A stretch of DNA of 64,000 bases from Phlegmacium glaucopus. Its lineage: Eukaryota > Basidiomycota > Agaricomycetes > Agaricales > Cortinariaceae. The notes under the pieces are model-generated. The model saw only the letters and a list, made by a program, of their open reading frames with translations, made no database searches and was not told the origin of the DNA. A program made the translations under genes and the position numbers. The stretch spans positions 420,394 to 484,393 of the forward strand of contig MU130695.1 of the NCBI GenBank assembly GCA_015039465.1, written 5' to 3'. This document shows, piece by piece, positions 1-64,000 of the stretch (position 1 is its first letter; each line of letters opens with the position of its first letter).

Positions 1-271
1 AATAGACATAGGCGAGGTTTGGAAAGGTCCGATGAGGATCTCAACCTCTTGTTGTGTACATGGGCCGATATAACGTCCTTTCTTGAATTCAACGTCTTCA
101 ATATCTTGATAGACTTCTGGGAAGTCTTCGAGAGAGGCGCTATTTGGAGGGACGTGTGTGTGGTATATTTCGCGAATGCCGACGTCGAATCCAAATTGAA
201 GGCCGTGACATAGATTTGGATAACGCCTTGTGAGGTTATGGCATTGTAAGAGTTCGTTCCAGGCTTCATGC
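1..271 (-). pseudogene. Start of reverse transcriptase ORF, DIRS-like retroelement (runs off left edge)
   Basis: Read on the minus strand, this stretch encodes the N-terminal part of a basidiomycete retroelement reverse transcriptase. Visible motifs are LTPYKHEAW near the start, a GFDVG segment, RYIGPCTQQE and, close to the window edge, GPFQTSPMS. The latter two are characteristic of an agaricomycete RT family that I recall as neighbouring tyrosine recombinases (DIRS-like); that affiliation is from memory. The RT core would lie left of position 1. The reading frame is shifted relative to the upstream zinc-knuckle ORF (272-802), although the two appear to belong to one polyprotein, so a one-base indel near 270-290 probably broke it. 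Confidence 0.6.
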
Positions 272-802
272 TTATATGGAGTGAGAGGTATGTGCCTTCT
301 GTGCTCGAGGGCATCTTTGAGCCCCGTGATCCGGCTTTTCGCATCCTGAACATAAGTGACGCTGAGTGTGCTCGGTACTGGTGCAGCCAATGGGTCGTTG
401 CCAATCCGAACATAAAGGCAATCCTGAGGATATACAAATAAGTCGACCATTCTCGCTTCGTCTTGACTTGGCGTCTCCTCCGCTGAAGATTTTGGCACTG
501 TTGCACGTTCTGACGTTGTGAAGATGTCGCCCGAGGCACACGGCGCAAGCTGCTGGGCTCGATGAGGCTGCGCCGCCTTGAAAAGATGGGTTGGCTGATG
601 ATTCGTATTGCCTTGATTTTGAAGCGGACTGATTCGAGGTTGGATATTTATTTCTCGAGGATGACGTCGGCGACCTTAACCTCCTGGGAGCTGGCGAGAT
701 TGACCTGGACCGTCTTCTATAACGGGGATTGGGTGTGAAGCGACTGCTAGTTGACCTTCCTGAACGATTATGCGAGTTATCATGATGTTCGCGCTGCGGC
801 AT
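272..802 (-). CDS. Retroelement zinc-knuckle ORF (Gag C-terminal part)
   Basis: This 176-residue frame has an Arg/Ser-rich basic N-terminal half (residues about 10-60) and two Cys/His clusters in the C-terminal half: CAVCLGRHLHNVRTC near residue 86 and CSGCEKPDHGAQRC near residue 152, with a further Trp-Gln...Cys...His stretch between them. Such clusters bind nucleic acid in retroelement Gag proteins. It lies between the Gag-like gene (1152-2069) and the RT start (1-271), all on the minus strand, as expected for one element. The frame closes just after the second cluster, where the RT frame begins one register away, so it may be a frameshifted fusion protein. Confidence 0.6.
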   Translation of the reverse strand: MPQREHHDNSHNRSGRSTSSRFTPNPRYRRRSRSISPAPRRLRSPTSSSRNKYPTSNQSASKSRQYESSANPSFQGGAASSSPAACAVCLGRHLHNVRTCNSAKIFSGGDAKSRRSENGRLICISSGLPLCSDWQRPIGCTSTEHTQRHLCSGCEKPDHGAQRCPRAQKAHTSHSI

Positions 803-959
803 CGTGTTAGTGTTAGTGATAGCTCTTTGGAGCTATGGTTTGGTAGAAAAGTAGGATAGATGATGACGTCGACCGCAACATCGAGAAGGAGGGTGTGAGG
901 CATGATGTGCGAGGCATGGGAGCACAGGGCAAAAACGACGATGAGTTACGTGTGCAAGG

Positions 960-1060
960 TGCAAAGCATGGAGACATTGAGGCACGAGGCATGAGGCATG
1001 AGGCATGAGGCATGAGGCATGAGGCATGAGGCATGAGGCATGAGGCATGAGGCAAAAGGC
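960..1060. repeat. 7-bp tandem microsatellite (AGGCATG)n
   Basis: About eleven near-perfect copies of AGGCATG run between roughly 975 and 1055, in the spacer or intron between the two Gag-type ORFs of the left-edge retroelement. The repeat makes short repetitive open frames on the minus strand that are not genes. Confidence 0.9.
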
Positions 1061-1151
1061 GCAAGGCCAAGGCATGTGGCAAGGGATAGGACATACGAGG
1101 ATGTATGTGAACGTCGTGATCAAAGAAGGTAGATAAAGGATGGTTGAATGA

Positions 1152-2069
1152 TTAGCGTACGTCGATTATGTCGAAAAGGAATGAAGTACTGACCTCTATC
1201 ATGCCCTCCGCTCTCTTTCTATCATGGTATTCATCTGCGATGGTTCTGAGGGTTGCCTCGTTGATATTTGCAATGTTGAAACCTTCTTTGCGCTCTAAGG
1301 CGTCGTGCCATTCTCTTCTGACGACTGCTTGAAAAATTAAAAGAATCTCGTCGCCGTTGGGTCTTAGGCGCATGGGATGGTCTTCTAGTTTGAAATAAAA
1401 GTGAGCAAGAGCGTTTATGTGTTTCTCGGGCCAACCGAGTTTGTTCATATGGTGAAGCATCGAATTCTTGCCCATTGTCATTTGTCTCCAGGTTAGATCT
1501 TTGTCTTTTATGACATTTTTGGCTGCCTTGAGCGATGCGATGGGTTTCAGGGCCATGATGCCGTTAATTTCTGCGATACCGAAGGCTTCGTCTGCGGTTG
1601 TTCTCACGACATCGCGGTCCTCTGTCGCTGCTGCGCATCCTTCTGGAGTGAAGTATGATAACTCGACGTAGTCAAAATTCTTGAGTTTGTTTATCGCAAA
1701 GGGCGAAGGTCGTGGCATGATCACTTCATCGCCAATCCGATCTTCGTCAAAGTCATTTATTTTTGGTCTCTTCTTCTCCAATTCTTTCCTTTCCGCCTCT
1801 GCGGCTCTTTCTTCTTCTTCACGTACTCTTTCTTCCTCTTCTCTGTGCATTTGAGCCTGCTGCTCCTCTAATTCCTGCTCCTGCCTTGCTTGTTCGTTCC
1901 ACGCTTCGACCCTCGCTTGGTGATCGACATGATGAGCTGTCTCGAGTTGCTCTATAGCCTGTTGAGGAGTAACTTGTTGTGCCTGCACTATAAGATTAAT
2001 AATGGGTTGATACGCTGCGCCGTTGAAGTTCGGAGGTTGCTCAAGATTCGGGTTTTGACCGGGAGGCAT
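1152..2069 (-). CDS. Gag-like protein of DIRS-like retroelement
   Basis: A 305-residue frame begins MPPGQNPNLEQPP. It has a short N-terminal helical segment (VTPQQAIEQLETAH, about residues 33-46), a charged Gln/Glu/Arg coiled-coil stretch (about 60-110), then a globular domain starting at PKINDFDEDRIGD and containing PRPSPFAINKLKNFDYVEL, YFTPEGC and VVRREWHDAL. This arrangement is common in agaricomycete retroelement Gag ORFs (from memory). A truncated relative with the same N-terminal module lies at 20718-21188. The ORF ends in a region that may be an intron or spacer before the zinc-knuckle ORF. It is intact over its length. Confidence 0.65.
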   Translation of the reverse strand: MPPGQNPNLEQPPNFNGAAYQPIINLIVQAQQVTPQQAIEQLETAHHVDHQARVEAWNEQARQEQELEEQQAQMHREEEERVREEEERAAEAERKELEKKRPKINDFDEDRIGDEVIMPRPSPFAINKLKNFDYVELSYFTPEGCAAATEDRDVVRTTADEAFGIAEINGIMALKPIASLKAAKNVIKDKDLTWRQMTMGKNSMLHHMNKLGWPEKHINALAHFYFKLEDHPMRLRPNGDEILLIFQAVVRREWHDALERKEGFNIANINEATLRTIADEYHDRKRAEGMIEVSTSFLFDIIDVR

Positions 2070-2348
2070 AGTTAATAAATTATAAAGGAGTGTTGTTAAT
2101 TTGATGTATTAAAGACGATGTAGGTTTGGATAGATTTATGAAAAGGAAAAGGAGTAACGCCGTAGGAGCTCGACCCGGGATTCTTGTCGAGCGCTTCTAC
2201 GCCAGCGAGGATGAAGAGAAAGAGGAGAATGTGCACGTGATGCACTTCTCGTCTTCTCAAAGACTGAATTCTATCTCTTCGCTTGTACCTCGCTTCGCTG
2301 TAGAAACAAATTCATCTTCATTGATCTCCCGATAGTACTTATAACTCC
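2070..2348. other. Intergenic region between retroelement and membrane protein gene
   Basis: No convincing gene. A 69-codon open frame (2126-2335) has no recognisable features. The stretch probably holds divergent promoter elements for the Gag gene and the gene at 2349. An inverted pair CTCGAC / GTCGAG lies near 2170-2192. Confidence 0.4.
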
Positions 2349-2927
2349 ATGCCAGACGACAATAATTCTGAGGGTAGCAGAAACGACTCTATTCGCACCC
2401 TCGTGGGTTGAATGTGCTCTGAGTACTTTCCTAATTAATAATTATAAACCAAAAGGCCATCTTTTTCGCAGCAACAGCAGTCGGGTTACTCTCCTTCGTC
2501 GAAGCCGTATACACCAAGCGAGAGGGTTCCTCAACAGGCGGCGTCTCCGACGACATAACCCACCTCTTCCTCCTCCTTTCCATGCTATTCTCTCTTTCGG
2601 TAGCTGCTCTACGCCGACCGAGAGGAAACGTCCAAATAGCAGACTTTGTTCTAAGACTCTCATTCCTTACTCTGCTTATCGGAACATTGGTTTTCGTATG
2701 GTTCAATCTCCGCAGGGTTGTTTCGATCTGCTTCACTGTCGCCTTTGTATTGCTCGCACTTGCATATTTGATCTGGACGGATCCCGACCAGACTGGAGAA
2801 GGTGAGTTATTTGATTATATATAAATCAGATATTAAAGTTTGACGTCTTCGAAAAGATGGTTTGTGGGATACGATTGTGAAATATCGGAAAAAGTGGAAG
2901 GGCCTCGAGCAACCCACCCAGTCCTAG
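2349..2927 (+). CDS. Small four-helix integral membrane protein (three exons)
   Basis: Spliced model: exons 2349-2402, 2456-2801 and 2857-2927, giving 156 residues. Both introns are 53-55 nt. The first uses GTGGGT and ends AAAAG with a CTAAT branch point, in phase 0. The second uses a canonical GTGAGT donor. The protein has a polar N-terminus (MPDDNNSEGS...), then four hydrophobic segments at about residues 19-37, 53-70, 82-103 and 106-124. A Gly/Ser loop lies between the first two and an Arg-rich loop between the second and third. The C-terminal tail is basic (VKYRKKWKGLE). No family is recognised; the layout suggests a small fungal membrane protein. The start is the first ATG in frame and joins exon 2 without a frame break. 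Confidence 0.7.
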
Positions 2928-3090
2928 CTGGCTGTCGTGAAGGAAAATAATGAGAGAGCGTGCGTGACGCTAGCATGAACGGTGCGCACCCACTACCTCT
3001 CAACCGACCTACGACTAACCTTAAGCTAGTCTAAGATGTCGTGACGAATTGAGGAAACCATATATGCCCTGTCAATTTAATGAAGCACAG
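2928..3090. other. Short spacer without a clear gene
   Basis: I see no open frame or element. It may contain the unresolved 5' exon of the following broken gene. Confidence 0.4.
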
Positions 3091-3923
3091 CTCTGAGCGG
3101 ACGATTTGTCAGAATCAGAGATCAAGATGGTGATTATCTGGAGACTTGCGCTGCACAGCACTGCATAACACAAGGTCCCAAGGAGGGGTTCAGGTTTGCA
3201 TTTTGGAGGAAGAAGGCTCAGGGAACTTTCCTCAAGGAAGGAAACATCTACGAGAACGGACTGGCGGAGAAATTTGGTATTCCCAAACCCAAAGAATACG
3301 GTAGAGAGGCCACCGAAGGAGCCAGGTGGATCACTTCGCAGAATGGCGAGGAGGTCAATATGGACGCTAGCATTTCAGCGTAAGCTATCATCATCCTCAT
3401 TGCTTCAAACGACCTATATGAAACTCATCACAACGTGGAATCTTCTCTCCTGTATCTATCTAGATAAACCCCCGTCTTAACCCAATGCGCTATGAAAGCG
3501 TCATTCAAATTCACCTCAGGCCGAGGCGCAGTCCTTGCAATGGAAAACGACATCCTTGTCACAATCAGCCCACCAGGCATACTCCGGCACCTCCTCGACT
3601 CCGAAGAACTCCAACAGCTTGTCGACAATAACAAAAATCTCGTCCTCGTCTCAGAGGTCCACCAATCTTCCTCCTACGCCCGCTTCCTCTCCTCCAAGGC
3701 AGGTGCCACTGTCACACTAGCCCTCAGTGCCGAGCTACCTGTAGCGAATGTCGGTGGGGCGAATGTAGATGCGAAATGGGTGTACAGCAACAGCGCGGGG
3801 AATTTTAAGAGCAAAGTGAATAAAGATGGGGAACGGATATTTTATCCTCTCTTTAGGCTCGTTTCGTTAAAGGAAGGCCCACTTTCGACTGGGATGAGAG
3901 GCGAGGCAGGATTGTTGGAATAA
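3091..3923 (+). pseudogene. Broken gene, remote gasdermin-like look
   Basis: Two coding blocks of one gene are visible. Block one (3091-3379) is open and contains FRFAFWRKK and WITSQNGEE; it ends at a GTAAGC donor. Block two is open to the TAA at 3921 and contains TSGRGAVLAMEND, NLVLVSEVH, YARFLSSKAG and YPLFRLVSLKE. The only sensible acceptor (TAG at 3461-3463) leads straight into an in-frame TAA, and the first exon has no clear start, so the gene looks inactivated. The order (aromatic/Lys motif, amphipathic beta strands, VSEV-type strand, C-terminal hydrophobic strand) loosely recalls the pore-forming domain of fungal gasdermin-like proteins. That resemblance is a guess from memory; the gene could equally be an unrelated basidiomycete family. 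Confidence 0.5.
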
Positions 3924-4130
3924 GCTTAGTGATCAACACATTACTAGTATTACTCGGAGGAAAGGTGAATAAGTAACCAACGTTTCCGGCAAGTGTGTGT
4001 AATTTATAATGAAAATATTAATAGCCTCTGGATTGAGGAACGATGTGGAATCGCGTTGAAGTCATAGGGTTAGCTAAAATTAGCCTAGAATTATGGTTAG
4101 GTTTTGCCTCCCACCGTATCACAAAGTAAT

Positions 4131-5071
4131 GGATCCTCTGTCTTTTATTCTAACGAACGCAGCGACACACCTTATGTCATTTCATATATGACACTTACCT
4201 GATTGCTGAATATCGCCTGCTCTCATTCAAAGACACCAATTTACCCTCTCAGGTACATTAAATTCTTGCTCGTAGCTCATTGTTCAATGATTGTACCCTA
4301 AGCTGTTTCTGCGCCTATCTCAAGCTGTTCTAGCAGCTCACAACGATGGAATTATACTCGGACCACACCTCAATTTTGTTATTCTATTTTTCTATTGCTT
4401 ATTTAGCAAATCTCACTTTGCCCTTGGCAGGGAAACATAACTTGCGATGTGTCGAAGAGCAGCAATGGTCTCCCGTGTGTGACATTCAACAATCTCCCAC
4501 CACCCACATCCCCAACTGGTCCGCCTCCACTTCCTCCGAAGTGGGATGTTCCTGGTTTGAACATCAACTTGCCTGCAAGTATGAAGGAATCGGATATCTA
4601 TACTGCACCGCTTGTGCTATTCCAAGTTTGTATTTATTTAATTCTCAATTGTTTCACTTTTGATGAATCCCATTCTAGCTTGTCGAACATGTAGAGAACA
4701 TTGTTCATGTATCTAAAGAGAAGTCATCACGCCAGAGTGGCATCCACGAAATCGAGTACAGCAGTCTAGTATCCCCGAAACAAATACCATTCCCATCCGA
4801 CAAACCTGACATTCCCGACGTTATCAAGGAGAACAAGCCTCTTCTTCGGATTGTGAGAAAATGTTTGTCGCCTCGACCTGCTCAGCGCCCGACTGCTGCC
4901 GCCTTATGCAAGATGCTCCGCGACTTGTGTAGGTCATCCATTGTCCGCCGTGCTGGACTGGATATTTTGAAGTCGTGAGTCATTTTAAGCACTCAGATAT
5001 CGCGTCTGGTCACTGACATAGTCTATGAATTATAGAGCTTTGTCAATGTTCAAGAGGGTGATGCCTTAATA
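4131..5071 (+). pseudogene. Pseudokinase gene remnant, copy 0
   Basis: This is the 3' part of the array-pseudokinase family found intact at 7562-13122, 43334-50517 and 53634-59616. It starts abruptly inside the exon beginning GSSVFYSNE, without array or coiled coil. It carries the same exon-intron plan through to the final MP-stop exon (TAA 5069-5071). One T is missing in the run at about 4180 relative to the other copies, which shifts the frame in the first exon. The kinase-like C-lobe (PFPSDKPDIPDVIKEN, RPAQRPTAAALCKML) is otherwise preserved. Fragment of an older tandem copy. Confidence 0.8.
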
Positions 5072-5439
5072 GCGTGCCTTTAAACAGCGTTTTTGTGCTG
5101 GGTCCATTTGGGGAGGTAATAGGATATAATTGGCACTGGGGCCAGTGGAGTAGTGTATACGAGTGTACTAGTAATGCCCATCAAAGCTTTAGCTTTAGCA
5201 GACAATAGATTTGACACGAAAGTAAAGTATGGTCTCTTTGTTGATGGTCAGCGGTAAGGGAGTCATCCAATGTGCATAAAAAACCACCGTTAATGACAAT
5301 TACTCTTCCTTACCACTCCAGGTTGACATGTATAGATCGATATCCATATAGGTGTATCGGAATTGGAACTGCTCTTGACTTGCAATTATTGTACCAAAAA
5401 TTATATAAATCGCCCCGAGTCAGAGCAGTAAAATGAAAA
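5072..5439. repeat. Downstream spacer of the pseudokinase family
   Basis: Homologous spacers follow each copy (13123-13600, 50518-50990, 59617-60010). They share TTTAAACAGCG, GTGCTGGGTCCATTTGG and a terminal GTCAGA-containing stretch. In the copy after gene C one frame is open for 115 codons (59613-59960), so it may once have been coding. Here it is cut off at about 5437 and joined directly to a gene X tail. Confidence 0.55.
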
Positions 5440-7470
5440 AATGCGCTATGGTAGATTCTCTGGTGTGGGGGGATTGTAGGTGAATTCAGAATGAATTACG
5501 ACTTCAGTTGATACGACAGGAATTTGTAGATTGAAATTTAAGGGACGGTAAACCTCTGATTCGTCGTCCAAATTGTCAGAAATTTGAGGATAAACCGCCA
5601 TTGTCGTCATATATATCGTTGAACGGGCAAACGATACCAACCACCTATATGGCGAGGAGCGGCCCTTTTAGATATGGAGAAAGATAAGAGCATAAAGAGA
5701 GTTCTGAGCACTTAATAAGCTCACTGAAATATCTCATGATTCATCGAATTCCATCAAATTCTGGAGTGTCAGAAGTGGGAACGAAACTCCAACTTGATGC
5801 GGACGTTACCAGTAGCTATAGATGGAGTACTCTCCCGCGTGAAGACGAGGTTGAAGCAGGGGCTTGTCGCGCGCGATGGGGAAAAGCTGGGCTTCATGAT
5901 TGTGGGGCCGCTCGTCCTTGGCTGAAAAACTTTTCCCCCATGCCTTTCTTCGTCCATTTTGTACTTGATGAACGCGATGTATCCTTTGACATATGCTAAA
6001 AAAATTACCAATTACAACTTCAAAATACAGCCCTACTCAAAGTCCCAATTGCAAGTCGATAATTTCTTGATTGAGAAGTCGAAAGGAATAAATGTGACGT
6101 TTATCACGAATTGAGTCTTTCGGGGCCGGAGATCGGTCAACTTGAGTATTCTGTCTTGCTGGACCGGAAGCAAGGTTACTTTCCGCAAGCATAGGTACAG
6201 CCCATGTCCTAACCAAAAACGTTGTTCGAATTCATTTCTACCTCAGTAGTGAGAAATATGAAACAAGAGGTCAAGTTGAAGTACCGATTGGTGTCGCACT
6301 GCGAATAGATCAGTAAGATTTCTTTAAAATCGAAAAAACCGACCACATACCCGCTGTCCTCTCCGATGGGACATAATCTCTGTCTCCTACTATACGTAGG
6401 AGCCCGATTGTTATCCCTGCAAACTTGTTCCTCCAAAGCCACGATGAACAGTCGACCTAACCGCCCCCTGCAACTTCTCCAATCTTACTGCACTCCGCCC
6501 GTGTATGCCTCAGCGAAGACTCTGTATAGTTCATCATCCATCGTCCTTGCGCGAGGGAAATACGCTTCATTCCCGAAAAATCATCAACGAGTAACGAGAT
6601 TTGACCCTCGGTGAAATCGAACACCTGACCTGGGTTGAAATCGATGAAAAACTGAAACAGCACTAGAGCACTGGTAGTAACATTTACACCAAGGACAGAT
6701 GTCTCGAGCGTCATTTGGCGCAATCGTGACCTCGACGAACTCGGAGAAAGAGATCGTCACGATTTTTATTGGACCTCAAGTGGGCTGGGCAGAATAGAGT
6801 GATGAGCTAAGCTTTCAGACGGGGCGGGATAGATACGGGTCAGGGAGAAGGAGCAGGTCCCAGACCCTCCTGGTGGAACCGTCTACTGGAAATGGGGTGG
6901 GGCCGTCCCAGAGCTCGGCGGCGTCATCATGGTGGTTGTAGGATTTTATAGGAGTGGGAGATAGAGTGGTGTTGCCGGATGCTTCAAGGACGGCGCTCAT
7001 TATTTTCAGGTGGATATTCTTTGGCTAGAAGAGCACAGTTATAGGGGAGGCGACATCTCTTGGATAATTCAGCATTCTGACACAAATGGTTCAAGGAGAA
7101 CAAAGACTCGACTTGCAACATGTACTCACTTGTAGACACTGGCAGTACCGATGTTCCACAGGCGATCTGCACGAACTAGATGTAGTTGTTGTCCCTAGGT
7201 TTCGAGTCGAACTTTGTTGAATTCGAATGCATGAATCTGCAACTGACAATTATTAGGATTTCGAATATTCGGACTAAATCCCACTTACTCCTAGTGCATT
7301 GCTGTGGAAAGAAACAAGAAGGTTTCAATAGAGAGCTTAAAATGGTCGTTCGCGCAAACCTGTGCTGACACGTTCCAAAGGCTGGTTACCATAAACATGT
7401 TCGATGTCAGCGGATCATATGGCAATGACTTTATAAGTTGTAGTAGTACCTTAAATCGTGAACTGCATCT
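5440..7470 (-). pseudogene. Gene X copy A, divergent partner of array gene A (decayed)
   Basis: Minus-strand, multi-exon gene of unknown function, homologous to 41500-43080, 51290-52920 and 60150-60720. Recognisable pieces here: an N-terminal exon near 7300-7400, an IHAFEFNKV exon near 7200-7250, SYNHHDDAAELWDG (6815-7000), LETSVLGVNV (near 6700), a LVDD...YTESSL region (6480-6600) and the tail DESEVY...NLQIPVV...PEFTYNPPTP (5446-5600). Stops occur in the N-terminal exon and right after IHAFEFNKVRLET (TAG), positions that are open in copy C, so this copy is likely inactive. No family recognised. It starts about 90-150 bp upstream of array gene A and is transcribed away from it. Confidence 0.5.
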
Positions 7471-7561
7471 GTTCTCACTTTCACAAGGTACCATTCCACC
7501 CCATCGATCATCAATCATCTCTTCAAGGCTTCACGACTGAGCGCTAGATTTTCTTCATTCA
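7400..7561 (+). promoter_or_regulatory. Likely promoter of array-pseudokinase gene A
   Basis: A TATA-like TTTATAA lies at 7430, 132 bp upstream of the predicted ATG. The same spacing is found at 43202 for gene B (132 bp) and about 146 bp for gene C (53488). The conserved block around it (CAATGACTTTATAA, GTACC, CATCGATCATC, CTTCAAG) and the run TTCTTCATTCA immediately before the ATG recur in all copies. The divergent gene X starts within the same stretch, so the region may be a bidirectional promoter. Confidence 0.5.
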
Positions 7562-10500
7562 ATGGTAAGGGCACAACCTATTGCCAACCTCACTTCCCGG
7601 GTTGGGCCTAAACTCTCTCCAAGCTCTCTTCCTGAGTACTGACCTGTTTTGATCTGCGTTCTATAGGAAGTACGTAAATTCTCTTCAACGGTTCAACCTC
7701 GCCTCCTGACTACTGACTTGCCGTCATCTTCATCCTATAGTGGGTGCGTAAACTCTTTCCAACCTCAGCCTCCTGAGTACCGACCTGCGGTCATCTTCTT
7801 CCTATAGGGTGTGCGTAATTTTTCTCAAACCTTGCCTCCTGAGTACTGACTTGCTGTCATCTTCATCTTATAGCAAGTGCGTAAACTCTATCCAACCTCT
7901 CTTCCCGACTGACCTGCCTTCATCTTCATATTATAGGAAGTGCGTAAATTCTCTTCAACCCCACCTCCTAAGTACTGACCTGCTGTCATCTTCGTCCTAT
8001 AGGCTGTGCGTAAATTCTCTTCAATCTCGCCTCCTGAGTACTGACTTGCTGTCATTTTCATCTTATAGGAAGTGCGTAAACTCTATTCAACCTCTTTTCC
8101 GGACTGACCTCCTGCCATCATCTTCATCCTATAGTGGGTGGGTAAATCCTCTTTAACCTCACCTCCTGAGTACTGACCTGCTGTCATCTTCTTCCAATAC
8201 TTTACGGTCCCCCACCCTTTCCAATTGGAATTCCTTGGAAACATTTGGAATCCTTGGAATCCTTGGAAGTCCTTGGAATTCCAAATAATTCCAATTGTTT
8301 CCAGGATGTTTCCAAGGAATTCCAAATGTTTCCAAGGAATTCCAAATGTTTCCAAGTAATTCCAATTGTTTCCAAGATTATTTCCAATTTCATTCCAACT
8401 GTTTCCAAGGAATTCCAAATGTTTCCAAGGAATTCCACATGTTTCCAAATGTTTCCAAATGTTTCCAAGGAATTCCAAATGTTCCAAGTGTTTCCAAGGA
8501 ATTCCAAGGAATTCCCAGGATTCCAAGGATTCCAATTGCCAACTTCCTAATCAAGTAATTAATCACCCTGACTTGTAGCATATGACAAATAAAAGAATAC
8601 CAGTAAGGAGAATTGAACCAAAGACCTTGAGAAAGGTCATGTGACATAATTCCCACACTGCATCAGTGATCTACCAACTGCACCATCATTGCTTGTATAT
8701 ATATAAAAACTAATGGTTATATATACCCCTCCCACCTGACTAAATAATATATTCTGGCACTTGTTGAAGGGCTACTACCATGTATTATATACCAAAATGT
8801 TCAGAAAAATGAGGGGAATCCATTGATAATACAATCGCGATGTTATACGCACTTTGATATGCAGTTATATGCGAAATACTGCAGAATATACAGTAAAATA
8901 ATGCGCTCTATGCTTATAAATGAGCCTAACATGACGCACCATATACCGATATAATCGTGCTAATAACAGCTTTCAGAATATATATAAATCACGTGCATGC
9001 GCCATGTCTGGTGCGTGTTTTTACACATTTTATATGTTTTAATATTGAAAAAGGGCTTATATTCCCACGCTCATAGTATGGTTATATTCCCTAGCAGTGT
9101 AGTGTTCCATCGGTATAAGGTGCGTCATGTTCGGCTCACTTATAAGCATAGAGCGCATTATTTTACTGTATATTCTGCAGTATTTTGCGTATAACTGCAT
9201 ATCAAAGTGCGTATAACATCGCGATTGTATTATCAATGGATTCCCCTCATTTTTCTGAACATTTTGGTATATAATACATGGTAGTAGCCCTTCAACAAGT
9301 GCCAGAATATATTATTTAGTCAGGTGGGAGGGGTATATATAACCATTAGTTTTTATATATATACAAGCAATGATGGTGCAGTTGGTAGATCACTGATGCA
9401 GTGTGGGAATTATGTCACATGACCTTTCTCAAGGTCTTTGGTTCAATTCTCCTTACTGGTATTCTTTTATTTGTCATATGCTACAAGTCAGGGTGATTAA
9501 TTACTTGATTAGGAAGTTGGCAATTGGAATCCTTGGAATCCTGGGAATTCCTTGGAATTCCAAAGGATTTCAATTGGAAAGGTCCCTTGGTGATTCCAAG
9601 GAATTCCAAGGATTCCAATTGGAAACTGGATTTCTACTGGAAAGCTTGGAATGGGATTGGAAAGAAATTCCGAGAATACATGACTTTACAGTGAGACACA
9701 GTACTAAATTCTTCCAATTGGAATTCCAAGGAATTCCGAGGAATCCAAGAAATTCCAAGGAATCCTAAGGAATTCCAAGGGATTCCAAAGGATTCCAAGG
9801 AATTCCAATTGGAAAGGGTGGGGGACCGTAAAGACCTCTCTTCTTCCTATAGGCTGTGCGTAAAGTTTCTCAAACCTTGCCTCCTGAGAGAGTGCGTACA
9901 CTCTTTCCAATCTCGCCTCCTGAGTACTGACCTGCTGTCTTCTTCCTATAGGCTGTGCGTAAACTTTCTCAAACCTCTACCTCCTCAGTACTGACTTGCT
10001 GTCATCTTCATCTTATAGGAAGTGCGTAAACACTATCCAACCTCTCTTCCGGACTGACCTGCCGTCATCTTCATCTTATAGGAAGTGCGTAAACTCTATC
10101 CAACCTCTCTTCCTGACTGACCTGCCATCATCTTCGTCCTACAGCGAGTGCGCAAATTCTCTTCAACCTCACCTCTTAAGTACTGACTTGCTGTCATCTT
10201 CGTCCTATAGGCTGTGCGTAAATTCTCTTCAATCTCGCCTCCTGAGTACTGACCTGCTGTCATGTTCGTCCTATAGCTTGTGCGTAAAGTCTCTTCAATC
10301 TCGCCTTCTGAGTACTGACTTGCTGTCATATTCATCTTATAGGCAGTGCGTAAACTCTATCCAACCTCTCTTCCGGACTGACCTGCCATCATCTTCATCT
10401 TATAGGAAGTGCGTAAACTCTCTCCAAGCTCTCTTCCTGAGTACTGACCCTGTTTTGATCTGCGTCCTATAGGAAGTATGTAAATTCTCTTCAATCTCGC

Positions 10501-13122
10501 CTCCTGAGTACTGACTTGCTGTCATCTTCGTCCTATAGAGCGTGCGTACACTCTTTCCAACCTCGCCTTTTGAGTACTGACCTGCTGAGTATTGACCTGC
10601 TGTCATGTTCGTCCTATAGCTTGTGCGCAAAGTATATCCAACCTCTCTTCCTGAGTACTGACCTGCTGGCATGTTCATCCTATAGGCTGTGCGTAAATTT
10701 TCTCAAACCTGACCTCCTGAGTACTGACTTGCTGTCATCTTCATCCTATAGTGGGTGCGTAAACTCTATCCAACCTCTCTTCCGGACTGACCTGCCATCA
10801 TCTTCGTCTTATAGCGAGTGCGTAAATTCTCTTCAACTTCGCCTCCTGAGTACTGACCTACCGTCATCTTTATCCTATAGTGGGTGCGTAAACTCTTTCC
10901 AACTTCAGCCTCCTGAGTACTGACTTGCTGTCATCGTCGTCCTGTAGAGAGTGCGTACACTCTTTCCAACCTCGCCTTCTGAGTATTATAATACCTGCTG
11001 TCTTCTTTCTGTAGGCTGTGCATAAAATTTCTCAAACCTTACCTCCTGAGTACTGAATTGCCGTCATTTTCATCTGATAGGAAGTGCGTAAACTCTATCC
11101 AACCTCTCTTCCTGAGTACTGACCTACTGTCATGTTTGTCCTATAGCGAGTGCGTAAATTCTCTTCAATCTCGCCTCCTGTGTACTGACTTGCTGTCGTC
11201 TCCATCCTGTAGGAAGTGCATACACTCTATCCAACCTCTCTACCGGAGTACTGACCTGTCGTCATCTTCGTCCTATAGCTTGTGCGTAAATTCTCTTCAA
11301 CCTCGCCTCCTGAGTACTGAACTTCTTCTTTGTTCTATAGGCTGTGCGTAAACTCTTTCCAACCTCACTTCCTGAGTTCTCACCTGCCGTCATCTTCGTC
11401 CTATAGGAAGTGCCTACATTCTTTGCAAAGTCGCTTTTTGGGTACTGACCTCCTGTTATCTTCGTCCTATAGAAAGTCCGTAAATTCTTCCCAACCTCGC
11501 CCTCTGAGTACTGACCTCCCGTCATCTTCGTCCTATAGAAAGTCTGTGAACTCTATCCAACTTCCTCCCCTGAGCACTGACATCCATCAACTCCGTTCTA
11601 TAGAAAGTGTGTAATTGTCTTTCAGCCCTTGTCTGCTTAAAAATGTTCATATGTCTTTCTTTTTAATCAGAGAGTGTGTACTGTCTTTCCACATTTGTTG
11701 TCAAACTTGAACCTGAAAATCTTTTCACTCTCCAGGAAGTACGTCATCTCACTTTTCAAACAATGACAGTAGTATTGACTCCTATATTCCAGGAAGTGAT
11801 TTCTCTTCTTGTCTCATTGGTAAGCACTTTCGAAGATCAACTTGCTTTCAATATTAATCCATCGCCGCAGTACATGATTTAACGAGTTTACTATAGAATA
11901 GAAAGGCAGTCCTCCAACGAGTTCAGGAGTTACAGGAGGAACTCCAAAAATTACAGTTACATAAGCAGGGGAAAGCAGGCACACAAAGGTATGAGCAACA
12001 ACGCCTTCAGAAACAGCTCAAACCTGGCACTAGTGCAAGGCGTACAGAGCAATCCGCAAGGGTATTGATTGCTGGTGCTGAGTATGAACAGGTTATCTCT
12101 TGGGTAAGTAACTTCTCACGCTCCTTGACAATATTTTATCAATTACATTTGATGGTCACAGCGATGCACTGAACAGAGGAAAGGATCCTCTGTCTTTTAT
12201 TCTAACGAACGCAGTGACACACCCTATGTCATTTTCATATATGACACTTACCTAATTGCCGAGTATCGCCTGCTCTCATTCAAAGACACCAATTTACCCT
12301 CTCAGGTACATTAAATTCTTGCTCGTAGCTCATTGTTTAATGATTGTACCATAAGATGTTTCTGCGCCTATCTCAATCTATTCTATCAGCTCACAACGAT
12401 GGAATTATACTCGGACCACACCTCAATTTTGTTATTCTGTTCTTCTGTTGCTTATTTACCAAATCTCACTTTCCCCTTGCCAGGGAAACATACGTTGCGA
12501 TGTGTCGAAAAGCAGCAATGGTCTCCCGTGTGTGACATTCAATAATCTCCCGCCACCCACATCCCCAAATGGTCCGCCTCCACTTCCTCCGAAGTGGGAT
12601 GTTCCTGGTTTGAACATCAACTTGCCTGGAAGTACGAAGGAATCAGATATTTATACTGCACCGCTTGTGCTATTCCAAGTTTGTATTTATTCAATTCTCA
12701 ATTGTTCCACTTTTGATGAATCTCATTCTAGCTTGTCGAACATGTAGAGAACATTGTTCATGTATCTAAGGAGAAGTCATCACGCCAGAGTGGCACCTAT
12801 GAAATCGAGTACAGCAGTCTTGTATCCCCGAACGAAATACCATTCCCATCCGACAAACCTGAGATTCCCGACGTTATCAAGGAGAACAAGCCCCTTCTTC
12901 GGATTGTGAAAAAATGTTTGTCGCCTCGACCTGCTCAGCGCCCGACTGCTGCCGCCTTGTGCAAGATGCTCCGCGACTTGTGTAGGTCATCCATTATCCG
13001 CCGTGCTGGACTGGATATCTTGAAGTCGTCAGTAATTTTAAGCACTCGGATATCGCGTCTGGTCACTGACATAGTCTATGATTTATAGAACTTTGTCAAT
13101 GTTCAATAGGGTGATGCCTTAA
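7562..13122 (+). CDS. Array-pseudokinase gene A (single-codon exon array, coiled coil, kinase-like domain)
   Basis: Proposed model: ATG at 7562-7564 directly followed by a GTAAGG donor; an array of about 38 three-base exons; then exons 11793-11819 (EVISLLVSL), 11897-12103 (coiled coil starting NRKAVLQRVQELQEEL), 12162-12305, 12356-12430, 12484-12678, 12732-13027 and 13089-13122. All introns are phase 0 except the last. The C-terminal part resembles a protein kinase C-lobe: LRLSQSILSAHNDGII (helix E-like), KESDIYTAPLVLFQLVEHV (helix F-like), and CLSPRPAQRPTAAALCKML (helix H/I with the structural Arg). The catalytic-loop HRD is replaced by ILGPHLNFGN and no DFG is seen, so it is probably a pseudokinase. 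A Pro-rich loop (PPPTSPNGPPPLPP) sits where the activation segment should be. A 1.6-kb transposon lies inside one array intron. Expression is untested; copies B and C support the model. Confidence 0.6.
8598..8692 (-). other. tRNA-like module in left arm of foldback element
   Basis: On the minus strand an A-box-like TGGTGCAGTTGG (8674-8685) and a B-box-like GGTTCAATTCTCC (8607-8619) are spaced as in a tRNA gene, with a perfect 6-bp hairpin GACCTT-TCTC-AAGGTC between them like a class II variable arm. Acceptor and T stems pair poorly, so this is a degenerate tRNA or SINE head rather than a working tRNA. Confidence 0.5.
9367..9461 (+). other. tRNA-like module in right arm of foldback element
   Basis: Mirror copy of the module at 8598-8692: A box at 9374-9385, variable-arm hairpin, B box at 9440-9452, followed by a TTTTA stretch near 9465 that could end pol III transcription. 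The same pair of modules occurs in the second element (around 23200-23295 minus and 23970-24066 plus), where the B box is GGTTCAATCC, closer to the tRNA consensus. Confidence 0.5.
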
Positions 13123-13640
13123 TAGCGTGCCTTTAAACAGCGTTGCTGTGCTGGGTCCATTTGGGGAGCGACCACTCGAGGTGAGCCTCATTGGGCGCAA
13201 AGGGCAGCTGGCGAGGTAATAAGATATAATTGGCACTGAGCCAGTGGAGTTGTGTATACGAATGTACTAGTAATGCCAAATATTTAGCTTCAGTGGACAG
13301 TGAATTTGACACGAAAATAAAAATGGTCTCTTTGTTCATGTACAGCCGACGGTAGCCATCCAATGCACATAAAAAACCATCGTTATTGACAATTACTCTT
13401 CCTTACCATTTCAGAGGTTGACATATATAAATCGATATCCATATAGACATATAATGAGCTCCAAAATTTGGACTACTCTTGATTGTAAATAAAATGGTAT
13501 AAATTGCCCCCGAGTCAGATGTAGTAAAATGGAAAATGTGCGCTTGTGACATTCATGTTGGAGCCTCTAACAACGCAGTATCACTAGTATTAAGTAATAT
13601 TTTGTTAAAGTATTTCGCAGTTGAACTAAAATGAATGTAT
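13123..13640. other. Spacer after gene A
   Basis: Same family spacer as 5072-5439, here ending with GCGCTTGTGACATTCATGTTGGAGCCTC-type sequence that also ends the spacers after genes B and C. No gene is supported. The homology stops at about 13580, where the transposon-rich segment begins. Confidence 0.5.
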
Positions 13641-14159
13641 ATTGTCTCCAAGGGTACTCGGGTAATGGAATGCCGGATGTGAACCCGGTTAGTTAGTCCA
13701 GCCTCAGGCTGTGAAAAAAAAAAAGGAACCCTCCTATTTTATCCAAAATCTGACTTTTGGAGCTCAATTTCCACATGTGTGATGCATTAGTAAGTATATT
13801 GGGACATTGGGGCATTTACTAAGCACCTAAATATGGATCAAATGTTATAAAACTTTCGAAATTTATCAAATTCATCAGCAAAACGTCTGGTTGTTCTTTG
13901 GGTGTCTTTGGGTTCTTTGCGAAGACCTAAAGATACCAAAGACATAAAGACCACAGGTCTTTACTGAGCAAGGTACCTTGTCTCGTAGAGACATGCAAGA
14001 TCTCTCAAAGAATAGGTGAATCTTTCAAGGTAGTGCTGTGGTCTTCGTGAAGAGTGTCTTTCTGACTCTTTCCGACTCTTTCATACATCTTTCAGCAGTT
14101 GGTTGAGCGTCTTAACTAGTTCTTTGTATTGTAATTCAAACGAATAAAATGTCCTTGTG

Positions 14160-16397
14160 CTGCTAATCATCATCAGATACAAGAATGTAGTCCTCCTCAG
14201 CGTCGACCTCATCTAAATCAAATTCCGAGCTTGCCCGAGATGACAATGATTTGCTGCGTTTCCTTTTCTTCCCATCCTCACCCAGGATATTGCGCACCGT
14301 ATCCAAGATGCTCTCCCAGTGGTGGTCCTTGAAAGCAGTGATTGTTGATACATATTGAGTTGCACGGCGGTTGTTAACATGTTTCGTGCGTCCATCCTTC
14401 CCTGTTACCTTCTCGATCTTGTCACCATAGTTATCAGCTGAAAAATATCCTTTTGGGGATGAATCCTTGACGTAGGTACCGGTCGTCCAAGATTTGAATG
14501 CGTGCTCTACCTGAAAAGGAAGAGATAGAGAAAAAGAGAAATATCAGAAAGCCGAACAAGAATTGCTAAGGAAATGATACCAGACCGCCTGTATTGCAAG
14601 TATGAGGGCTCCAACTGGCTTAATGTTCAATTTTTCAGTGGCTGGAACATCGTCAAAGTCTGCAAAATGTGCATGGGCCAGGGTATACATAATGAGCTGG
14701 TTTTGAAAGCGGCCCTGGCGTCGTTGAACAATGAGGAGTTAGTAGTTGAGCCTGGAGTTGTGTTGACCAAGCTACACACCTTTTTAATGGGTGTCTCGTC
14801 ATCAGAGACTTGCCACTCCCTCCAATGGAAGGGAACCGTTGGCGGTTTCCCCTGGACCTCAGTGTAGAGTTGAACGAACTCTGCAATATCATCAGCACCA
14901 TTTACGAACATATTTTCTGGGTTTGATTCAATATAGGTCTTAACAGCCGACGCTGCTGTGCTCCCGAAGATATTGCGCCAGTTACTCATGCGATAGGTAA
15001 TCTAGTATCAACCCAAGCATGTCAGTGCTTTGAAAATCTGAGACATTGTCACTTACGAGACCACACCAGACATCCTCATTGACGACTGCATGAGTATCCG
15101 CCCCGAAAACCTTGTTGACCATATCCTGAATCTGCAAAATACTTAATTCGGCCCAGGGATGTTCAAGTTCCCCAGCCTTTGCCTTCATGAGAGGAACGAC
15201 ATATTTAGTAAATGCCTGGTCTGTCCCTGGTGGAAGGTGGTCCAGCCTCCATTTCTTAGCGCCATTTCGAATGGTCTTCTTGGTGGGTTGTGCCTTTGGT
15301 TTTGAATCGGTGATCTTGATGAGGTTTGGCTGCATGGGCAATGGTATTTAAGTTAGAAATTAAGATCCATAGCTTTGCAACGAAGACACACCAGGGTTTT
15401 TTTTCCACTCCCACCTTTGGGGACATCCTTCAAGTTGTGGATTGCAACCCTCTCGATCTCATCGTCTTCTTCATCCTCAAATAGGCCCCCATACCGTACC
15501 ATTGACTCATCAACATCCTGGCTGGACTCTGAAGCGAAAGTGGCCGTGGTGTTTGACCTGGATATGTCACGGTCCCAGCCAACAAAGAGACCAGACGATC
15601 TTTGGTTTGTTATCTTAGACTTCTTGTTCAGTCCTTTCCCACGTTCGGGGGCCTGGGCTCTTCAAACGATCATGAGAGTAGCCACATGAATAACGGTGAT
15701 GCTTACCTCTCCTCGTCACTTGATGCTACTTTGCGCTTCAACTTGATCGCTTCAGCAGCAGCTCGACTAGCTTTCCCAGCGGTAGTTTCTCGCACGGCAG
15801 TAACATCTTTTCGGCCTGTCTTGACCTTTTTACCTTTTCTGGCACTGGATTTCTTTGTTGTTGCTTCTTCTTCTTCATCTGGAACTTCGCTTTCACCATC
15901 ACCATCGGAGTCACCACTGCCCTCACATGCTGGTGGGCGGAATTCATCCTGACTGTCCTCTGATCCTTTGTCTTTGTACATGCTGTCGCTGGCCCCAGCC
16001 ACCCCACCATGTTTTTCTGAGGTCAAGGTATGAGAATCATTTTGCGATGGTGCGATTACTCACTGCTGGTAATAGGTAACTCTTCCTCGCTGTTATCGGA
16101 CTCATCACCAAGCACCACTGGCTGTGGTTTGAATTGCGGGATACCCTGGCTCCGGTGATTGGAGGTTCGTCGCTGAATATCCTCTTGAAGGAGTTCATCT
16201 TCTATTTGAGCTGCAGCTTTTATATTAGTTACAAGACAACTATCGTCTAGTTCCTGTTGTTGCCAATTTCCACCGAGACCGAGTGATCTTTGATGATGTC
16301 CGACCTGACGGTTATTCATTACCACGTCAACACTCTCTCGTTCATTACTCTTTCCTGATTCGGGAGTTTGGTGCCCCCAACGGCCTTTGTTCATCAA
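14160..16397 (-). CDS. Element-associated nuclear protein, DUF6532-like (multi-exon)
   Basis: Minus-strand coding blocks, in order of transcription: a Gln/Glu/Asp-rich block (16397-16056, containing EDELLQEDIQRRTSNH), an acidic/Lys-rich block (16026-15703, EEEEATTKKSSARKGKK), a block near 15690-15375, a block with KKWRLDHLPPGTDQAF and EHPWAEL (15341-15000), a block starting SNWRNIFGSTAASAVKTY (14985-14630), and a last block with the HAFKSWTTGTY motif ending near 14168 in an acidic tail. Pieces are separated by introns of ordinary size. The pattern LP...F, PW, WRNxFG, GALILAIQAV matches a large agaricomycete family that I recall as DUF6532, often found beside transposons. One block changes frame near 14790, so it may be a pseudogene. 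Exon limits are approximate. Confidence 0.5.
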
Positions 16398-17391
16398 TTA
16401 CCGAGTCAAAGCACATTAAGGCAGTCAAGGAACCATGGCGCCGCTCCAGTCACTTCGAGGCCCTCGGCCAGATGATCCTCACAAACCAGCGCCTTGATAA
16501 GCTTGCAGCTGCACGTGTAGACTTCAGGGCTTGGGGAATGCTCTCAGCACCTCTCTTTGGCGAGTTGATCGAACCAGAGCCACCACCACCACAAATGCCT
16601 GCTGACGATGACGATGATGATGGAGGAGCAGTTGATGATGATGTTCTGGGAGAGGTTTTACTTGCCCAAAAGCCTAGTAAGTAATTTGATTCCCCTCTTC
16701 CAGTGTTAAGCTCACTATTTTCACCCAAGTCCCAAACCTTCCTCGTACAGCCCCTGAGCTTGGAGCTTACCTCGCTATCCCAAATCTCTCTGCCCTGATT
16801 TCGCGTTTCCTTTATGAGCAAGAAAACCCCGATTCTGACATTCCACTGGACGATGTTCCTCTCGCAGATTGCCCACAGTTCAAGGGTAACATTCGTGTAT
16901 TCCCTTCTGCAGTATCAATTTATTATGCACCTAGCGACAAATCCGGCATTCGAGGGATGTTTCGCGAGAGGATTCGGGCAGTTGACTCATGGAGAAAAGG
17001 ACCTGCGCGCCACGATTGTGTTTTTGTGGAACATAATCCTGACTTACCAGGGTTTCGAGGCCTGTATCTGGCTCGGATACGTTCTTTCTTTTCCATCACT
17101 CATAACAAGGTGAAATATCCTTGTGCCCTTGTTTATTGGTTCTCAACGGTTGGAAACTCCCCATGTCCGGACACTGGGATGTGGATGGTTGAGCCAGACT
17201 TTGACCAAACAGGTAATCGTGCCATGTCTGTGATCCACATCGACTCGATCCTCCGTGGAGCTCACCTTATGGGAGTTTATGGTTCACAGCACTTGCCTCA
17301 CCACCTAAAATTCAATCATACCTTAGATGCCTTTCGTTATTTTTATGTAAACAAGTATATAGACCACCATTCTCACGAAATAGCATTTTAA
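16283..17391 (+). CDS. Plavaka-type transposase, C-terminal part (5' truncated)
   Basis: Two exons: about 16283-16680 and about 16729-17391, joined over a GTAAGT donor and a CCCAAG acceptor. Hallmarks of this transposase family are visible: REFGAPNGLCSSITESKHIK, PWRRSSHFEALGQM, NQRLDKLAAARVDF, then in exon two GIRGMFRERIRAVDSWR, YPCALVYWFSTVG, TGMWMVEP, VIHIDSILRGAHLMGVYG and the terminal YVNKYIDHHSHEIAF before TAA. An acidic Asp run separates the two parts. The N-terminal and central catalytic domain is missing upstream, where the minus-strand gene overlaps, so the element cannot be autonomous. Confidence 0.8.
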
Positions 17392-17825
17392 AACATGTTG
17401 GCTCACTGTCTGTCATAATTTTTTGAGACGGTTAAGGATGATTTTAGTTGCCAAAGACCATTTATTTCCGAAAGAATGATAAGACATGTAATAATGGCAA
17501 AGCTTCTCATCCAAAGCCAAAGCCCAATAAAGATTATTATCCCAAAGCCAAAGATCAGTAGAGATTTTTGCCTCAAAGCGAAGACCATCAAAGACCCTCA
17601 ACCCTGAGACAAAGATGTGAAAGATCATAATTCCAGAGCCAAAGATCCCAAAGAATAACCTGCCGTTTTCCTGATGACTTTGGGGTTAGGGTAATAAAAC
17701 ATTTCGACATCTATGCTACACAGGCCATTGCTCTGATGTTGTCTGTAAAGCAGGTATGTAATTTAAATTTACAATTCATCACAGGAAGGTTCTACTACTA
17801 ATTATGGCATTTGGGAGATAAGTTG

Positions 17826-18876
17826 GAGATAAGGCCATCCTCAATGCAGAGAGAGTGTCCTGATTGTGGATCTATCACCTCGTATACATTGTGGCACAGT
17901 GAGTGTTGGCAACCTGGATGTGAAACCTGATGGGTAGGTTCTACAGCCCCAGATACAGTGATATACCTTTGACTTAGTGATGTGCTGGGCCCGGCTCAAA
18001 GCCGAGCCCTTTTAGGCCAGGCCATAAGTGATGGCCCAGGATAGCTCAAAGCCAAAGCTGGCGGCTCAGGCTGTGGCTTTAGCACCAGAAATATTGGCCC
18101 TTTTGCCGTTAATGCTAATGTACCATACTCCTACCCTTATCCTTACTATACACACCCCTCATATCCTACAGGTTAAATGACGACAACTTATCCCCTTTCA
18201 TGTACTATATATTATTGAATCCTTAGCTAAATATTCTACATATGAATATCACCTTTATATCTCTTCTGTACATATTTCAACACACATAGTGTCTCATATG
18301 CCATACCTACATCAATTATAGTACTTGATTTTTGTGGATGACCTTCATCTTGCAAACGGAAACCAAATGAAAACGGAAACAACGCAAATGCCATGCGGGG
18401 ATTGAAATGGCAATGTGACATGTCGTGACAAACCATTTGAATCTACTTGATTTTGGGGCTCTCAGACGCGGAATTGCTCCACTGGTCTTCATCTTTACCC
18501 TTTCCAAAATAAAATTTGAAATACCAGTATATTATATGTCTGAGTACCTACAGACCAAATTTTGAGGTGAGAGAGCAGCTATCCATGGCAGACCATCCGA
18601 AATGTTTTTTTTTTGAATCTCCATGATCTTGATAGTAGAATTACTGTCAAAAGCCATGGCCTGGGCCGAGCCGGCTTTGGGGGCTTTGGCTTGGCCCAGG
18701 TTTTCGTGAGGCCAGAGCCAGCTGAAGCCAGGCCAAAGCCGCGGCTTTTGGGCCAAGCCGGGCCGGAACATCACTACTTTGACTCATACCTGTTACAGTA
18801 TCACCTTCAGTGTGTAGACCTCAAACAAGCACCATCAAAGTGGATATGCGAGGCTTGTGAGGTGTCTGGGCAAGCG
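17826..18876 (+). pseudogene. Zinc-finger / PHD-like remnant split by a MITE
   Basis: Before the MITE, CPDCGSITSYTLWHSEC with GC at spacing four suggests a zinc-binding motif (17829-17925). After it, YHLQCVDLKQAPSKWICEAC (about 18796-18855) matches the second half of a PHD finger (H-x2-C...W-x-C-x2-C). Once the MITE and one target copy are ignored the flanks are adjacent. Stops remain between the two motifs, so it is a relic, perhaps of a chromatin-reader domain carried by the Plavaka element. Confidence 0.4.
17975..18776. mobile_element. Non-autonomous TIR element, TSD CTTTGACT
   Basis: Starts TAGTGATGTGCTGGGC and ends with the inverse CCGGAACATCACTA. It is flanked by the perfect 8-bp duplication CTTTGACT (17967-17974 and 18777-18784). 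GC-rich GGCTTTGGC-type repeats fill the inner ends. 802 bp, no coding capacity. The 8-bp duplication and TAGTG ends fit hAT- or KDZ-type transposition. Confidence 0.85.
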
Positions 18877-19016
18877 CATGCAAAAGTGATGTCATATTAC
18901 CATTTTGGGAATTATGCCTGATTATGTAGTTAGTTAGTCCAGCTAACCTGGCCTTAGCAAAAAAATCGACCCTGTATGTTTTTTTCAGTTACCTGAGTAC
19001 CCTTGATTGTCTCAAC

Positions 19017-19378
19017 TTCAATTCGAAGTTTGCAGAGTTGGTATAAAATAAATACCTAAAATGAATGTATATCTAAATGATATTAGTGAATGTTTTAGTA
19101 TAGTAAATTGATATTCTACTCACTGTCTCAACTTCAATTCAAAGTTGAGACTCCTAAATAAAAACATGAAGCAAATAACTAAGTGCAATTATGTAATCTC
19201 ACTCAGGGACTCGATAGATCAAAAGATAAAGATGGGGCTTAACAAATGAGAGACTCCTTGATCTACTACCATCACTTTACCAAACTTTCCCACACTTAAC
19301 AAAGTTGGAAAAGTACAGTTTCATAGAAGTGTAAGAGCATCTAAGTAGAGTAGTATTACAATAAAGAAGCCACATATT
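19017..19378. other. Spacer without gene
   Basis: AT-rich sequence with two copies of a short palindrome (CAACTTCAATT...GAAGTT near 19014 and 19130) that may be left over from a Plavaka end. Nothing else is seen. Confidence 0.4.
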
Positions 19379-20086
19379 TAGTGATGCCAAAGTTCAGTTC
19401 TGAACTGACTCACTGAACCTGAACTGACTGAACTGAACTGAACTGAACTGAAAAGTTCAGTTCAGTTCAGGCATCTGGAGAATTGGCAGTTCATCCAGTT
19501 CGAACTGAACTGAACTGCTGAACTGATAGGTCCTGGAAGGATGAGAAATTCTTATATATTGATTTATGTTTCCTGGAAATTAGTTCTTTAGTGATGTACA
19601 AATGATTTGGAAGTCCTTTTGGGAGTAAAACAATGATTGAGCAAGGAGATAATGGCCAGACTTGGTATATGATGTGATTATGTTATATATTAGCAGTATC
19701 CATTTTGGAACATAAATACAAATCAGTGGTGTTATATATTCTCAAGGGGTCCTGAGATCATACATGAGTAGGAATTAAGTGCCTAAGGCCTAAGGATGGT
19801 CCTTGGACCATAAGGAATACTCTTCAAAATAATAATTATTGCATATAGGAAGAGGTTTATATTATGGTTCTCAATAACCAGTTGTTGTTTATCGAAACCA
19901 CGACAGTGGCTACTTAAATGACCAATAATAAGTAAAATATAGAATTTATAACAGTTCTTCAGTTCAGTTCAGTTCGAACCAGTTCTTTAACAGTTCAGTT
20001 CAGTTCAGGAAAAACTTAGTCAGTTCAGTTCTCAGTTCAGCAAAAAGTGCTGCTGAACTGAACTGAACTGAACTTTGGCATCACTA
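19379..20086. mobile_element. TIR element with (GAACT)n ends, copy 1, TSD CACATATT
   Basis: Begins TAGTGATGCCAAAGTTCAG and ends CTTTGGCATCACTA, with the 8-bp duplication CACATATT at 19371-19378 and 20087-20094. The inner ends are made of many TTCAGTTCAG / CTGAACTGAA pentamers. A nearly identical but internally deleted copy is at 34441-35050. 708 bp, no protein. Confidence 0.9.
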
Positions 20087-20124
20087 CACATATTCAACAC
20101 ACAATACACTCAAAACATTGTACA

Positions 20125-20481
20125 ATGCCCCTCACACCATTAGGAACAACCGCACAAGTCACAAGAGCCGGTGCAGGCAAGCGCTGGGAAGACACACCCA
20201 AAACCGACAATCTAGCAGTCACAGATGTCCACTCAGCCAAACTATTCCTGAGCAGCAGGGAATTCAAACGTGAAGAAACTGTACTCTCAATGGAAAATAT
20301 GAGCATGATAGCTATGCAACTATCACAACAAAGCAACATACCCCACCACGCAACAGAAGCATTCAAAGCTCTGTCATTTCTAATCATCGACATACACCAG
20401 CACAACAATACAGAGACAATTACAGAAATGATAGCAAAATCTGTTGCCGTAGTTCAATATTCTCATCTTAGCGAAGCATGA
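20125..20481 (+). CDS. Retroelement-type ORF of unknown function
   Basis: A 118-residue frame (MPLTPLGTTAQVTRAGAGKR...) with an Ala/Leu/Ile helical middle (ATEAFKALSFLIIDI). It resembles ORFs that precede Gag genes in agaricomycete retroelements, and a Gag fragment follows at 20718. It has no recognisable domain. The upstream flank is the MITE target site, so the MITE landed just before this gene. Confidence 0.45.
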   Translation: MPLTPLGTTAQVTRAGAGKRWEDTPKTDNLAVTDVHSAKLFLSSREFKREETVLSMENMSMIAMQLSQQSNIPHHATEAFKALSFLIIDIHQHNNTETITEMIAKSVAVVQYSHLSEA

Positions 20482-20717
20482 GCGTAGATTAGAATCAAGT
20501 CTTTGAGTGAATGTGTAATGTCACAGTGTTACACGCTTCTTCTTTCCAAGACATCCATCATTCTCTCTTAGCATCTGGCTCTCTGCCTCGCTCTGGCTCG
20601 TTTTTGCTTTACAATTAACACTAATACTACATTATAACAAACACACTCTTTATCAACTCAAAGTCAATCCTTTAATACCTCCGCTAAGTTTATTTCTTCC
20701 CGACTTTTAATATCACT

Positions 20718-21188
20718 GTGGATGAAAGGATAATCCACAATCCGCACCTCAAAGTCAGGCCAGACCACGCAGGACCGCATTACAACATTCTGCAAGACAT
20801 GTTAACTCAGAATGGTATGACTGTAGAGCAGGCAGTGCAAGTGCTCAACAACTCATGGACTCAAAATCACGACGAACAAGTTCAAAGGTGGGACCAGCAA
20901 GTGATTGATGATGCCAATGCGGTAGCAGAAAATCTGGTACAGCAGCAGCAAGTAGACGAGCATCAGCCAGTTCACAAACCACAGGAACAAGGAGACAAGA
21001 GAGCAGATGCAGAAAAGAAGAAAGCCAAGATGAAAGACTTCTGTTATGGCAACTATAAGCTTGCACTCGCGTTCGGTGCTGGGCCGATAGACCAAGTAAC
21101 TAGGGACTTAGATACAACTGCAATCATATTCACCAAGGTAGGACTGAGGACGGCGCGTTCTGAGCAAGCTAATAGATTAAGACCGTAG
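20718..21188 (+). pseudogene. Truncated Gag-like gene (relative of 1152-2069)
   Basis: A 156-residue frame with the same modules as the left-edge Gag: a short helix (MTVEQAVQVLNNSW), Gln-rich coiled coil, then KKKAKMKDFCYGN. It loses similarity after about residue 120, where the globular domain should start, and stops soon after. Likely a 5' fragment of the same retroelement class on the opposite strand. Confidence 0.55.
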
Positions 21189-21489
21189 GAATACAGAAGG
21201 TCTAAACTAAGGATTGTAGCTATGGGTATGGCTCTTATATACTAAAGGATTGAGCCAGAGATAAATGGATGGTCTGTGCTAGAGATATGAGTCGGTACGA
21301 GTCAGAGATAAGAAGAGCGGGAGCGATAGTTATATATAGTACAGGGAAGGTTCAGGGTAAAGAGTAAGTCAAGAAAGGTAGTGTAGGAAGGGAGCAATAA
21401 GGAAGATGTAGTGTACAGTAAAGAAGGAGGAGAAAAAGAATAGGGGCTATGCACGTACCAGACATTCATAACATTAGCCCACTGTTAGC
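21189..21489. other. Spacer without gene
   Basis: A/G-rich sequence with no open frame of note. Confidence 0.5.
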
Positions 21490-22095
21490 CTAAAGATTGT
21501 CCTTGATTTTGTTATCCTTGAAGTACTCTTCTAACTCTTGTTTCTGTTGGTTGGCCTGTTGTTGATCCCTTCGTGAATTGACTTTGATCTTGTGTTCCGA
21601 AAGTAAGAGGATTTGGTCCATCTTGAGTGCTTTTGCTGCAACATTGATGTCTTTCCACGTTCGAGTGGTGGTGTGATGACTTCCATAGCGAGGGTTGTAG
21701 ATGACCCAGAGAAGAGAGGCGAATTGTTCAGCAGTGATTCCAGGAAGTTCGATGGTGTTGAATATATTGGTTCCTCGAATCTTGGATTGTGCTACGGTTT
21801 GCCCATCGGCTAAGTCGGAGTCAATGAATGCCAGTCATTCTGAAAGCCAGATGGATTCTTGGTCGAAGAAGTATCGATGAACTTGGAAGCGAATGTGTTC
21901 GGTTTGGAAGAAGAAATGACCGCCAGCGATATGAAGCATAGGAGGGAATTGGCCAGGTCTGAAGATGGGGATTCCATTTTCAGGCGTGATGTCGTCGATG
22001 TATTCGTGAAATTGGTCGATATCGGTATTCATAGCAGTAGCAGTGTTGAAATTCATGTTAGCGGAAGTAATGCGAGCAGCAGGTGCGAGAGCCAT
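21490..22095 (-). pseudogene. BTB/POZ domain gene with one premature TGA
   Basis: From the ATG at 22095 the frame encodes MALAPAARITSANMN..., then a BTB-like fold: FRPGQFPPMLHIAGGHFFFQ, RFQVHRYFFDQES (the F-x-V-H-R signature), after a TGA at 21835-21837 continuing GTNIFNTIELPGITAEQF and LLWVIYNPRYG, to a TAG at 21490. The frame is open for 201 codons apart from that single TGA, which would be an Arg codon if CGA. BTB proteins dimerise and often serve as adaptors; many agaricomycetes have large families. Either a recent pseudogene or readthrough. Confidence 0.7.
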
Positions 22096-22213
22096 GGTGT
22101 GGAAGAGGCGGTAAGGAAAGGGGGAGGATAAGTCGTGAGTTCTTATAAGGAGGAATAGAGTCAGAGATAGAGAGGAGTCATAAATATGAGTGGGGATATT
22201 CTTAGCATATGAC

Positions 22214-22540
22214 TCAGTGTTCTCCAGTAAGGTTACCGTCTTCATCTCCGTCAACGTCGTAGAATCCGGTTCCGTAAATGTCAGGATTGGAATCTTCTTC
22301 CTTTTTGACTTTAGATTTGCATTGGCATGTATTGCCATCGGTCTGTCCTCGGCACCAGGCAACATGATCATAGAAGAGGGGAAGTCGACAGTGGGAGCAG
22401 CTCTCTGGTTCTTGTCGTCTTCATTTGGGAGCGGGGGTTCTGTCTTCTTCTTGATTTTTAGGGCAATTGCTGGGCCAGTGTCCAGGGGCCACCCATTTGC
22501 AGGAGGGGCATTTGTAGGCACCACATTCTTGTTTGCGATG
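22214..22540 (-). pseudogene. Cys-rich zinc-cluster fragment
   Basis: The minus-strand frame reads YKCPSCKWVAPGHWPSNCP, then a TGA at 22421-22423, then CSHCRLPLFYDHVAWC, CQCKSKVKKEED and GFYDVDGDEDGNLTGEH before a TGA. The paired C-x2-C motifs, HxxxNC spacing and acidic tail suggest a nucleic-acid-binding zinc cluster of a Gag-type protein. It is probably the end of the gene whose beginning is at 24473-24988, separated by the foldback element insertion. Confidence 0.5.
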
Positions 22541-22817
22541 TCCAAGGGTACCACATTGAAAGCATTTGGGTCAACTAGTAGATGCTTGTGTTGTGTATGG
22601 AATGGATCAGATGAGAGGAATGTTGGCTTCAGACGGTTGTTGAGTAAGTGGTTGGGGGTGGATACGAGTTCCAGTTTCTTCAGAAGGGTTACTAAGAGGA
22701 ATGTTATTCGGGAATGTAGCAGGAGAGTTAGGGGGAGCGGGGATCCAAAGGTTGACAGTTGGGATTGTTAGAGTCAGGGTCTGTTTGATTCATTTACTTA
22801 GTCCATTGATTTCAAGG

Positions 22818-24450
22818 CAATACTTTACGGTCCCCCACCCTTTCCAATTGGAATTCCTTGGAAACATTTGGAATCCTTGGAATCCTTGGAAGTCCTTGGA
22901 ATTCCAAATAATTCCAATTGTTTCCAAGATGTTTCCAAGGAATTCCAAATGTTTCCAAGTAATTCCAATTGTTTCCAAGATTATTTCCAATTTCATTCCA
23001 ACTGTTTCCAAGGAATTCCAAATGTTTCCAAGGAATTCCACATGTTTCCAAATGTTTCCAAATGTTTCCAAGGAATTCCAAATGTTCCAAGTGTTTCCAA
23101 GGAATTCCAAGGAATTCCCAGGATTCCAAGGATTCCAATTGCCAACTTCCTAATCAAGTAATTAATCACCCTGACTTGTAGCATATGACAAATAAAAGAA
23201 TACCAGTAAGGAGGATTGAACCAAAGACCTTGAGAAAGGTCATGTGACATAATTCCCACACTGCATCAGTGATCTACCAACTGCACCATCATTGCTTGTA
23301 TATATATAAAAACTAATGGTTATATATACCCCTCCCACCTGACTAAATAATATATTCTGGCACTTGCTGAAGGGCTACTACCATGTATTATATACCAAAA
23401 TGTTCAGAAAAATGAGGGGAATCCATTGGTAATAAAATCGCGATGTGATACGCACTTTGATATGCAGTTATACGCGAAATACTGCAGAATATACAGTAAA
23501 ATAATGCGCTCTATGCTTATAAATGAGCGGAACATGACGCACCATATACCGATAGAATCGTGCTAATAACAGCTTTCAGAATATATATAAATCACGTGCA
23601 TGCGCCATGTCTGGTGCGTGTTTTTACACATTTTATATGTTTTAATATTGAAAAAGGGCTGATATTCCCATGCTCATAGTATGGTTATATTCCCTAGCAG
23701 TGTAGTGTTCTATCGGTATAAGGTGCGTCATGTTAGGCTCATTTATAAGCATAGAGCGCATTATTTTACTGTATATTCTGCAGTATTTCGCGTATAACTG
23801 CATATAAAAGTGCGTATCACATCGCGATTTTATTACCAATGGATTCCCCTCATTTTTATGAACATTTTGGTATATAATACATGGTAGTAGCCCCTCAGCA
23901 AGTGCCAGAATATATTATTTAGTCAGGTGGGAAGGGTATATAACCATTAGTTTTTATATATATACAAGCAATGATGGTGCAGTTGGTAGATCACTGATGC
24001 AGTGTGGGAATTATGTCACATGACCTTTCTCAAGGTCTTTGGTTCAATCCTCCTTACTGGTATTCTTTTATTTGTCATATGCTACAAGTCAGGTGATTAA
24101 TTACTTGATTAGGAAGTTGGCAATTGGAAACATTTGGAATTTCTTGGAAACATTTGGAATTCCAAAGGATTTCAATTGGAAAGATCCCTTGGTGATTCCA
24201 AGGAATTCCAAGGATTCCAATTGGAAACTGGATTTCACTGGAAAGCTTGGAATGGGATTGGAATAGGATTGGAAAGAAATTCCGAGAATACATGACTTTA
24301 CAGTGAGACACAGTACTAAATTCTTCCAATTGGAATTCCAAGGAATTCCGAGGAATCCAAGAAATTCCAAGGAATCCTAAGGAATTCCAAGGGATTCCAA
24401 AGGATTCCAAGGAATTCCAATTGGAAAGGGTGGGGGACCGTAAAGACCTC
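22818..24450. mobile_element. Mutator-like foldback element, copy 2 (9-bp TSD TTTCAAGGC)
   Basis: Same structure and ends as 8196-9838, flanked by 9-bp duplications TTTCAAGGC (22809-22817 and 24451-24459). Each arm carries a tRNA-like module. It differs from copy 1 by small indels in the GGAATTCC-repeat ends and scattered substitutions, so both moved fairly recently. It splits a minus-strand Gag-type gene. Open frames inside it are repeat artefacts. Confidence 0.85.
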
Positions 24451-24472
24451 TTTCAAGGCGAGGGATAAGTTG

Positions 24473-24988
24473 TCAAATATTGTGTTCTTGAGTTGCATTT
24501 GTTTGTCGTAATTCTTGTGCCATTTTGATAAGGCCTTCGGCCATCTTTTCTAAGGTATTAGCTTGAGGGAGTACCAGTTGATGGTGGCAGTAGGCGATGT
24601 CGAATGTTTTGAAATCGGAGTCATGGGTCCAATCTCGAAGGTGGTCTCGTACGTAGGTTCGGTAATGAGAATATGTGGGGAATTGAGAGTCGAATATTTG
24701 GGTGATATCTTGGATTCTAAATTGTTGGTTGGTAGTAGTAGAGCTTGTAGGGGAAGATGGGGGAAGTGGGAATTGCGTAGCAAGGAATGTAGTGTGGACA
24801 TTGAGAGGTTTGTTCTCAAGGGTAGTAGCAAGGGAGGCGGTAGTACTAAGAGTGGAGGTGGATGAAGGGGTTGTTGACGAGGGAGTCATGGAGGGAGCGG
24901 TCAGAGGGGGAATATTTTCTTTGTTGTGGTCACTATAGTCGGTGTCAATCTTTGTAGGCTTGGAGGAGTTCTTGTGCATTGGTGACAT
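24473..24988 (-). pseudogene. N-terminal part of a Gag-type gene, split by the foldback element
   Basis: A 171-residue frame (MSPMHKNSSKPTKID...) with a Ser/Thr-rich N-terminal half and a folded part containing FPTYSHYRTYVRDHLRDW and a C-terminal helix (LEKMAEGLIKMAQELRQT). Its continuation across the insertion leads to the zinc cluster at 22214-22540. No named domain recognised. The minus-strand order puts it after, not before, the chromovirus integrase, so it belongs to a different element. Confidence 0.45.
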
Positions 24989-26290
24989 TTCATTCAGGTT
25001 CCCAGGTGTTTTCTGCAGTTGAATATCCTTTCCATTTTATAAGGAAGGTGTATCCTCTTCCCTGTCGTCTGTGGGAGATTATTGACTCGACTTCATACTC
25101 CGGTTGGCCTTCGATAAGGTCAGGAGGTGGTTGTGGGAAGTTATCGCCATAGACTTCATTTGTCTTGTAAGGGGAAAGTAGCGTGATATGAATGACTGGG
25201 TGAATTCTCCAGGAGCAAGGTAATTCCAGGTTGTAGCTGAGGGGACTTAGAACTTCTATGACTCTGAAGGGGCCTTCTCATTTAGGTGCCATTTTCTTGG
25301 TTTTGTATTGTAGTTTAAGGTATTGTGACTCGAGCCACACCTTATCTCCTATCTTGAATGGGGTGAAACCTCGGGTAATGCGTTCTGTCATGACTTGTCG
25401 TGCAAGTTCATGGGCTGCATTGGCTTCTTTCCGTGCTTCTTGGAGATTGATAAGGCGTTCTTGGGTATCAGGGATATTGGTTCTAGGGAATGCGGTGGGG
25501 ATAGCGGTTGGGTTATAACCCATTTGGAGGAATAAGGGAGATTCTTTTTGCGTAGCATGTGGTTTGGTATTGTAAGAGAATTTGAGGGTAGGGAGGTATT
25601 GTCGCCATTGGTCAGGGTTATTTGCACAGAAGATGGATAGGTAAGCTTCAATTTCTTGGTTTGCTCTTTCGGTGGCTCCGTCTGTCTGTGGGTGATGGGC
25701 TGTGCTCATGACTAGGTTGATGCCAAGGAGTCGTCCTAATTCCCAAAAGACGTGAGAGGCAAATTGGGGGCCGCGGTCGGAGATAGCTTTATCCGGTAAT
25801 CCGTATCTTTTGTAGAGTGAGTCAAGTAAAATAGAGGTGGTTCTGGCATCAATTATTTTGTGGCATGGAGTTAGAATTACCCCCTTCGTAGACCCGTGGT
25901 TGACCACGACCATGATAGAGTCAAAGCCGTCAGAAGGAGGGAGATCCGTGATGAAATCCATAGTGATCAGAGAGAATGGGTGAAGTTGTTCGGAACGAAT
26001 GGGTTGTAAAGGCGGAGAAATAGGGTGTCAGTTTATCTTGTGTTGTTGACAGATGGCGCAGCCATCAATGTAGTTTTGAATGAATGTAGCCATTCCGGGC
26101 CACCAGTAATTGCGTTGAACTAGATTCTGGGTAACGAGGCATCCGGGGTGTCCAGCAGGGATAGAGTTGTGATGTTTGCGAACAATATTACGGCGTAAGT
26201 CCATGTTATCAGGTACGTAACAGCGGTCTTTATAAAAGACCAGGTCACCGTCGGTTCGCCAGTCGCTAAGGGCAGAGCGCATAGGGAGTA
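24942..26290 (-). pseudogene. Ty3/gypsy chromovirus integrase and chromodomain (3' pol fragment)
   Basis: Minus-strand frame with, in order: HHCC zinc finger (RKHHNSIPAGHPG, CAICQQHK), integrase core with the DDE residues (TMDFITDLPPSDGFD, ISDRGPQFASHVF, HPQTDGATERANQEIEAYL), a GPFRVIEVLSPLSYNLELP linker, and a chromodomain (YEVESIISHRRQGRGY, FLIKWKGYSTAENTWEPE). Three in-frame stops, all TGA, interrupt it at 26028-26030, 25278-25280 and 24990-24992. RT and RNase H are missing: the fragment ends at about 26290, where the non-LTR element begins. Inactive. Confidence 0.85.
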
Positions 26291-26442
26291 CTGTGTAACT
26301 TGTGGACTATGCCCACCTAGCACAATAAATATGATATGAGAAAAAAGAAAAAACAAGATGGATTAAACCCACACACCTATGATCACCAGGGCAGAGATCG
26401 GCAATAGCAATACTGGGCTTCGACACATGAGAAGATGCTAAT

Positions 26443-27246
26443 GTGGCAATCAGGTCAGGTTTATGCATCGAGGGAAAGAAAGTATGGGGTAGAAAACAAA
26501 CCCAAGAACCAAGAAGGTGCCTCAAATGTCAATGTTTTGGTATGCACAAAGCCACAAAATGCACATCCACCCACAAAGGATGTGGACGTTGTGTGAAACA
26601 CCACAGGACCAATGAGTGCACGGAGCTGGACCAAAACATGTTAGAATATGCAAACTGTCGAGCAGCCAAGCTTGAGAGCTACAAGGGACATGGTGCAGCA
26701 GACAGAAGATGTCCAATTTTCCTAGCAAGGGTCATCAAAACAAATCTAATTCATCAAGAGAATAATTACAAGTTCTTTTGTACAATGGATCCAGCAACCT
26801 GGGAATTAATTGGGGGCCACAACTCAGCAGAGAATGGGGATAGGAAGAGAGGACAGGACATCAAAGCATACCCGAAAGAACACATGGGCAGGTACTACGA
26901 AGGGTGGTCAAGAAGGATAGAGGATGGGCAGAGAGAAGGAATCACGCACAAGATCAGGGGCAACGGTTGGGAAAGAATAAGGGAAAGAGTCAAACCATAT
27001 GGTAGAAGAGATGAAGAAAACTGGAGAGAGACACCATGTGAGGAGGGGAGGAAGAAAGAAGGAAAGGAATTGGATGGACAGACAGGCAAAGGGAAAAGGA
27101 ATTACGTGCAAAGCAAAGGCCCCACACAGACCACACTTGACGAGGTGTGGGCCAGCAAAGATACAAGAACATGGGTGGAGCAAATAGAAGAAATGGAGGC
27201 AGAACTAGATAAAGAAAGACAAGCCAGCGTGCTTTCTTATGTCTGA
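26443..27246 (+). CDS. Non-LTR ORF1 (Gag-like, two zinc knuckles)
   Basis: A 267-residue open frame. CCHC knuckles are at residues 26-40 (RCLKCQCFGMHKATKC) and 47-59 (CGRCVKHHRTNEC), followed by a basic, highly charged tail rich in Arg, Lys and Glu. It would bind element RNA as a chaperone. The frame probably began further upstream (homology-like coding continues to about 26330 with stops), so the ATG at 26443 may be internal. It overlaps the start of ORF2 by a few bases. Confidence 0.7.
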   Translation: MAIRSGLCIEGKKVWGRKQTQEPRRCLKCQCFGMHKATKCTSTHKGCGRCVKHHRTNECTELDQNMLEYANCRAAKLESYKGHGAADRRCPIFLARVIKTNLIHQENNYKFFCTMDPATWELIGGHNSAENGDRKRGQDIKAYPKEHMGRYYEGWSRRIEDGQREGITHKIRGNGWERIRERVKPYGRRDEENWRETPCEEGRKKEGKELDGQTGKGKRNYVQSKGPTQTTLDEVWASKDTRTWVEQIEEMEAELDKERQASVLSYV

Positions 27247-28487
27247 TACAACCAATACAACCAAAACAAGGAAGCTACACATTTGGCAACAAAACATCAA
27301 TCGATCGCTGGAAGGACAGCCTTATCTGTTACAATCATTGAAGCAAGACTTATACAACGTTGTAGCCATACAAGAACCACATATAGATTTCCTAGGACGA
27401 ACCAGAGCAAACCCCCACTAGACAGTGGTATACCCGAAGCGGCATCTAGAAGGCTAAGTAAAACCAGATCTGTCATCTTAGTCAACTGGAAGTTATCCAC
27501 AAACAACTGGGCAGAAATACCTCTAGCATCGCCAGATGTGACAGGAATATGTCTACACAGTGAATTTGGAGGCATTTGCATTGTCAACATATACAATGAT
27601 TGCAAACACAACAGGAGTATAGAGGTAGTGAAGGAATTCATGAAGGAAGAAAGAAGATGGGAGGAGAGGGTCAATGAGAGATACATCTGGATGGGAGATT
27701 TCAACTGACATCATCCAATTTGGGATGAGGAAAGAAATGTGCACCTCTTCACAAGAGCAGCACTAGAAGCAACACAACTGTTACTTGACATAATCAAAAA
27801 ATATGACATGAGGATGGCATTACCCAAAAACATCCCAACGTTGGAAGCATTCACAACAAAAAACTTTACGCGGGTGGATAACGTGTTCTGTTCAGCAGAA
27901 CTAAGCAGGGCATTCATATCATGCAATACCAAACCACACCTATGACCACAAAAGACAGACCACATGCCAATACTATGTCAGCTGGAGATAGAACCAAAAT
28001 GAACAATGCACATAGACAAATTCAACTATAAAATGATGAACTGGGAAGAATTTTGAACACTGCTAGAGGAAGAATTAGCACACATCAAAGATCCAGTGGA
28101 ATTCACATCAACAGAGCAATTTCAAACCAAACTATTGCAACTAGACAACACAATTAAAGCGGTAGTGCAGAAACATGTCCCAATAACAAAGCTCAGTCCA
28201 TACTCAAAGAGATGGTGGACCAAAGAGTTAGCTGGGCTAAAGAAAGAAAAAGAAAAATGGGCAAGGAAATCATATGAATGAAGAGCATTAAACAAGGACC
28301 CAACACACAAATCATATAGGCAGGTGGGTAACAAATATTCACAGGCATTATGTACCACCAAATCAGAGCACTGGATAGAGTGGTTAGAGTCACTAGATGA
28401 GGAAGGAGTATGGATGGCAAACAGAATGACATCAGGCCCAGCCACAGACAGAGGAAATTGCAGGGTACCAACACTACAAGTAAGGGA
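27239..28487 (+). pseudogene. Non-LTR ORF2: AP-type endonuclease domain
   Basis: The start encodes LHIWQQNINRSLEGQPYLLQ and VAIQEPHIDF (endonuclease catalytic Asn and Glu motifs), followed by a TAG at 27419 where a Trp is expected and then a frame change. The next frame carries YIWMGDFN-stop-HHPIWD, the GDFN catalytic motif, then the KTDHMPI motif, and runs to PTLQVRDP before a MITE. This frame has five stops (27706, 27943, 28000, 28054, 28279), all TGA and all in one register, at positions where Arg or Trp fits. Inactive. Confidence 0.75.
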
Positions 28488-28496
28488 CCCCATAAC

Positions 28497-28711
28497 TAGT
28501 GTTGCTGATGGCTCGAGCTGCTTTTTTTCTATCTTGCTAAATAAATTTTGTAAAATCACCAAAATATTTGAGTAGCTAGATCACCTCAGGAGCCGGTTGG
28601 CAAAAGACCCACTGGCTCCTGAGGTGATCTAGCTACTCAAATATTTTGGTGATTTTACAAAATTTATTTAGCAAGATAGAAAAAAAGCAGCTTGAGCCAT
28701 CAGCAACACTA
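28497..28711. mobile_element. Palindromic foldback MITE, TSD CCCATAAC
   Basis: 215 bp, almost entirely a perfect inverted repeat: TAGTGTTGCTGATGGC... on the left and its inverse ending CAACACTA on the right, with a loop near 28594-28612. Flanked by the 8-bp duplication CCCATAAC (28489-28496 and 28712-28719). It interrupts the RT gene. Its terminal TAGTGTTG matches the ends of the KDZ element at 36210-41410, which could have mobilised it. Confidence 0.9.
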
Positions 28712-29498
28712 CCCATAACCAAGGAGCTGATGCAGGAGGCCTACACCAATGAAGACAAAGGAAAGATGCTGTATAAGCTATTCTTCCCCAAACATACAGC
28801 ACCAGCGGCAATGGTTCCCACAATACCGTACCCACTGGAGAAATGGGTGTATGAACCAACGACAGATGAACAAATAAACCAAGCGATAAAGAAAATGAAG
28901 CCATGGAAAGTGACTAGATCAGGAACTGTTCCAAATTCAGTATTCATCCACATGCGAGAAATGATAGTTCTGCACCTTGGCCCACTCTTCAGAGCCACGG
29001 ACACACTCAAATTCTATCCCAATGACTGGAAAATAACAGAAACACCGGTATTGAAAAAACCAGGCAAGCCAGACTATACTTTGGCCAACGCATGGAGGCC
29101 TATAGTATTAACTAATGGGTATGCGAGGCTGCTAAACAGATGCAAAACAGAGGACCTTGTTCTAATGTGCGAAAAGACTGGCATTATGCCACACAATCAT
29201 TTTGGAGGGAGACCGGGCAGAGCAACAACCAACTCCATACATTTAATGGTCAAAACAGTTAAGGACGTGTGGAGGAAAGGAGAGGTAGCCTCTCTACTCT
29301 GTTTGGACGTGAAAAGCACATTCCTAAGTACAGCAGTGGATGTGATGAGACATGAGATGAGGACAAATGGCATACCAGTGGGGCATGTGGAATGGATGGA
29401 GAGAAGATTAGAGGGCAGAAGAATTACACTCATGTTCAATGATTTCAGATCAGAGCCTTTCAACATTGAAGGAGGACTAGACCAAGGAGACACGCAAT
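28712..29498 (+). pseudogene. Non-LTR reverse transcriptase, first part
   Basis: Open from the MITE to 29498. Visible RT motifs: a thumb-proximal LFFPKHTAPAAM region, VPNSVFIHM, ITETPVLKKPGKPDYT (motif 1/2), AWRPIVLTNGYARLLNR, HNHFGGRPGRATTNSIH (motif 3), CLDVKSTFLSTAVDV (motif A with catalytic Asp) and FNIEGGLDQGD (motif B). It breaks off at motif B where an LTR-type sequence is inserted. The motif C (YADD-type) region must lie in lost or later sequence. Confidence 0.8.
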
Positions 29499-31165
29499 TG
29501 TTAATAGCCTGGCTCATATTGTTAGGGGACACTCATTGTGTCCGCCTTTAGGTACATTTAGTATTACTTACTTTCACTTTCACTCTACGATAGTATTACA
29601 TACCGTGTTCCCCTTCCTACCCTTTACAGACTCCCTTCCATTGTTGTAGTAGTTGACCCTTTGCCGATGACATTGTACTGATGTCAGTATCTATTCTTGG
29701 TATCTACCTCGCCCTACCTTCTATTATGTACTAGCCATATATAGTTGTATTAGCTCCCACGCTATAAATCGTTGTTTGTGTTGTTATAAAACACCAACCA
29801 GAGAGCAATGGACTAGTCTTTAAGTCAAAAGCCTCCCTGTTGTTCATTTAGGGAAGGTGTAACCTTGACTTGTATCACACAGAGGTAGGGAGCAAGAGTA
29901 GAGGTGAGGAGGATGAGGATGAAGGTCTTGGAAGATGAATGAGGTAGAAGATGAGGATGAGGATAGGTAAGAAAGAGTCTTCAGTAAGACTATAGCGGTT
30001 GACAGTAGAGGACAGTGACAGTAAGGGACTGAAAAAGCGAACTTAGAGGGAGGAATTCACTGGAATTCCACTGAGAAGATGACTGTTGGGAGTAAGAATG
30101 AATTGAGGTGAACTACCTATCCTGGTACAAAAGAGCAGTATTTATACCCTAAGGATGAGGCTATGTAGAACAATAAAAAGAAAAAAGTACGTGCTGTCAA
30201 AGGAAGAAAGATAAAGAGAGGACAGCTGTGAGAAGAAAAGAACAATGGAAAAGAAGAAAGAACAATAAAAAAATCTGTAAAGTGTCAAAGTGCGAGAGAA
30301 AAGAAAAGAAGGCAGTGTACATAGTCCAATAGCAAAAATATATCGACTCCATAGGCGTGTGGTCATGTCAAAAATGTGAAAGGTCCTGAGTCAACACTTG
30401 AAAGGGGCAGCCTTGTTCCCAAGAAAACACTACTTGCCCATGATCCCATGTCGCACAGCCTTGATAACACTTGACACACTGCGAGAATAATCCTCTGCTG
30501 CTGATTCATCTGCAATTCCTGCTTAGTCGTGATCCTCCTGGACTTCCTAAATTGTCATAAAGAGGGTGGGAAGGCTTCATGTACCGCGTGAATGATGGTT
30601 TTGGCAGTGAATGATAAGATAAGAGGTAGATAATTGAGGATAGAGGACTGAGTGAGATCCAGGAGCAAGGGATGGCAAGATAGATGGCTGAGGGGAAGAC
30701 TTGTGGGTCCATAGCCACAACAACGATGACAAAGCCTTGTACATAATGGGAGATGTAGTTGATGTGTCCATAAAGGGGCCATTCTTGAAATGATGGACCA
30801 AAGATACGATCAAACGCGAGCCGATGACCGATGCGAATAGTAGATTGATCGCTTTGCTGGATCACTAGCCAAGGAACAAATGGATGGTAGATGCTTAGGA
30901 GCATGTCGATAGTAAAAACAATGGAGAGCATAGTGTGAGGTATGATGAGTGATGAGGGTGATAACATTGAACGAATGATTTGTTGACCAGGAATGCGATT
31001 CAGGGCCACTTCCAAAATAGGTAAGTGAATTCAAAGTCCGCTTATTTTCATGATGGCAACTTTTAAGCTTTCTTCTCACGCTACCAATCAGTATTGGTGC
31101 ACAATAACACTTTATAGTATATAGGTGTAAGGTGCTTATCGAAGATAAGCACCTTGAAATTCAAC
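29499..31165. mobile_element. LTR-retrotransposon-type insertion (possible LTR 29499-29881)
   Basis: The RT frame is interrupted here by about 1.67 kb. The first 383 bp look like an LTR: they start TGTTAATAGCC, contain a TATA-like CTATAAATCG at about 29761, and end TATCACACA. No second LTR could be matched near the right boundary, so it is a truncated or composite insertion. The interior has a long minus-strand frame (30506-31015, 169 codons) of no recognised family and GA-rich runs. A perfect 12-bp hairpin AAGGTGCTTATC-GAA-GATAAGCACCTT lies at 31129-31155. Boundaries are approximate. Confidence 0.4.
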
Positions 31166-32068
31166 TTGATTCCCGGGTCCTTATGTTCTCTAACACATAT
31201 ACAATCTGTCCATCCTCAAGATATTCTGAAAAGAAGCAAACAAAACAGGAGTTCTATACATCAACAACACGGCAATCATGACAATGGGGGCCAACTTCAA
31301 TGTCACACACAACAAGCTAAAGAACATTATGAACAGAGAAGGAGGAGTCATGGATTGGGCCAACATACACAATTGTTCCTTTGGTCTAGACAAATTCCAA
31401 CTTTTGGACCTATCACAGTGCAAAATCAAAGATCCACTAAGACCACGAAAAAGGATACCATTACCGAGAAAAAACCTCCTACTCAACAGACAGAACATAA
31501 AGTCAGTTCAATCGGTCAAATTCCTAGGTCTACATATAGACAGGGAATTAAGATGGAAGGAACAGATTGCGGCGGCAATAGGCAAGGGTAGAGAGTGGCT
31601 AAGACAATGTGCGAGATTAGTGAATCCATCAGGAGGGGTAGCAGGAAGACACATGAGGAGACTTTACCTGGCAGTGGTAAGGCCCAGAATGTTATACGGA
31701 GTGGACATATTCCTAAGACCATCACTACGATCAGACTTGATCAAGGCAAAAAAAGGAGCGAGATCTGCGCTAAGCAAATTGGCATCAATACAAAGAAGTG
31801 CAGTGTTGATGATAGTAGGAGGAACATGCACATCCGTGACATCCCCCACAGATTCACTCGATGCCCACACAGACCTACTCCCTTTCCACCTTCTGGTTGA
31901 TAAGACATGATTCCAAGCAGCTTTACGATTAGCCACACTCCCTACCACTCATCCTCTGCACAACCCAATTAAGCAAGCAGCATGTAGATTCATCAAAAAG
32001 CACCACTCACCGCTTCATGAGTTGATGTACAAGTTCAAACTAAAACCAGAGGTCATGGAGAAAATCGA
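31166..32068 (+). pseudogene. Non-LTR reverse transcriptase, C-terminal part
   Basis: The frame resumes with NLSILKIF, KEANKTGVLYINNTAIM, VKFLGLHIDRELRWKEQI (the conserved LGxxxD...W motif downstream of RT), RLYLAVVRPRMLYGVDIF and KLASIQRSAVLMIVGG, then TGA at 31908 and ALRLATLPTTHPLHNPI. Stops include a TAA near 31173 and TGAs. It ends at EKIES where a Mutator-like element is inserted. Confidence 0.8.
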
Positions 32069-33843
32069 GAGTTCTTTACTCTCCCCCACCTAATCTGCAC
32101 AGACAGCTTGGATTCCACTTGGACTTTACTAGGAATTTTTTTGGCAGAATAATCAGCCAAATTTCTGTTCCTAGTCCAAGTGAAGTCCAAGTGAAGTCCG
32201 AGCAGACTCCTAGCAGAGTTGCTAGGACTCGGATTTCCTAGTTAGGAGTCTGTTCAGATTCCGCATGGAATCACTAGGAACTGCTAGGAATAATCCGAGC
32301 AGTTCCAAGTTATTATTATTACTATTAATATTGAAAAATATATGTAAGTTAATATTCATTACTTGATGAGGTGGCAATGACTTATTGCCATCACAATTTT
32401 GAATTTTGTTTAGCCCGCAAGGTAGTCACATGACCACCTGTGACGCACATCAACAAGCTGCCAGCAGCTCATTTTCTCACACTCTCAACACCACCCCACA
32501 CAACACAAACACTCACCACCACCACACCACCACTGCTGCCACCATGACAAATGACGACGACGACAATGACAGACGACAATGACAATGACAAATGTCGATG
32601 ACAACAATGGCAACCCCCCCACTGGGGGGGTATTTTCGGTGTATTTCGTTGTCTGAGATGATGAACCCCTCTAACTGAGGGTTTTTTTTTGGTTTTAACA
32701 GACTACAGTGACCTCATCACTCGTTTTGACCACCCGGCTACCCATTTGACCACCTGGCACCCATTTCCAACCACACACCACCCATTTCAAACACCCAATG
32801 CCCATTTTGATGATTAAGCGCCTGTTTCGAACACCTACCACCTGTTTCAAACACTAGGCACCCATTTCGAGCACCCAACACCCATTTCAAACACCCAACA
32901 CCCGTTTCAAACACCCACCACTTGTTTTGAACACTAGCCACCCGTTTCGAGCACCCAATACCCGTTTCGAGCACCTGACACCCATTTCAAACACTTGGCA
33001 CCCATTTCGAACACTAGGCACCATTTCAAGCACCCAATACCCATTTAAAACACCCAACACCCATTTAAAACACCCAACACCCATTTCAAACATTAGCCAC
33101 CCATTTCAAACCTATTTCACATACCCATACCCATCTCTACTATCTTACCACTCTACCTATCCCTTTTGTTAAATTTTATCTTCAACTTTTGTAATCCTAA
33201 TATATTAGTAACCAACCCCCTCACAATGGGAGTAATTAAGTCATTTTAAATTTTAATCAATATGTTAGAAAAGTTAGAAAATAATATGAAACCCAATGAG
33301 TTAGTAGGAATTGACTTAGAGATTCTGGTACTGAGTAAATAAAAATAAATAAAATGTACATACTGATAGGAAGGTGCAGAAATAATAACAAATAAATTGT
33401 ATATACATATCCATGTAACATTGATATAATTAGATGGAACAATGATATTTAAGTTATTTTATTTTATTTGTAAATGAATTGTAAGTAGGTAATAAATACA
33501 AATAATAGTTTCATACTACAAATGCCTACTTGGCTAAGGTCCTGGTATTTATGAAAATATTGCTCAGACTCATACAAAATTCACTTGGACTTCACTCAGA
33601 CTCACACAGGAATAGGACTTAGAAACTTTCTTTTTTTTACTCGGACTACTCAGACTACTCAGACTTTACTCGGAATTTTTGGCTTTGAAGAGCTAGGAAT
33701 TTCTTGAAGCTCAGACTTCACTCGGACCGCTCGGACTTTATTTGGACTTTATTTAGACTTTACTCAGTCTCCATGCGGAATCCTAGCAGTCAGTGCAGAC
33801 AGCTCAGAGTCCGTGCAGAGTAGGTGGGGGAGTGTAAAGTACA
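32069..33843. mobile_element. Mutator-like TIR element 3 with minisatellite core
   Basis: The ends are imperfect inverted repeats: CTTTACTCTCCCCCACC on the left and GGTGGGGGAGTGTAAAG on the right, followed inward by TCTGCACRGAC and many TCGGACT/AGGACT-type short repeats. They resemble the CTTTACGGTCCCCCACCC ends of the foldback elements. A likely 9-bp target duplication is GAAAATCGA (32060-32068) and GAAAATTGA (33844-33852), one C-to-T difference. No transposase. It splits the non-LTR element between RT and RNase H. Confidence 0.65.
32725..33115. repeat. ~21-bp minisatellite
   Basis: About 18 imperfect copies of a 21-bp unit (CACCCATTTCAAACACCCAA and variants) in the middle of Mutator-like element 3. 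Divisible by three, so open frames run through it on both strands; these are not genes. Confidence 0.9.
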
Positions 33844-34439
33844 GAAAATTGAAGCAGTGAGACAAGGACCAAAGTGGGAACCCAACATAGCGATCAGGAT
33901 CGCGTATAACAAGGACAAAGCAAAGGAAGAAGACAGAGCGGACATAATAAATATCAAGGTGTACACAGATGGGTCAGGCTTTGAGGGCCAAGTAGGAGCA
34001 GGGGCAATTTCTATACCACAATGGGGTGATTAAAGGAAGGAAAAGGATGAGACTGGGATTGTTAAAACATCATATGGTATACAAAGGAGAAGGGGTGGGA
34101 ATGATATTGGGGTTGGAGCTGATAAGGGAGGAGCAGATAGTAATGGGCTTGATACCAATGGGGGTTGACAACACAGCAGCAATGACGGCAACATACATGA
34201 TTAAGCCAGGACCAGGACACTACATATGGGACCTATTCCACTGCAGACTGAGTATGGTCAACAATAAACATAAAGATATGGACTTACTAGTAAGATGGAT
34301 GCCAGGACACATAGACATCAAGGGAAATGAAGAAGCAGATAAAGAAGCAAAAGCAGCAGCTCAACACAGATCCAGCCCTAACAATAAACTACCAGCTCCA
34401 TTAAGAAAGCCATTGCCATGCAGTAAATCCACAGTCTGA
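33844..34439 (+). pseudogene. Non-LTR RNase H domain
   Basis: Contains KVYTDGSGFEGQVGAGAI (first catalytic Asp), GMILGLELIREEQIV (Glu helix), MGVDNTAAMTATYM (second Asp) and RWMPGHIDIKGNEEADKEAK (His/Asp end). A frameshift near 34030 separates the first motif from the rest. It ends where the GAACT-type MITE is inserted. Confidence 0.85.
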
Positions 34440-34440
34440 C

Positions 34441-35050
34441 TAGTGATGCCAAAGTTCAGTTCTGAACTGACTCACTGAACCTGAACTGACTGAACTGAAC
34501 TGAACTGAACTGAACTGAAAAGTTCAGTTCAGTTCAGGCATCTGGAGAATTGGCAGTTCATCCAGTTCGAACTGAACTGAACTGCTGAACTGATAGGTCC
34601 TGGAAGGATGAGAAATTCTTATATATTGATTTATGTTTCCTGGAAATTAGTTCTTTAGTGATGTACAAATGATTTGGAAGTCCTTTTGGGAGTAAAACAA
34701 TGATTGAGCAAGGAGATAATGGCCAGACTTGGTATATGATGTGATTATGTTATATATTAGCAGTATCCATTTTGGAACATAAATACAAATCAGTGGTGTT
34801 ATATATTCTCAAGGGGTCCTGAGATCATACATGAGTAGGAATTAAGTGCCTAAGGCCTAAGGATGGTCCTTGGACCATAAAATTTCCAATAATAAGTAAA
34901 ATATAGAATTTATAACAGTTCTTCAGTTCAGTTCAGTTCGAACCAGTTCTTTAACAGTTCAGTTCAGTTCAGGAAAAACTTAGTCAGTTCAGTTCTCAGT
35001 TCAGCAAAAAATGCTGCTGAACTGAACTGAACTGAACTTTGGCATCACTA
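34441..35050. mobile_element. TIR element with (GAACT)n ends, copy 2, TSD AGTCTGAC
   Basis: Almost identical to 19379-20086 but with about 100 bp deleted around 34880 (after GGACCATAA). Perfect 8-bp duplication AGTCTGAC at 34433-34440 and 35051-35058. Inserted in the non-LTR element between RNase H and the C-terminal zinc finger. Confidence 0.9.
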
Positions 35051-35603
35051 AGTCTGACAAGCCTATCACACCAAACTCAAGCGTCTATCCACCAAAATCT
35101 GGGTCAAATTGCCACGATACGAAAAAATGAAGTGTATAGACTCATCAATTCCATCCAGTAAATTTGCGAAATACACACAACATATGAAACACAGCCAGGC
35201 TAGTATGCTATTCCAACTAAGGATAGGACATGTGCTGCTCAACACGTATCTACACCATATCCAAAAAGCAATGTTGCCGGTATGCACAAGGTGTCATGGA
35301 CACAATGAAACAGTCCTACACTTCCTGATACACTGCCCAGCCCACAACAATGCCAGAAATAGTATGTTCCAAGCAGCAGGAAGAGACACCAGGATGTCAA
35401 CAAACTCCTATCCACCCCAGAGCTATTTCCACACCTTTTCAAATTCATCAGATGCAGCAGAAGATTTGAACACACCCAGGAAGCAAACACATAGCAATAG
35501 ACAATTGGCATCAACCCCTAATCTATATTACCACATCACATTTGTCATGATCATTATTTCATGCAGATACCCCGCTTCAAGGCATGCTATGCATACCTCA
35601 TAG
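35051..35603 (+). pseudogene. Non-LTR C-terminal domain with CCHC-type zinc finger
   Basis: The frame from about 35059 encodes a helical region (IWVKLPRYEKMKCIDSS, SQASMLFQLRIGHVLLN) and the classical C-terminal finger CTRCHGHNETVLHFLIHCPA, a C-x2-C-x7-H-x4-C pattern typical of ORF2 ends. The tail after residue 130 is unremarkable and ends at a TAG at 35601. Confidence 0.8.
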
Positions 35604-35710
35604 CAGTTGAGCAGTTTACAGCCAACATGGTCAATTAGTATATCACAGTAGTTACAAGCATAGTTTATGTCTACCATATGGCCTGCCACAAAGGACAATA
35701 AACAAAGATT

Positions 35711-36209
35711 AAAAAATGAACAAGATCTACTCACCATATCTCAACATATTTGGCCATTGGCCTTGTCTGGACCCATGCCACCCCTTGCAGATCCGCACTG
35801 CACAACTCGACCTGGGTAATTTGTTGCCGCAACGAGGACAGCCCAATGGATGGCATAGAGGTGGAAACATAGGTTTTGTGCTTATTTGGAGGGTGTTACT
35901 ACTTTAGGAAATTTGGTGATTCGCTGAATCGACGAATTGCCAAAATTTTCAAATCCCAGATGTCCTCGAAAGTTGTGTCAAAATGTACAAGTTTTCTTAA
36001 TAACCATTGATCAGGCCGATCAGGATACGTCGTAAGCGTCAGTTTCGTCGAACTTAACTCGGATGACCCTCGTTTGATTATTTTGGTAAGATTTATTCGC
36101 TAGTATTGATTTAATGTTATCACGAGTACTGTGTATTAGCTTTTCCAGTGCTGTCTCAGGCTGTGACCTCATTTCTGTGTGCTCTCTTGCCCTGCCTCTA
36201 TTTTATCAT
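35711..36209. other. Junction: non-LTR 3' flank, a KDZ-end fragment and copy-B upstream spacer
   Basis: A 63-codon frame at 35716-35907 has no features. At 35910-35955, GATTCGCTGAATCGACGAATT resembles the inner end of the KDZ element (41225-41285), so it is probably a leftover of a related element. From about 35963 to 36209 the sequence is homologous to 51040-51270, the spacer between gene B and gene X copy C, so unit B resumes here. Confidence 0.55.
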
Positions 36210-36803
36210 TAGTGTTGCCGCAGTCCGGTTCTGAACCGAAGTTCGAACCTGAACTTTTGAGAACCGGACCGAAGTTCGGTTCAAAGTTCACAGCATGGCT
36301 GAACCGAACCTGTTTTGAGGTTCAACGAGGCATAATTTGCCCGAAATCTTGCCTTATATGGTAATTAGTTCGGTTTAGAACCGAGAACCCAAAAAATGTG
36401 GGTTTCGGAAATTCCGCCAGTTCGGCGATTCGGCAGTTCGGCAAATACCCAAATTAGTTCTTCACAGCCGCCTTGCCGCCTACTATTGCATAGCGCATAT
36501 GCAATAATGCAGTTGATGTACCGTTTAGGTCACTGGCATCCAGTCCTCACACATGTAACAAGGCCTCATGTGCCAGGCTTCGGTACTGCAAAGGAAATTA
36601 AATGTAGACTTTTGGACATCTTCTTGTGTAAGAGATGAAATTTATTGAATCAATTTGGAATCAATGGTTTGACTGGTTCATTGAACTACCATTGCTTCTC
36701 TGGGTCAGTACTTCTCACCGAGGACTAATGAATTGGTGCACGCTCTGAACATGGATTGGAGGCTATAAAGGCAAGGGTATTTCACCAAAATCCCTAACTC
36801 ACA

Positions 36804-38968
36804 ATGAGTGACTTACAAGGACTTCTACCACTGCTTGCATCGTCAGGACAGCCACCTGTAACATTTGAGCAGCTAGTCCGGTTTATCTCCTTTGCGTCAA
36901 GGCTCAGAAATGAGATCCTCCTTGTGCAACCAGGTTCCTTCAACTTCGAGAGTCACTCACGCCCCGTTCTGCCTCCAAGCATTCAGGAATTTATCTCGGA
37001 ATCATGCTATATACCACTTCCGTCCATCAATATTATCTGGAAGTTTCTTGCCCAAACAGCATGGAACATTGACCTCAATATCACACCTGCCACGGGTTTG
37101 AATCTTCCTGCAATTTATGCACAGCATGGACATTCTCGGGGAATCAGTAACAATTTATTCATTCATAATTCCTTTAATTTGGATTAATTTTCGCATTTTT
37201 GTAGCATTCCGAAGCATTTTCCCTCCTTCCCATCAATGCATGAACACAAGCTGCAAGCGATTTCAAAGGCTGATGCTCAAGAAAGCAGAGTCTCGGCAAG
37301 CAGTACTATTTACTATGGATTATGGTGCAATTCCTGTGTGGTCGGTTCACCTTATCTGCGAATGTACATAATTTCAGACCCTTCTTTATCCGGGTACTAC
37401 ATAGAAAGTTGACACTTTGTAAACAGGTTGCAATGTAAATTACCATCACAACTATCAGGTCTACCAGGGTCAACAAATTTACTATGATGGAATTCCAGAG
37501 ATTTTGCAGATAGGTGAACATCAGTTTGCAGAAAGGAAACTTGTCAACATCTGGATTATGATGATGCTCCTTTCCTGGACATCGGCAACAAACTGTGCGA
37601 GGGTTTACAACTTGGGCTTCTCTGGGTATAACTTGAAACCGTCAAGCTGGCAATTCAACCTAGAGGTGACCTCTGATGAGGTTTATGATGCCTTTACCAT
37701 TCTCTCGCTCCTTGAAGATTCTCAGCTTCAAAGGGCAACACTTGTTGTCCCACATGGAGGTCTAGCAAAAGACCGCTTCACAGAAGCCATACGTATCAGG
37801 AATAACCGTTTCCGCCTCTGCAGCCAGCCAGAACTCTTCCATTACTGTAACAAATGTACACGCTGGTACCATGGTGTGTTTCTATGCCTGATACAGCCCA
37901 AAAAAAATTAATGACTGATAATGATAATAATATTAATAACTCATTTATCTAGGCAAGAAGGTGTCAGTTATTGTTATTGATGGTGTCGCAAATGGCCATC
38001 GATGTTGTGGTGTACCGAACTGCAAGATCCCATTGAAGAGTAATCATGATTGTTTTTGCCCAACTCACTACCACATGAAGGGAGTTTGTGCTATTATTGG
38101 TTGCACCCTGCCCGTCGCTTCCGAGCCTGGGAGGAAAACATGTTCTCTACCAGAACATGAGGCAGTGGAGAAGGTTCATAATGACCGTGGCCAAGCTCGC
38201 TTTCAACTCAAAGAACGCCAACGCCAGGCTCAAATTGCTCACCCACGAGATGCCTTACCTGTTGAGGTAATGGATATCTCAGAACTCATTGAAGATGCAG
38301 ATATCGAGGATAATTTTGAGTTCAATGGCAAAGGTCAGCCAATACTTGCAGACTCAGCGCCTACAGGAAAGAAGTCACTTCGTGCTCAATTTGGTCGCAA
38401 GCGCACTCACAACGAACAATTGTTTGTTGCCCCATGTGGTATGATTATCGCCCGAGAGACATTCTATCATGCAGAAGCCATTTACAGTGTAATTGTATGT
38501 CTTTTTTCCTTTTTTTCCTTTTAAAATCCAGCAACAATGTACTACCCACAGGAAATGATCAAACGAACCTACCGTATTCCTGGTACAAAGCCAGATCACA
38601 TCTTTTTTGACAATAACTGCACCCTTGGAAAGGCAGTCAAGAGTGATCCTTTCTTTCGGAACATTGGACTTACCGTTGATGTATTCCACTTCAAATGCAA
38701 GCATAGCGAGAAGGATAAATATTGTCAAGAGAATTGCAATCCCATCGCATACCCTGAGCTTCTCGGCGAAGGTGACAAACAATGGTACTTCAACTCTTCA
38801 GTTGCCGAGCAGACGAACAGTTGGATGGGAGGATATCAGGCCATCTGTCGTGAGATGCGTGTGGATAGATACAATTTCTTCCTTGATGAGATGATCCGCA
38901 GGCGAAATATTATGACCCTTGCAAAACTGGCAAAAGAGCAGCCAGGAACATGGCCAATTCATACATAG
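36804..38968 (+). CDS. KDZ transposase with CxC5- and CxC6-type cysteine clusters
   Basis: Five exons (36804-37146, 37205-37363, 37427-37873, 37953-38494, 38552-38968) join in frame to 635 residues; all four introns are 57-79 nt with GT-AG ends. Residues about 130-250 contain the first cysteine cluster (CMNTSCKRFQ, CECC, YYDGIPEILQIGEHQF), like the CxC5 domain. Residues about 333-390 contain the second (HRCCGVPNCKIPL, FCPTHYH, CAIIGCTLPV, TCSLPEHEAVE), like CxC6. The RNase H-like core shows VIVIDG, FFDNNCTLGK (Asp about 517), VFHFKCKHSEKDKYC and FNSSVAEQTNSWMGGY (Glu about 583). It would catalyse excision and integration of the element. The frame has no lesions. Confidence 0.85.
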
Positions 38969-39189
38969 ATAATCTCTTAGGTACCTTTTTATGCACATCA
39001 CAACAGTTCAGACGTTTATACATCACGAAATTTACAAATCTAAACTACAGAAGATGATGACAGGCTAGGCAATGTATGGAAATTACAAAGGGAGACACAA
39101 GAAAACAAGAAAACAAAACAAAATGCTCGAAGATTATCTATCATTGACAAGAAAAGACTGGGAAACAATCACGCTCAGACATTAACCTG

Positions 39190-40795
39190 CTAATCAATCT
39201 CAAAAATATCCCCCAACTGCGCCTTGGCCTTTTTTTCACGACGAGCACGACGTGCAAAGACAGCCCAGAGACCCTCCTTGCATTGACCAAGTTCCATGAA
39301 CTCATCTCTAAGGGAACCAGGAGCGTTGTTCCAGAGACCCCGTTGCTCACTGAAGGTCGAAGGAATGAAGCGAACATTGGGGAAATACTCACGGAACACA
39401 GTCTGTTGATTGCGCTCACGCTGCTGAACTCGGTGTGTACGTGAATTGCATTCCCTCATGCACTTGCCAATGTCGATGGTGTAGTAGTCTGTAGGCCAAC
39501 ACTTCTCGCCTCCAGTGTCACCAGTGAATGGGGGTTGAGTTTGGGGGGGGTGGCGACCAGCTTGAAGCGGCCACAGGAGATGGAGATGGGGATGGTGTGG
39601 AGTTGATGTCAGACACAGGGGTAGTGGGTTGTGGGTAGTAAATAGATTGTTGCCGTGAAGATGACAAGCTTGAGGCTGAAGGAGGAGTGGGCTGTTGAGG
39701 AGATGATATGGTTTTGAGCATCTCACGGACATAGGCACGTTCATGAGGTAAACGGCGGTGGAGGTGAGGTGTACAGTTAGGGCGGGTATCAAGGGATTTC
39801 TGAAAGTCGGCACACCTGCGAATAGACGCATCCTTGAGGAATAGACGCTGTCCTTCACGAACCTCAATGACATACCCAACATCAATTGCTACCCAGTCTA
39901 AAACCTCCATCTCATCAAACATCCTCAAGTTACCTTGCTCGCTGGCCTCCAGGAGCCCAACAGCGGCAAGTAGGGTAGGGGTGATGGTGAGATACGGCCA
40001 CGTAAACTCCTGGAAAAACTTGACAGTAGGCGCACTGTTCTCAGCCGTCCAAGGGTATACAGCAATGCGCTGCTTTGCCTTTTGTGCTTTTTCTTTCCGT
40101 TCCGCATCAACCATCATCTGCTGGCGTGACTTCTCCTGTTGCTCAGCAACCACCGCCGTAAAGATGGGATGCAGATGGCTTGAAAAACGAGGATCAGCTC
40201 TTGCATCAACCTCAGGAGATGGCGAGCAATAGGTGGTGGGAACAGAGGGTAATGGTTGCCTGGAGGTAAGGAGAATGGAGGTGGAAGGGGGTTGCGGTAC
40301 TGAGAGAGGCTGGGGTGTGAAAGTGGTGGCTCCAGTCATCGTAGATGCCTTGTGTTTCTTTGAAGGGCATCCACCTTGCTCAATGCAATGTTTTCGACAG
40401 ACCCGACGTGGACAATCATCAGCTAGACGTGTTTGACCACAGCTGTGAATGGAGCATTTTTCTGCCACCTGCATGATGAGAGCTGGTGCAACAGGTGGGT
40501 GATCGTGGAATATGGATGTAGAAGGTAGGGATGGTGATGCAGATGGTGATTTTGACGCCCTTCGGACAAATGAGCATCGTTCGCCCCGTGAATTGACACC
40601 ATGGCACTTCAAAGGTATCAAAATTTAGTATATGCATTTATTTATGAACAAGGAAGGGCTTACTGTTGCAAACAAAACACCTTTGTTGCCGTTCTTGTCG
40701 CTCTTACACTTTTGGAACTGGCGGAACTGGCCACAATTGTTGCAATGGAGGCCAGCAATGTCTTGGTTGCCTGTAGGGGTTGCGGATTGAGACAT
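39190..40795 (-). pseudogene. KDZ-associated Cys-cluster protein, frameshifted at a C8 run
   Basis: Minus strand. Exon 1 (40795-40664) encodes MSQSATPTGNQDIAG then CNNCGQFRQFQKC and NGNKGVLFAT; a GTAAGC donor and GAAG acceptor join in phase 0 to exon 2 from 40606. Exon 2 carries a second Cys cluster (CHGVNSRGERC, CSIHSCGQ, CRKHC), a Gln/Lys-rich segment, a WPYLTITPTLLAAVGL region and a Ser/Pro linker. The frame is lost at the run of eight C (G on the plus strand, 39541-39550) and the rest (KCWPTDYYTIDIG...STFSEQRGLWNNAP...DIFEID) is one register away, ending at 39190. Such proteins accompany KDZ transposases. Either a real frameshift or a homopolymer sequencing error. Confidence 0.7.
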
Positions 40796-41410
40796 AAGGA
40801 GGGTAATACAGTTTTGCTGACAGTGATACGAAGCGCTAGGATAGTGAAAAAACTGCGAGATAAATTCTAGGAAGCTATACACGGGTTAATTCAGTAGATA
40901 TACAAGCTAAGTCTCAACACTTACTATAACAGTGCCATTATAACGTACTTTGAAGGTTGCAGGAGGTTGATGGATGATCGATGAGGTAGGATGGGTGGGG
41001 CAGGAAAAACGCGAACTTGAATAGCTTTGGTTGCGAGCCAGTTTATAAGCATATGATTAGTACAAGTGGCAGAAAAATGACGTACCGCAGGTGATGTGAG
41101 ACATTGGGGTATGTCTCGCTCAAGGGCAAAGCCCCAGTGGTTGAAATGAATGTCGTTTGATGCTGAGGGTCAATTTTGCCCATGTGTAAACAGATCACAA
41201 TATGCCGAAGTACCTCTTTTGGAAATCTGATCATTCGCTGAATCGCCGAATCGCCGAACTGACGAAATTTCCAAGACCCAGATGCCCTCCGAGAACCGGA
41301 CCAGAACCGGGTTCAAGGTTCAGACTATTGCCTGAACCGGACCGATAGTTCGGTTCAGGGTTCGCCAAAAATGGCAGAGAACCGGACTGAACCGGACTTC
41401 GACAACACTA

Positions 41411-43090
41411 TTTATCATCACACTGTTGAACTTCGATTCAGTTCTAGTTCGACCGCGAATCATTAGTACTTGGTATGGGCACAGAGAGGGTTTCAGAGTG
41501 ATTGATAGATTCTCTGGTGTGGGGGGTTGTAGGTGAATTCGGGATGAGTTACGACTTGAGTTGGCATGACAGGAATTTGCAGATTGAAATTTGAGGGACG
41601 GTCAACCTCTGATTCGTCATCCAAATTGCCAGAACTCGGAGGATAATTTTTGAGCATTTACTAGGCTCACTGAAATATCTCATCGAATTCCATCTAATTC
41701 TGAAATGTCGGGAGTGGGAACGAAACCCCAACTGTTTGCGGACGTTACCAGTAGCTATAGATGGAGTACTCTCCCGTGTGGAGACGAGGTTGAAGAAGGG
41801 GCGTGTAGCGCGCGCGACGGGGAGAAGCTGGGCTTCGACGTGATTGTGGGGCCACTCGTCCTTCGCTATATTTTTTTTACTTCATGCCTTCCTTCGTTCG
41901 TTTTGTACTTGATGAATGCGATGTATCATTAGACATATGCTAAATAATTTATCATTATAACTTCAAAATATAGTCCTACTCAAAGTTCCAATTGTAAGTC
42001 GGTAATTTCCTGATCGAGAAGTCGAAAGGAATAAATGTTACGTTCATCACCGATTCAGTCTCTCGAGGTCGGAGATTGGAATGGTAAATTCAACTTGACT
42101 GTTCCGTCTTGCTGGACCGGTAAGCAAGATCCTACTTTCCGCAAACATAGGTACTGAGCCCATGTCCTAACCGAGAACGTTGTTCGAATTCATTTCTACC
42201 TCAGTAGTGAGAAATACGGCACAAGAGGTCAACTTGAGGTCACCGATCGGTGTCGCACTGCGAATAGATCAGTAAAATTTCCTTAAATTCGAAAAAAACG
42301 ACCATCTACCCGCTTTCCTCTCAAATGGGTCATGCTCTATCTCTCTCGCTTACATATACGTGGAAGCCCGATTGCTATCCCTGCAAACTTGTTCCTCCTC
42401 CAAAGCCATGATAAACATTGAACGTAACCACCCCCTGCGACCTCTCCAATCTTACTGCACTCCACCCTTGTAAGCCTCAGCGAAGACTCTGTATAGCTCA
42501 TCATCGTCCTTGCATCGCGCACGAGGGAAATACGCTTCATTCACGAAAAGGTCATCAACGAGTAACGGGATTTAACCCTCGGTGAAATCGACCACCAAAT
42601 CGATGACCCAAACACAAGGCTCACGGGGCTTGAAAAGTGAAACAGCACTAGACTGCTGCTAGCAACATTTACACCAAGGACAGATGTCTCCAGCGTCGTT
42701 TGGCGTAGTCATGTGCAGCTGCGCGGCGTCGGCACATCCGGGGGGATGAGCGAAATGGTGGCCTCGACGAACCCGGAGAGAAGGATCGTTAAGACTTTTA
42801 TTGGACGTCAAGGCAGAATAGATTAATGAGCTGAGTTTTCAGATGGGACGGGATGGGATAGATGGGGGCCAGGGAGAAGGAGCAGGTCCTGAACCCCTCC
42901 TGATGAGGTTGTCTTCTGGGAAAACGGGGCGGGGCTATCAAATGGTCGTTCGCGCAAACCTGTGCTACATTGCAAAGGCTGTACAGATGTTCGATAATTG
43001 ACACGCTTGAGGCAGTTGCAATTACTTCATAACTTATATTCCTCTCTGGGAGTGTTGTACAGAGGAGCTCAGTGTGCAATGTGACATATG
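41411..43090 (-). pseudogene. Gene X copy B, divergent partner of array gene B (internally deleted)
   Basis: Homologous to 5440-7470 and 51290-52920. The tail (DESEV..NFNLQIPV..PEFTYNPPTP, 41500-41640) and the LVDDLFVNEAYFPRARC..DDDELYRVFAEAY exon (about 42480-42560) are preserved. Between about 42930 and 42960 the N-terminal exon is fused directly to the middle exon, so the IHAF exon is missing. The reading register conserved between B and C (FxNExYFP, DD-ELYRVFAEAY) shows which frame is real. Function unknown. Confidence 0.5.
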
Positions 43091-43099
43091 TGTGACACG

Positions 43100-43333
43100 T
43101 GCCGAGCCAAATGTCATGCCCACCACCAAATACGTTACAAAGGCTGTACCATACACATGTTCCATGTCAATGGATCATCTGCACACGCATATGGCAATGG
43201 CTTTATAACTTGTAGTAGTACCTTACATCGTGAACTGCATCTCTTCTCGCTTTCACAAGATACCATTTTACACTGTCGATCATCGATCATCTCTTCAAGG
43301 TTTCACGACTGAGCGCTAGATTTTCTTCATTCA
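43100..43333 (+). promoter_or_regulatory. Likely promoter of array-pseudokinase gene B
   Basis: TATA-like TTTATAA at 43202, 132 bp before the predicted ATG, inside the same conserved block as in genes A and C. A weaker second copy of the block (GATAATTGACACGCTTGAGGC, ACTTCATAACTTAT) lies just upstream near 42990-43040, so the promoter is partly duplicated. Confidence 0.45.
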
Positions 43334-46300
43334 ATGGTTAGGGTAAAACCGATTGCCGACGCCACCTCCCGGGTTGTGCCTAAACTCTCTCCAAGCTCTC
43401 TTCCAGAGTACTGACCTGTTGTCATCCTCTTCCTATAGGCTGTGCGTAAATTCTCTTCAATCTCGCCTTCTGAGTACTGACTTGCCGTCATCTTCATTTT
43501 ATAGGAAGTGCGTAAACTCTATCCAACCTCTCTTCCGGACTGACCCGCCATCATAATCATCCTATAGCGAGTGCGTAAATTCTCTTCAACCTCTCTTCCT
43601 AAGTACTGACTTGCTGTCATCTGCATCTTATAGGAAGTGCGTAAACTCTATCCAACCTCTCTTCCTGAGTACTGACTTGCTGTCATGTTCATCCTAAAGA
43701 TTGTGTGTAAATTCTCTTCAATCTCGCATCCTGAGTACTGACCTGCTGTCATGTTCGTCCTATAGCGAGTGCGTAAATTCTCTTCAATCTCGCCTGAGTA
43801 CTGACTTGCTGTCATCTTCATCTTATAGGAAGTGCGTAAACTCTATCTAACCTCTCTTCCTGAGTACTGACTTGCTGTCATGTTCGTCCTATAGCTTGTG
43901 CGTAAATTCTCTTCAATCTCGCCTTCTGAGTACTGACTTGCAGTCATCTTATAGGAGGTGCATAAACTCTATCTAACCTCTCTTCCTAAGTACTGACGTG
44001 CTGTCATCTTCATCTTATAGGAAGTGCGTAAACTCTATCCAACCTCTCTTCCTGAGTACTGACTTGCTGTCATGTTCATGCTATAGCTTGTGCGTAAATT
44101 CTCTTCAACCTCGCATCCTGAGTACTGACCCGCTGTCATGTTCGTCCTTTAGCTTGTGCGTAAATTCTCTTCAATCCCGCCTTCTGAGTACTGACTTGCT
44201 GTCGTCTTCATCTTATAGAACGTACGTAAACTCTATCCAACCTCTGTTCCAGACTGACGTGCCATCGTCGTCGTCCTATAGCGAGTGCGTAAATTCTCTT
44301 CAACCTCTCTTCCAGAGTACTGACCTGGCGTCATCTTCGTCCTATAGTTTGTGTGTAATTTCTTTTCAACCTCGCATCCAGAGTACTGACCTGCCATCAT
44401 CGGGGTCCTATAGCGAGTGCGTAATTTCTCTTCAACCTCTCTTCAGGAGTACTGACCTGGCGTCATCTTCGTCCTATAGCGAGTGCGTAATTTCTCTTCA
44501 ACCTGGCATCCCGAGTACTGACCTGCTGTCATGTTCGTCCTATAGCTTGTGCGTAAATTCTCTTCAATCTCGCCTTCTGAGTACTGACTTGCTGTCATCT
44601 TCATCTTATAGAACGTACGTAAACTCTATCCAACCTCTCTTCCAGACTGACGTGCCATCATCGTCGTCCTACAGCGAGTGTGTAATTTCTGTTCAAGCTC
44701 TCTTCCGGAGTACTGACCAGGCGTCATCTTTGTCCTATAGCGAGTGCGTAATTTCTCTTCAACGTCGCATCCTGAGTACTGACCTGCTGTCATGTTCGTC
44801 CTATAGGTTGTGTGTAAATTCTCTTCAATCTCGCCTTCTGAGTACTGACTTGCAGTCATCTTCATCTTATAGGACGTGCATAAACTCTATCTAACCTCTC
44901 TTCCTAAGTACTGACCTGCTGTCATGTTCATTCTATAGCTTGTGCGTAAATTCTCTTCAATGTCGCCTCCTGAGTACTGATTTGCAGTCATCTTCATCCT
45001 ATAGAGAGTGTGTACACTCTTTTCAACCTCACCTCCTGAGTACTGACCTGCTGTCATCTTCTTGCTATAGGCTGTGCATAAAATTTGTCAAACCCCGCCT
45101 CTTGAGCACTGAATTACCGTCATTTTGATCTGATAGGAAGTGCGTAAACTCTATCCAACCTCTCTTCCTGACTACTGCTGACTACTGACCTGCTGTCATG
45201 TTCGTCCTATAGCTTGTGCGTAAATTCTCTTTAATCTCGCCTTCTGAGTACTGACCTGCTGTCATCTTCATCTTATAGGAAGTGTGTAAATTCTATCCAA
45301 CCTCTCTTCCAGACTGACCTGCCATGATCATCGTCCTATAGCGAGTGCGTAAATTCTCTTCAACCTCGCCTCCTGAGTACTGATCTGCTGTCATGTTCAT
45401 CCTATAGCTTGTGCACAAATTCTCTTCAATATTGCCTCCCAAGTACTGACGTACTGTCATCTTCATCGTATAGGAAGTGCGTAAACTCTATCCAACCTGG
45501 GCCTGAGCACTGACGTGCTGTCATCTTCACCCTATAGGCTGTGCGTCAATTTTCTCCGACTTTGCATCCTGAGTACTGACTTGCTGTCATCTTCATCTTA
45601 TAGGAAGTGCATAAACTCTATCCAACCTCTCTTTGGGAGTACTGACCTGTTGTCATCTTTGTCCTATAGCTTGTGCATAAATTCTATTCAACCTCACCTC
45701 CTGAGTACTGACCTGCCATCTTCTTTGTCCTATAGGCTGTGCATAAACTCTTTCTAACCTCACCTCCTGAGTTCTCACTTGCTGTCATCGTCATCCTATA
45801 GGAAGTGCCTAACTTCTTTCCAACTTTGCTTTCTGGCTACTGACCTCCTGTTATCTTTGTCCTATAGAAAGTGTGTAAATTCTTCCCAACCTCACCCTCT
45901 GAGTACTGACCTCCCATCATTTTTGTCCTACAGAAAGTCTGTGGACTCTATCCAACCTCCTCTCCTGAGCACTGACCTCCATCCACTCCATTCTGTAGAA
46001 AGTGTGTAACTGTCTTTCAGCTCTTGTCTCCTTAAAAATGTTCATGCCTCTTTTTAATCAGAGAGTGTGTACTGTCTTTCCACATTTCTTTCCACATTTG
46101 TTGTCAAGCTTGAACCTGAATCATCTTTGTCCTGTAGGCTGTGGGTAAATTGCATCCTGAGTGCTGACCTGCTGTCATGTTTGTCCTATAGGTTGTGCAT
46201 AAATTCTCCAATCTCGCCTTCTGAGTACTGATTTGCTGTCATCTTCCTCTGATAGGAAGTGGGTAAACACTACCCAACCTCTCTTCCAGACTGACCTGCC

Positions 46301-49300
46301 ATCATCTTCATCCTATAGCAAGTGTGTAAATTCTCTTCAATCTCACCTTCTGAGTACTGACTTGCTGTCAACTTCATCTTATAGCAAGCACGTAAACTCT
46401 ATCCAAACTCTCTTCTGGACTGACCTGCCATCATCTTTGTCCTATAGCTTGTGCATAAATTCTCTTCAACCTCACCTCCTGAGTACTGACTTGCTGTCAA
46501 CTTCATCTTATAGGAAGTGCATAAACACTATTCAACCTCTCTTCCAGACTGACCTGCCATCATCTTCATCCTATAGCGAGTGCGTACAATCTCGCCTCCT
46601 GAGTACTGACTCGCTGTCATGTTTGTCCTATAGCGAGTGCGTAATCTTCAATCTCGCCCCCTGAGTACTGACTTGCTCTCATCTTCATCTTACAGGAAGT
46701 GCGTAAACACTATCCAACCTCTTTTCCAGAATGACCTGCCATCATCTTTGTCCTATAGCGAGTGCGTAAATTCTCTTCAGTCTCGCCTCCTGAGTACTGA
46801 CCTGCTGTCATCTCCTTCTTATAGGCTGTGCATAAATTCCCTTCAATCTCGCCTTCTGAGTACTGACTTGCTATCAACTTCATCTTATAGGAAGTGCGTA
46901 CACTCTATCCAACCTCTCTTTCGGACTGACCTGCCATCATCTTTGTCCTATGGCTTGTGCGTAAAGTCTCTTCAAACTCGCCTCCTGAGTACTGACCTAC
47001 TGTCATGTTCGTCCTATAGGACGTGCGTAAATTCTCTTCAATTTTGCCTCATGAGTACTGACTTGCTGTCATCCTCGTCCTACAGAGAGTGCGTACACTC
47101 TTTCCAACCTCGCCTCCTCAGTACTGACCTGCTGTCATCTTCCTATAGGCTGTGCGTAAATTTTCTCAAACCTTGCCTCCTGAGTACTGACTTGCTGTCA
47201 TTGTCATCCTGTAGAGAGTGCGTATACTCTTTCCAACCTCGCCTTCTGAGTATTGACCTGTTGTCTTCTTCCTATAGGCTGTGCGTAAATTTTCTCAAAC
47301 CTTACCTCCTGAGTATTGAATTTCCGTCATTTTCATCTGATAGGAAGTGCGTAAATTCTACTATCGAACCCCTCTTCCTGAGTACTGACCTGCCATCATC
47401 TTCGTCCTATAGCGAGTGCGTAAATTCTCTTCAATCTCGCCTTCTGAGTACTGACTTCCTGTCAACTTCATCTTATAGGAAGTGCGTAAACTCTATCTGA
47501 CCTCTCTTCCGGACTGACCTGCCATCATCTTCATCCTATAGCGAGTGCGTAAATACTCTTCAACCTCGCCTCCTGAGGCTTGACCTACTGTCATGTTCGT
47601 CCTATAGCTTGTGCGTAATTCTCTTCAAGCTCACCTCCTGAGTACTGACTTGCTGTCAACTTCATCTTATAGGAAGTGCGTAAACTCTATCCAACCTCTC
47701 TTCCTGAGCACTGACCTACTGTCATGTTCGTCCTATAGCTTGTGCGTAAATTCTCTTCAATCTCGCCTCCTGAGTACTGACTTGCTGTCAACTTCATCTT
47801 ATAGGAAGTGCGCAAACTCTATCCAACCTCTCTTCCGGACTGACCTGCCATCATCTTCGTCCTATAGCGAGTGCGTAAACTCTATCCAACCTCTCTTCCT
47901 GAGCACTGACCTACTGTCATGTTCGACCTATAGCTTGTGCGTAAATTCTCTTCAATCTCGCCTCCTGAGTACTGACTTGCTGTCAACTTCATCTTATAGG
48001 AAGTGCGTACACACCATCCAACCTCTCTTCCGGACTGACCTGCCATCATCTTGGTCCTATAGCTTGTGCGTAAATTCTCTTCAATCTCGCCTTCTGAGTA
48101 CTGACTTGCTGTCAACTTCATCTTATAGGAAGTGCGTAAACTCTATCCAACCTCTCTTCCGGACTGACCTGCCATCATCTTGGTCCTATAGCGAGTGCGT
48201 AAATTCTCCTCAACCTCACCTCCTTAGTACTGACCTGCTGTCATCTTCTTCCTATAGGCTGTGCGTAAATTTTCTCAAACCTTGCCTCCTGAGTACTGAC
48301 TTGCTGTCATCGTCGTCCTGTAGAGAGTGCGTACACTCTTTCCAACCTCGCCTTCTGAGTATTGACCTGTTGTCTTCTTCCTATAGGCTGTGCGTAAATT
48401 TTCTCAAACCTTACCTCCTGAGTATTGAATTTCCGTCATTTTCTTCTGATAGGAAGTGCGTAAATTCTACTATCGAACCCCTCTTCCTGAGTACTGACCT
48501 ACTGTCATGTTCGTCCTATAGCGAGTGCGTAAATTCTCTTCAATCTCGCCTCCTGAGTACTGACTTGCTGTCGTCTTCATCTTGTAGGAAGTGCATAAAC
48601 TCTATCTAACTCCCTACCGGCGTACTGACTTGTCGTCATCTTCATCCTATAGCTTGTGCGTAAATTCACTTCAACCTCAACCTCGCCTCCTGAGTACTGA
48701 CCTGCCATCTTCTTTTTCCTATAGGCTGTGCGTAAACTCTTTCCAATCTCACCTCCTGAGTTCTCACCTGCCGTCATCTTCGTCCTATAGGAAGTGCCTA
48801 CATTCTTTTCAACGTCGCTTTCTGGGTACTGACCTACTCTTATCTTCGTCCTATAGAAAGTGCGTAAATTCTTCCCAACCTCGCCCTCTGAGTAGTAAGT
48901 ACTGACCTCCCGTCATCTTCGTCCTATAGAAAGTCTGTGGACTCTATCCAACCTCCTCTCCTGAGCACTGACATCCATCAACTCCATTCTATAGAAAGTG
49001 TGTAATTGTCTTTCAGCCCCTTGTCTCTTTAAAAATGTTCATACGTCTTTCTTTTTATTCAGAGAGTGTGTACTGTCTTTCCACATTTGTTGTCAAACTT
49101 GAACCTGAAAATCTTTTCACTCTCCAGGAAGTACGTCATCTCACTTTTCAAGCAATGACAGTAGTATTGACTCCTATATTCCAGGAAGTGATTTCTCTTC
49201 TTGTCTCATTGGTAAGCACTTTCGAAGAAAAACTTGCTTTCAATATTAATCCATCGCCGCAGTACATGATTTAACGAGTTTACTATAGAATAGAAAGGCA

Positions 49301-50517
49301 GTCCTCCAACGAGTTCAGGAGTTACAGGAGGAACTCCAAAAGTTACAGTTACATAAGCAGGGGAAAGCAGGCACACAAAGGTATGAGCAACAACGCCTTC
49401 AGAAACAGCTCAAACCTGGCACTAGTGCAAGGCGTACAGAGCAATCCGCAAGGGTATTGATTGCTGGTGCTGAGTATGAACAGGTTATCTCTTGGGTAAG
49501 TAACTTCTCACGCTCCTTGACAATATTTTATCAATTACATTTGATGGTCACAGCGATGCACTGAACAGAGGAAAGGATCCTCTGTCTTTTATTCTAACGA
49601 ACGCAGTGACACACCCTATGTCATTTTCATATATGACACTTACCTAATTGCCGAGTATCGCCTGCTCTCATTCAAAGACACCAAGTTACCCTCTCAGGTA
49701 CTACATTAAATTCTTGCTCGTAGCTCATTGTTTAATGATTGTACCCTAAGGTGTTTCTGCGCCTATCTCAATCTATTCTATCAGCTCATAACGATGGAAT
49801 TATACTCGGACCACACCTCAATTTTGTTATTCTGTTCTTCTGTTGCTTATTTAACAAATCTCACTTTTCCCTTGGCAGGGAAACATAACTTGCGATGTGT
49901 CGAAAAGCAGTAATGGCCTCCCGTGTGTGACATTCAATAATCTCCCACCACCCATATCCCCAACTGGCCCGCCTCCACTTCCTCCGAAATGCGATGTTCC
50001 TGGTTTGAACACCGACTTGTCTGGAAGTACGAAGGAATCAGATATTTATACTGCATCGCTTGTGCTATTTCAAGTTTGTATTTATTCAATTCTCAATTGT
50101 TCCACTTTTGATGAATCCCATTCTAGCTTGTCGAACATGTAGAGAACATTGTTCATGTATCTAAGGAGAAGTCATCACGCAAGAGTGGCACCCATGAAAT
50201 CGAGTACAGCAATCTTGTATCCCCGAACGAAATACCATTCCCATCCGACAAACCTGAGATTCCCGATGTTATCAAGGAGAACAAGCCCCTTCTTCGCATT
50301 GTGAAAAAATGTTTGTCGCCTCGCCCTGCTCAGCGCCCGACTGCTGCAGCCTTATGCAAGATGCTCCGCGACTTGTGCAGGTCATCCATTATTCGTCTTG
50401 CTGGACGGGATATTTTGAAGTTGTGAGTAATTTTATGCACTCAGATATCGCGTCTGGTCACTGACATAGTCTATGATTTACAGAACTGTCTCAATGTTCA
50501 ATAGGGTGATGCCTTAA
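43334..50517 (+). CDS. Array-pseudokinase gene B
   Basis: Same plan as gene A with the longest array. Predicted ATG 43334-43336 followed by GTTAGG (a weaker donor), about 88 single-codon exons, then exons 49185-49211 (EVISLLVSL), 49289-49495 (coiled coil), 49554-49697, 49751-49825, 49879-50073, 50127-50422 and 50484-50517 (TAA). All kinase-part exons are open and differ from A mainly at third codon positions, for example CGC/CGT and GCC/GCA, which suggests the protein is under selection. HRD is again replaced by LGPHLNF; the helix F-like ESDIYTASLVLFQLVE and RPAQRPTAAALCKML are kept. Compared with A, the exon after the 144-nt exon starts GTG rather than ATG, so that ATG is not a start codon. 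Confidence 0.6.
43337..49184 (+). repeat. Array B: ~88 intron-like units with one-codon exons
   Basis: Longest array. Units alternate mainly GAA, CGA, CTT and GCT triplets; rarer ones are ATT, GAG, AAC, TTT, GTT, GAC, AGA, CAA and AAA. A complete copy of the array end (GAA, AAA, AAA, AAA, then AGA-GTGTGTACTG) appears internally at about 45780-46100, after which the array resumes, so two arrays seem to be fused. One unit near 46950 has lost its acceptor (CTATGG) and one near 46387 has a GC donor (CAA-GCACGT). Straight-through open frames of up to 332 codons are artefacts of the 3n unit length. Confidence 0.85.
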
Positions 50518-51289
50518 TAGCGTGCCTTTAAACAGCGTTTCTGTGCTGGGTCCATTTGGGGAGCGATCACTCGAGGTGAGCCTCAATGGGCGCAAAGGGC
50601 AGCTGGGTAGGTAATAAGATATGATTGGCACTGAGCCAGTGGAGTTGTGTATACGAATGTACTAGTAATGCCAAATATTTAGCTTCAGCGGACAGTGAAT
50701 TTGACACGAAAATAGCAATGGTCTCTTTGTTCATGTACAGCCGAAGGTAGCCGTCCAATGCACGTAAAAAACCATCGTTATCGACAATTGCTTTTCAGAG
50801 GTTGACATATATAAATCGATATCCATATAGACGTATAATGAGCTCCAAAATTGGAACTGCTCTTGATTGTAACTAAAAATTGCCCCCGAGTCTAGTCTCC
50901 TGTAGCCAGACTTCGATGTGACACTGATGATAAGTCGATCAGTACCCCGAGTCTATGGAAACCGTGCGCTTGTAACATTCAAGTTGAAGCCTCTAACGAG
51001 GCATTACTAGTAGTATGGCCATGGAAATAGCCCTCGGAAAGTTGTGTCAATTGTACAAGTTTTCTTAATCACCATTGATCAGGCCAATCAGGATGCGTCG
51101 GGCGCGTCGGTTTCGTCGAGTTTAACTCGGACGACCCTCATTGGATTATTGTGCTAAGATTTATTCGCTAGTGTTGATTCAATGTTGTTAGGAAGACTGT
51201 GTATTAGCTTTTCCGGCGCTGTCTCAGGCTGTGACCTCATTTCTATGCGCTCTGCATCTATTTTATCATCACATCGTTGAACTTCGATT
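50518..51289. other. Spacer after gene B
   Basis: First half is the family spacer (see 5072-5439). Second half (from about 51030) matches 35960-36209 and the right flank of the KDZ element, defining the boundary of the tandem unit. No gene. Confidence 0.5.
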
Positions 51290-52920
51290 CAGTTCGAGTT
51301 CGACTCGGGATCATTAGTGCTTGATAGTATCGTTCAATCAGATTCGACAATCCTGGCGTGTTTTTGAAGGTAACGTGCCGCATACATGCATCCTTGGTGA
51401 TGACGAAACAGATCCATCTCCCCAACCCATTCGAGTTCATTGACGACCAGGACTATCTTTTTAAAAGCGAAAAATTGAAAGGAAACGTACTGTTCTTCAA
51501 ATCGTAGTAGATAGGCTAGTGCTCTGGATTTCCAACCATGAGCAATCCTTATGATATCGTTTCCACCTTCCAGATCCGACTTGAGAGTCTCTTCGAGGTT
51601 GCATTGAACCTCTCGTTTCTGCCCGCAGTCGAAGTAGACGCTGATATTGATTCTGAATTCCACTCATTATGACGAGGAGCAGGAAGTGTCGGAAGTGGGA
51701 ACGAAACCCCAACTATATGCGGACATTACCAGTAGCTATAGATGGAGTACTCTCCCGCGTGGAGCGAGGTTGAAGAAGGGGCGTCTAGCGTGCGCGACGG
51801 TCCTAAGCAAAACAAAAGCATTGTTCGAATTCGTTTCTACCTTAGGAGTGAGAAATACGACACAAGAGGTCAAGTTGAGTCACAGATTGGTGTCGCACTG
51901 CGAATAAGATTTCTTTAAAATCGAAAAAACCGACAACTTACCCGCTTTCCTCTCTAATGGGACATGCTCTCTTTCTCTCTCTCTCTCTCTAACGTAGCAG
52001 CCCGATTGCTATCCCTGCGAACGTGTTCCTCCTCCAAAACCACGATGAACATTCGACCTAACCGCTCCCTGCAACCCGTCCAATATTATTGTAAGCCTCA
52101 GCGAAGACTCTGTATAGCTCATTATCGTCCTTGCGCCACGCAGGAGGGAAATACACTTCATTCATGAAAAATTCATCGACGAGTAACGGGATTTGGCCCT
52201 TGGTGAAATCGAACACCCTGACCTGGGTTGAAATTGATGAAAACTGAAACAGCACTAGTAACGTTTACACCCAGGACAGATGTCTCGAGCATCGTTTGGT
52301 GCAGCTGCGCGGGGTTGGCCCATCCGAGGAGACGAGCGAAATGGTGACCTCGATCTCGGAGAAAAGGATCGTCACGATTTTCATTGGACGTCAAGTGGGC
52401 TGGGCAGAATAGATTGATGAGCTGAGCTTTCAGATGGGATAGACGCGGGTCATGGAGAAGGAGCAGGTCCTGAACTCTCTTGGTGGAGTCGACTTCTGGA
52501 AAAACAGGGAGGGGCCGTCCTAGAATTCGATGGCGTCATCGTGATGGTTGTGGTAGTGGGAGATAGAGGGGTGTTGCCGACGGGCGCTGATTATTCTCAA
52601 GTGTCGATATTCTTTGGCCTGCAACATGTACCCGCTTCCATACTGAAGTAGACACTGGCAGTACCGATCCTCACGAACTCGATGTAGTTGCTATCGACTC
52701 GGAGTTGAACTTGGTTGAAATCGAATGCATGAATCTGCAACTGACAGTTATTAGAATTTGGAATATTCGGATTCATACACAAGACACTTACTCCTGGTGC
52801 ATTACTGTGGAAAGAAACAATAAGGTCTCGATAGAGAGCCTGAAATGGTCGTTGGAATCTTTCATACAAACCCGTTGAAAAGGCTGTACACATGATCGAT
52901 GTCAACGGATCATCGATCAT
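51290..52920 (-). CDS. Gene X copy C, most complete copy of the divergent partner
   Basis: Minus-strand multi-exon gene of unknown function. Visible blocks in order of transcription: MCTAFSTGLYERFQRPFQAL..VSFHSNAPG (about 52895-52796, ending at a GTAAGT donor), LQIHAFDFNQVQL..FVRIGTASVYF (52745-52640), a block with RDDPFLRDRGHHFARLLGW (about 52390-52290), GQIPLLVDEFFMNEVYFPPAW..DDNELYRVFAEAY (about 52215-52080), and FRINISVYFDCGQ..VQCNLEETLKSDLEGG (51663-51334). Between them I can place some but not all splice sites, so the full protein is not assembled. No domain recognised. It is transcribed away from the array gene from a shared upstream region. Confidence 0.5.
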
Positions 52921-53250
52921 CGATCATCTGGCAGTTGCAATTACTTTATAACATACAAGTACCATCGATCATCAATTATCTCTTCAAGGCTTCACGATTG
53001 ACCGTTAGGTTTTCTTTCTTCAATGGTCAGAGCACAACCTACTGACAAGCTCACTTCCTGCAAAATGATTTGTGAACATCCTCTAGGAAGTGCGCAAATC
53101 CTTTCCAACTTCGCCTCCTGAGCACGGACCGCTGTCATCATCTGAGCAACTGACCTGCCCCCATCTGTGTTCTATAGTGGGTGCGTAAATCCTCTTGAAC
53201 CTCGGCCCCTGAGTACTGACCTGCCAGTGCCGTCATTTTTGTATGACTTT
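52921..53250 (+). pseudogene. Truncated array start (second promoter plus two units)
   Basis: A promoter block with TTTATAA (52945), then TTCTTTCTTCA and ATG at 53033-53035, then only two array units (GAA-GTGCGC near 53090 and TGG-GTGCGT near 53177). The array stops at about 53235 and unrelated sequence follows to about 53400, where a second full promoter block begins for gene C. This is the stub of a deleted array gene. Confidence 0.6.
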
Positions 53251-53400
53251 ATTTCTCATCAGATGTTCCAGGTCATAGTGATTTATCTAGATTGAGGACC
53301 AGGACTCTGGTTTTGTTAGAGGCTCACGTACAAAACCCGGCATCAATACAGGGCTGATATGCTTCCTTCCTGAGTCGAGCGTCAGGTGTCCTTTGTTTGG
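53251..53400. other. Unexplained short segment between array stub and gene C promoter
   Basis: No repeat unit, splice signals or open frame of note. Possibly a footprint of an inserted or deleted element. Confidence 0.3.
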
Positions 53401-53633
53401 ACCTTATTTCAACGTTCAACGTTCAACACAACGTCAAAGGCTGTACAAATGTTCGATAATTGACAGGCTTGCGGCAGTTGCAATTACTTTATAACTTATA
53501 AGTGCCTCAAGTCGTCAACTTTATCTATTCTTGCTCTCACAAGATACCATTCCACCCATCGATCATCGATCATCTCTTCAAGCTTCACGATTGAGCACTT
53601 GAGCGCTATATTTTCTTCATTCAATGGTCCAGG

Positions 53634-56600
53634 TCATGGCATAACTTATTGCCAATTCACTTCCTGCAAACTGACCCATTGTGATCTTCTTCCTATAGCT
53701 TGTGCGTAAATTCTTTCCAACCTCGCCTCCTCAGCACTGACCTGCTGTCAATGCCTGTCATCTACGGCCTATAGTCTGTGGGTGAATTCTCTCGAACCTC
53801 GCCTCCTGAGTACTGACTTGCCGTAATCTTCATTCTGTAGTCTGTGCGTAAACTCTATCCAACCTCACCTCCTGAGTACTGACCTGCCGTCATCTTTGCC
53901 TTATAGCTCGTGCGTAATATCTCGAAGCTCGCCTCCAGAGTACTGACCTGCTGTCATTTTGGTCCTATAGCTTGTGCGTAAATTATCTCGAGCCTGGCCT
54001 CCTGAGTACTAACCTGCTGTCATCTTCATCCTATATAGGCTGTGGGTAAATTATCTCCAACCTTACCGCCTGAGTACTGATCTGCCGCCGTTTTTATCCT
54101 ATAGCTTGTGTGTAAAATATCTCGAACCTCGCCTCCTGAGCACTGACCTGCTGTCATCTTCTTCCTGTAGGCTGTGGGTAAAGTATCGCGAACCTCGCTT
54201 CCTGAGTACTGACCTGCTGTCATCTTCGTCCTGTAGTGGGTACGTAAATTCTCTCCAACCTCACCTCCTGAGTACTGACCTGCCATCATCTTCGTCCTAT
54301 AGGGAGTGCGTAAACTGTATCGAACCTCACCTCTTGAATACTGATCTGCCGCCATCTCTGTCCTATAGGAAGTGCGTAAACTCTATCCAACCTCGCTTCC
54401 TGAGCGCTGACCTGCTGTCATCTTTGTCGTATAGGCTGTGCGTAAACTCTTTCCAACTTCGCATCCGAAGCACTGACCTGCTCTCATCTGTGTCCTATAG
54501 GCCGTGGGTAAATTCTCTCAAACCTCCCCTCCTGAGGACTGACTTGCCGTCATCTTCATCCTATAGGAAGTGCGTGAACTCTATCCAACCTGCCCTTCTG
54601 AGTATTGACCTGCCGTCGTCCGTGTCCTGTAGTTGGTGTGTAAATTCTCGGCAACCTCGCCTCCTGCGTCCTGAATTGCCGTCATCGTCATCCTATAGAG
54701 AGTGTGTATACTATCTCCAACCTCGCTTCCTGGGGACTGACCTGTCGTCATCTTCGTCGTATAGAAAGTGCGTAAGCTCTTTCCAACCTCGCCTTCTGAG
54801 TACTGACCTCCCGTCATCTTCGTCGCATAGAAGGTACGTAAACACTATCCATCTTCTCTTCCTGAGTACTAAACTGTTGTCATCTTCGTCCTATAGTTGG
54901 TACGTAAATTCTCTCCAACCTCGCCTCCTAAGTACTGACTTGCCGCACCTCCATCCTATAGGAAGTGTGTAAACTCTACCCAGCATTGCTTCCTAAGTAC
55001 TGATCTGCTGTCATCCTTTGTCCTATAGCAAGTGCGTAAATTCTCTCCAACCACACCTCCTGAGTACTGACTTGCCGTCATCTCCATCCTATAGTCTGTG
55101 TGTAAACTCTTTCCAACCCCGCCTCCTGGGTACTGACCTGCCACCATTTTCATCGTATAGAGAGTGCGTAAACTCTTTCCAACCTCGCCTTCTGAGTACT
55201 GACCTCCCTTCATCTTTGTCCTGTAGAAGGTACGTAAGTTCTTTCCAACCTGGCTTCCTGGGTACTGACGTCCCGTCATCTTCTTCTGATGATCTTCATC
55301 CTATAGAGAGTGTGTAAATTCTTTCCAACCTTGATTCTTGAGCACCGACCTGCTGTCATCTTCATCCTATAGGCTGTGCGTAAATTCGTTGTAAATCTCG
55401 TTTCTTGAGTACCGACCTGCTGTCTTCTTCGTCCTATAGGACGTGCGCAAACTCTATCCAACCTCTCCTCCTGAGCACTGAGCTACTATCACCTTGGTTA
55501 TATAGAGAGTGCGTAAATTCTCTCCAACCTCTACTCCTGGGTACTGACTTGCCGTCATCTTTGTCCTGTAGGCTGTAAGTAACTCTTTCCAACCTCGCTT
55601 CCTGAGTACTGACCTGCCGTTATCTTTGTCCTATAGGAGGTGTGTAAAGTCTTTCCAACCTCGCTTCCTGAGTACTGACCTCCTGTCATCTTCGTCGTGT
55701 AGAGAGTGCATAAATTCTCTTGAAACTTGCCTCCTGAGTACTGATCTGCTGTCATCTTTGCCCTATAGTTGGTGCGTACATTAACTCCAACCCCGCCTCC
55801 TGAGTACCGACCTGCCGTCATCTTCGTCGTATAGGTTGTGCGTAAATTCCTTCCAACACTTCCTTAGTAATAACCTCCCATCATGATCTTTGTCTTCTAG
55901 AGAGTGCGTAAATTTTCGTGAACCTCACCTCCTGAGTACTGACCTGCCGTCATCGTCGTCCTATAGTCGGTGCATAAATTCTCCCCAAATTCACGTCCTG
56001 AGTACTGACCTCCCATCACCTTTGTCCTATAGTTGGTGCGTAAATTCTTTCCTACTTTGCCTCCTGAGTACTGACTTGTCGTCATCTTCATCCTATAGGC
56101 TGTGGGTAAATTCTCTCAAACCCCTCCTGTGTACTGACTTGCCGTCATCTTCATCCTATAGGCTGTGCGTAAACTCTATCCAACCTCTCTTCCTGAGTAC
56201 TGACCTGCTGTCGTCTTCGTCGTATAGGAAGTGCGTAAACTCTTTCTGATCTCACCTCCTGAATACTGACCTGCCATCACCTTTGTCACATAGGCGGTGT
56301 GTAAAGCCTTTCCAACTTCACCTCCTGAGTAGTGACTCGGGTCATCTTTGTCCCATAGGAAGTATGTAAATTCTTTCTAACGTCGCCTGCTGAGTTTTCA
56401 CCTGCTGTCATTTTCATTCTATAGGCTGTGTGTAAATCCTTTCCAACCTCGCTTCCTGAGTACTGACCTTTCGTCATCTTCATCCTATAGAGAGTGTGTA
56501 AATTGTTTCCAATTTTGCTTCCTGAGCACTGACCTGCCGTCATCTTCGTCCTATAGGCTGTGCGTACATTCTTTCCAATTTGGCTCCTGAGTACTGACCC

Positions 56601-59600
56601 GCCTTCTTCGTCCTATAGGCTGTGCGTAAACCTTTTACAACCTCACTTTCTGAGTTCTCACCTGCTGCGTCCTACAGGAAGTGCGTAAATTCTTTCCAAC
56701 CTTCGCCTTCTGAGTACCAATCTCCCGTCGTCTTCATCCTATAGAAAGTGCATAAATCTTTCCAATCTCGCCTTCTGACTACTGACCTGCCGTCATCTTT
56801 GTCCTATAGAAAGTGCATAAACTCTCCTTCCAACCTTGCATGCTGAGTACTGACATCCCATCATCTTCATCCTGTAGAAAGTGTGTAAATTCCTTTCCAA
56901 CCTTGTTTCTTGACCACTGACCTCCCGTCATATTCATCCTATAGGCTGTGCGTAAACTCTATCCAACCTTTCTTCCTGAGTACTGACCTGCTGTTATCTG
57001 TGTCCTATAGGAAGTGAGTAAACTCCTTCCAACCTCGCCTCCTGAGCTCTTCACTTGCCGTCGCCTTCGTCCTATAGGAAGTGCATCAATACCTCATAAC
57101 CCTGCTTTCTGAGCACTGACCTCCCGTTGTCTTCGTCCTATAGAAAGTACGTAACTTCTTTCCAACCTCGCTCCTGAGTACTGACCTGTCATCATCGTCA
57201 TCCTATAGAGAGTGTGCAATTTCTTTCCGACGTCTCTTCCTGAATATTGACCTCCTGTCATCTTTGTCCTGTAGGCTGTGTGTAAATTCTTCCTAACCTC
57301 GCTTCCTGAGCACTGACCTGCCGTCCTCTTCGTCCTCTAGGCTGTACGTAAACTCTTTCCAACCTTACCTCCTGAGTTTCACGTGCCATCATCTTCGTCC
57401 TGTAGGAAGTGCGTGAATTCTTTCCAATGTTACAGTCGCTTCTGAGTACTGACCTGCCGTCATCTTTGTCCTATAGGAAGTGTGTAAATTCCTTCCAACA
57501 TCGCCTCCCGAGTACTGACCTTCGTCCCATAGGAAGTGCGCGAATTCTTTCTAACCTTGTCTCCTGAGTTCTCACCTACCGTCATCTACCTGCTGTAGGC
57601 TGTGTGTAAATTCTTTCCAACCTCGCTTCCTGAGTACTGACCTCCCATCATCTTCATGCTATAGAGAGTGTGTAAATTCTTTCCAACCTCGCTTCCTGAG
57701 ACTGACCAGCCATCATCTTCGTGGTATAGGCTGTGTGTACATTCTTTCCAACCTAACCTCCTGAGAACTGACCTGCCAGCTTCTTCGTCCTATAGAAAGT
57801 GCGTAAACTGTTTCTAACCTCACCTGAGTTCTGACCTGCCGTCATCTTCGTCCTATAGGAAGTGTGTAATTCTTTCCAACTTCGCCTTCTGAGTACTGAC
57901 TTCCCGTCATCTTTGTCCTATAGAAAGTGCGTAAATTCTTCCCAACCTCACCTTCTGAGTACTGACCTCCCGTCATCTTCGTCCTATAGAAAGTCTGTGA
58001 ACTCTATCCAACCTCGCCTCCTGAGCACTGACATCCATCAACTTCATTCTATAGAAAGTCCGTAATGTCTTTCAGCCCTTGTCTTCTTGGAAATGTTCTT
58101 ATGTCTTTCTTTTTAATCAGAGAGTGTGTACTGTCTTTCCATATTTGTTGTTAAACTTGAACCTGCCGTTATTTTCACTCTCCAGGAAGTACGTCATCTT
58201 GCCTATGAAGCAATGACAGCAGTATTGACTGCTTCATTCTAGGAAGTAATCTCTCTTCTTGTCTCATTGGTCAGCACTTTCGAAGAAATAACTTGCTTTC
58301 AATATTAACCCATTGTCACAGCAAATTGTCTAACTTGTTCATAGACTAGAAAGGCAGTCCTGCAACGAGTTCAGGAGTTACAGCAGGAGCTCCAAAGTCT
58401 AGAGTTACATAAGCAGGGGCAAGCAGCCACACAAAGGTATGAGAAACAACACGTTCAGGAACAGCTCAAACCTGGCGCTAGTGCAAGGCGTACGGAGCAA
58501 TCCGCAAGGGTATTGATTGCTGGTGCCGAGTATGAACGGGCGATCTCTTGGGCAAGTATTTCTTTAGACTCCTTGACTATATTTTATAAATTACATTCCA
58601 TTTTGATGGTCGCAGCGATGCACTGAGCAGAGGAAAGGATCCTCAATCTTTTATTCTAACGAACACAGTGACACACCCTATGTCATATTCATATATGACA
58701 CTTACCTCATTGCCGAATATCGCCTTCTATCATTCAAAGACACCAATTTACCCACTCAGGTACGTTTAATTCTTGCTCGCAGCTTGCTCATCGTTTAATG
58801 ATTGTACCCTAAGATGTTTCTGCGCCTATCTCAATCCGTTCTAGCAGCTCACAACGATGGAATTATACTTGGACCACACCTCAATTTTGTTATTCTGTTA
58901 TTCTGTTGCTTATTTACCAAATCTCACTTTGCCCTTGGTAGGGAAATACAAGTTGCGATGTGTCGAAAAGCAGTAATGGTCTCCCGTGTGTGACATTCAA
59001 CAATCTCCCACCACCCACGTCCCCAACTGGTCCGCCTCCACTGCCTCCGAAGTGGGATGTTCCTGGTTTGAACACCAACTTGCCTGCAAGTACGAAGGAA
59101 TCAGATATTTATACTGCACCGCTTGTGCTATTCCAAGTTTGTATTTATTCAATTCTCAATTGTTCCACTTTTGATGAATCTCATTCTAGCTTGTCGAACA
59201 CGTAGAGAATATTGTTCATGTATCCAAGGAGAAGTCATCATGCAAGGAGAAGTCATCATGCAAGGAGAAGTCATCACGCCAGAGTGGCACCTATGAAATC
59301 GAGTACAGCAGTCTTGTATCCCCGAACGAAATACCGTTCCCATCCGACAAACCTGAGATCCCCAACATTATCAAGGAGAACAAGCCCCTTCTCCGGATTG
59401 TAAATCAATGTTTATCGCCTCATCCTGCTCAGCGTCCGACTGCTGCAGCCTTATGCAAGATGCTCCGCGACTTGTGTAGGTCATCCATTGTCCGTCTTGC
59501 TGGACTGGATATTTTGAAGTCGTGAGTAGTTTTATGCACCCAGATATCGCATCTGGTTACTGACATACTCTATGATTTACAGAACTGTCTCAATGTTCAA

Positions 59601-59616
59601 TAGGGTGATGCCTTGA
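53634..59616 (+). CDS. Array-pseudokinase gene C
   Basis: ATG 53634-53636; the first donor may be GTCCAG or the GTCATG six bases later, both phase 0. About 69 single-codon exons follow, then exons 58243-58269 (EVISLLVSL, with GTA ATC in place of GTG ATT, synonymous), 58345-58551 (coiled coil, TRKAVLQRV...), 58616-58759, 58814-58888, 58942-59136, 59190-59521 and 59583-59616 (TGA stop). The intron after 58551 starts GCAAGT, a GC-AG intron. The exon 59190-59521 is 36 bp longer than in A and B because of an in-frame tandem triplication of an 18-bp unit encoding CKEKSS. HRD and DFG are absent as in A and B. Its array units are the most diverse. Confidence 0.6.
53637..58242 (+). repeat. Array C: ~69 diverse intron-like units with one-codon exons
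   Basis: Same unit as arrays A and B but with far more sequence variety, so less recent homogenisation. Donors include GTGCGT, GTGTGT, GTACGT, GTGGGT, GTATGT, GTGAGT (near 57013) and GTAAGT (near 55573); acceptors include TATAG, TGTAG, TCTAG, ACATAG and GCATAG; branch motifs vary among CTGAC, CTGAT, TTGAC, CTAAC and CTCAC. Triplets include TCT, CTC, TTG, TCG, GCC, GCG, AAG, GAG and GGA besides the common ones, none a stop. The last six or so (AAA, AAA, AAA, AGA, GAA) match A and B. Confidence 0.85.
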
Positions 59617-60149
59617 TAGCGTGCCTTCAACAGCGTTTCTGTGCTGGGTCCATTTGGGAAGCGATCACTCGAGGTGAGCTTCAATGGGTGCAAAGGGCAG
59701 CTGGGGAGGTAATAGGCACTGGAGTAGTGCATATGAATGTACTAGTAATGCCCATCAAATATTTGGCTTCAGAGGACAATAAATTTGATACGAAAATAAA
59801 ATATGGTCTCTTTGTTCATGTTCAGCGGAACTCTTCCTTACCATTTCGGAGGTTGATGTATATTAATAGATATCCATATAGACGTATAACGAGCTTCAGA
59901 ATTGGAATTGCTCTTGATTGGCAATTATTGAATGATATAAATTGCCCGAGTCAGATGTAGTAAAATGGAAAACACGCACTTGTGACATTCATGTTGGAGC
60001 CTCTAACGACGCAGCATTCCTAGTAGTTTAATGCGGATCACTCTCATTGGATTATTTTACTGAGATTTATTCTCTAGTACTGATTCGTATCAGCTTTTCC
60101 AGCGCTGTCCTCATTTCTGTGCGCTCTCTTGCCCTGCCTCTATTTTATC
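59617..60149. other. Spacer after gene C
   Basis: Family spacer. A 115-codon open frame (59613-59960, with WEAITRGELQWVQRAAGEV) overlaps it. The corresponding frames in the other copies are interrupted, so it may be a decayed downstream exon or chance. Confidence 0.4.
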
Positions 60150-60720
60150 ATCACACTATTGAACTTCGATTCAGTTCTAGTTGATGGTATCGACGGCATC
60201 CTGGGGTGTGTTTGAAGGTAACCGTGCCGCATGCATGCATCCTTATAATATCGTTTCCACCTTCCAAATTTGATATTCCGACTTGAGAGTTTCTTTCGAG
60301 GTTGCATTGAACTTCTCGTTCTGCCCGGAGTCGAAGTAGACGCTGACATTGATCCTGAATTCCAATTATCGGCGCAGGAGTACGCCAAGATTCTGTTGGG
60401 CGACAAGGGAAGGAAGGTAAAATAGGAGCCGCCGAAAGCCATAAAATATGAAGGTAGATTCTCTGGTGTGGCGTTTGCAGGTGAATTCGGGATGCATTAC
60501 GACTTGAGTTGGTACGACAGGAATTTGTAGATTGCAATTTGAGTGAGCGTAAACCTCTGATTCGTCGTCCAAATTGCTAGAAATCGGACGATAAACCGCC
60601 GCCGTCGTTACATGTATTGTTGAACGGTGGGAGCGAACGACACCAACACCCATCCGACGAGAGGAGCAGCCCTTTTGGATATGGAGAAAGGTAAACCCCA
60701 ACTTGATGCGGACGTTACCA
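60150..60720 (-). pseudogene. Gene X copy D fragment
   Basis: Contains counterparts of the gene X 3' end: FRINVSVYF-type block (about 60350-60270) and the tail NLDDESEVY..NLQIPVVPTQVVMHPEFT (60480-60600). It stops at about 60760 where the homology ends, so the tandem array of gene pairs terminates here. Confidence 0.5.
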
Positions 60721-61346
60721 GTAGCTATAGATGGAGGAATCTCCCATGCGGAGATAGAGGTTTAGAGACAGATGGACTGTAAAACGACAAAAATAAGTTG
60801 AATTTGATGGACAGATCGGGGTATAACTTCAAACTGACTTTGTTGACCGAGAACTTTTGCTTATCAACGAATCAATAATGATCATCAAGTGGTCAAGGGT
60901 AATCTTTCGTCAATGTATCTTTGTCCCATACAACGAGTTCAACATCACTCAGAGAAAGACAGATTACTTTGCCAGGAGTCAAGGAGATTCCAAGGAAGGC
61001 ATAGTAGAATTAATTAGTCTTCTGTAAGCAAACTCCAATATTCCGTATTGATGATAGATAAGTCGATCACTTCATATGGCGTCTGCTACGAGTCGCGCCC
61101 TCGATACTGGTGTTCCCACAATTGTTATGAATATAGCACTAAATACCAAGCGTAAAGATCATTAAATAAGGATAAAAGAATTGAACAAGAGATAAGGTAA
61201 AATAAAAGAAGTGACCATACAAAATCCGATTCCTTAGCCTATTTCTTTTTCACCTTGTCCCTGCGCTCATGACATCACTCCCAGCCAACTTCGTTCCCTT
61301 AGCCAGCCCGAACTAACAAAGAGAAAAACTCCATGGGAGATGATCT
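60721..61346. other. Spacer without gene
   Basis: After a short match to gene X flanks (GTTACCAGTAGCTATAGATGG), nothing recognisable. Unique sequence begins here, marking the right edge of the duplicated region. Confidence 0.5.
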
Positions 61347-62338
61347 TTAGGCATTTTCTTCGTAGATAGGTGGAGGTTCAACCAAAACTAGACGCGACTG
61401 TGTGCGAACATTCTTGTTTGATGATGATGGTGTAGTGATGTCTGATGATGGTGGTGTAGGTGTTATACTAGTGTTTGAAGATGGTACAGATCTGGGACGG
61501 TATTCCCACATATCAGGAACTGACGGATTTGAAGCAAGTCGTATGAAAGGCTCGACTGTAGGGTTACATCATTTGACAGTCATAGTGAGTGATGTGAGAA
61601 GGGAGTGAGAGTGAAGAAACACACCAAGAGTAGAAGGGTCATCGTCATCAATAACAATAGTTGGACGGCGGCGGCGACGGCGACGAAGATAGAGAAAACC
61701 AAACACAAGCAGGCAGATCACTGCAATACCTCCCAGCGTCCCTCCTACAATTGCTGCAATTGGCGGGTGGTTTGATGATGGTTGGGTATTGTTTTGAGGT
61801 TGATTGGTACTTTGTGGTGAGGTCGTTGTCGTCACTTGTGCAGAGACTGTTGACGATGATGAGACTGTCGATGACGATGAGACTGTCGACGACGATGTTG
61901 AGCCTGGGAGATCGGTAGTAATAGCAAAGTAATCCAGCCAAAGCCAGTCGAGGTCATTGACATTAGTGAGCAGGAAGGAATGGTTTCCAGCGGACAGGGG
62001 TGGTGATTGGAAGAAAAGTTGTCTATATAGCTGTGTTGTAGGAGTTGGGACGTTCGTTAGGGCTACTGAGCCACCATCCACGACAGTAGTAAAGGCGACA
62101 GTAGTATTAGGACCAGGGCTCCCATAGACAGCGATGGAGACACCTGCGGAAAAGAGCTGAGTTTAATTTTTGTGTACAATGTCTGGATTATACCGTTAAA
62201 CTGAAGAGTAACCGTCGACCCTTTGCTCCGACTGAGCGACGAAGTGTCATTGTAATGCGATGATGGAGCTTGATAATGAGTCCAACCAGAACCGTACACA
62301 AGAGTGGGATCTTGGTCGTCGATCACCACAACGGCCAT
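61347..62338 (-). CDS. Single-pass membrane protein with N-terminal galactose-binding-like domain (three exons)
   Basis: Exons 62338-62194, 62143-61625 and 61555-61347 join to 290 residues; introns of 50 and 69 nt have GTATAA and GTGTGT donors and CAG acceptors. Residues 1-125 (MAVVVIDDQDPTLVYGSGW ... FNGVSIAVYGSPG ... DLDWLWLDYFAITT) form the lectin-like beta domain common to a large agaricomycete family. A Ser/Thr-rich stalk follows (about 129-172), then a transmembrane helix (about 177-201), seven Arg (202-208) and a cytoplasmic tail ending PPPIYEENA. No classical signal peptide is seen; the family usually starts like this. Likely a cell-surface protein with unknown ligand. No lesions; codon use is ordinary. 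Confidence 0.85.
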
Positions 62339-64000
62339 AACTGATGTACAGGGGGTGTTGGGAAGGAAAGAGGTTAGTCTAAGTATACAAAGACAAACGT
62401 GACAAGAATCTGATGGAATCATCTGACAACACACGAGGCTTGTTTGTCTAAACCGGTACCGCTACAATCTCTGTGCAAACACAATACTCTCCACAACTGT
62501 TCTCATTATGTTAAACATTTGCTGTTATGTGGGCGGAAAGGTGGCCCAAGGATCATAAAAACTACCCGGAGCAGGCAATTTTTTTTAAAAAGGGTCAACC
62601 GCCAAAATTGAACCGAGAAAAACATATGTAGATTTGGGCAGCTTATACCTTTGCATTTGACATTGTGATATTCAGTTTCAACTGTTGACGCACTACAAAA
62701 CAAACAATCATTCTTTCCACTGTTATAGGTCAACATCCAATCATTACTACAGGGGTAGTCAATCGTGCCTGGAACAAAAGAGTTTATTTACTATGCGGAT
62801 CTATAGGAAAGCCTCCGAATCAATCACCATAGAAGGATTGGAATTTCTTACGGCTTTAGATAACGTGAGCCATTCTCTCTATTCGTCCTGTATTAGGACC
62901 TAGATTGGAAGAGGTAAACCGATTTTTATCTGCCTTTACAAGGGACATCACTGTAAGAATCGACGTGAGTGATTGTGGAGCTCGTTGAGGACTGTTTTAG
63001 AACTCGGGACTTTTAACCTCTTCAAGAATCCCACATTCACACGCATAATTTAAATCCCAGCGCTCATTGATCAGTGTAGTTCATAGTTATACTAAGTAGA
63101 TACACTACGTCAGCTTGTGAAAGGCCTGTGTCCCACAGGCGAAGTCCGTTATTCACAGGCTACCGGAGCCGCTATGTAACAATTAGCGGCGGTCATCACA
63201 ACTCCCGACATCCGAGTAATTTAATGGAAAAGTATAGCTGGCCAGGGAGAGCAAATACTCCATAAGATGAAAGCAAAGTATCAGCCTACTAACGGTGTAC
63301 CGGTGAACCGAGAGAGACTCGTTAGAGATCGAGTCTCAACACTGGGTGAGTACAAACTCACAAAAAGTTCAACTTTCGTAATTGAATTTCGAAGGTGGTT
63401 TCGAGTACCCTGCTTCTGCTTACACTGCTGTCGACAGGTCAGACTAAATATCCTGCCCTCTAGAATTATGATTCGATAACATGCATGGGCCAAGCTAATT
63501 TAAATCAACAACCGTTTGTCGAGGCCATCACTCAAAAAGGCGGACCTCTAATAATCAGAGTCCGCCTGCCGAGAGTAATTAAGAACTTATCTCCGCTTCA
63601 ATGTCCTCCTCGTTTGATCTCTACAAAGTGTGTATTTTTACCGTTTAGGCCTGATAATCGATATGAAAACGGGTGTTCTCCTATTTCACCCCCCTACTTC
63701 CACCCACCCATGCAACCTTACAAGCTTGAAATTCGTTGGATTCGAGATAGGGCTGCACATACCAGATGTTAATAATCAGGACCCACGGAACGGGGAACAC
63801 CTCAGTTTGTCATGTCACCTCATATGGACTTGTCAGTGCTTAAAAATGTCTTGATGTTATTTTGGTTTTAAATAGACAGTATTTTGGGGCCTTGTCCTAA
63901 AAACCATCTACATGGAAAGAATGCATTCCGGTTTGTTTCGTCCCGCTACCACTTCACTTGCTGCGTAGCTCACAACAAGCTCACCTTTCACACGTTTTAT
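62339..64000. other. Right-edge region without a supported gene
   Basis: Only short open frames, none with coding character. Three perfect or near-perfect hairpins: GCCTGTG-TCC-CACAGGC (63124-63140), GCCGCTA...TAGCGGC (63168-63190) and AGGCGGACCTCT...AGAGTCCGCCT (63539-63568). They could be ends of small inverted-repeat elements or chance. Confidence 0.4.

Follow-up and report, generated by a model that had tools for sequence, protein, structure and literature searches.

Micro-exon genes (MEGs) of Schistosoma contain multiple very small exons that make up as much as 75% of the coding sequence, and variants are produced by exon skipping (PMC4015677). These are worm genes, most of them with a signal peptide, and the available text of PMC4015677 mentions no series of 3-nt exons set among near-identical introns in tandem. 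A title cited there refers to S. mansoni exons of 81 bases that are repeated in tandem, i.e. far longer than one codon. The bicycle genes of aphids have many small internal exons of a single phase, and megacycle has more than 100 micro-exons (PMC9168663); in the available text of that paper the megacycle product is ~2000 aa and its exons average many codons.

Isolated ultra-short exons show that splicing of 1–3 nt exons is possible. Examples are the read-supported 1-nt exons in Fusarium CYP621A (PMC12940212), those in plant APC11 and VPS55 (PMC8831610), a 3-bp exon in Drosophila homothorax (PMC7392893) and two 3-nt exons in lipS of Dactylellina (PMC5639578), thus one or two per gene in the accounts cited. 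The "3-bp exon 2" of Ganoderma gpd (PMC8379801) may, as worded there, mean three bases of exon 2 and is not counted as a precedent. Introner-like elements and sister stwintrons of fungi are similar spliceosomal introns that multiply in one genome and, as described, sit in unrelated genes (PMC4457414, PMC8469720). In potato RdRp, duplication of an intron-exon boundary together with a cryptic donor gave a new intron, a single event in the account cited (PMC4974935).

The sequence analyzed here, termed the window, is a stretch of 64,000 nucleotides from Phlegmacium glaucopus (GCA_015039465.1, contig MU130695.1, positions 420,394 to 484,393 of the forward strand). It displays three paralogous neighbouring arrays of three-base exons, A (n = 37), B (n = 88) and C (n = 69). 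Dozens of successive amino acids per gene appear each to be encoded by their own 3-nt exon, flanked by near-identical introns, and the evidence from the DNA is strong. With good confidence, the arrays can be read as spliceosomal introns alternating with phase-0 one-codon exons, which would be spliced into an N-terminal helix of E/A/R/L/K residues. Where this reading makes predictions that were tested on the sequence, they are borne out, apart from a coiled-coil periodicity that is weak or absent and a lack of codon conservation between similar units.

The arrays are similar to the MEGs in having many consecutive micro-exons whose skipping would be frame-neutral; over the three genes these number 194, each of 3 nt and in phase 0. 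Bicycle exons are phase 2, whereas the one-codon and downstream exons read in A, B and C are phase 0, and the array exons comprise one codon each, unlike those of megacycle. Here 37 to 88 ultra-short exons lie in tandem, and the intron copies are tandemly arranged in a single gene family; two consensus introns match their own genome at least 133 times, in every case in the window arrays (C237) or on contig C1. There is a likeness to the potato event in that GAAGTGATTTCTCTTC, the terminal exon, is similar to the start of the unit, GAAGTGCGTAAATTCTCTTC, but this is only suggestive, as 27 of 5000 shuffles score as well, and so do 16 of 891 coding windows. There are precedents for single 3-nt exons and for micro-exon genes, and no report of the tandem one-codon layout was found in the sources available. 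None appeared in titles or abstracts among the matches listed in open-licence PMC, which is weak evidence of absence since most subscription papers and all bioRxiv-only preprints are outside that scope.

Organization of the three genes and related copies

The start codon of gene A is at positions 7562–7564 (all gene features are on the + strand) and is directly followed by the donor GTAAGG of a 102-nt intron (7565–7666). The first part of array A (7667–8137) has eight three-nt exons, E W G Q E A E W, with introns of 60–71 nt. An intron of 1715 nt (8138–9852) separates these from the second part (9853–11738), whose 29 three-nt exons read A A E E R A L A E E S L A W R W R A E R E L A E K K K R E. 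The predicted spliced sequence is M-EWGQEAEW-[insert]-AAEERALAEESLAWRWRAERELAEKKKRE-EVISLLVSL. Near position 9891 one unit has lost its acceptor, which gives an intron of 96 nt and one codon fewer, with the frame kept. The array is followed by the 27-nt phase-0 exon EVISLLVSL (11793–11819), a coiled-coil-like exon of 207 nt (11897–12103) and exons with a weak resemblance to the protein-kinase C-lobe, with lengths that are multiples of 3 (12162–12305, 12356–12430, 12484–12678 and 12732–13028). The 3′ limit of the last exon, 13028, is fixed by the search pattern and not by a stop codon. The earlier note described one array, at 7565–11792. Array A is confirmed, however there are three arrays in the window and a truncated fourth on contig C1. 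The note's reading that every triplet is in phase 0 from the ATG, with the correct register at EVISLLVSL, holds; array A continues in frame into downstream exons under purifying selection.

The long intron of array A contains an inserted element of 1644 bp (8195–9838, unstranded) flanked by perfect 8-bp target-site duplications, TCTTCTTC. The element is absent from the earlier account. A second copy, with the duplication TTTCAAGG, is at 22818–24450. The element lies between the branch site and the acceptor, and because it parts the two, array A in particular may be impaired.

Gene B starts at 43334–43336, followed by the donor GTTAGG. Array B (43439–49130) has 88 three-nt exons, with one GC donor (46385) and one lost acceptor (46954), and continues into open phase-0 exons at 49185–50423. 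Gene C has two putative starts. The first, at 53023–53025, is accompanied by two outlying three-nt exons, E at 53087 and W at 53178 (together 53023–53180), and a second copy of the start context is at 53624–53626. Array C, of 69 three-nt exons, spans 53699–58188 and is followed by open phase-0 exons at 58243–59522. The 3′ limits of the last exons of B and C are provisional. The start context TTCATTCAATGGT is common to A, B and the second start of C, and the first start of C is similar. The start-site donors weaken from GTAAGG in A to GTCAGA and GTCCAG in C. A pattern scan of the window found no strict array match upstream of 7664.

Each array continues in frame into the common open exons, i.e. 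EVISLLVSL, the coiled coil and the kinase-like region. The dN/dS values of these exons (0.29, 0.24 and 0.29 by NG86; 0.44, 0.34 and 0.45 by YN00) indicate that the downstream exons are under purifying selection. The downstream region may be called kinase-like at most. It scores 17.9 bits against Pfam PF00069, below the cut-off of 31.7, and covers only profile positions 174–259 of 263, and a search of solved structures gave weak kinase C-lobe matches with a best E-value of 0.19.

Copy D (4116–4975) is a downstream region of the same family without an array or coiled coil and has one base fewer than A at about position 4180. The open reading frame at 3468–3923 has no Pfam domain match, and a search of plasmids for relatives gave none. 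With the spliced B helix as query, an intronless or retrocopied array protein was not found in the genome; the matches are to the coiled-coil side only (query residues 48–123 twice and 55–123), at the three known genes. The fourth array copy, on contig C1, is truncated and lacks downstream exons. Here P or G is found in 3 of 19 codons, as against 2 of 186 in the window arrays, and one acceptor is lost. However its splice sites are mostly intact (acceptor G 19/20, donor T 19/20), and because of this the C1 copy provides only a mild contrast.

Constraint within the repeat units

The pattern YAG-N3-GTRNGY occurs 166 times on the + strand of the window, and 165 of these are in the three arrays. 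Other YAG-to-GTRNGY spacings from 0 to 12 occur 1–11 times each, and the N3 spacing occurs eight times on the − strand. When donors and acceptors were scanned for independently and leniently, 187 of 191 adjacent acceptor-donor pairs were 3 bases apart; the four exceptions comprise the inserted element, two edges of arrays and a TATATAG placed in the wrong register. The earlier statement that this gap is exactly three in every unit read needs a correction for the unit near 9891, which has lost its acceptor. Some donors of array A depart from the GTRNGT given in the note, i.e. GTGCAT, GTCCGT, GTCTGT and GTGCCT.

An alignment of the units over 63 columns was made without requiring splice sites. 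Its five least variable columns are G1, T2, the branch A39, A62 and G63 (0, 1.1, 0.5, 1.6 and 0% variation), a coincidence of 1 in 7.0 million by rank. This invariant GT, branch A and AG bears out the note's observation that each unit of array A has the parts of a fungal intron. Deleted bases and insertion openings number 0 in columns 1–6, 255 in columns 7–60, 2 in columns 61–63 and 2 in the exon columns. Both of the latter are in one damaged unit, the only one in which exon length is not fixed; the exon letters vary freely. Introns are mostly 51–88 nt, with a mode of 63, and since 39 of 182 have lengths that are not multiples of 3, it is exon length that is held and not unit length. Between branch and acceptor the dinucleotide AG occurs at 6 of 3890 positions, compared with 182 of 5824 upstream. 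No more than 150 of the 182 introns have CTRAY at 12–40 nt before the acceptor. In each of A, B and C the final three introns have only 57–65% identity to the repeat (59–62% in A), yet their 3-nt exons are kept. A 261-nt stretch of B was folded in search of RNA hairpins that loop out introns and folds no better than shuffles (z = −0.50). Shuffle and Fisher values given here overstate the evidence because the units are related by descent, a problem which the rank test partly avoids.

The array triplets (188, or 186 after removal of two false 5′ units) include no stops, two P/G and 164 E/A/R/L/K/Q/M, where column shuffles give means of 5.0, 30.2 and 85.8. Such a helix-forming residue set is predicted if consecutive one-codon exons are spliced into a helix. 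Codons ending in AG number 4 against 64 of GAA/AAA/CAA in the arrays, but 70 against 51 in the downstream exons of A and C. Leucine and arginine are retained via different codons across arrays: A and B have 18 CTT and no TTG, with 19 CGA and 6 AGA, whereas C has 3 CTT, 1 CTC and 4 TTG, with no CGA and 9 AGA. Per site, differences are about five times as frequent in the codons as in the adjoining introns, an excess not expected from simple purifying selection at the protein level. Codon-level conservation within arrays is not claimed, because the codons of similar units are not conserved.

Array B shows a helical periodicity that peaks at 103 degrees and has p = 0.006 when evaluated at the coiled-coil angle. 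It is weak, as 1160 of 2000 shuffles match the peak at some angle and the second half alone gives p = 0.38. There is no heptad signal in A and C, and none of the three arrays has a significant hydrophobic moment over 18 residues; an unusual heptad strength is rejected. As regards a signal peptide of the MEG kind, by inspection only, the N-terminal starts of A (EWGQEAEW) and B (AEREIREL) are charged and that of C (LSSLLALAW) is hydrophobic.

Origin, expression and significance of the arrays

The alternative that survives best concerns origin and would give the same present structure, i.e. insertion of one intron between every codon of an old coding sequence by an introner-like invasion. It is unlikely, although some observations agree with it. 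In array C, units with similar introns show no tendency to share a codon (98 and 95 of 500 shuffles), and in L053, a distant paralogue, three introns of 79 nt, 90–95% identical, split a P-loop coding stretch that by eye is uninterrupted in L052. However, 37 to 88 consecutive insertions at codon boundaries are hard to produce, codon and intron are linked in A and B (0 of 500 shuffles), and codon choice is far narrower than in the downstream exons.

A somewhat smaller probability attaches to the arrays being transcribed but mostly skipped, by splicing from the ATG or an early donor to a late acceptor, in which case the one-codon exons would be rarely used and the repeat would amount to a single large intron. 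As all exons are phase 0, any skip, even of a whole array, is in frame; mis-pairing is expected among nearly equivalent donors and acceptors, and one unit each in A and B has lost its acceptor with the frame unbroken. Fission-yeast genes in which a single intron spans two or four tandem duplicates are cited in PMC4974935. Wholesale skipping leaves unexplained, however, why almost all units have GT, branch A, AG, exon length and stop-free helix codons.

The repeat could also be a neutral minisatellite, in which an ancestral intron-plus-codon unit was multiplied and the splice-site appearance is inherited but not maintained. This is very unlikely. The arrays are indeed a head-to-tail repeat (period 66, 71–76% matches), with units that are clearly tandem duplicates with block repeats; codon type follows intron sequence in A and B, so that shared ancestry accounts for part of the uniformity, and the C1 copy retains most splice sites without a gene. 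But there is constraint inside the unit: variability is lowest at the five essential positions, and the exon letters are among the most variable. The C introns have diverged by ~20%, enough for decay to show, and the C1 copy has helix breakers and a lost acceptor. Continuous translation as a 22-residue repeat protein (LSTDLLSSSSYRKCVNSLQPR...), suggested by open frames inside the arrays (up to 333 aa in B and C, shorter in A), is rejected as next to impossible, since the 39 introns not divisible by 3 break the frame, mean variability is near-flat over codon positions (0.14, 0.118, 0.155), and the invariance of GT, branch A and AG is left unexplained.

In the preferred reading of alternating introns and one-codon exons, the repeat unit would be one intron plus one codon, and the arrays would have grown by tandem and block duplication of units. 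If transcribed and spliced at each unit from the ATG, the codons would yield an E/A/R/L/K-rich helix with at most 37 residues in A, 88 in B and 69 in C, which would continue in frame into EVISLLVSL, a conventional coiled coil and the degenerate kinase-like region. Splicing of the units would probably be intron-defined and sequential. Because all exons are 3 nt and phase 0, gain, loss or skipping of a unit shifts the length by one residue without a frameshift, whereas intron retention would usually introduce a stop (in frame in 162 of 182 introns). Helix length may have a role in oligomerisation. More tentatively, error-tolerant sequential splicing might yield a graded in-frame population of helices differing by single residues, with unequal crossing-over in introns tuning helix length residue by residue. 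The codons may be under diversifying selection, which is possible given their excess of differences over the adjoining introns.

If correct, these genes would be an extreme of exon-intron architecture, in which a protein is lengthened by single residues without frameshift. They would offer a direct test of whether the spliceosome joins many 3-nt exons with each donor three bases past the preceding acceptor, and a natural system for splice-site pairing among dozens of near-equivalent sites. Such genes are likely to be missed by annotation pipelines. A, B and C together with the C1 copy would form a series on how introns multiply.

Arrays of predicted one-codon exons

Tandem Repeats Finder detects a 66-bp repeat at three places in the window, which is 64 kb of contig C237 in a genome assembly of 60.5 Mb and 259 contigs; its intron-rich genes point to a fungus, probably a basidiomycete. 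These are array A (7565–11792), array B (43439–49130) and array C (53699–58188). Reading the repeat as acceptor-N3-donor turns it into a chain of introns alternating with one-codon exons. Strict acceptor-donor matches in the window number 166 at spacing 3 and 1–11 at each of the other spacings between 0 and 12; the opposite strand has 8 at spacing 3. When donors and acceptors are scanned for independently and leniently, and rows with two successive donors or two successive acceptors are left out of the count, 187 of 191 adjacent pairs have spacing 3 (A 35/36, B 85/86, C 67/69). The earlier note had claimed three bases between acceptor and donor in every unit read of array A, where this holds for all but one pair. 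Its claim of a correct register into the EVISLLVSL exon is borne out in array A and likewise in B and C, as all three continue in frame into common exons, i.e. EVISLLVSL, a coiled coil and a kinase-like region.

With terminal units included there are 37 predicted one-codon exons in A, 88 in B and 69 in C (total 194), and array C has two extra ones upstream of the second copy of its start region. This start region is duplicated at positions 53023–53640, the two exons being situated between the first and second copy. Array B displays at about 45670–46138 an internal copy of the array 3′ end, comprising ELAEKKKR and diverged terminal introns, which looks as if two arrays had fused.

Four array pieces were aligned by wraparound dynamic programming to a consensus of 66 columns in which NNN stood for the exon, AG and GT not being required and three diverged terminal units left out. 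Over about 190 units, which include two false 5′-edge units and one damaged unit, variability is 0% at donor G, 1.1% at donor T, 0.5% at branch A, 1.6% at acceptor A and 0% at acceptor G. No other of the 63 intron columns varies as little as these five, a ranking expected by chance once in 7.0 million. In the three exon columns variation affects 47–60% of units, among the highest of all columns. Deleted bases and insertion openings total 0 in the six donor columns, 255 in columns 7–60, 2 in columns 61–63 and 2 in the exon columns, the last both from the damaged unit. Intron length modulo 3 gives remainders 0, 1 and 2 in 143, 17 and 22 of 182 introns. The constraint is therefore on exon length, since intron length varies freely. 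AG dinucleotides number 6/3890 between branch and acceptor and 182/5824 upstream.

An inserted element of 1644 bp with a perfect 8-bp duplication, TCTTCTTC, is found in array A at 8195–9838. A second copy (22818–24450, 1633 bp) also has an 8-bp target-site duplication, and by eye both copies display TTCCAA-rich ends and a long inverted-repeat interior. The element is putatively hAT-like, by duplication length only. In array A it stands between a CTGAC branch and that branch's acceptor; should this acceptor fail, donor 8138 could be joined to the next intact acceptor, 9951, with loss of one in-frame codon. The array A unit at about 9891 has its branch-to-acceptor stretch deleted, and one acceptor in array B is TGG. 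Losses of this type are mild, the cost being a single residue each.

Codon content and a truncated copy

The 188 array triplets contain 0 stops, 2 Gly and 0 Pro, and 164 encode E, A, R, L, K, Q or M. Column-shuffle means for 188 triplets are 5.0 stops, 30.2 P/G and 85.8 of the seven helix formers, contrasts that are inflated by shared descent of the units. Subsequent removal of two false triplets, one at the 5′ edge of A and one at that of B, reduced the total to 186. Less affected by shared descent is the codon contrast between array C (Leu TTG 4/8, Arg AGA 9/9) and arrays A and B (Leu CTT 18/18, Arg CGA 19/25). Codons ending in AG number 4 versus 64 GAA/AAA/CAA in the arrays, and 70 versus 51 in the downstream exons of A and C; a codon ending in AG would create a second acceptor three bases further on. 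Retention would give an in-frame stop for 162/182 introns.

The predicted array B helix has a periodicity peak at 103 degrees, the coiled-coil angle (p 0.006 at that angle), which is equalled at some angle in 1160/2000 shuffles; the second half alone gives p 0.38. Coiled-coil periodicity was not seen in the A and C helices, and 18-residue hydrophobic moments lack significance in every array.

A truncated array is also present on contig C1, where a search for the downstream protein found nothing; it serves as an internal control. One of its 20 triplets falls in the first exon and was left out. P/G triplets are 3/19 versus 2/186 in the window arrays (Fisher 0.006) and helix formers 11/19 versus 164/186 (Fisher 0.002). 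One acceptor is changed to TAC, whereas most of the remaining splice sites are preserved (acceptor G 19/20, donor T 19/20). This small copy supports decay without the gene but is no proof; its residues could instead reflect a different ancestry.

Downstream exons, paralogues and neighbouring sequences

The kinase-like region weakly resembles the protein kinase C-lobe (17.9 bits, below the Pfam cut-off of 31.7). The six downstream exons read, the last with a putative end, have lengths that are multiples of 3 and are open in A, B and C. Their pairwise dN/dS for A-B, A-C and B-C is 0.29, 0.24 and 0.29 by NG86 and 0.44, 0.34 and 0.45 by YN00, which is consistent with purifying selection. Copy D (4116–4975) is partial and has no array. 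A 151-aa open reading frame at 3468–3923, immediately upstream of copy D, had no match in a Pfam search.

The 3-nt array is absent from the distant paralogues on contigs C213 (locus L052) and C202 (locus L053), with 2 spacing-3 matches in 9.5 kb and 1 in 9.9 kb. Both have TPR/DnaJ-like parts upstream, as judged by eye. A piece of L052 matches KAP_NTPase at 23.5 bits (cut-off 20), plus other P-loop families. L053, on the reverse strand, has three 79-nt introns of 90–95% mutual identity (reverse-complement positions 7201–7509) that alternate with 36-nt exons (VIGTNGLGKSSL, INYFNDVDTNNL); they interrupt a P-loop stretch which by eye is unbroken in L052. L053 gives the array gene family another instance of multiplied introns, besides the arrays themselves.

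Between the array genes, positions 25278–36000 display open frames that by eye are like retrotransposon integrase and reverse transcriptase. A 20-bp tandem repeat, CACCCATTTCAAACACCCAA, is present in about 18 copies at 32758–33111.

Proposed splicing, origin and related genes

At about 60 nt, the introns are of a size suited to intron definition. A donor three bases past an acceptor would probably not be bound simultaneously with it, and therefore the introns are likely removed one after another. Every splice would extend the growing exon by one codon and uncover the next donor, and mis-pairing of sites would omit whole codons, giving in-frame length variants.

In A and B, codon type goes with the sequence of the introns on both sides (0/500 shuffles as extreme), which points to duplication of intron-codon units. 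No such linkage is seen in array C (98 and 95 of 500 shuffles), which age or intron spread may explain. There is a resemblance between the terminal exon and the start of the unit, equalled in 27/5000 shuffles and 16/891 coding windows. It gives no more than a hint of duplication spanning the final intron-exon boundary, an event of the kind described for potato RdRp (PMC4974935).

In 76 pairs of units, which are not independent and in which the more divergent flanking intron differs by 3–9%, per-site difference is 0.19–0.32 in codons and 0.04–0.06 in introns, and 0 of the codon differences are synonymous. Between units of arrays A–C with near-identical flanking introns, codons are about five times more divergent per site than the introns, nearly always with a change of amino acid. 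The two pairs below 3% intron difference have equal codons. The excess fits diversifying selection as well as recombination within introns.

There are reports of isolated 1–3-nt exons from fungi, plants and flies (PMC12940212, PMC5639578, PMC8831610, PMC7392893), and of micro-exon genes from schistosomes (PMC4015677) and aphids (PMC9168663). No description of tandem consecutive one-codon exons was found in the accessible parts of these papers or among the matches listed in searches of the open literature. The components are known and the arrangement is, to our knowledge, new. With splicing as predicted from the sequence, the array genes would be an extreme form of micro-exon gene.
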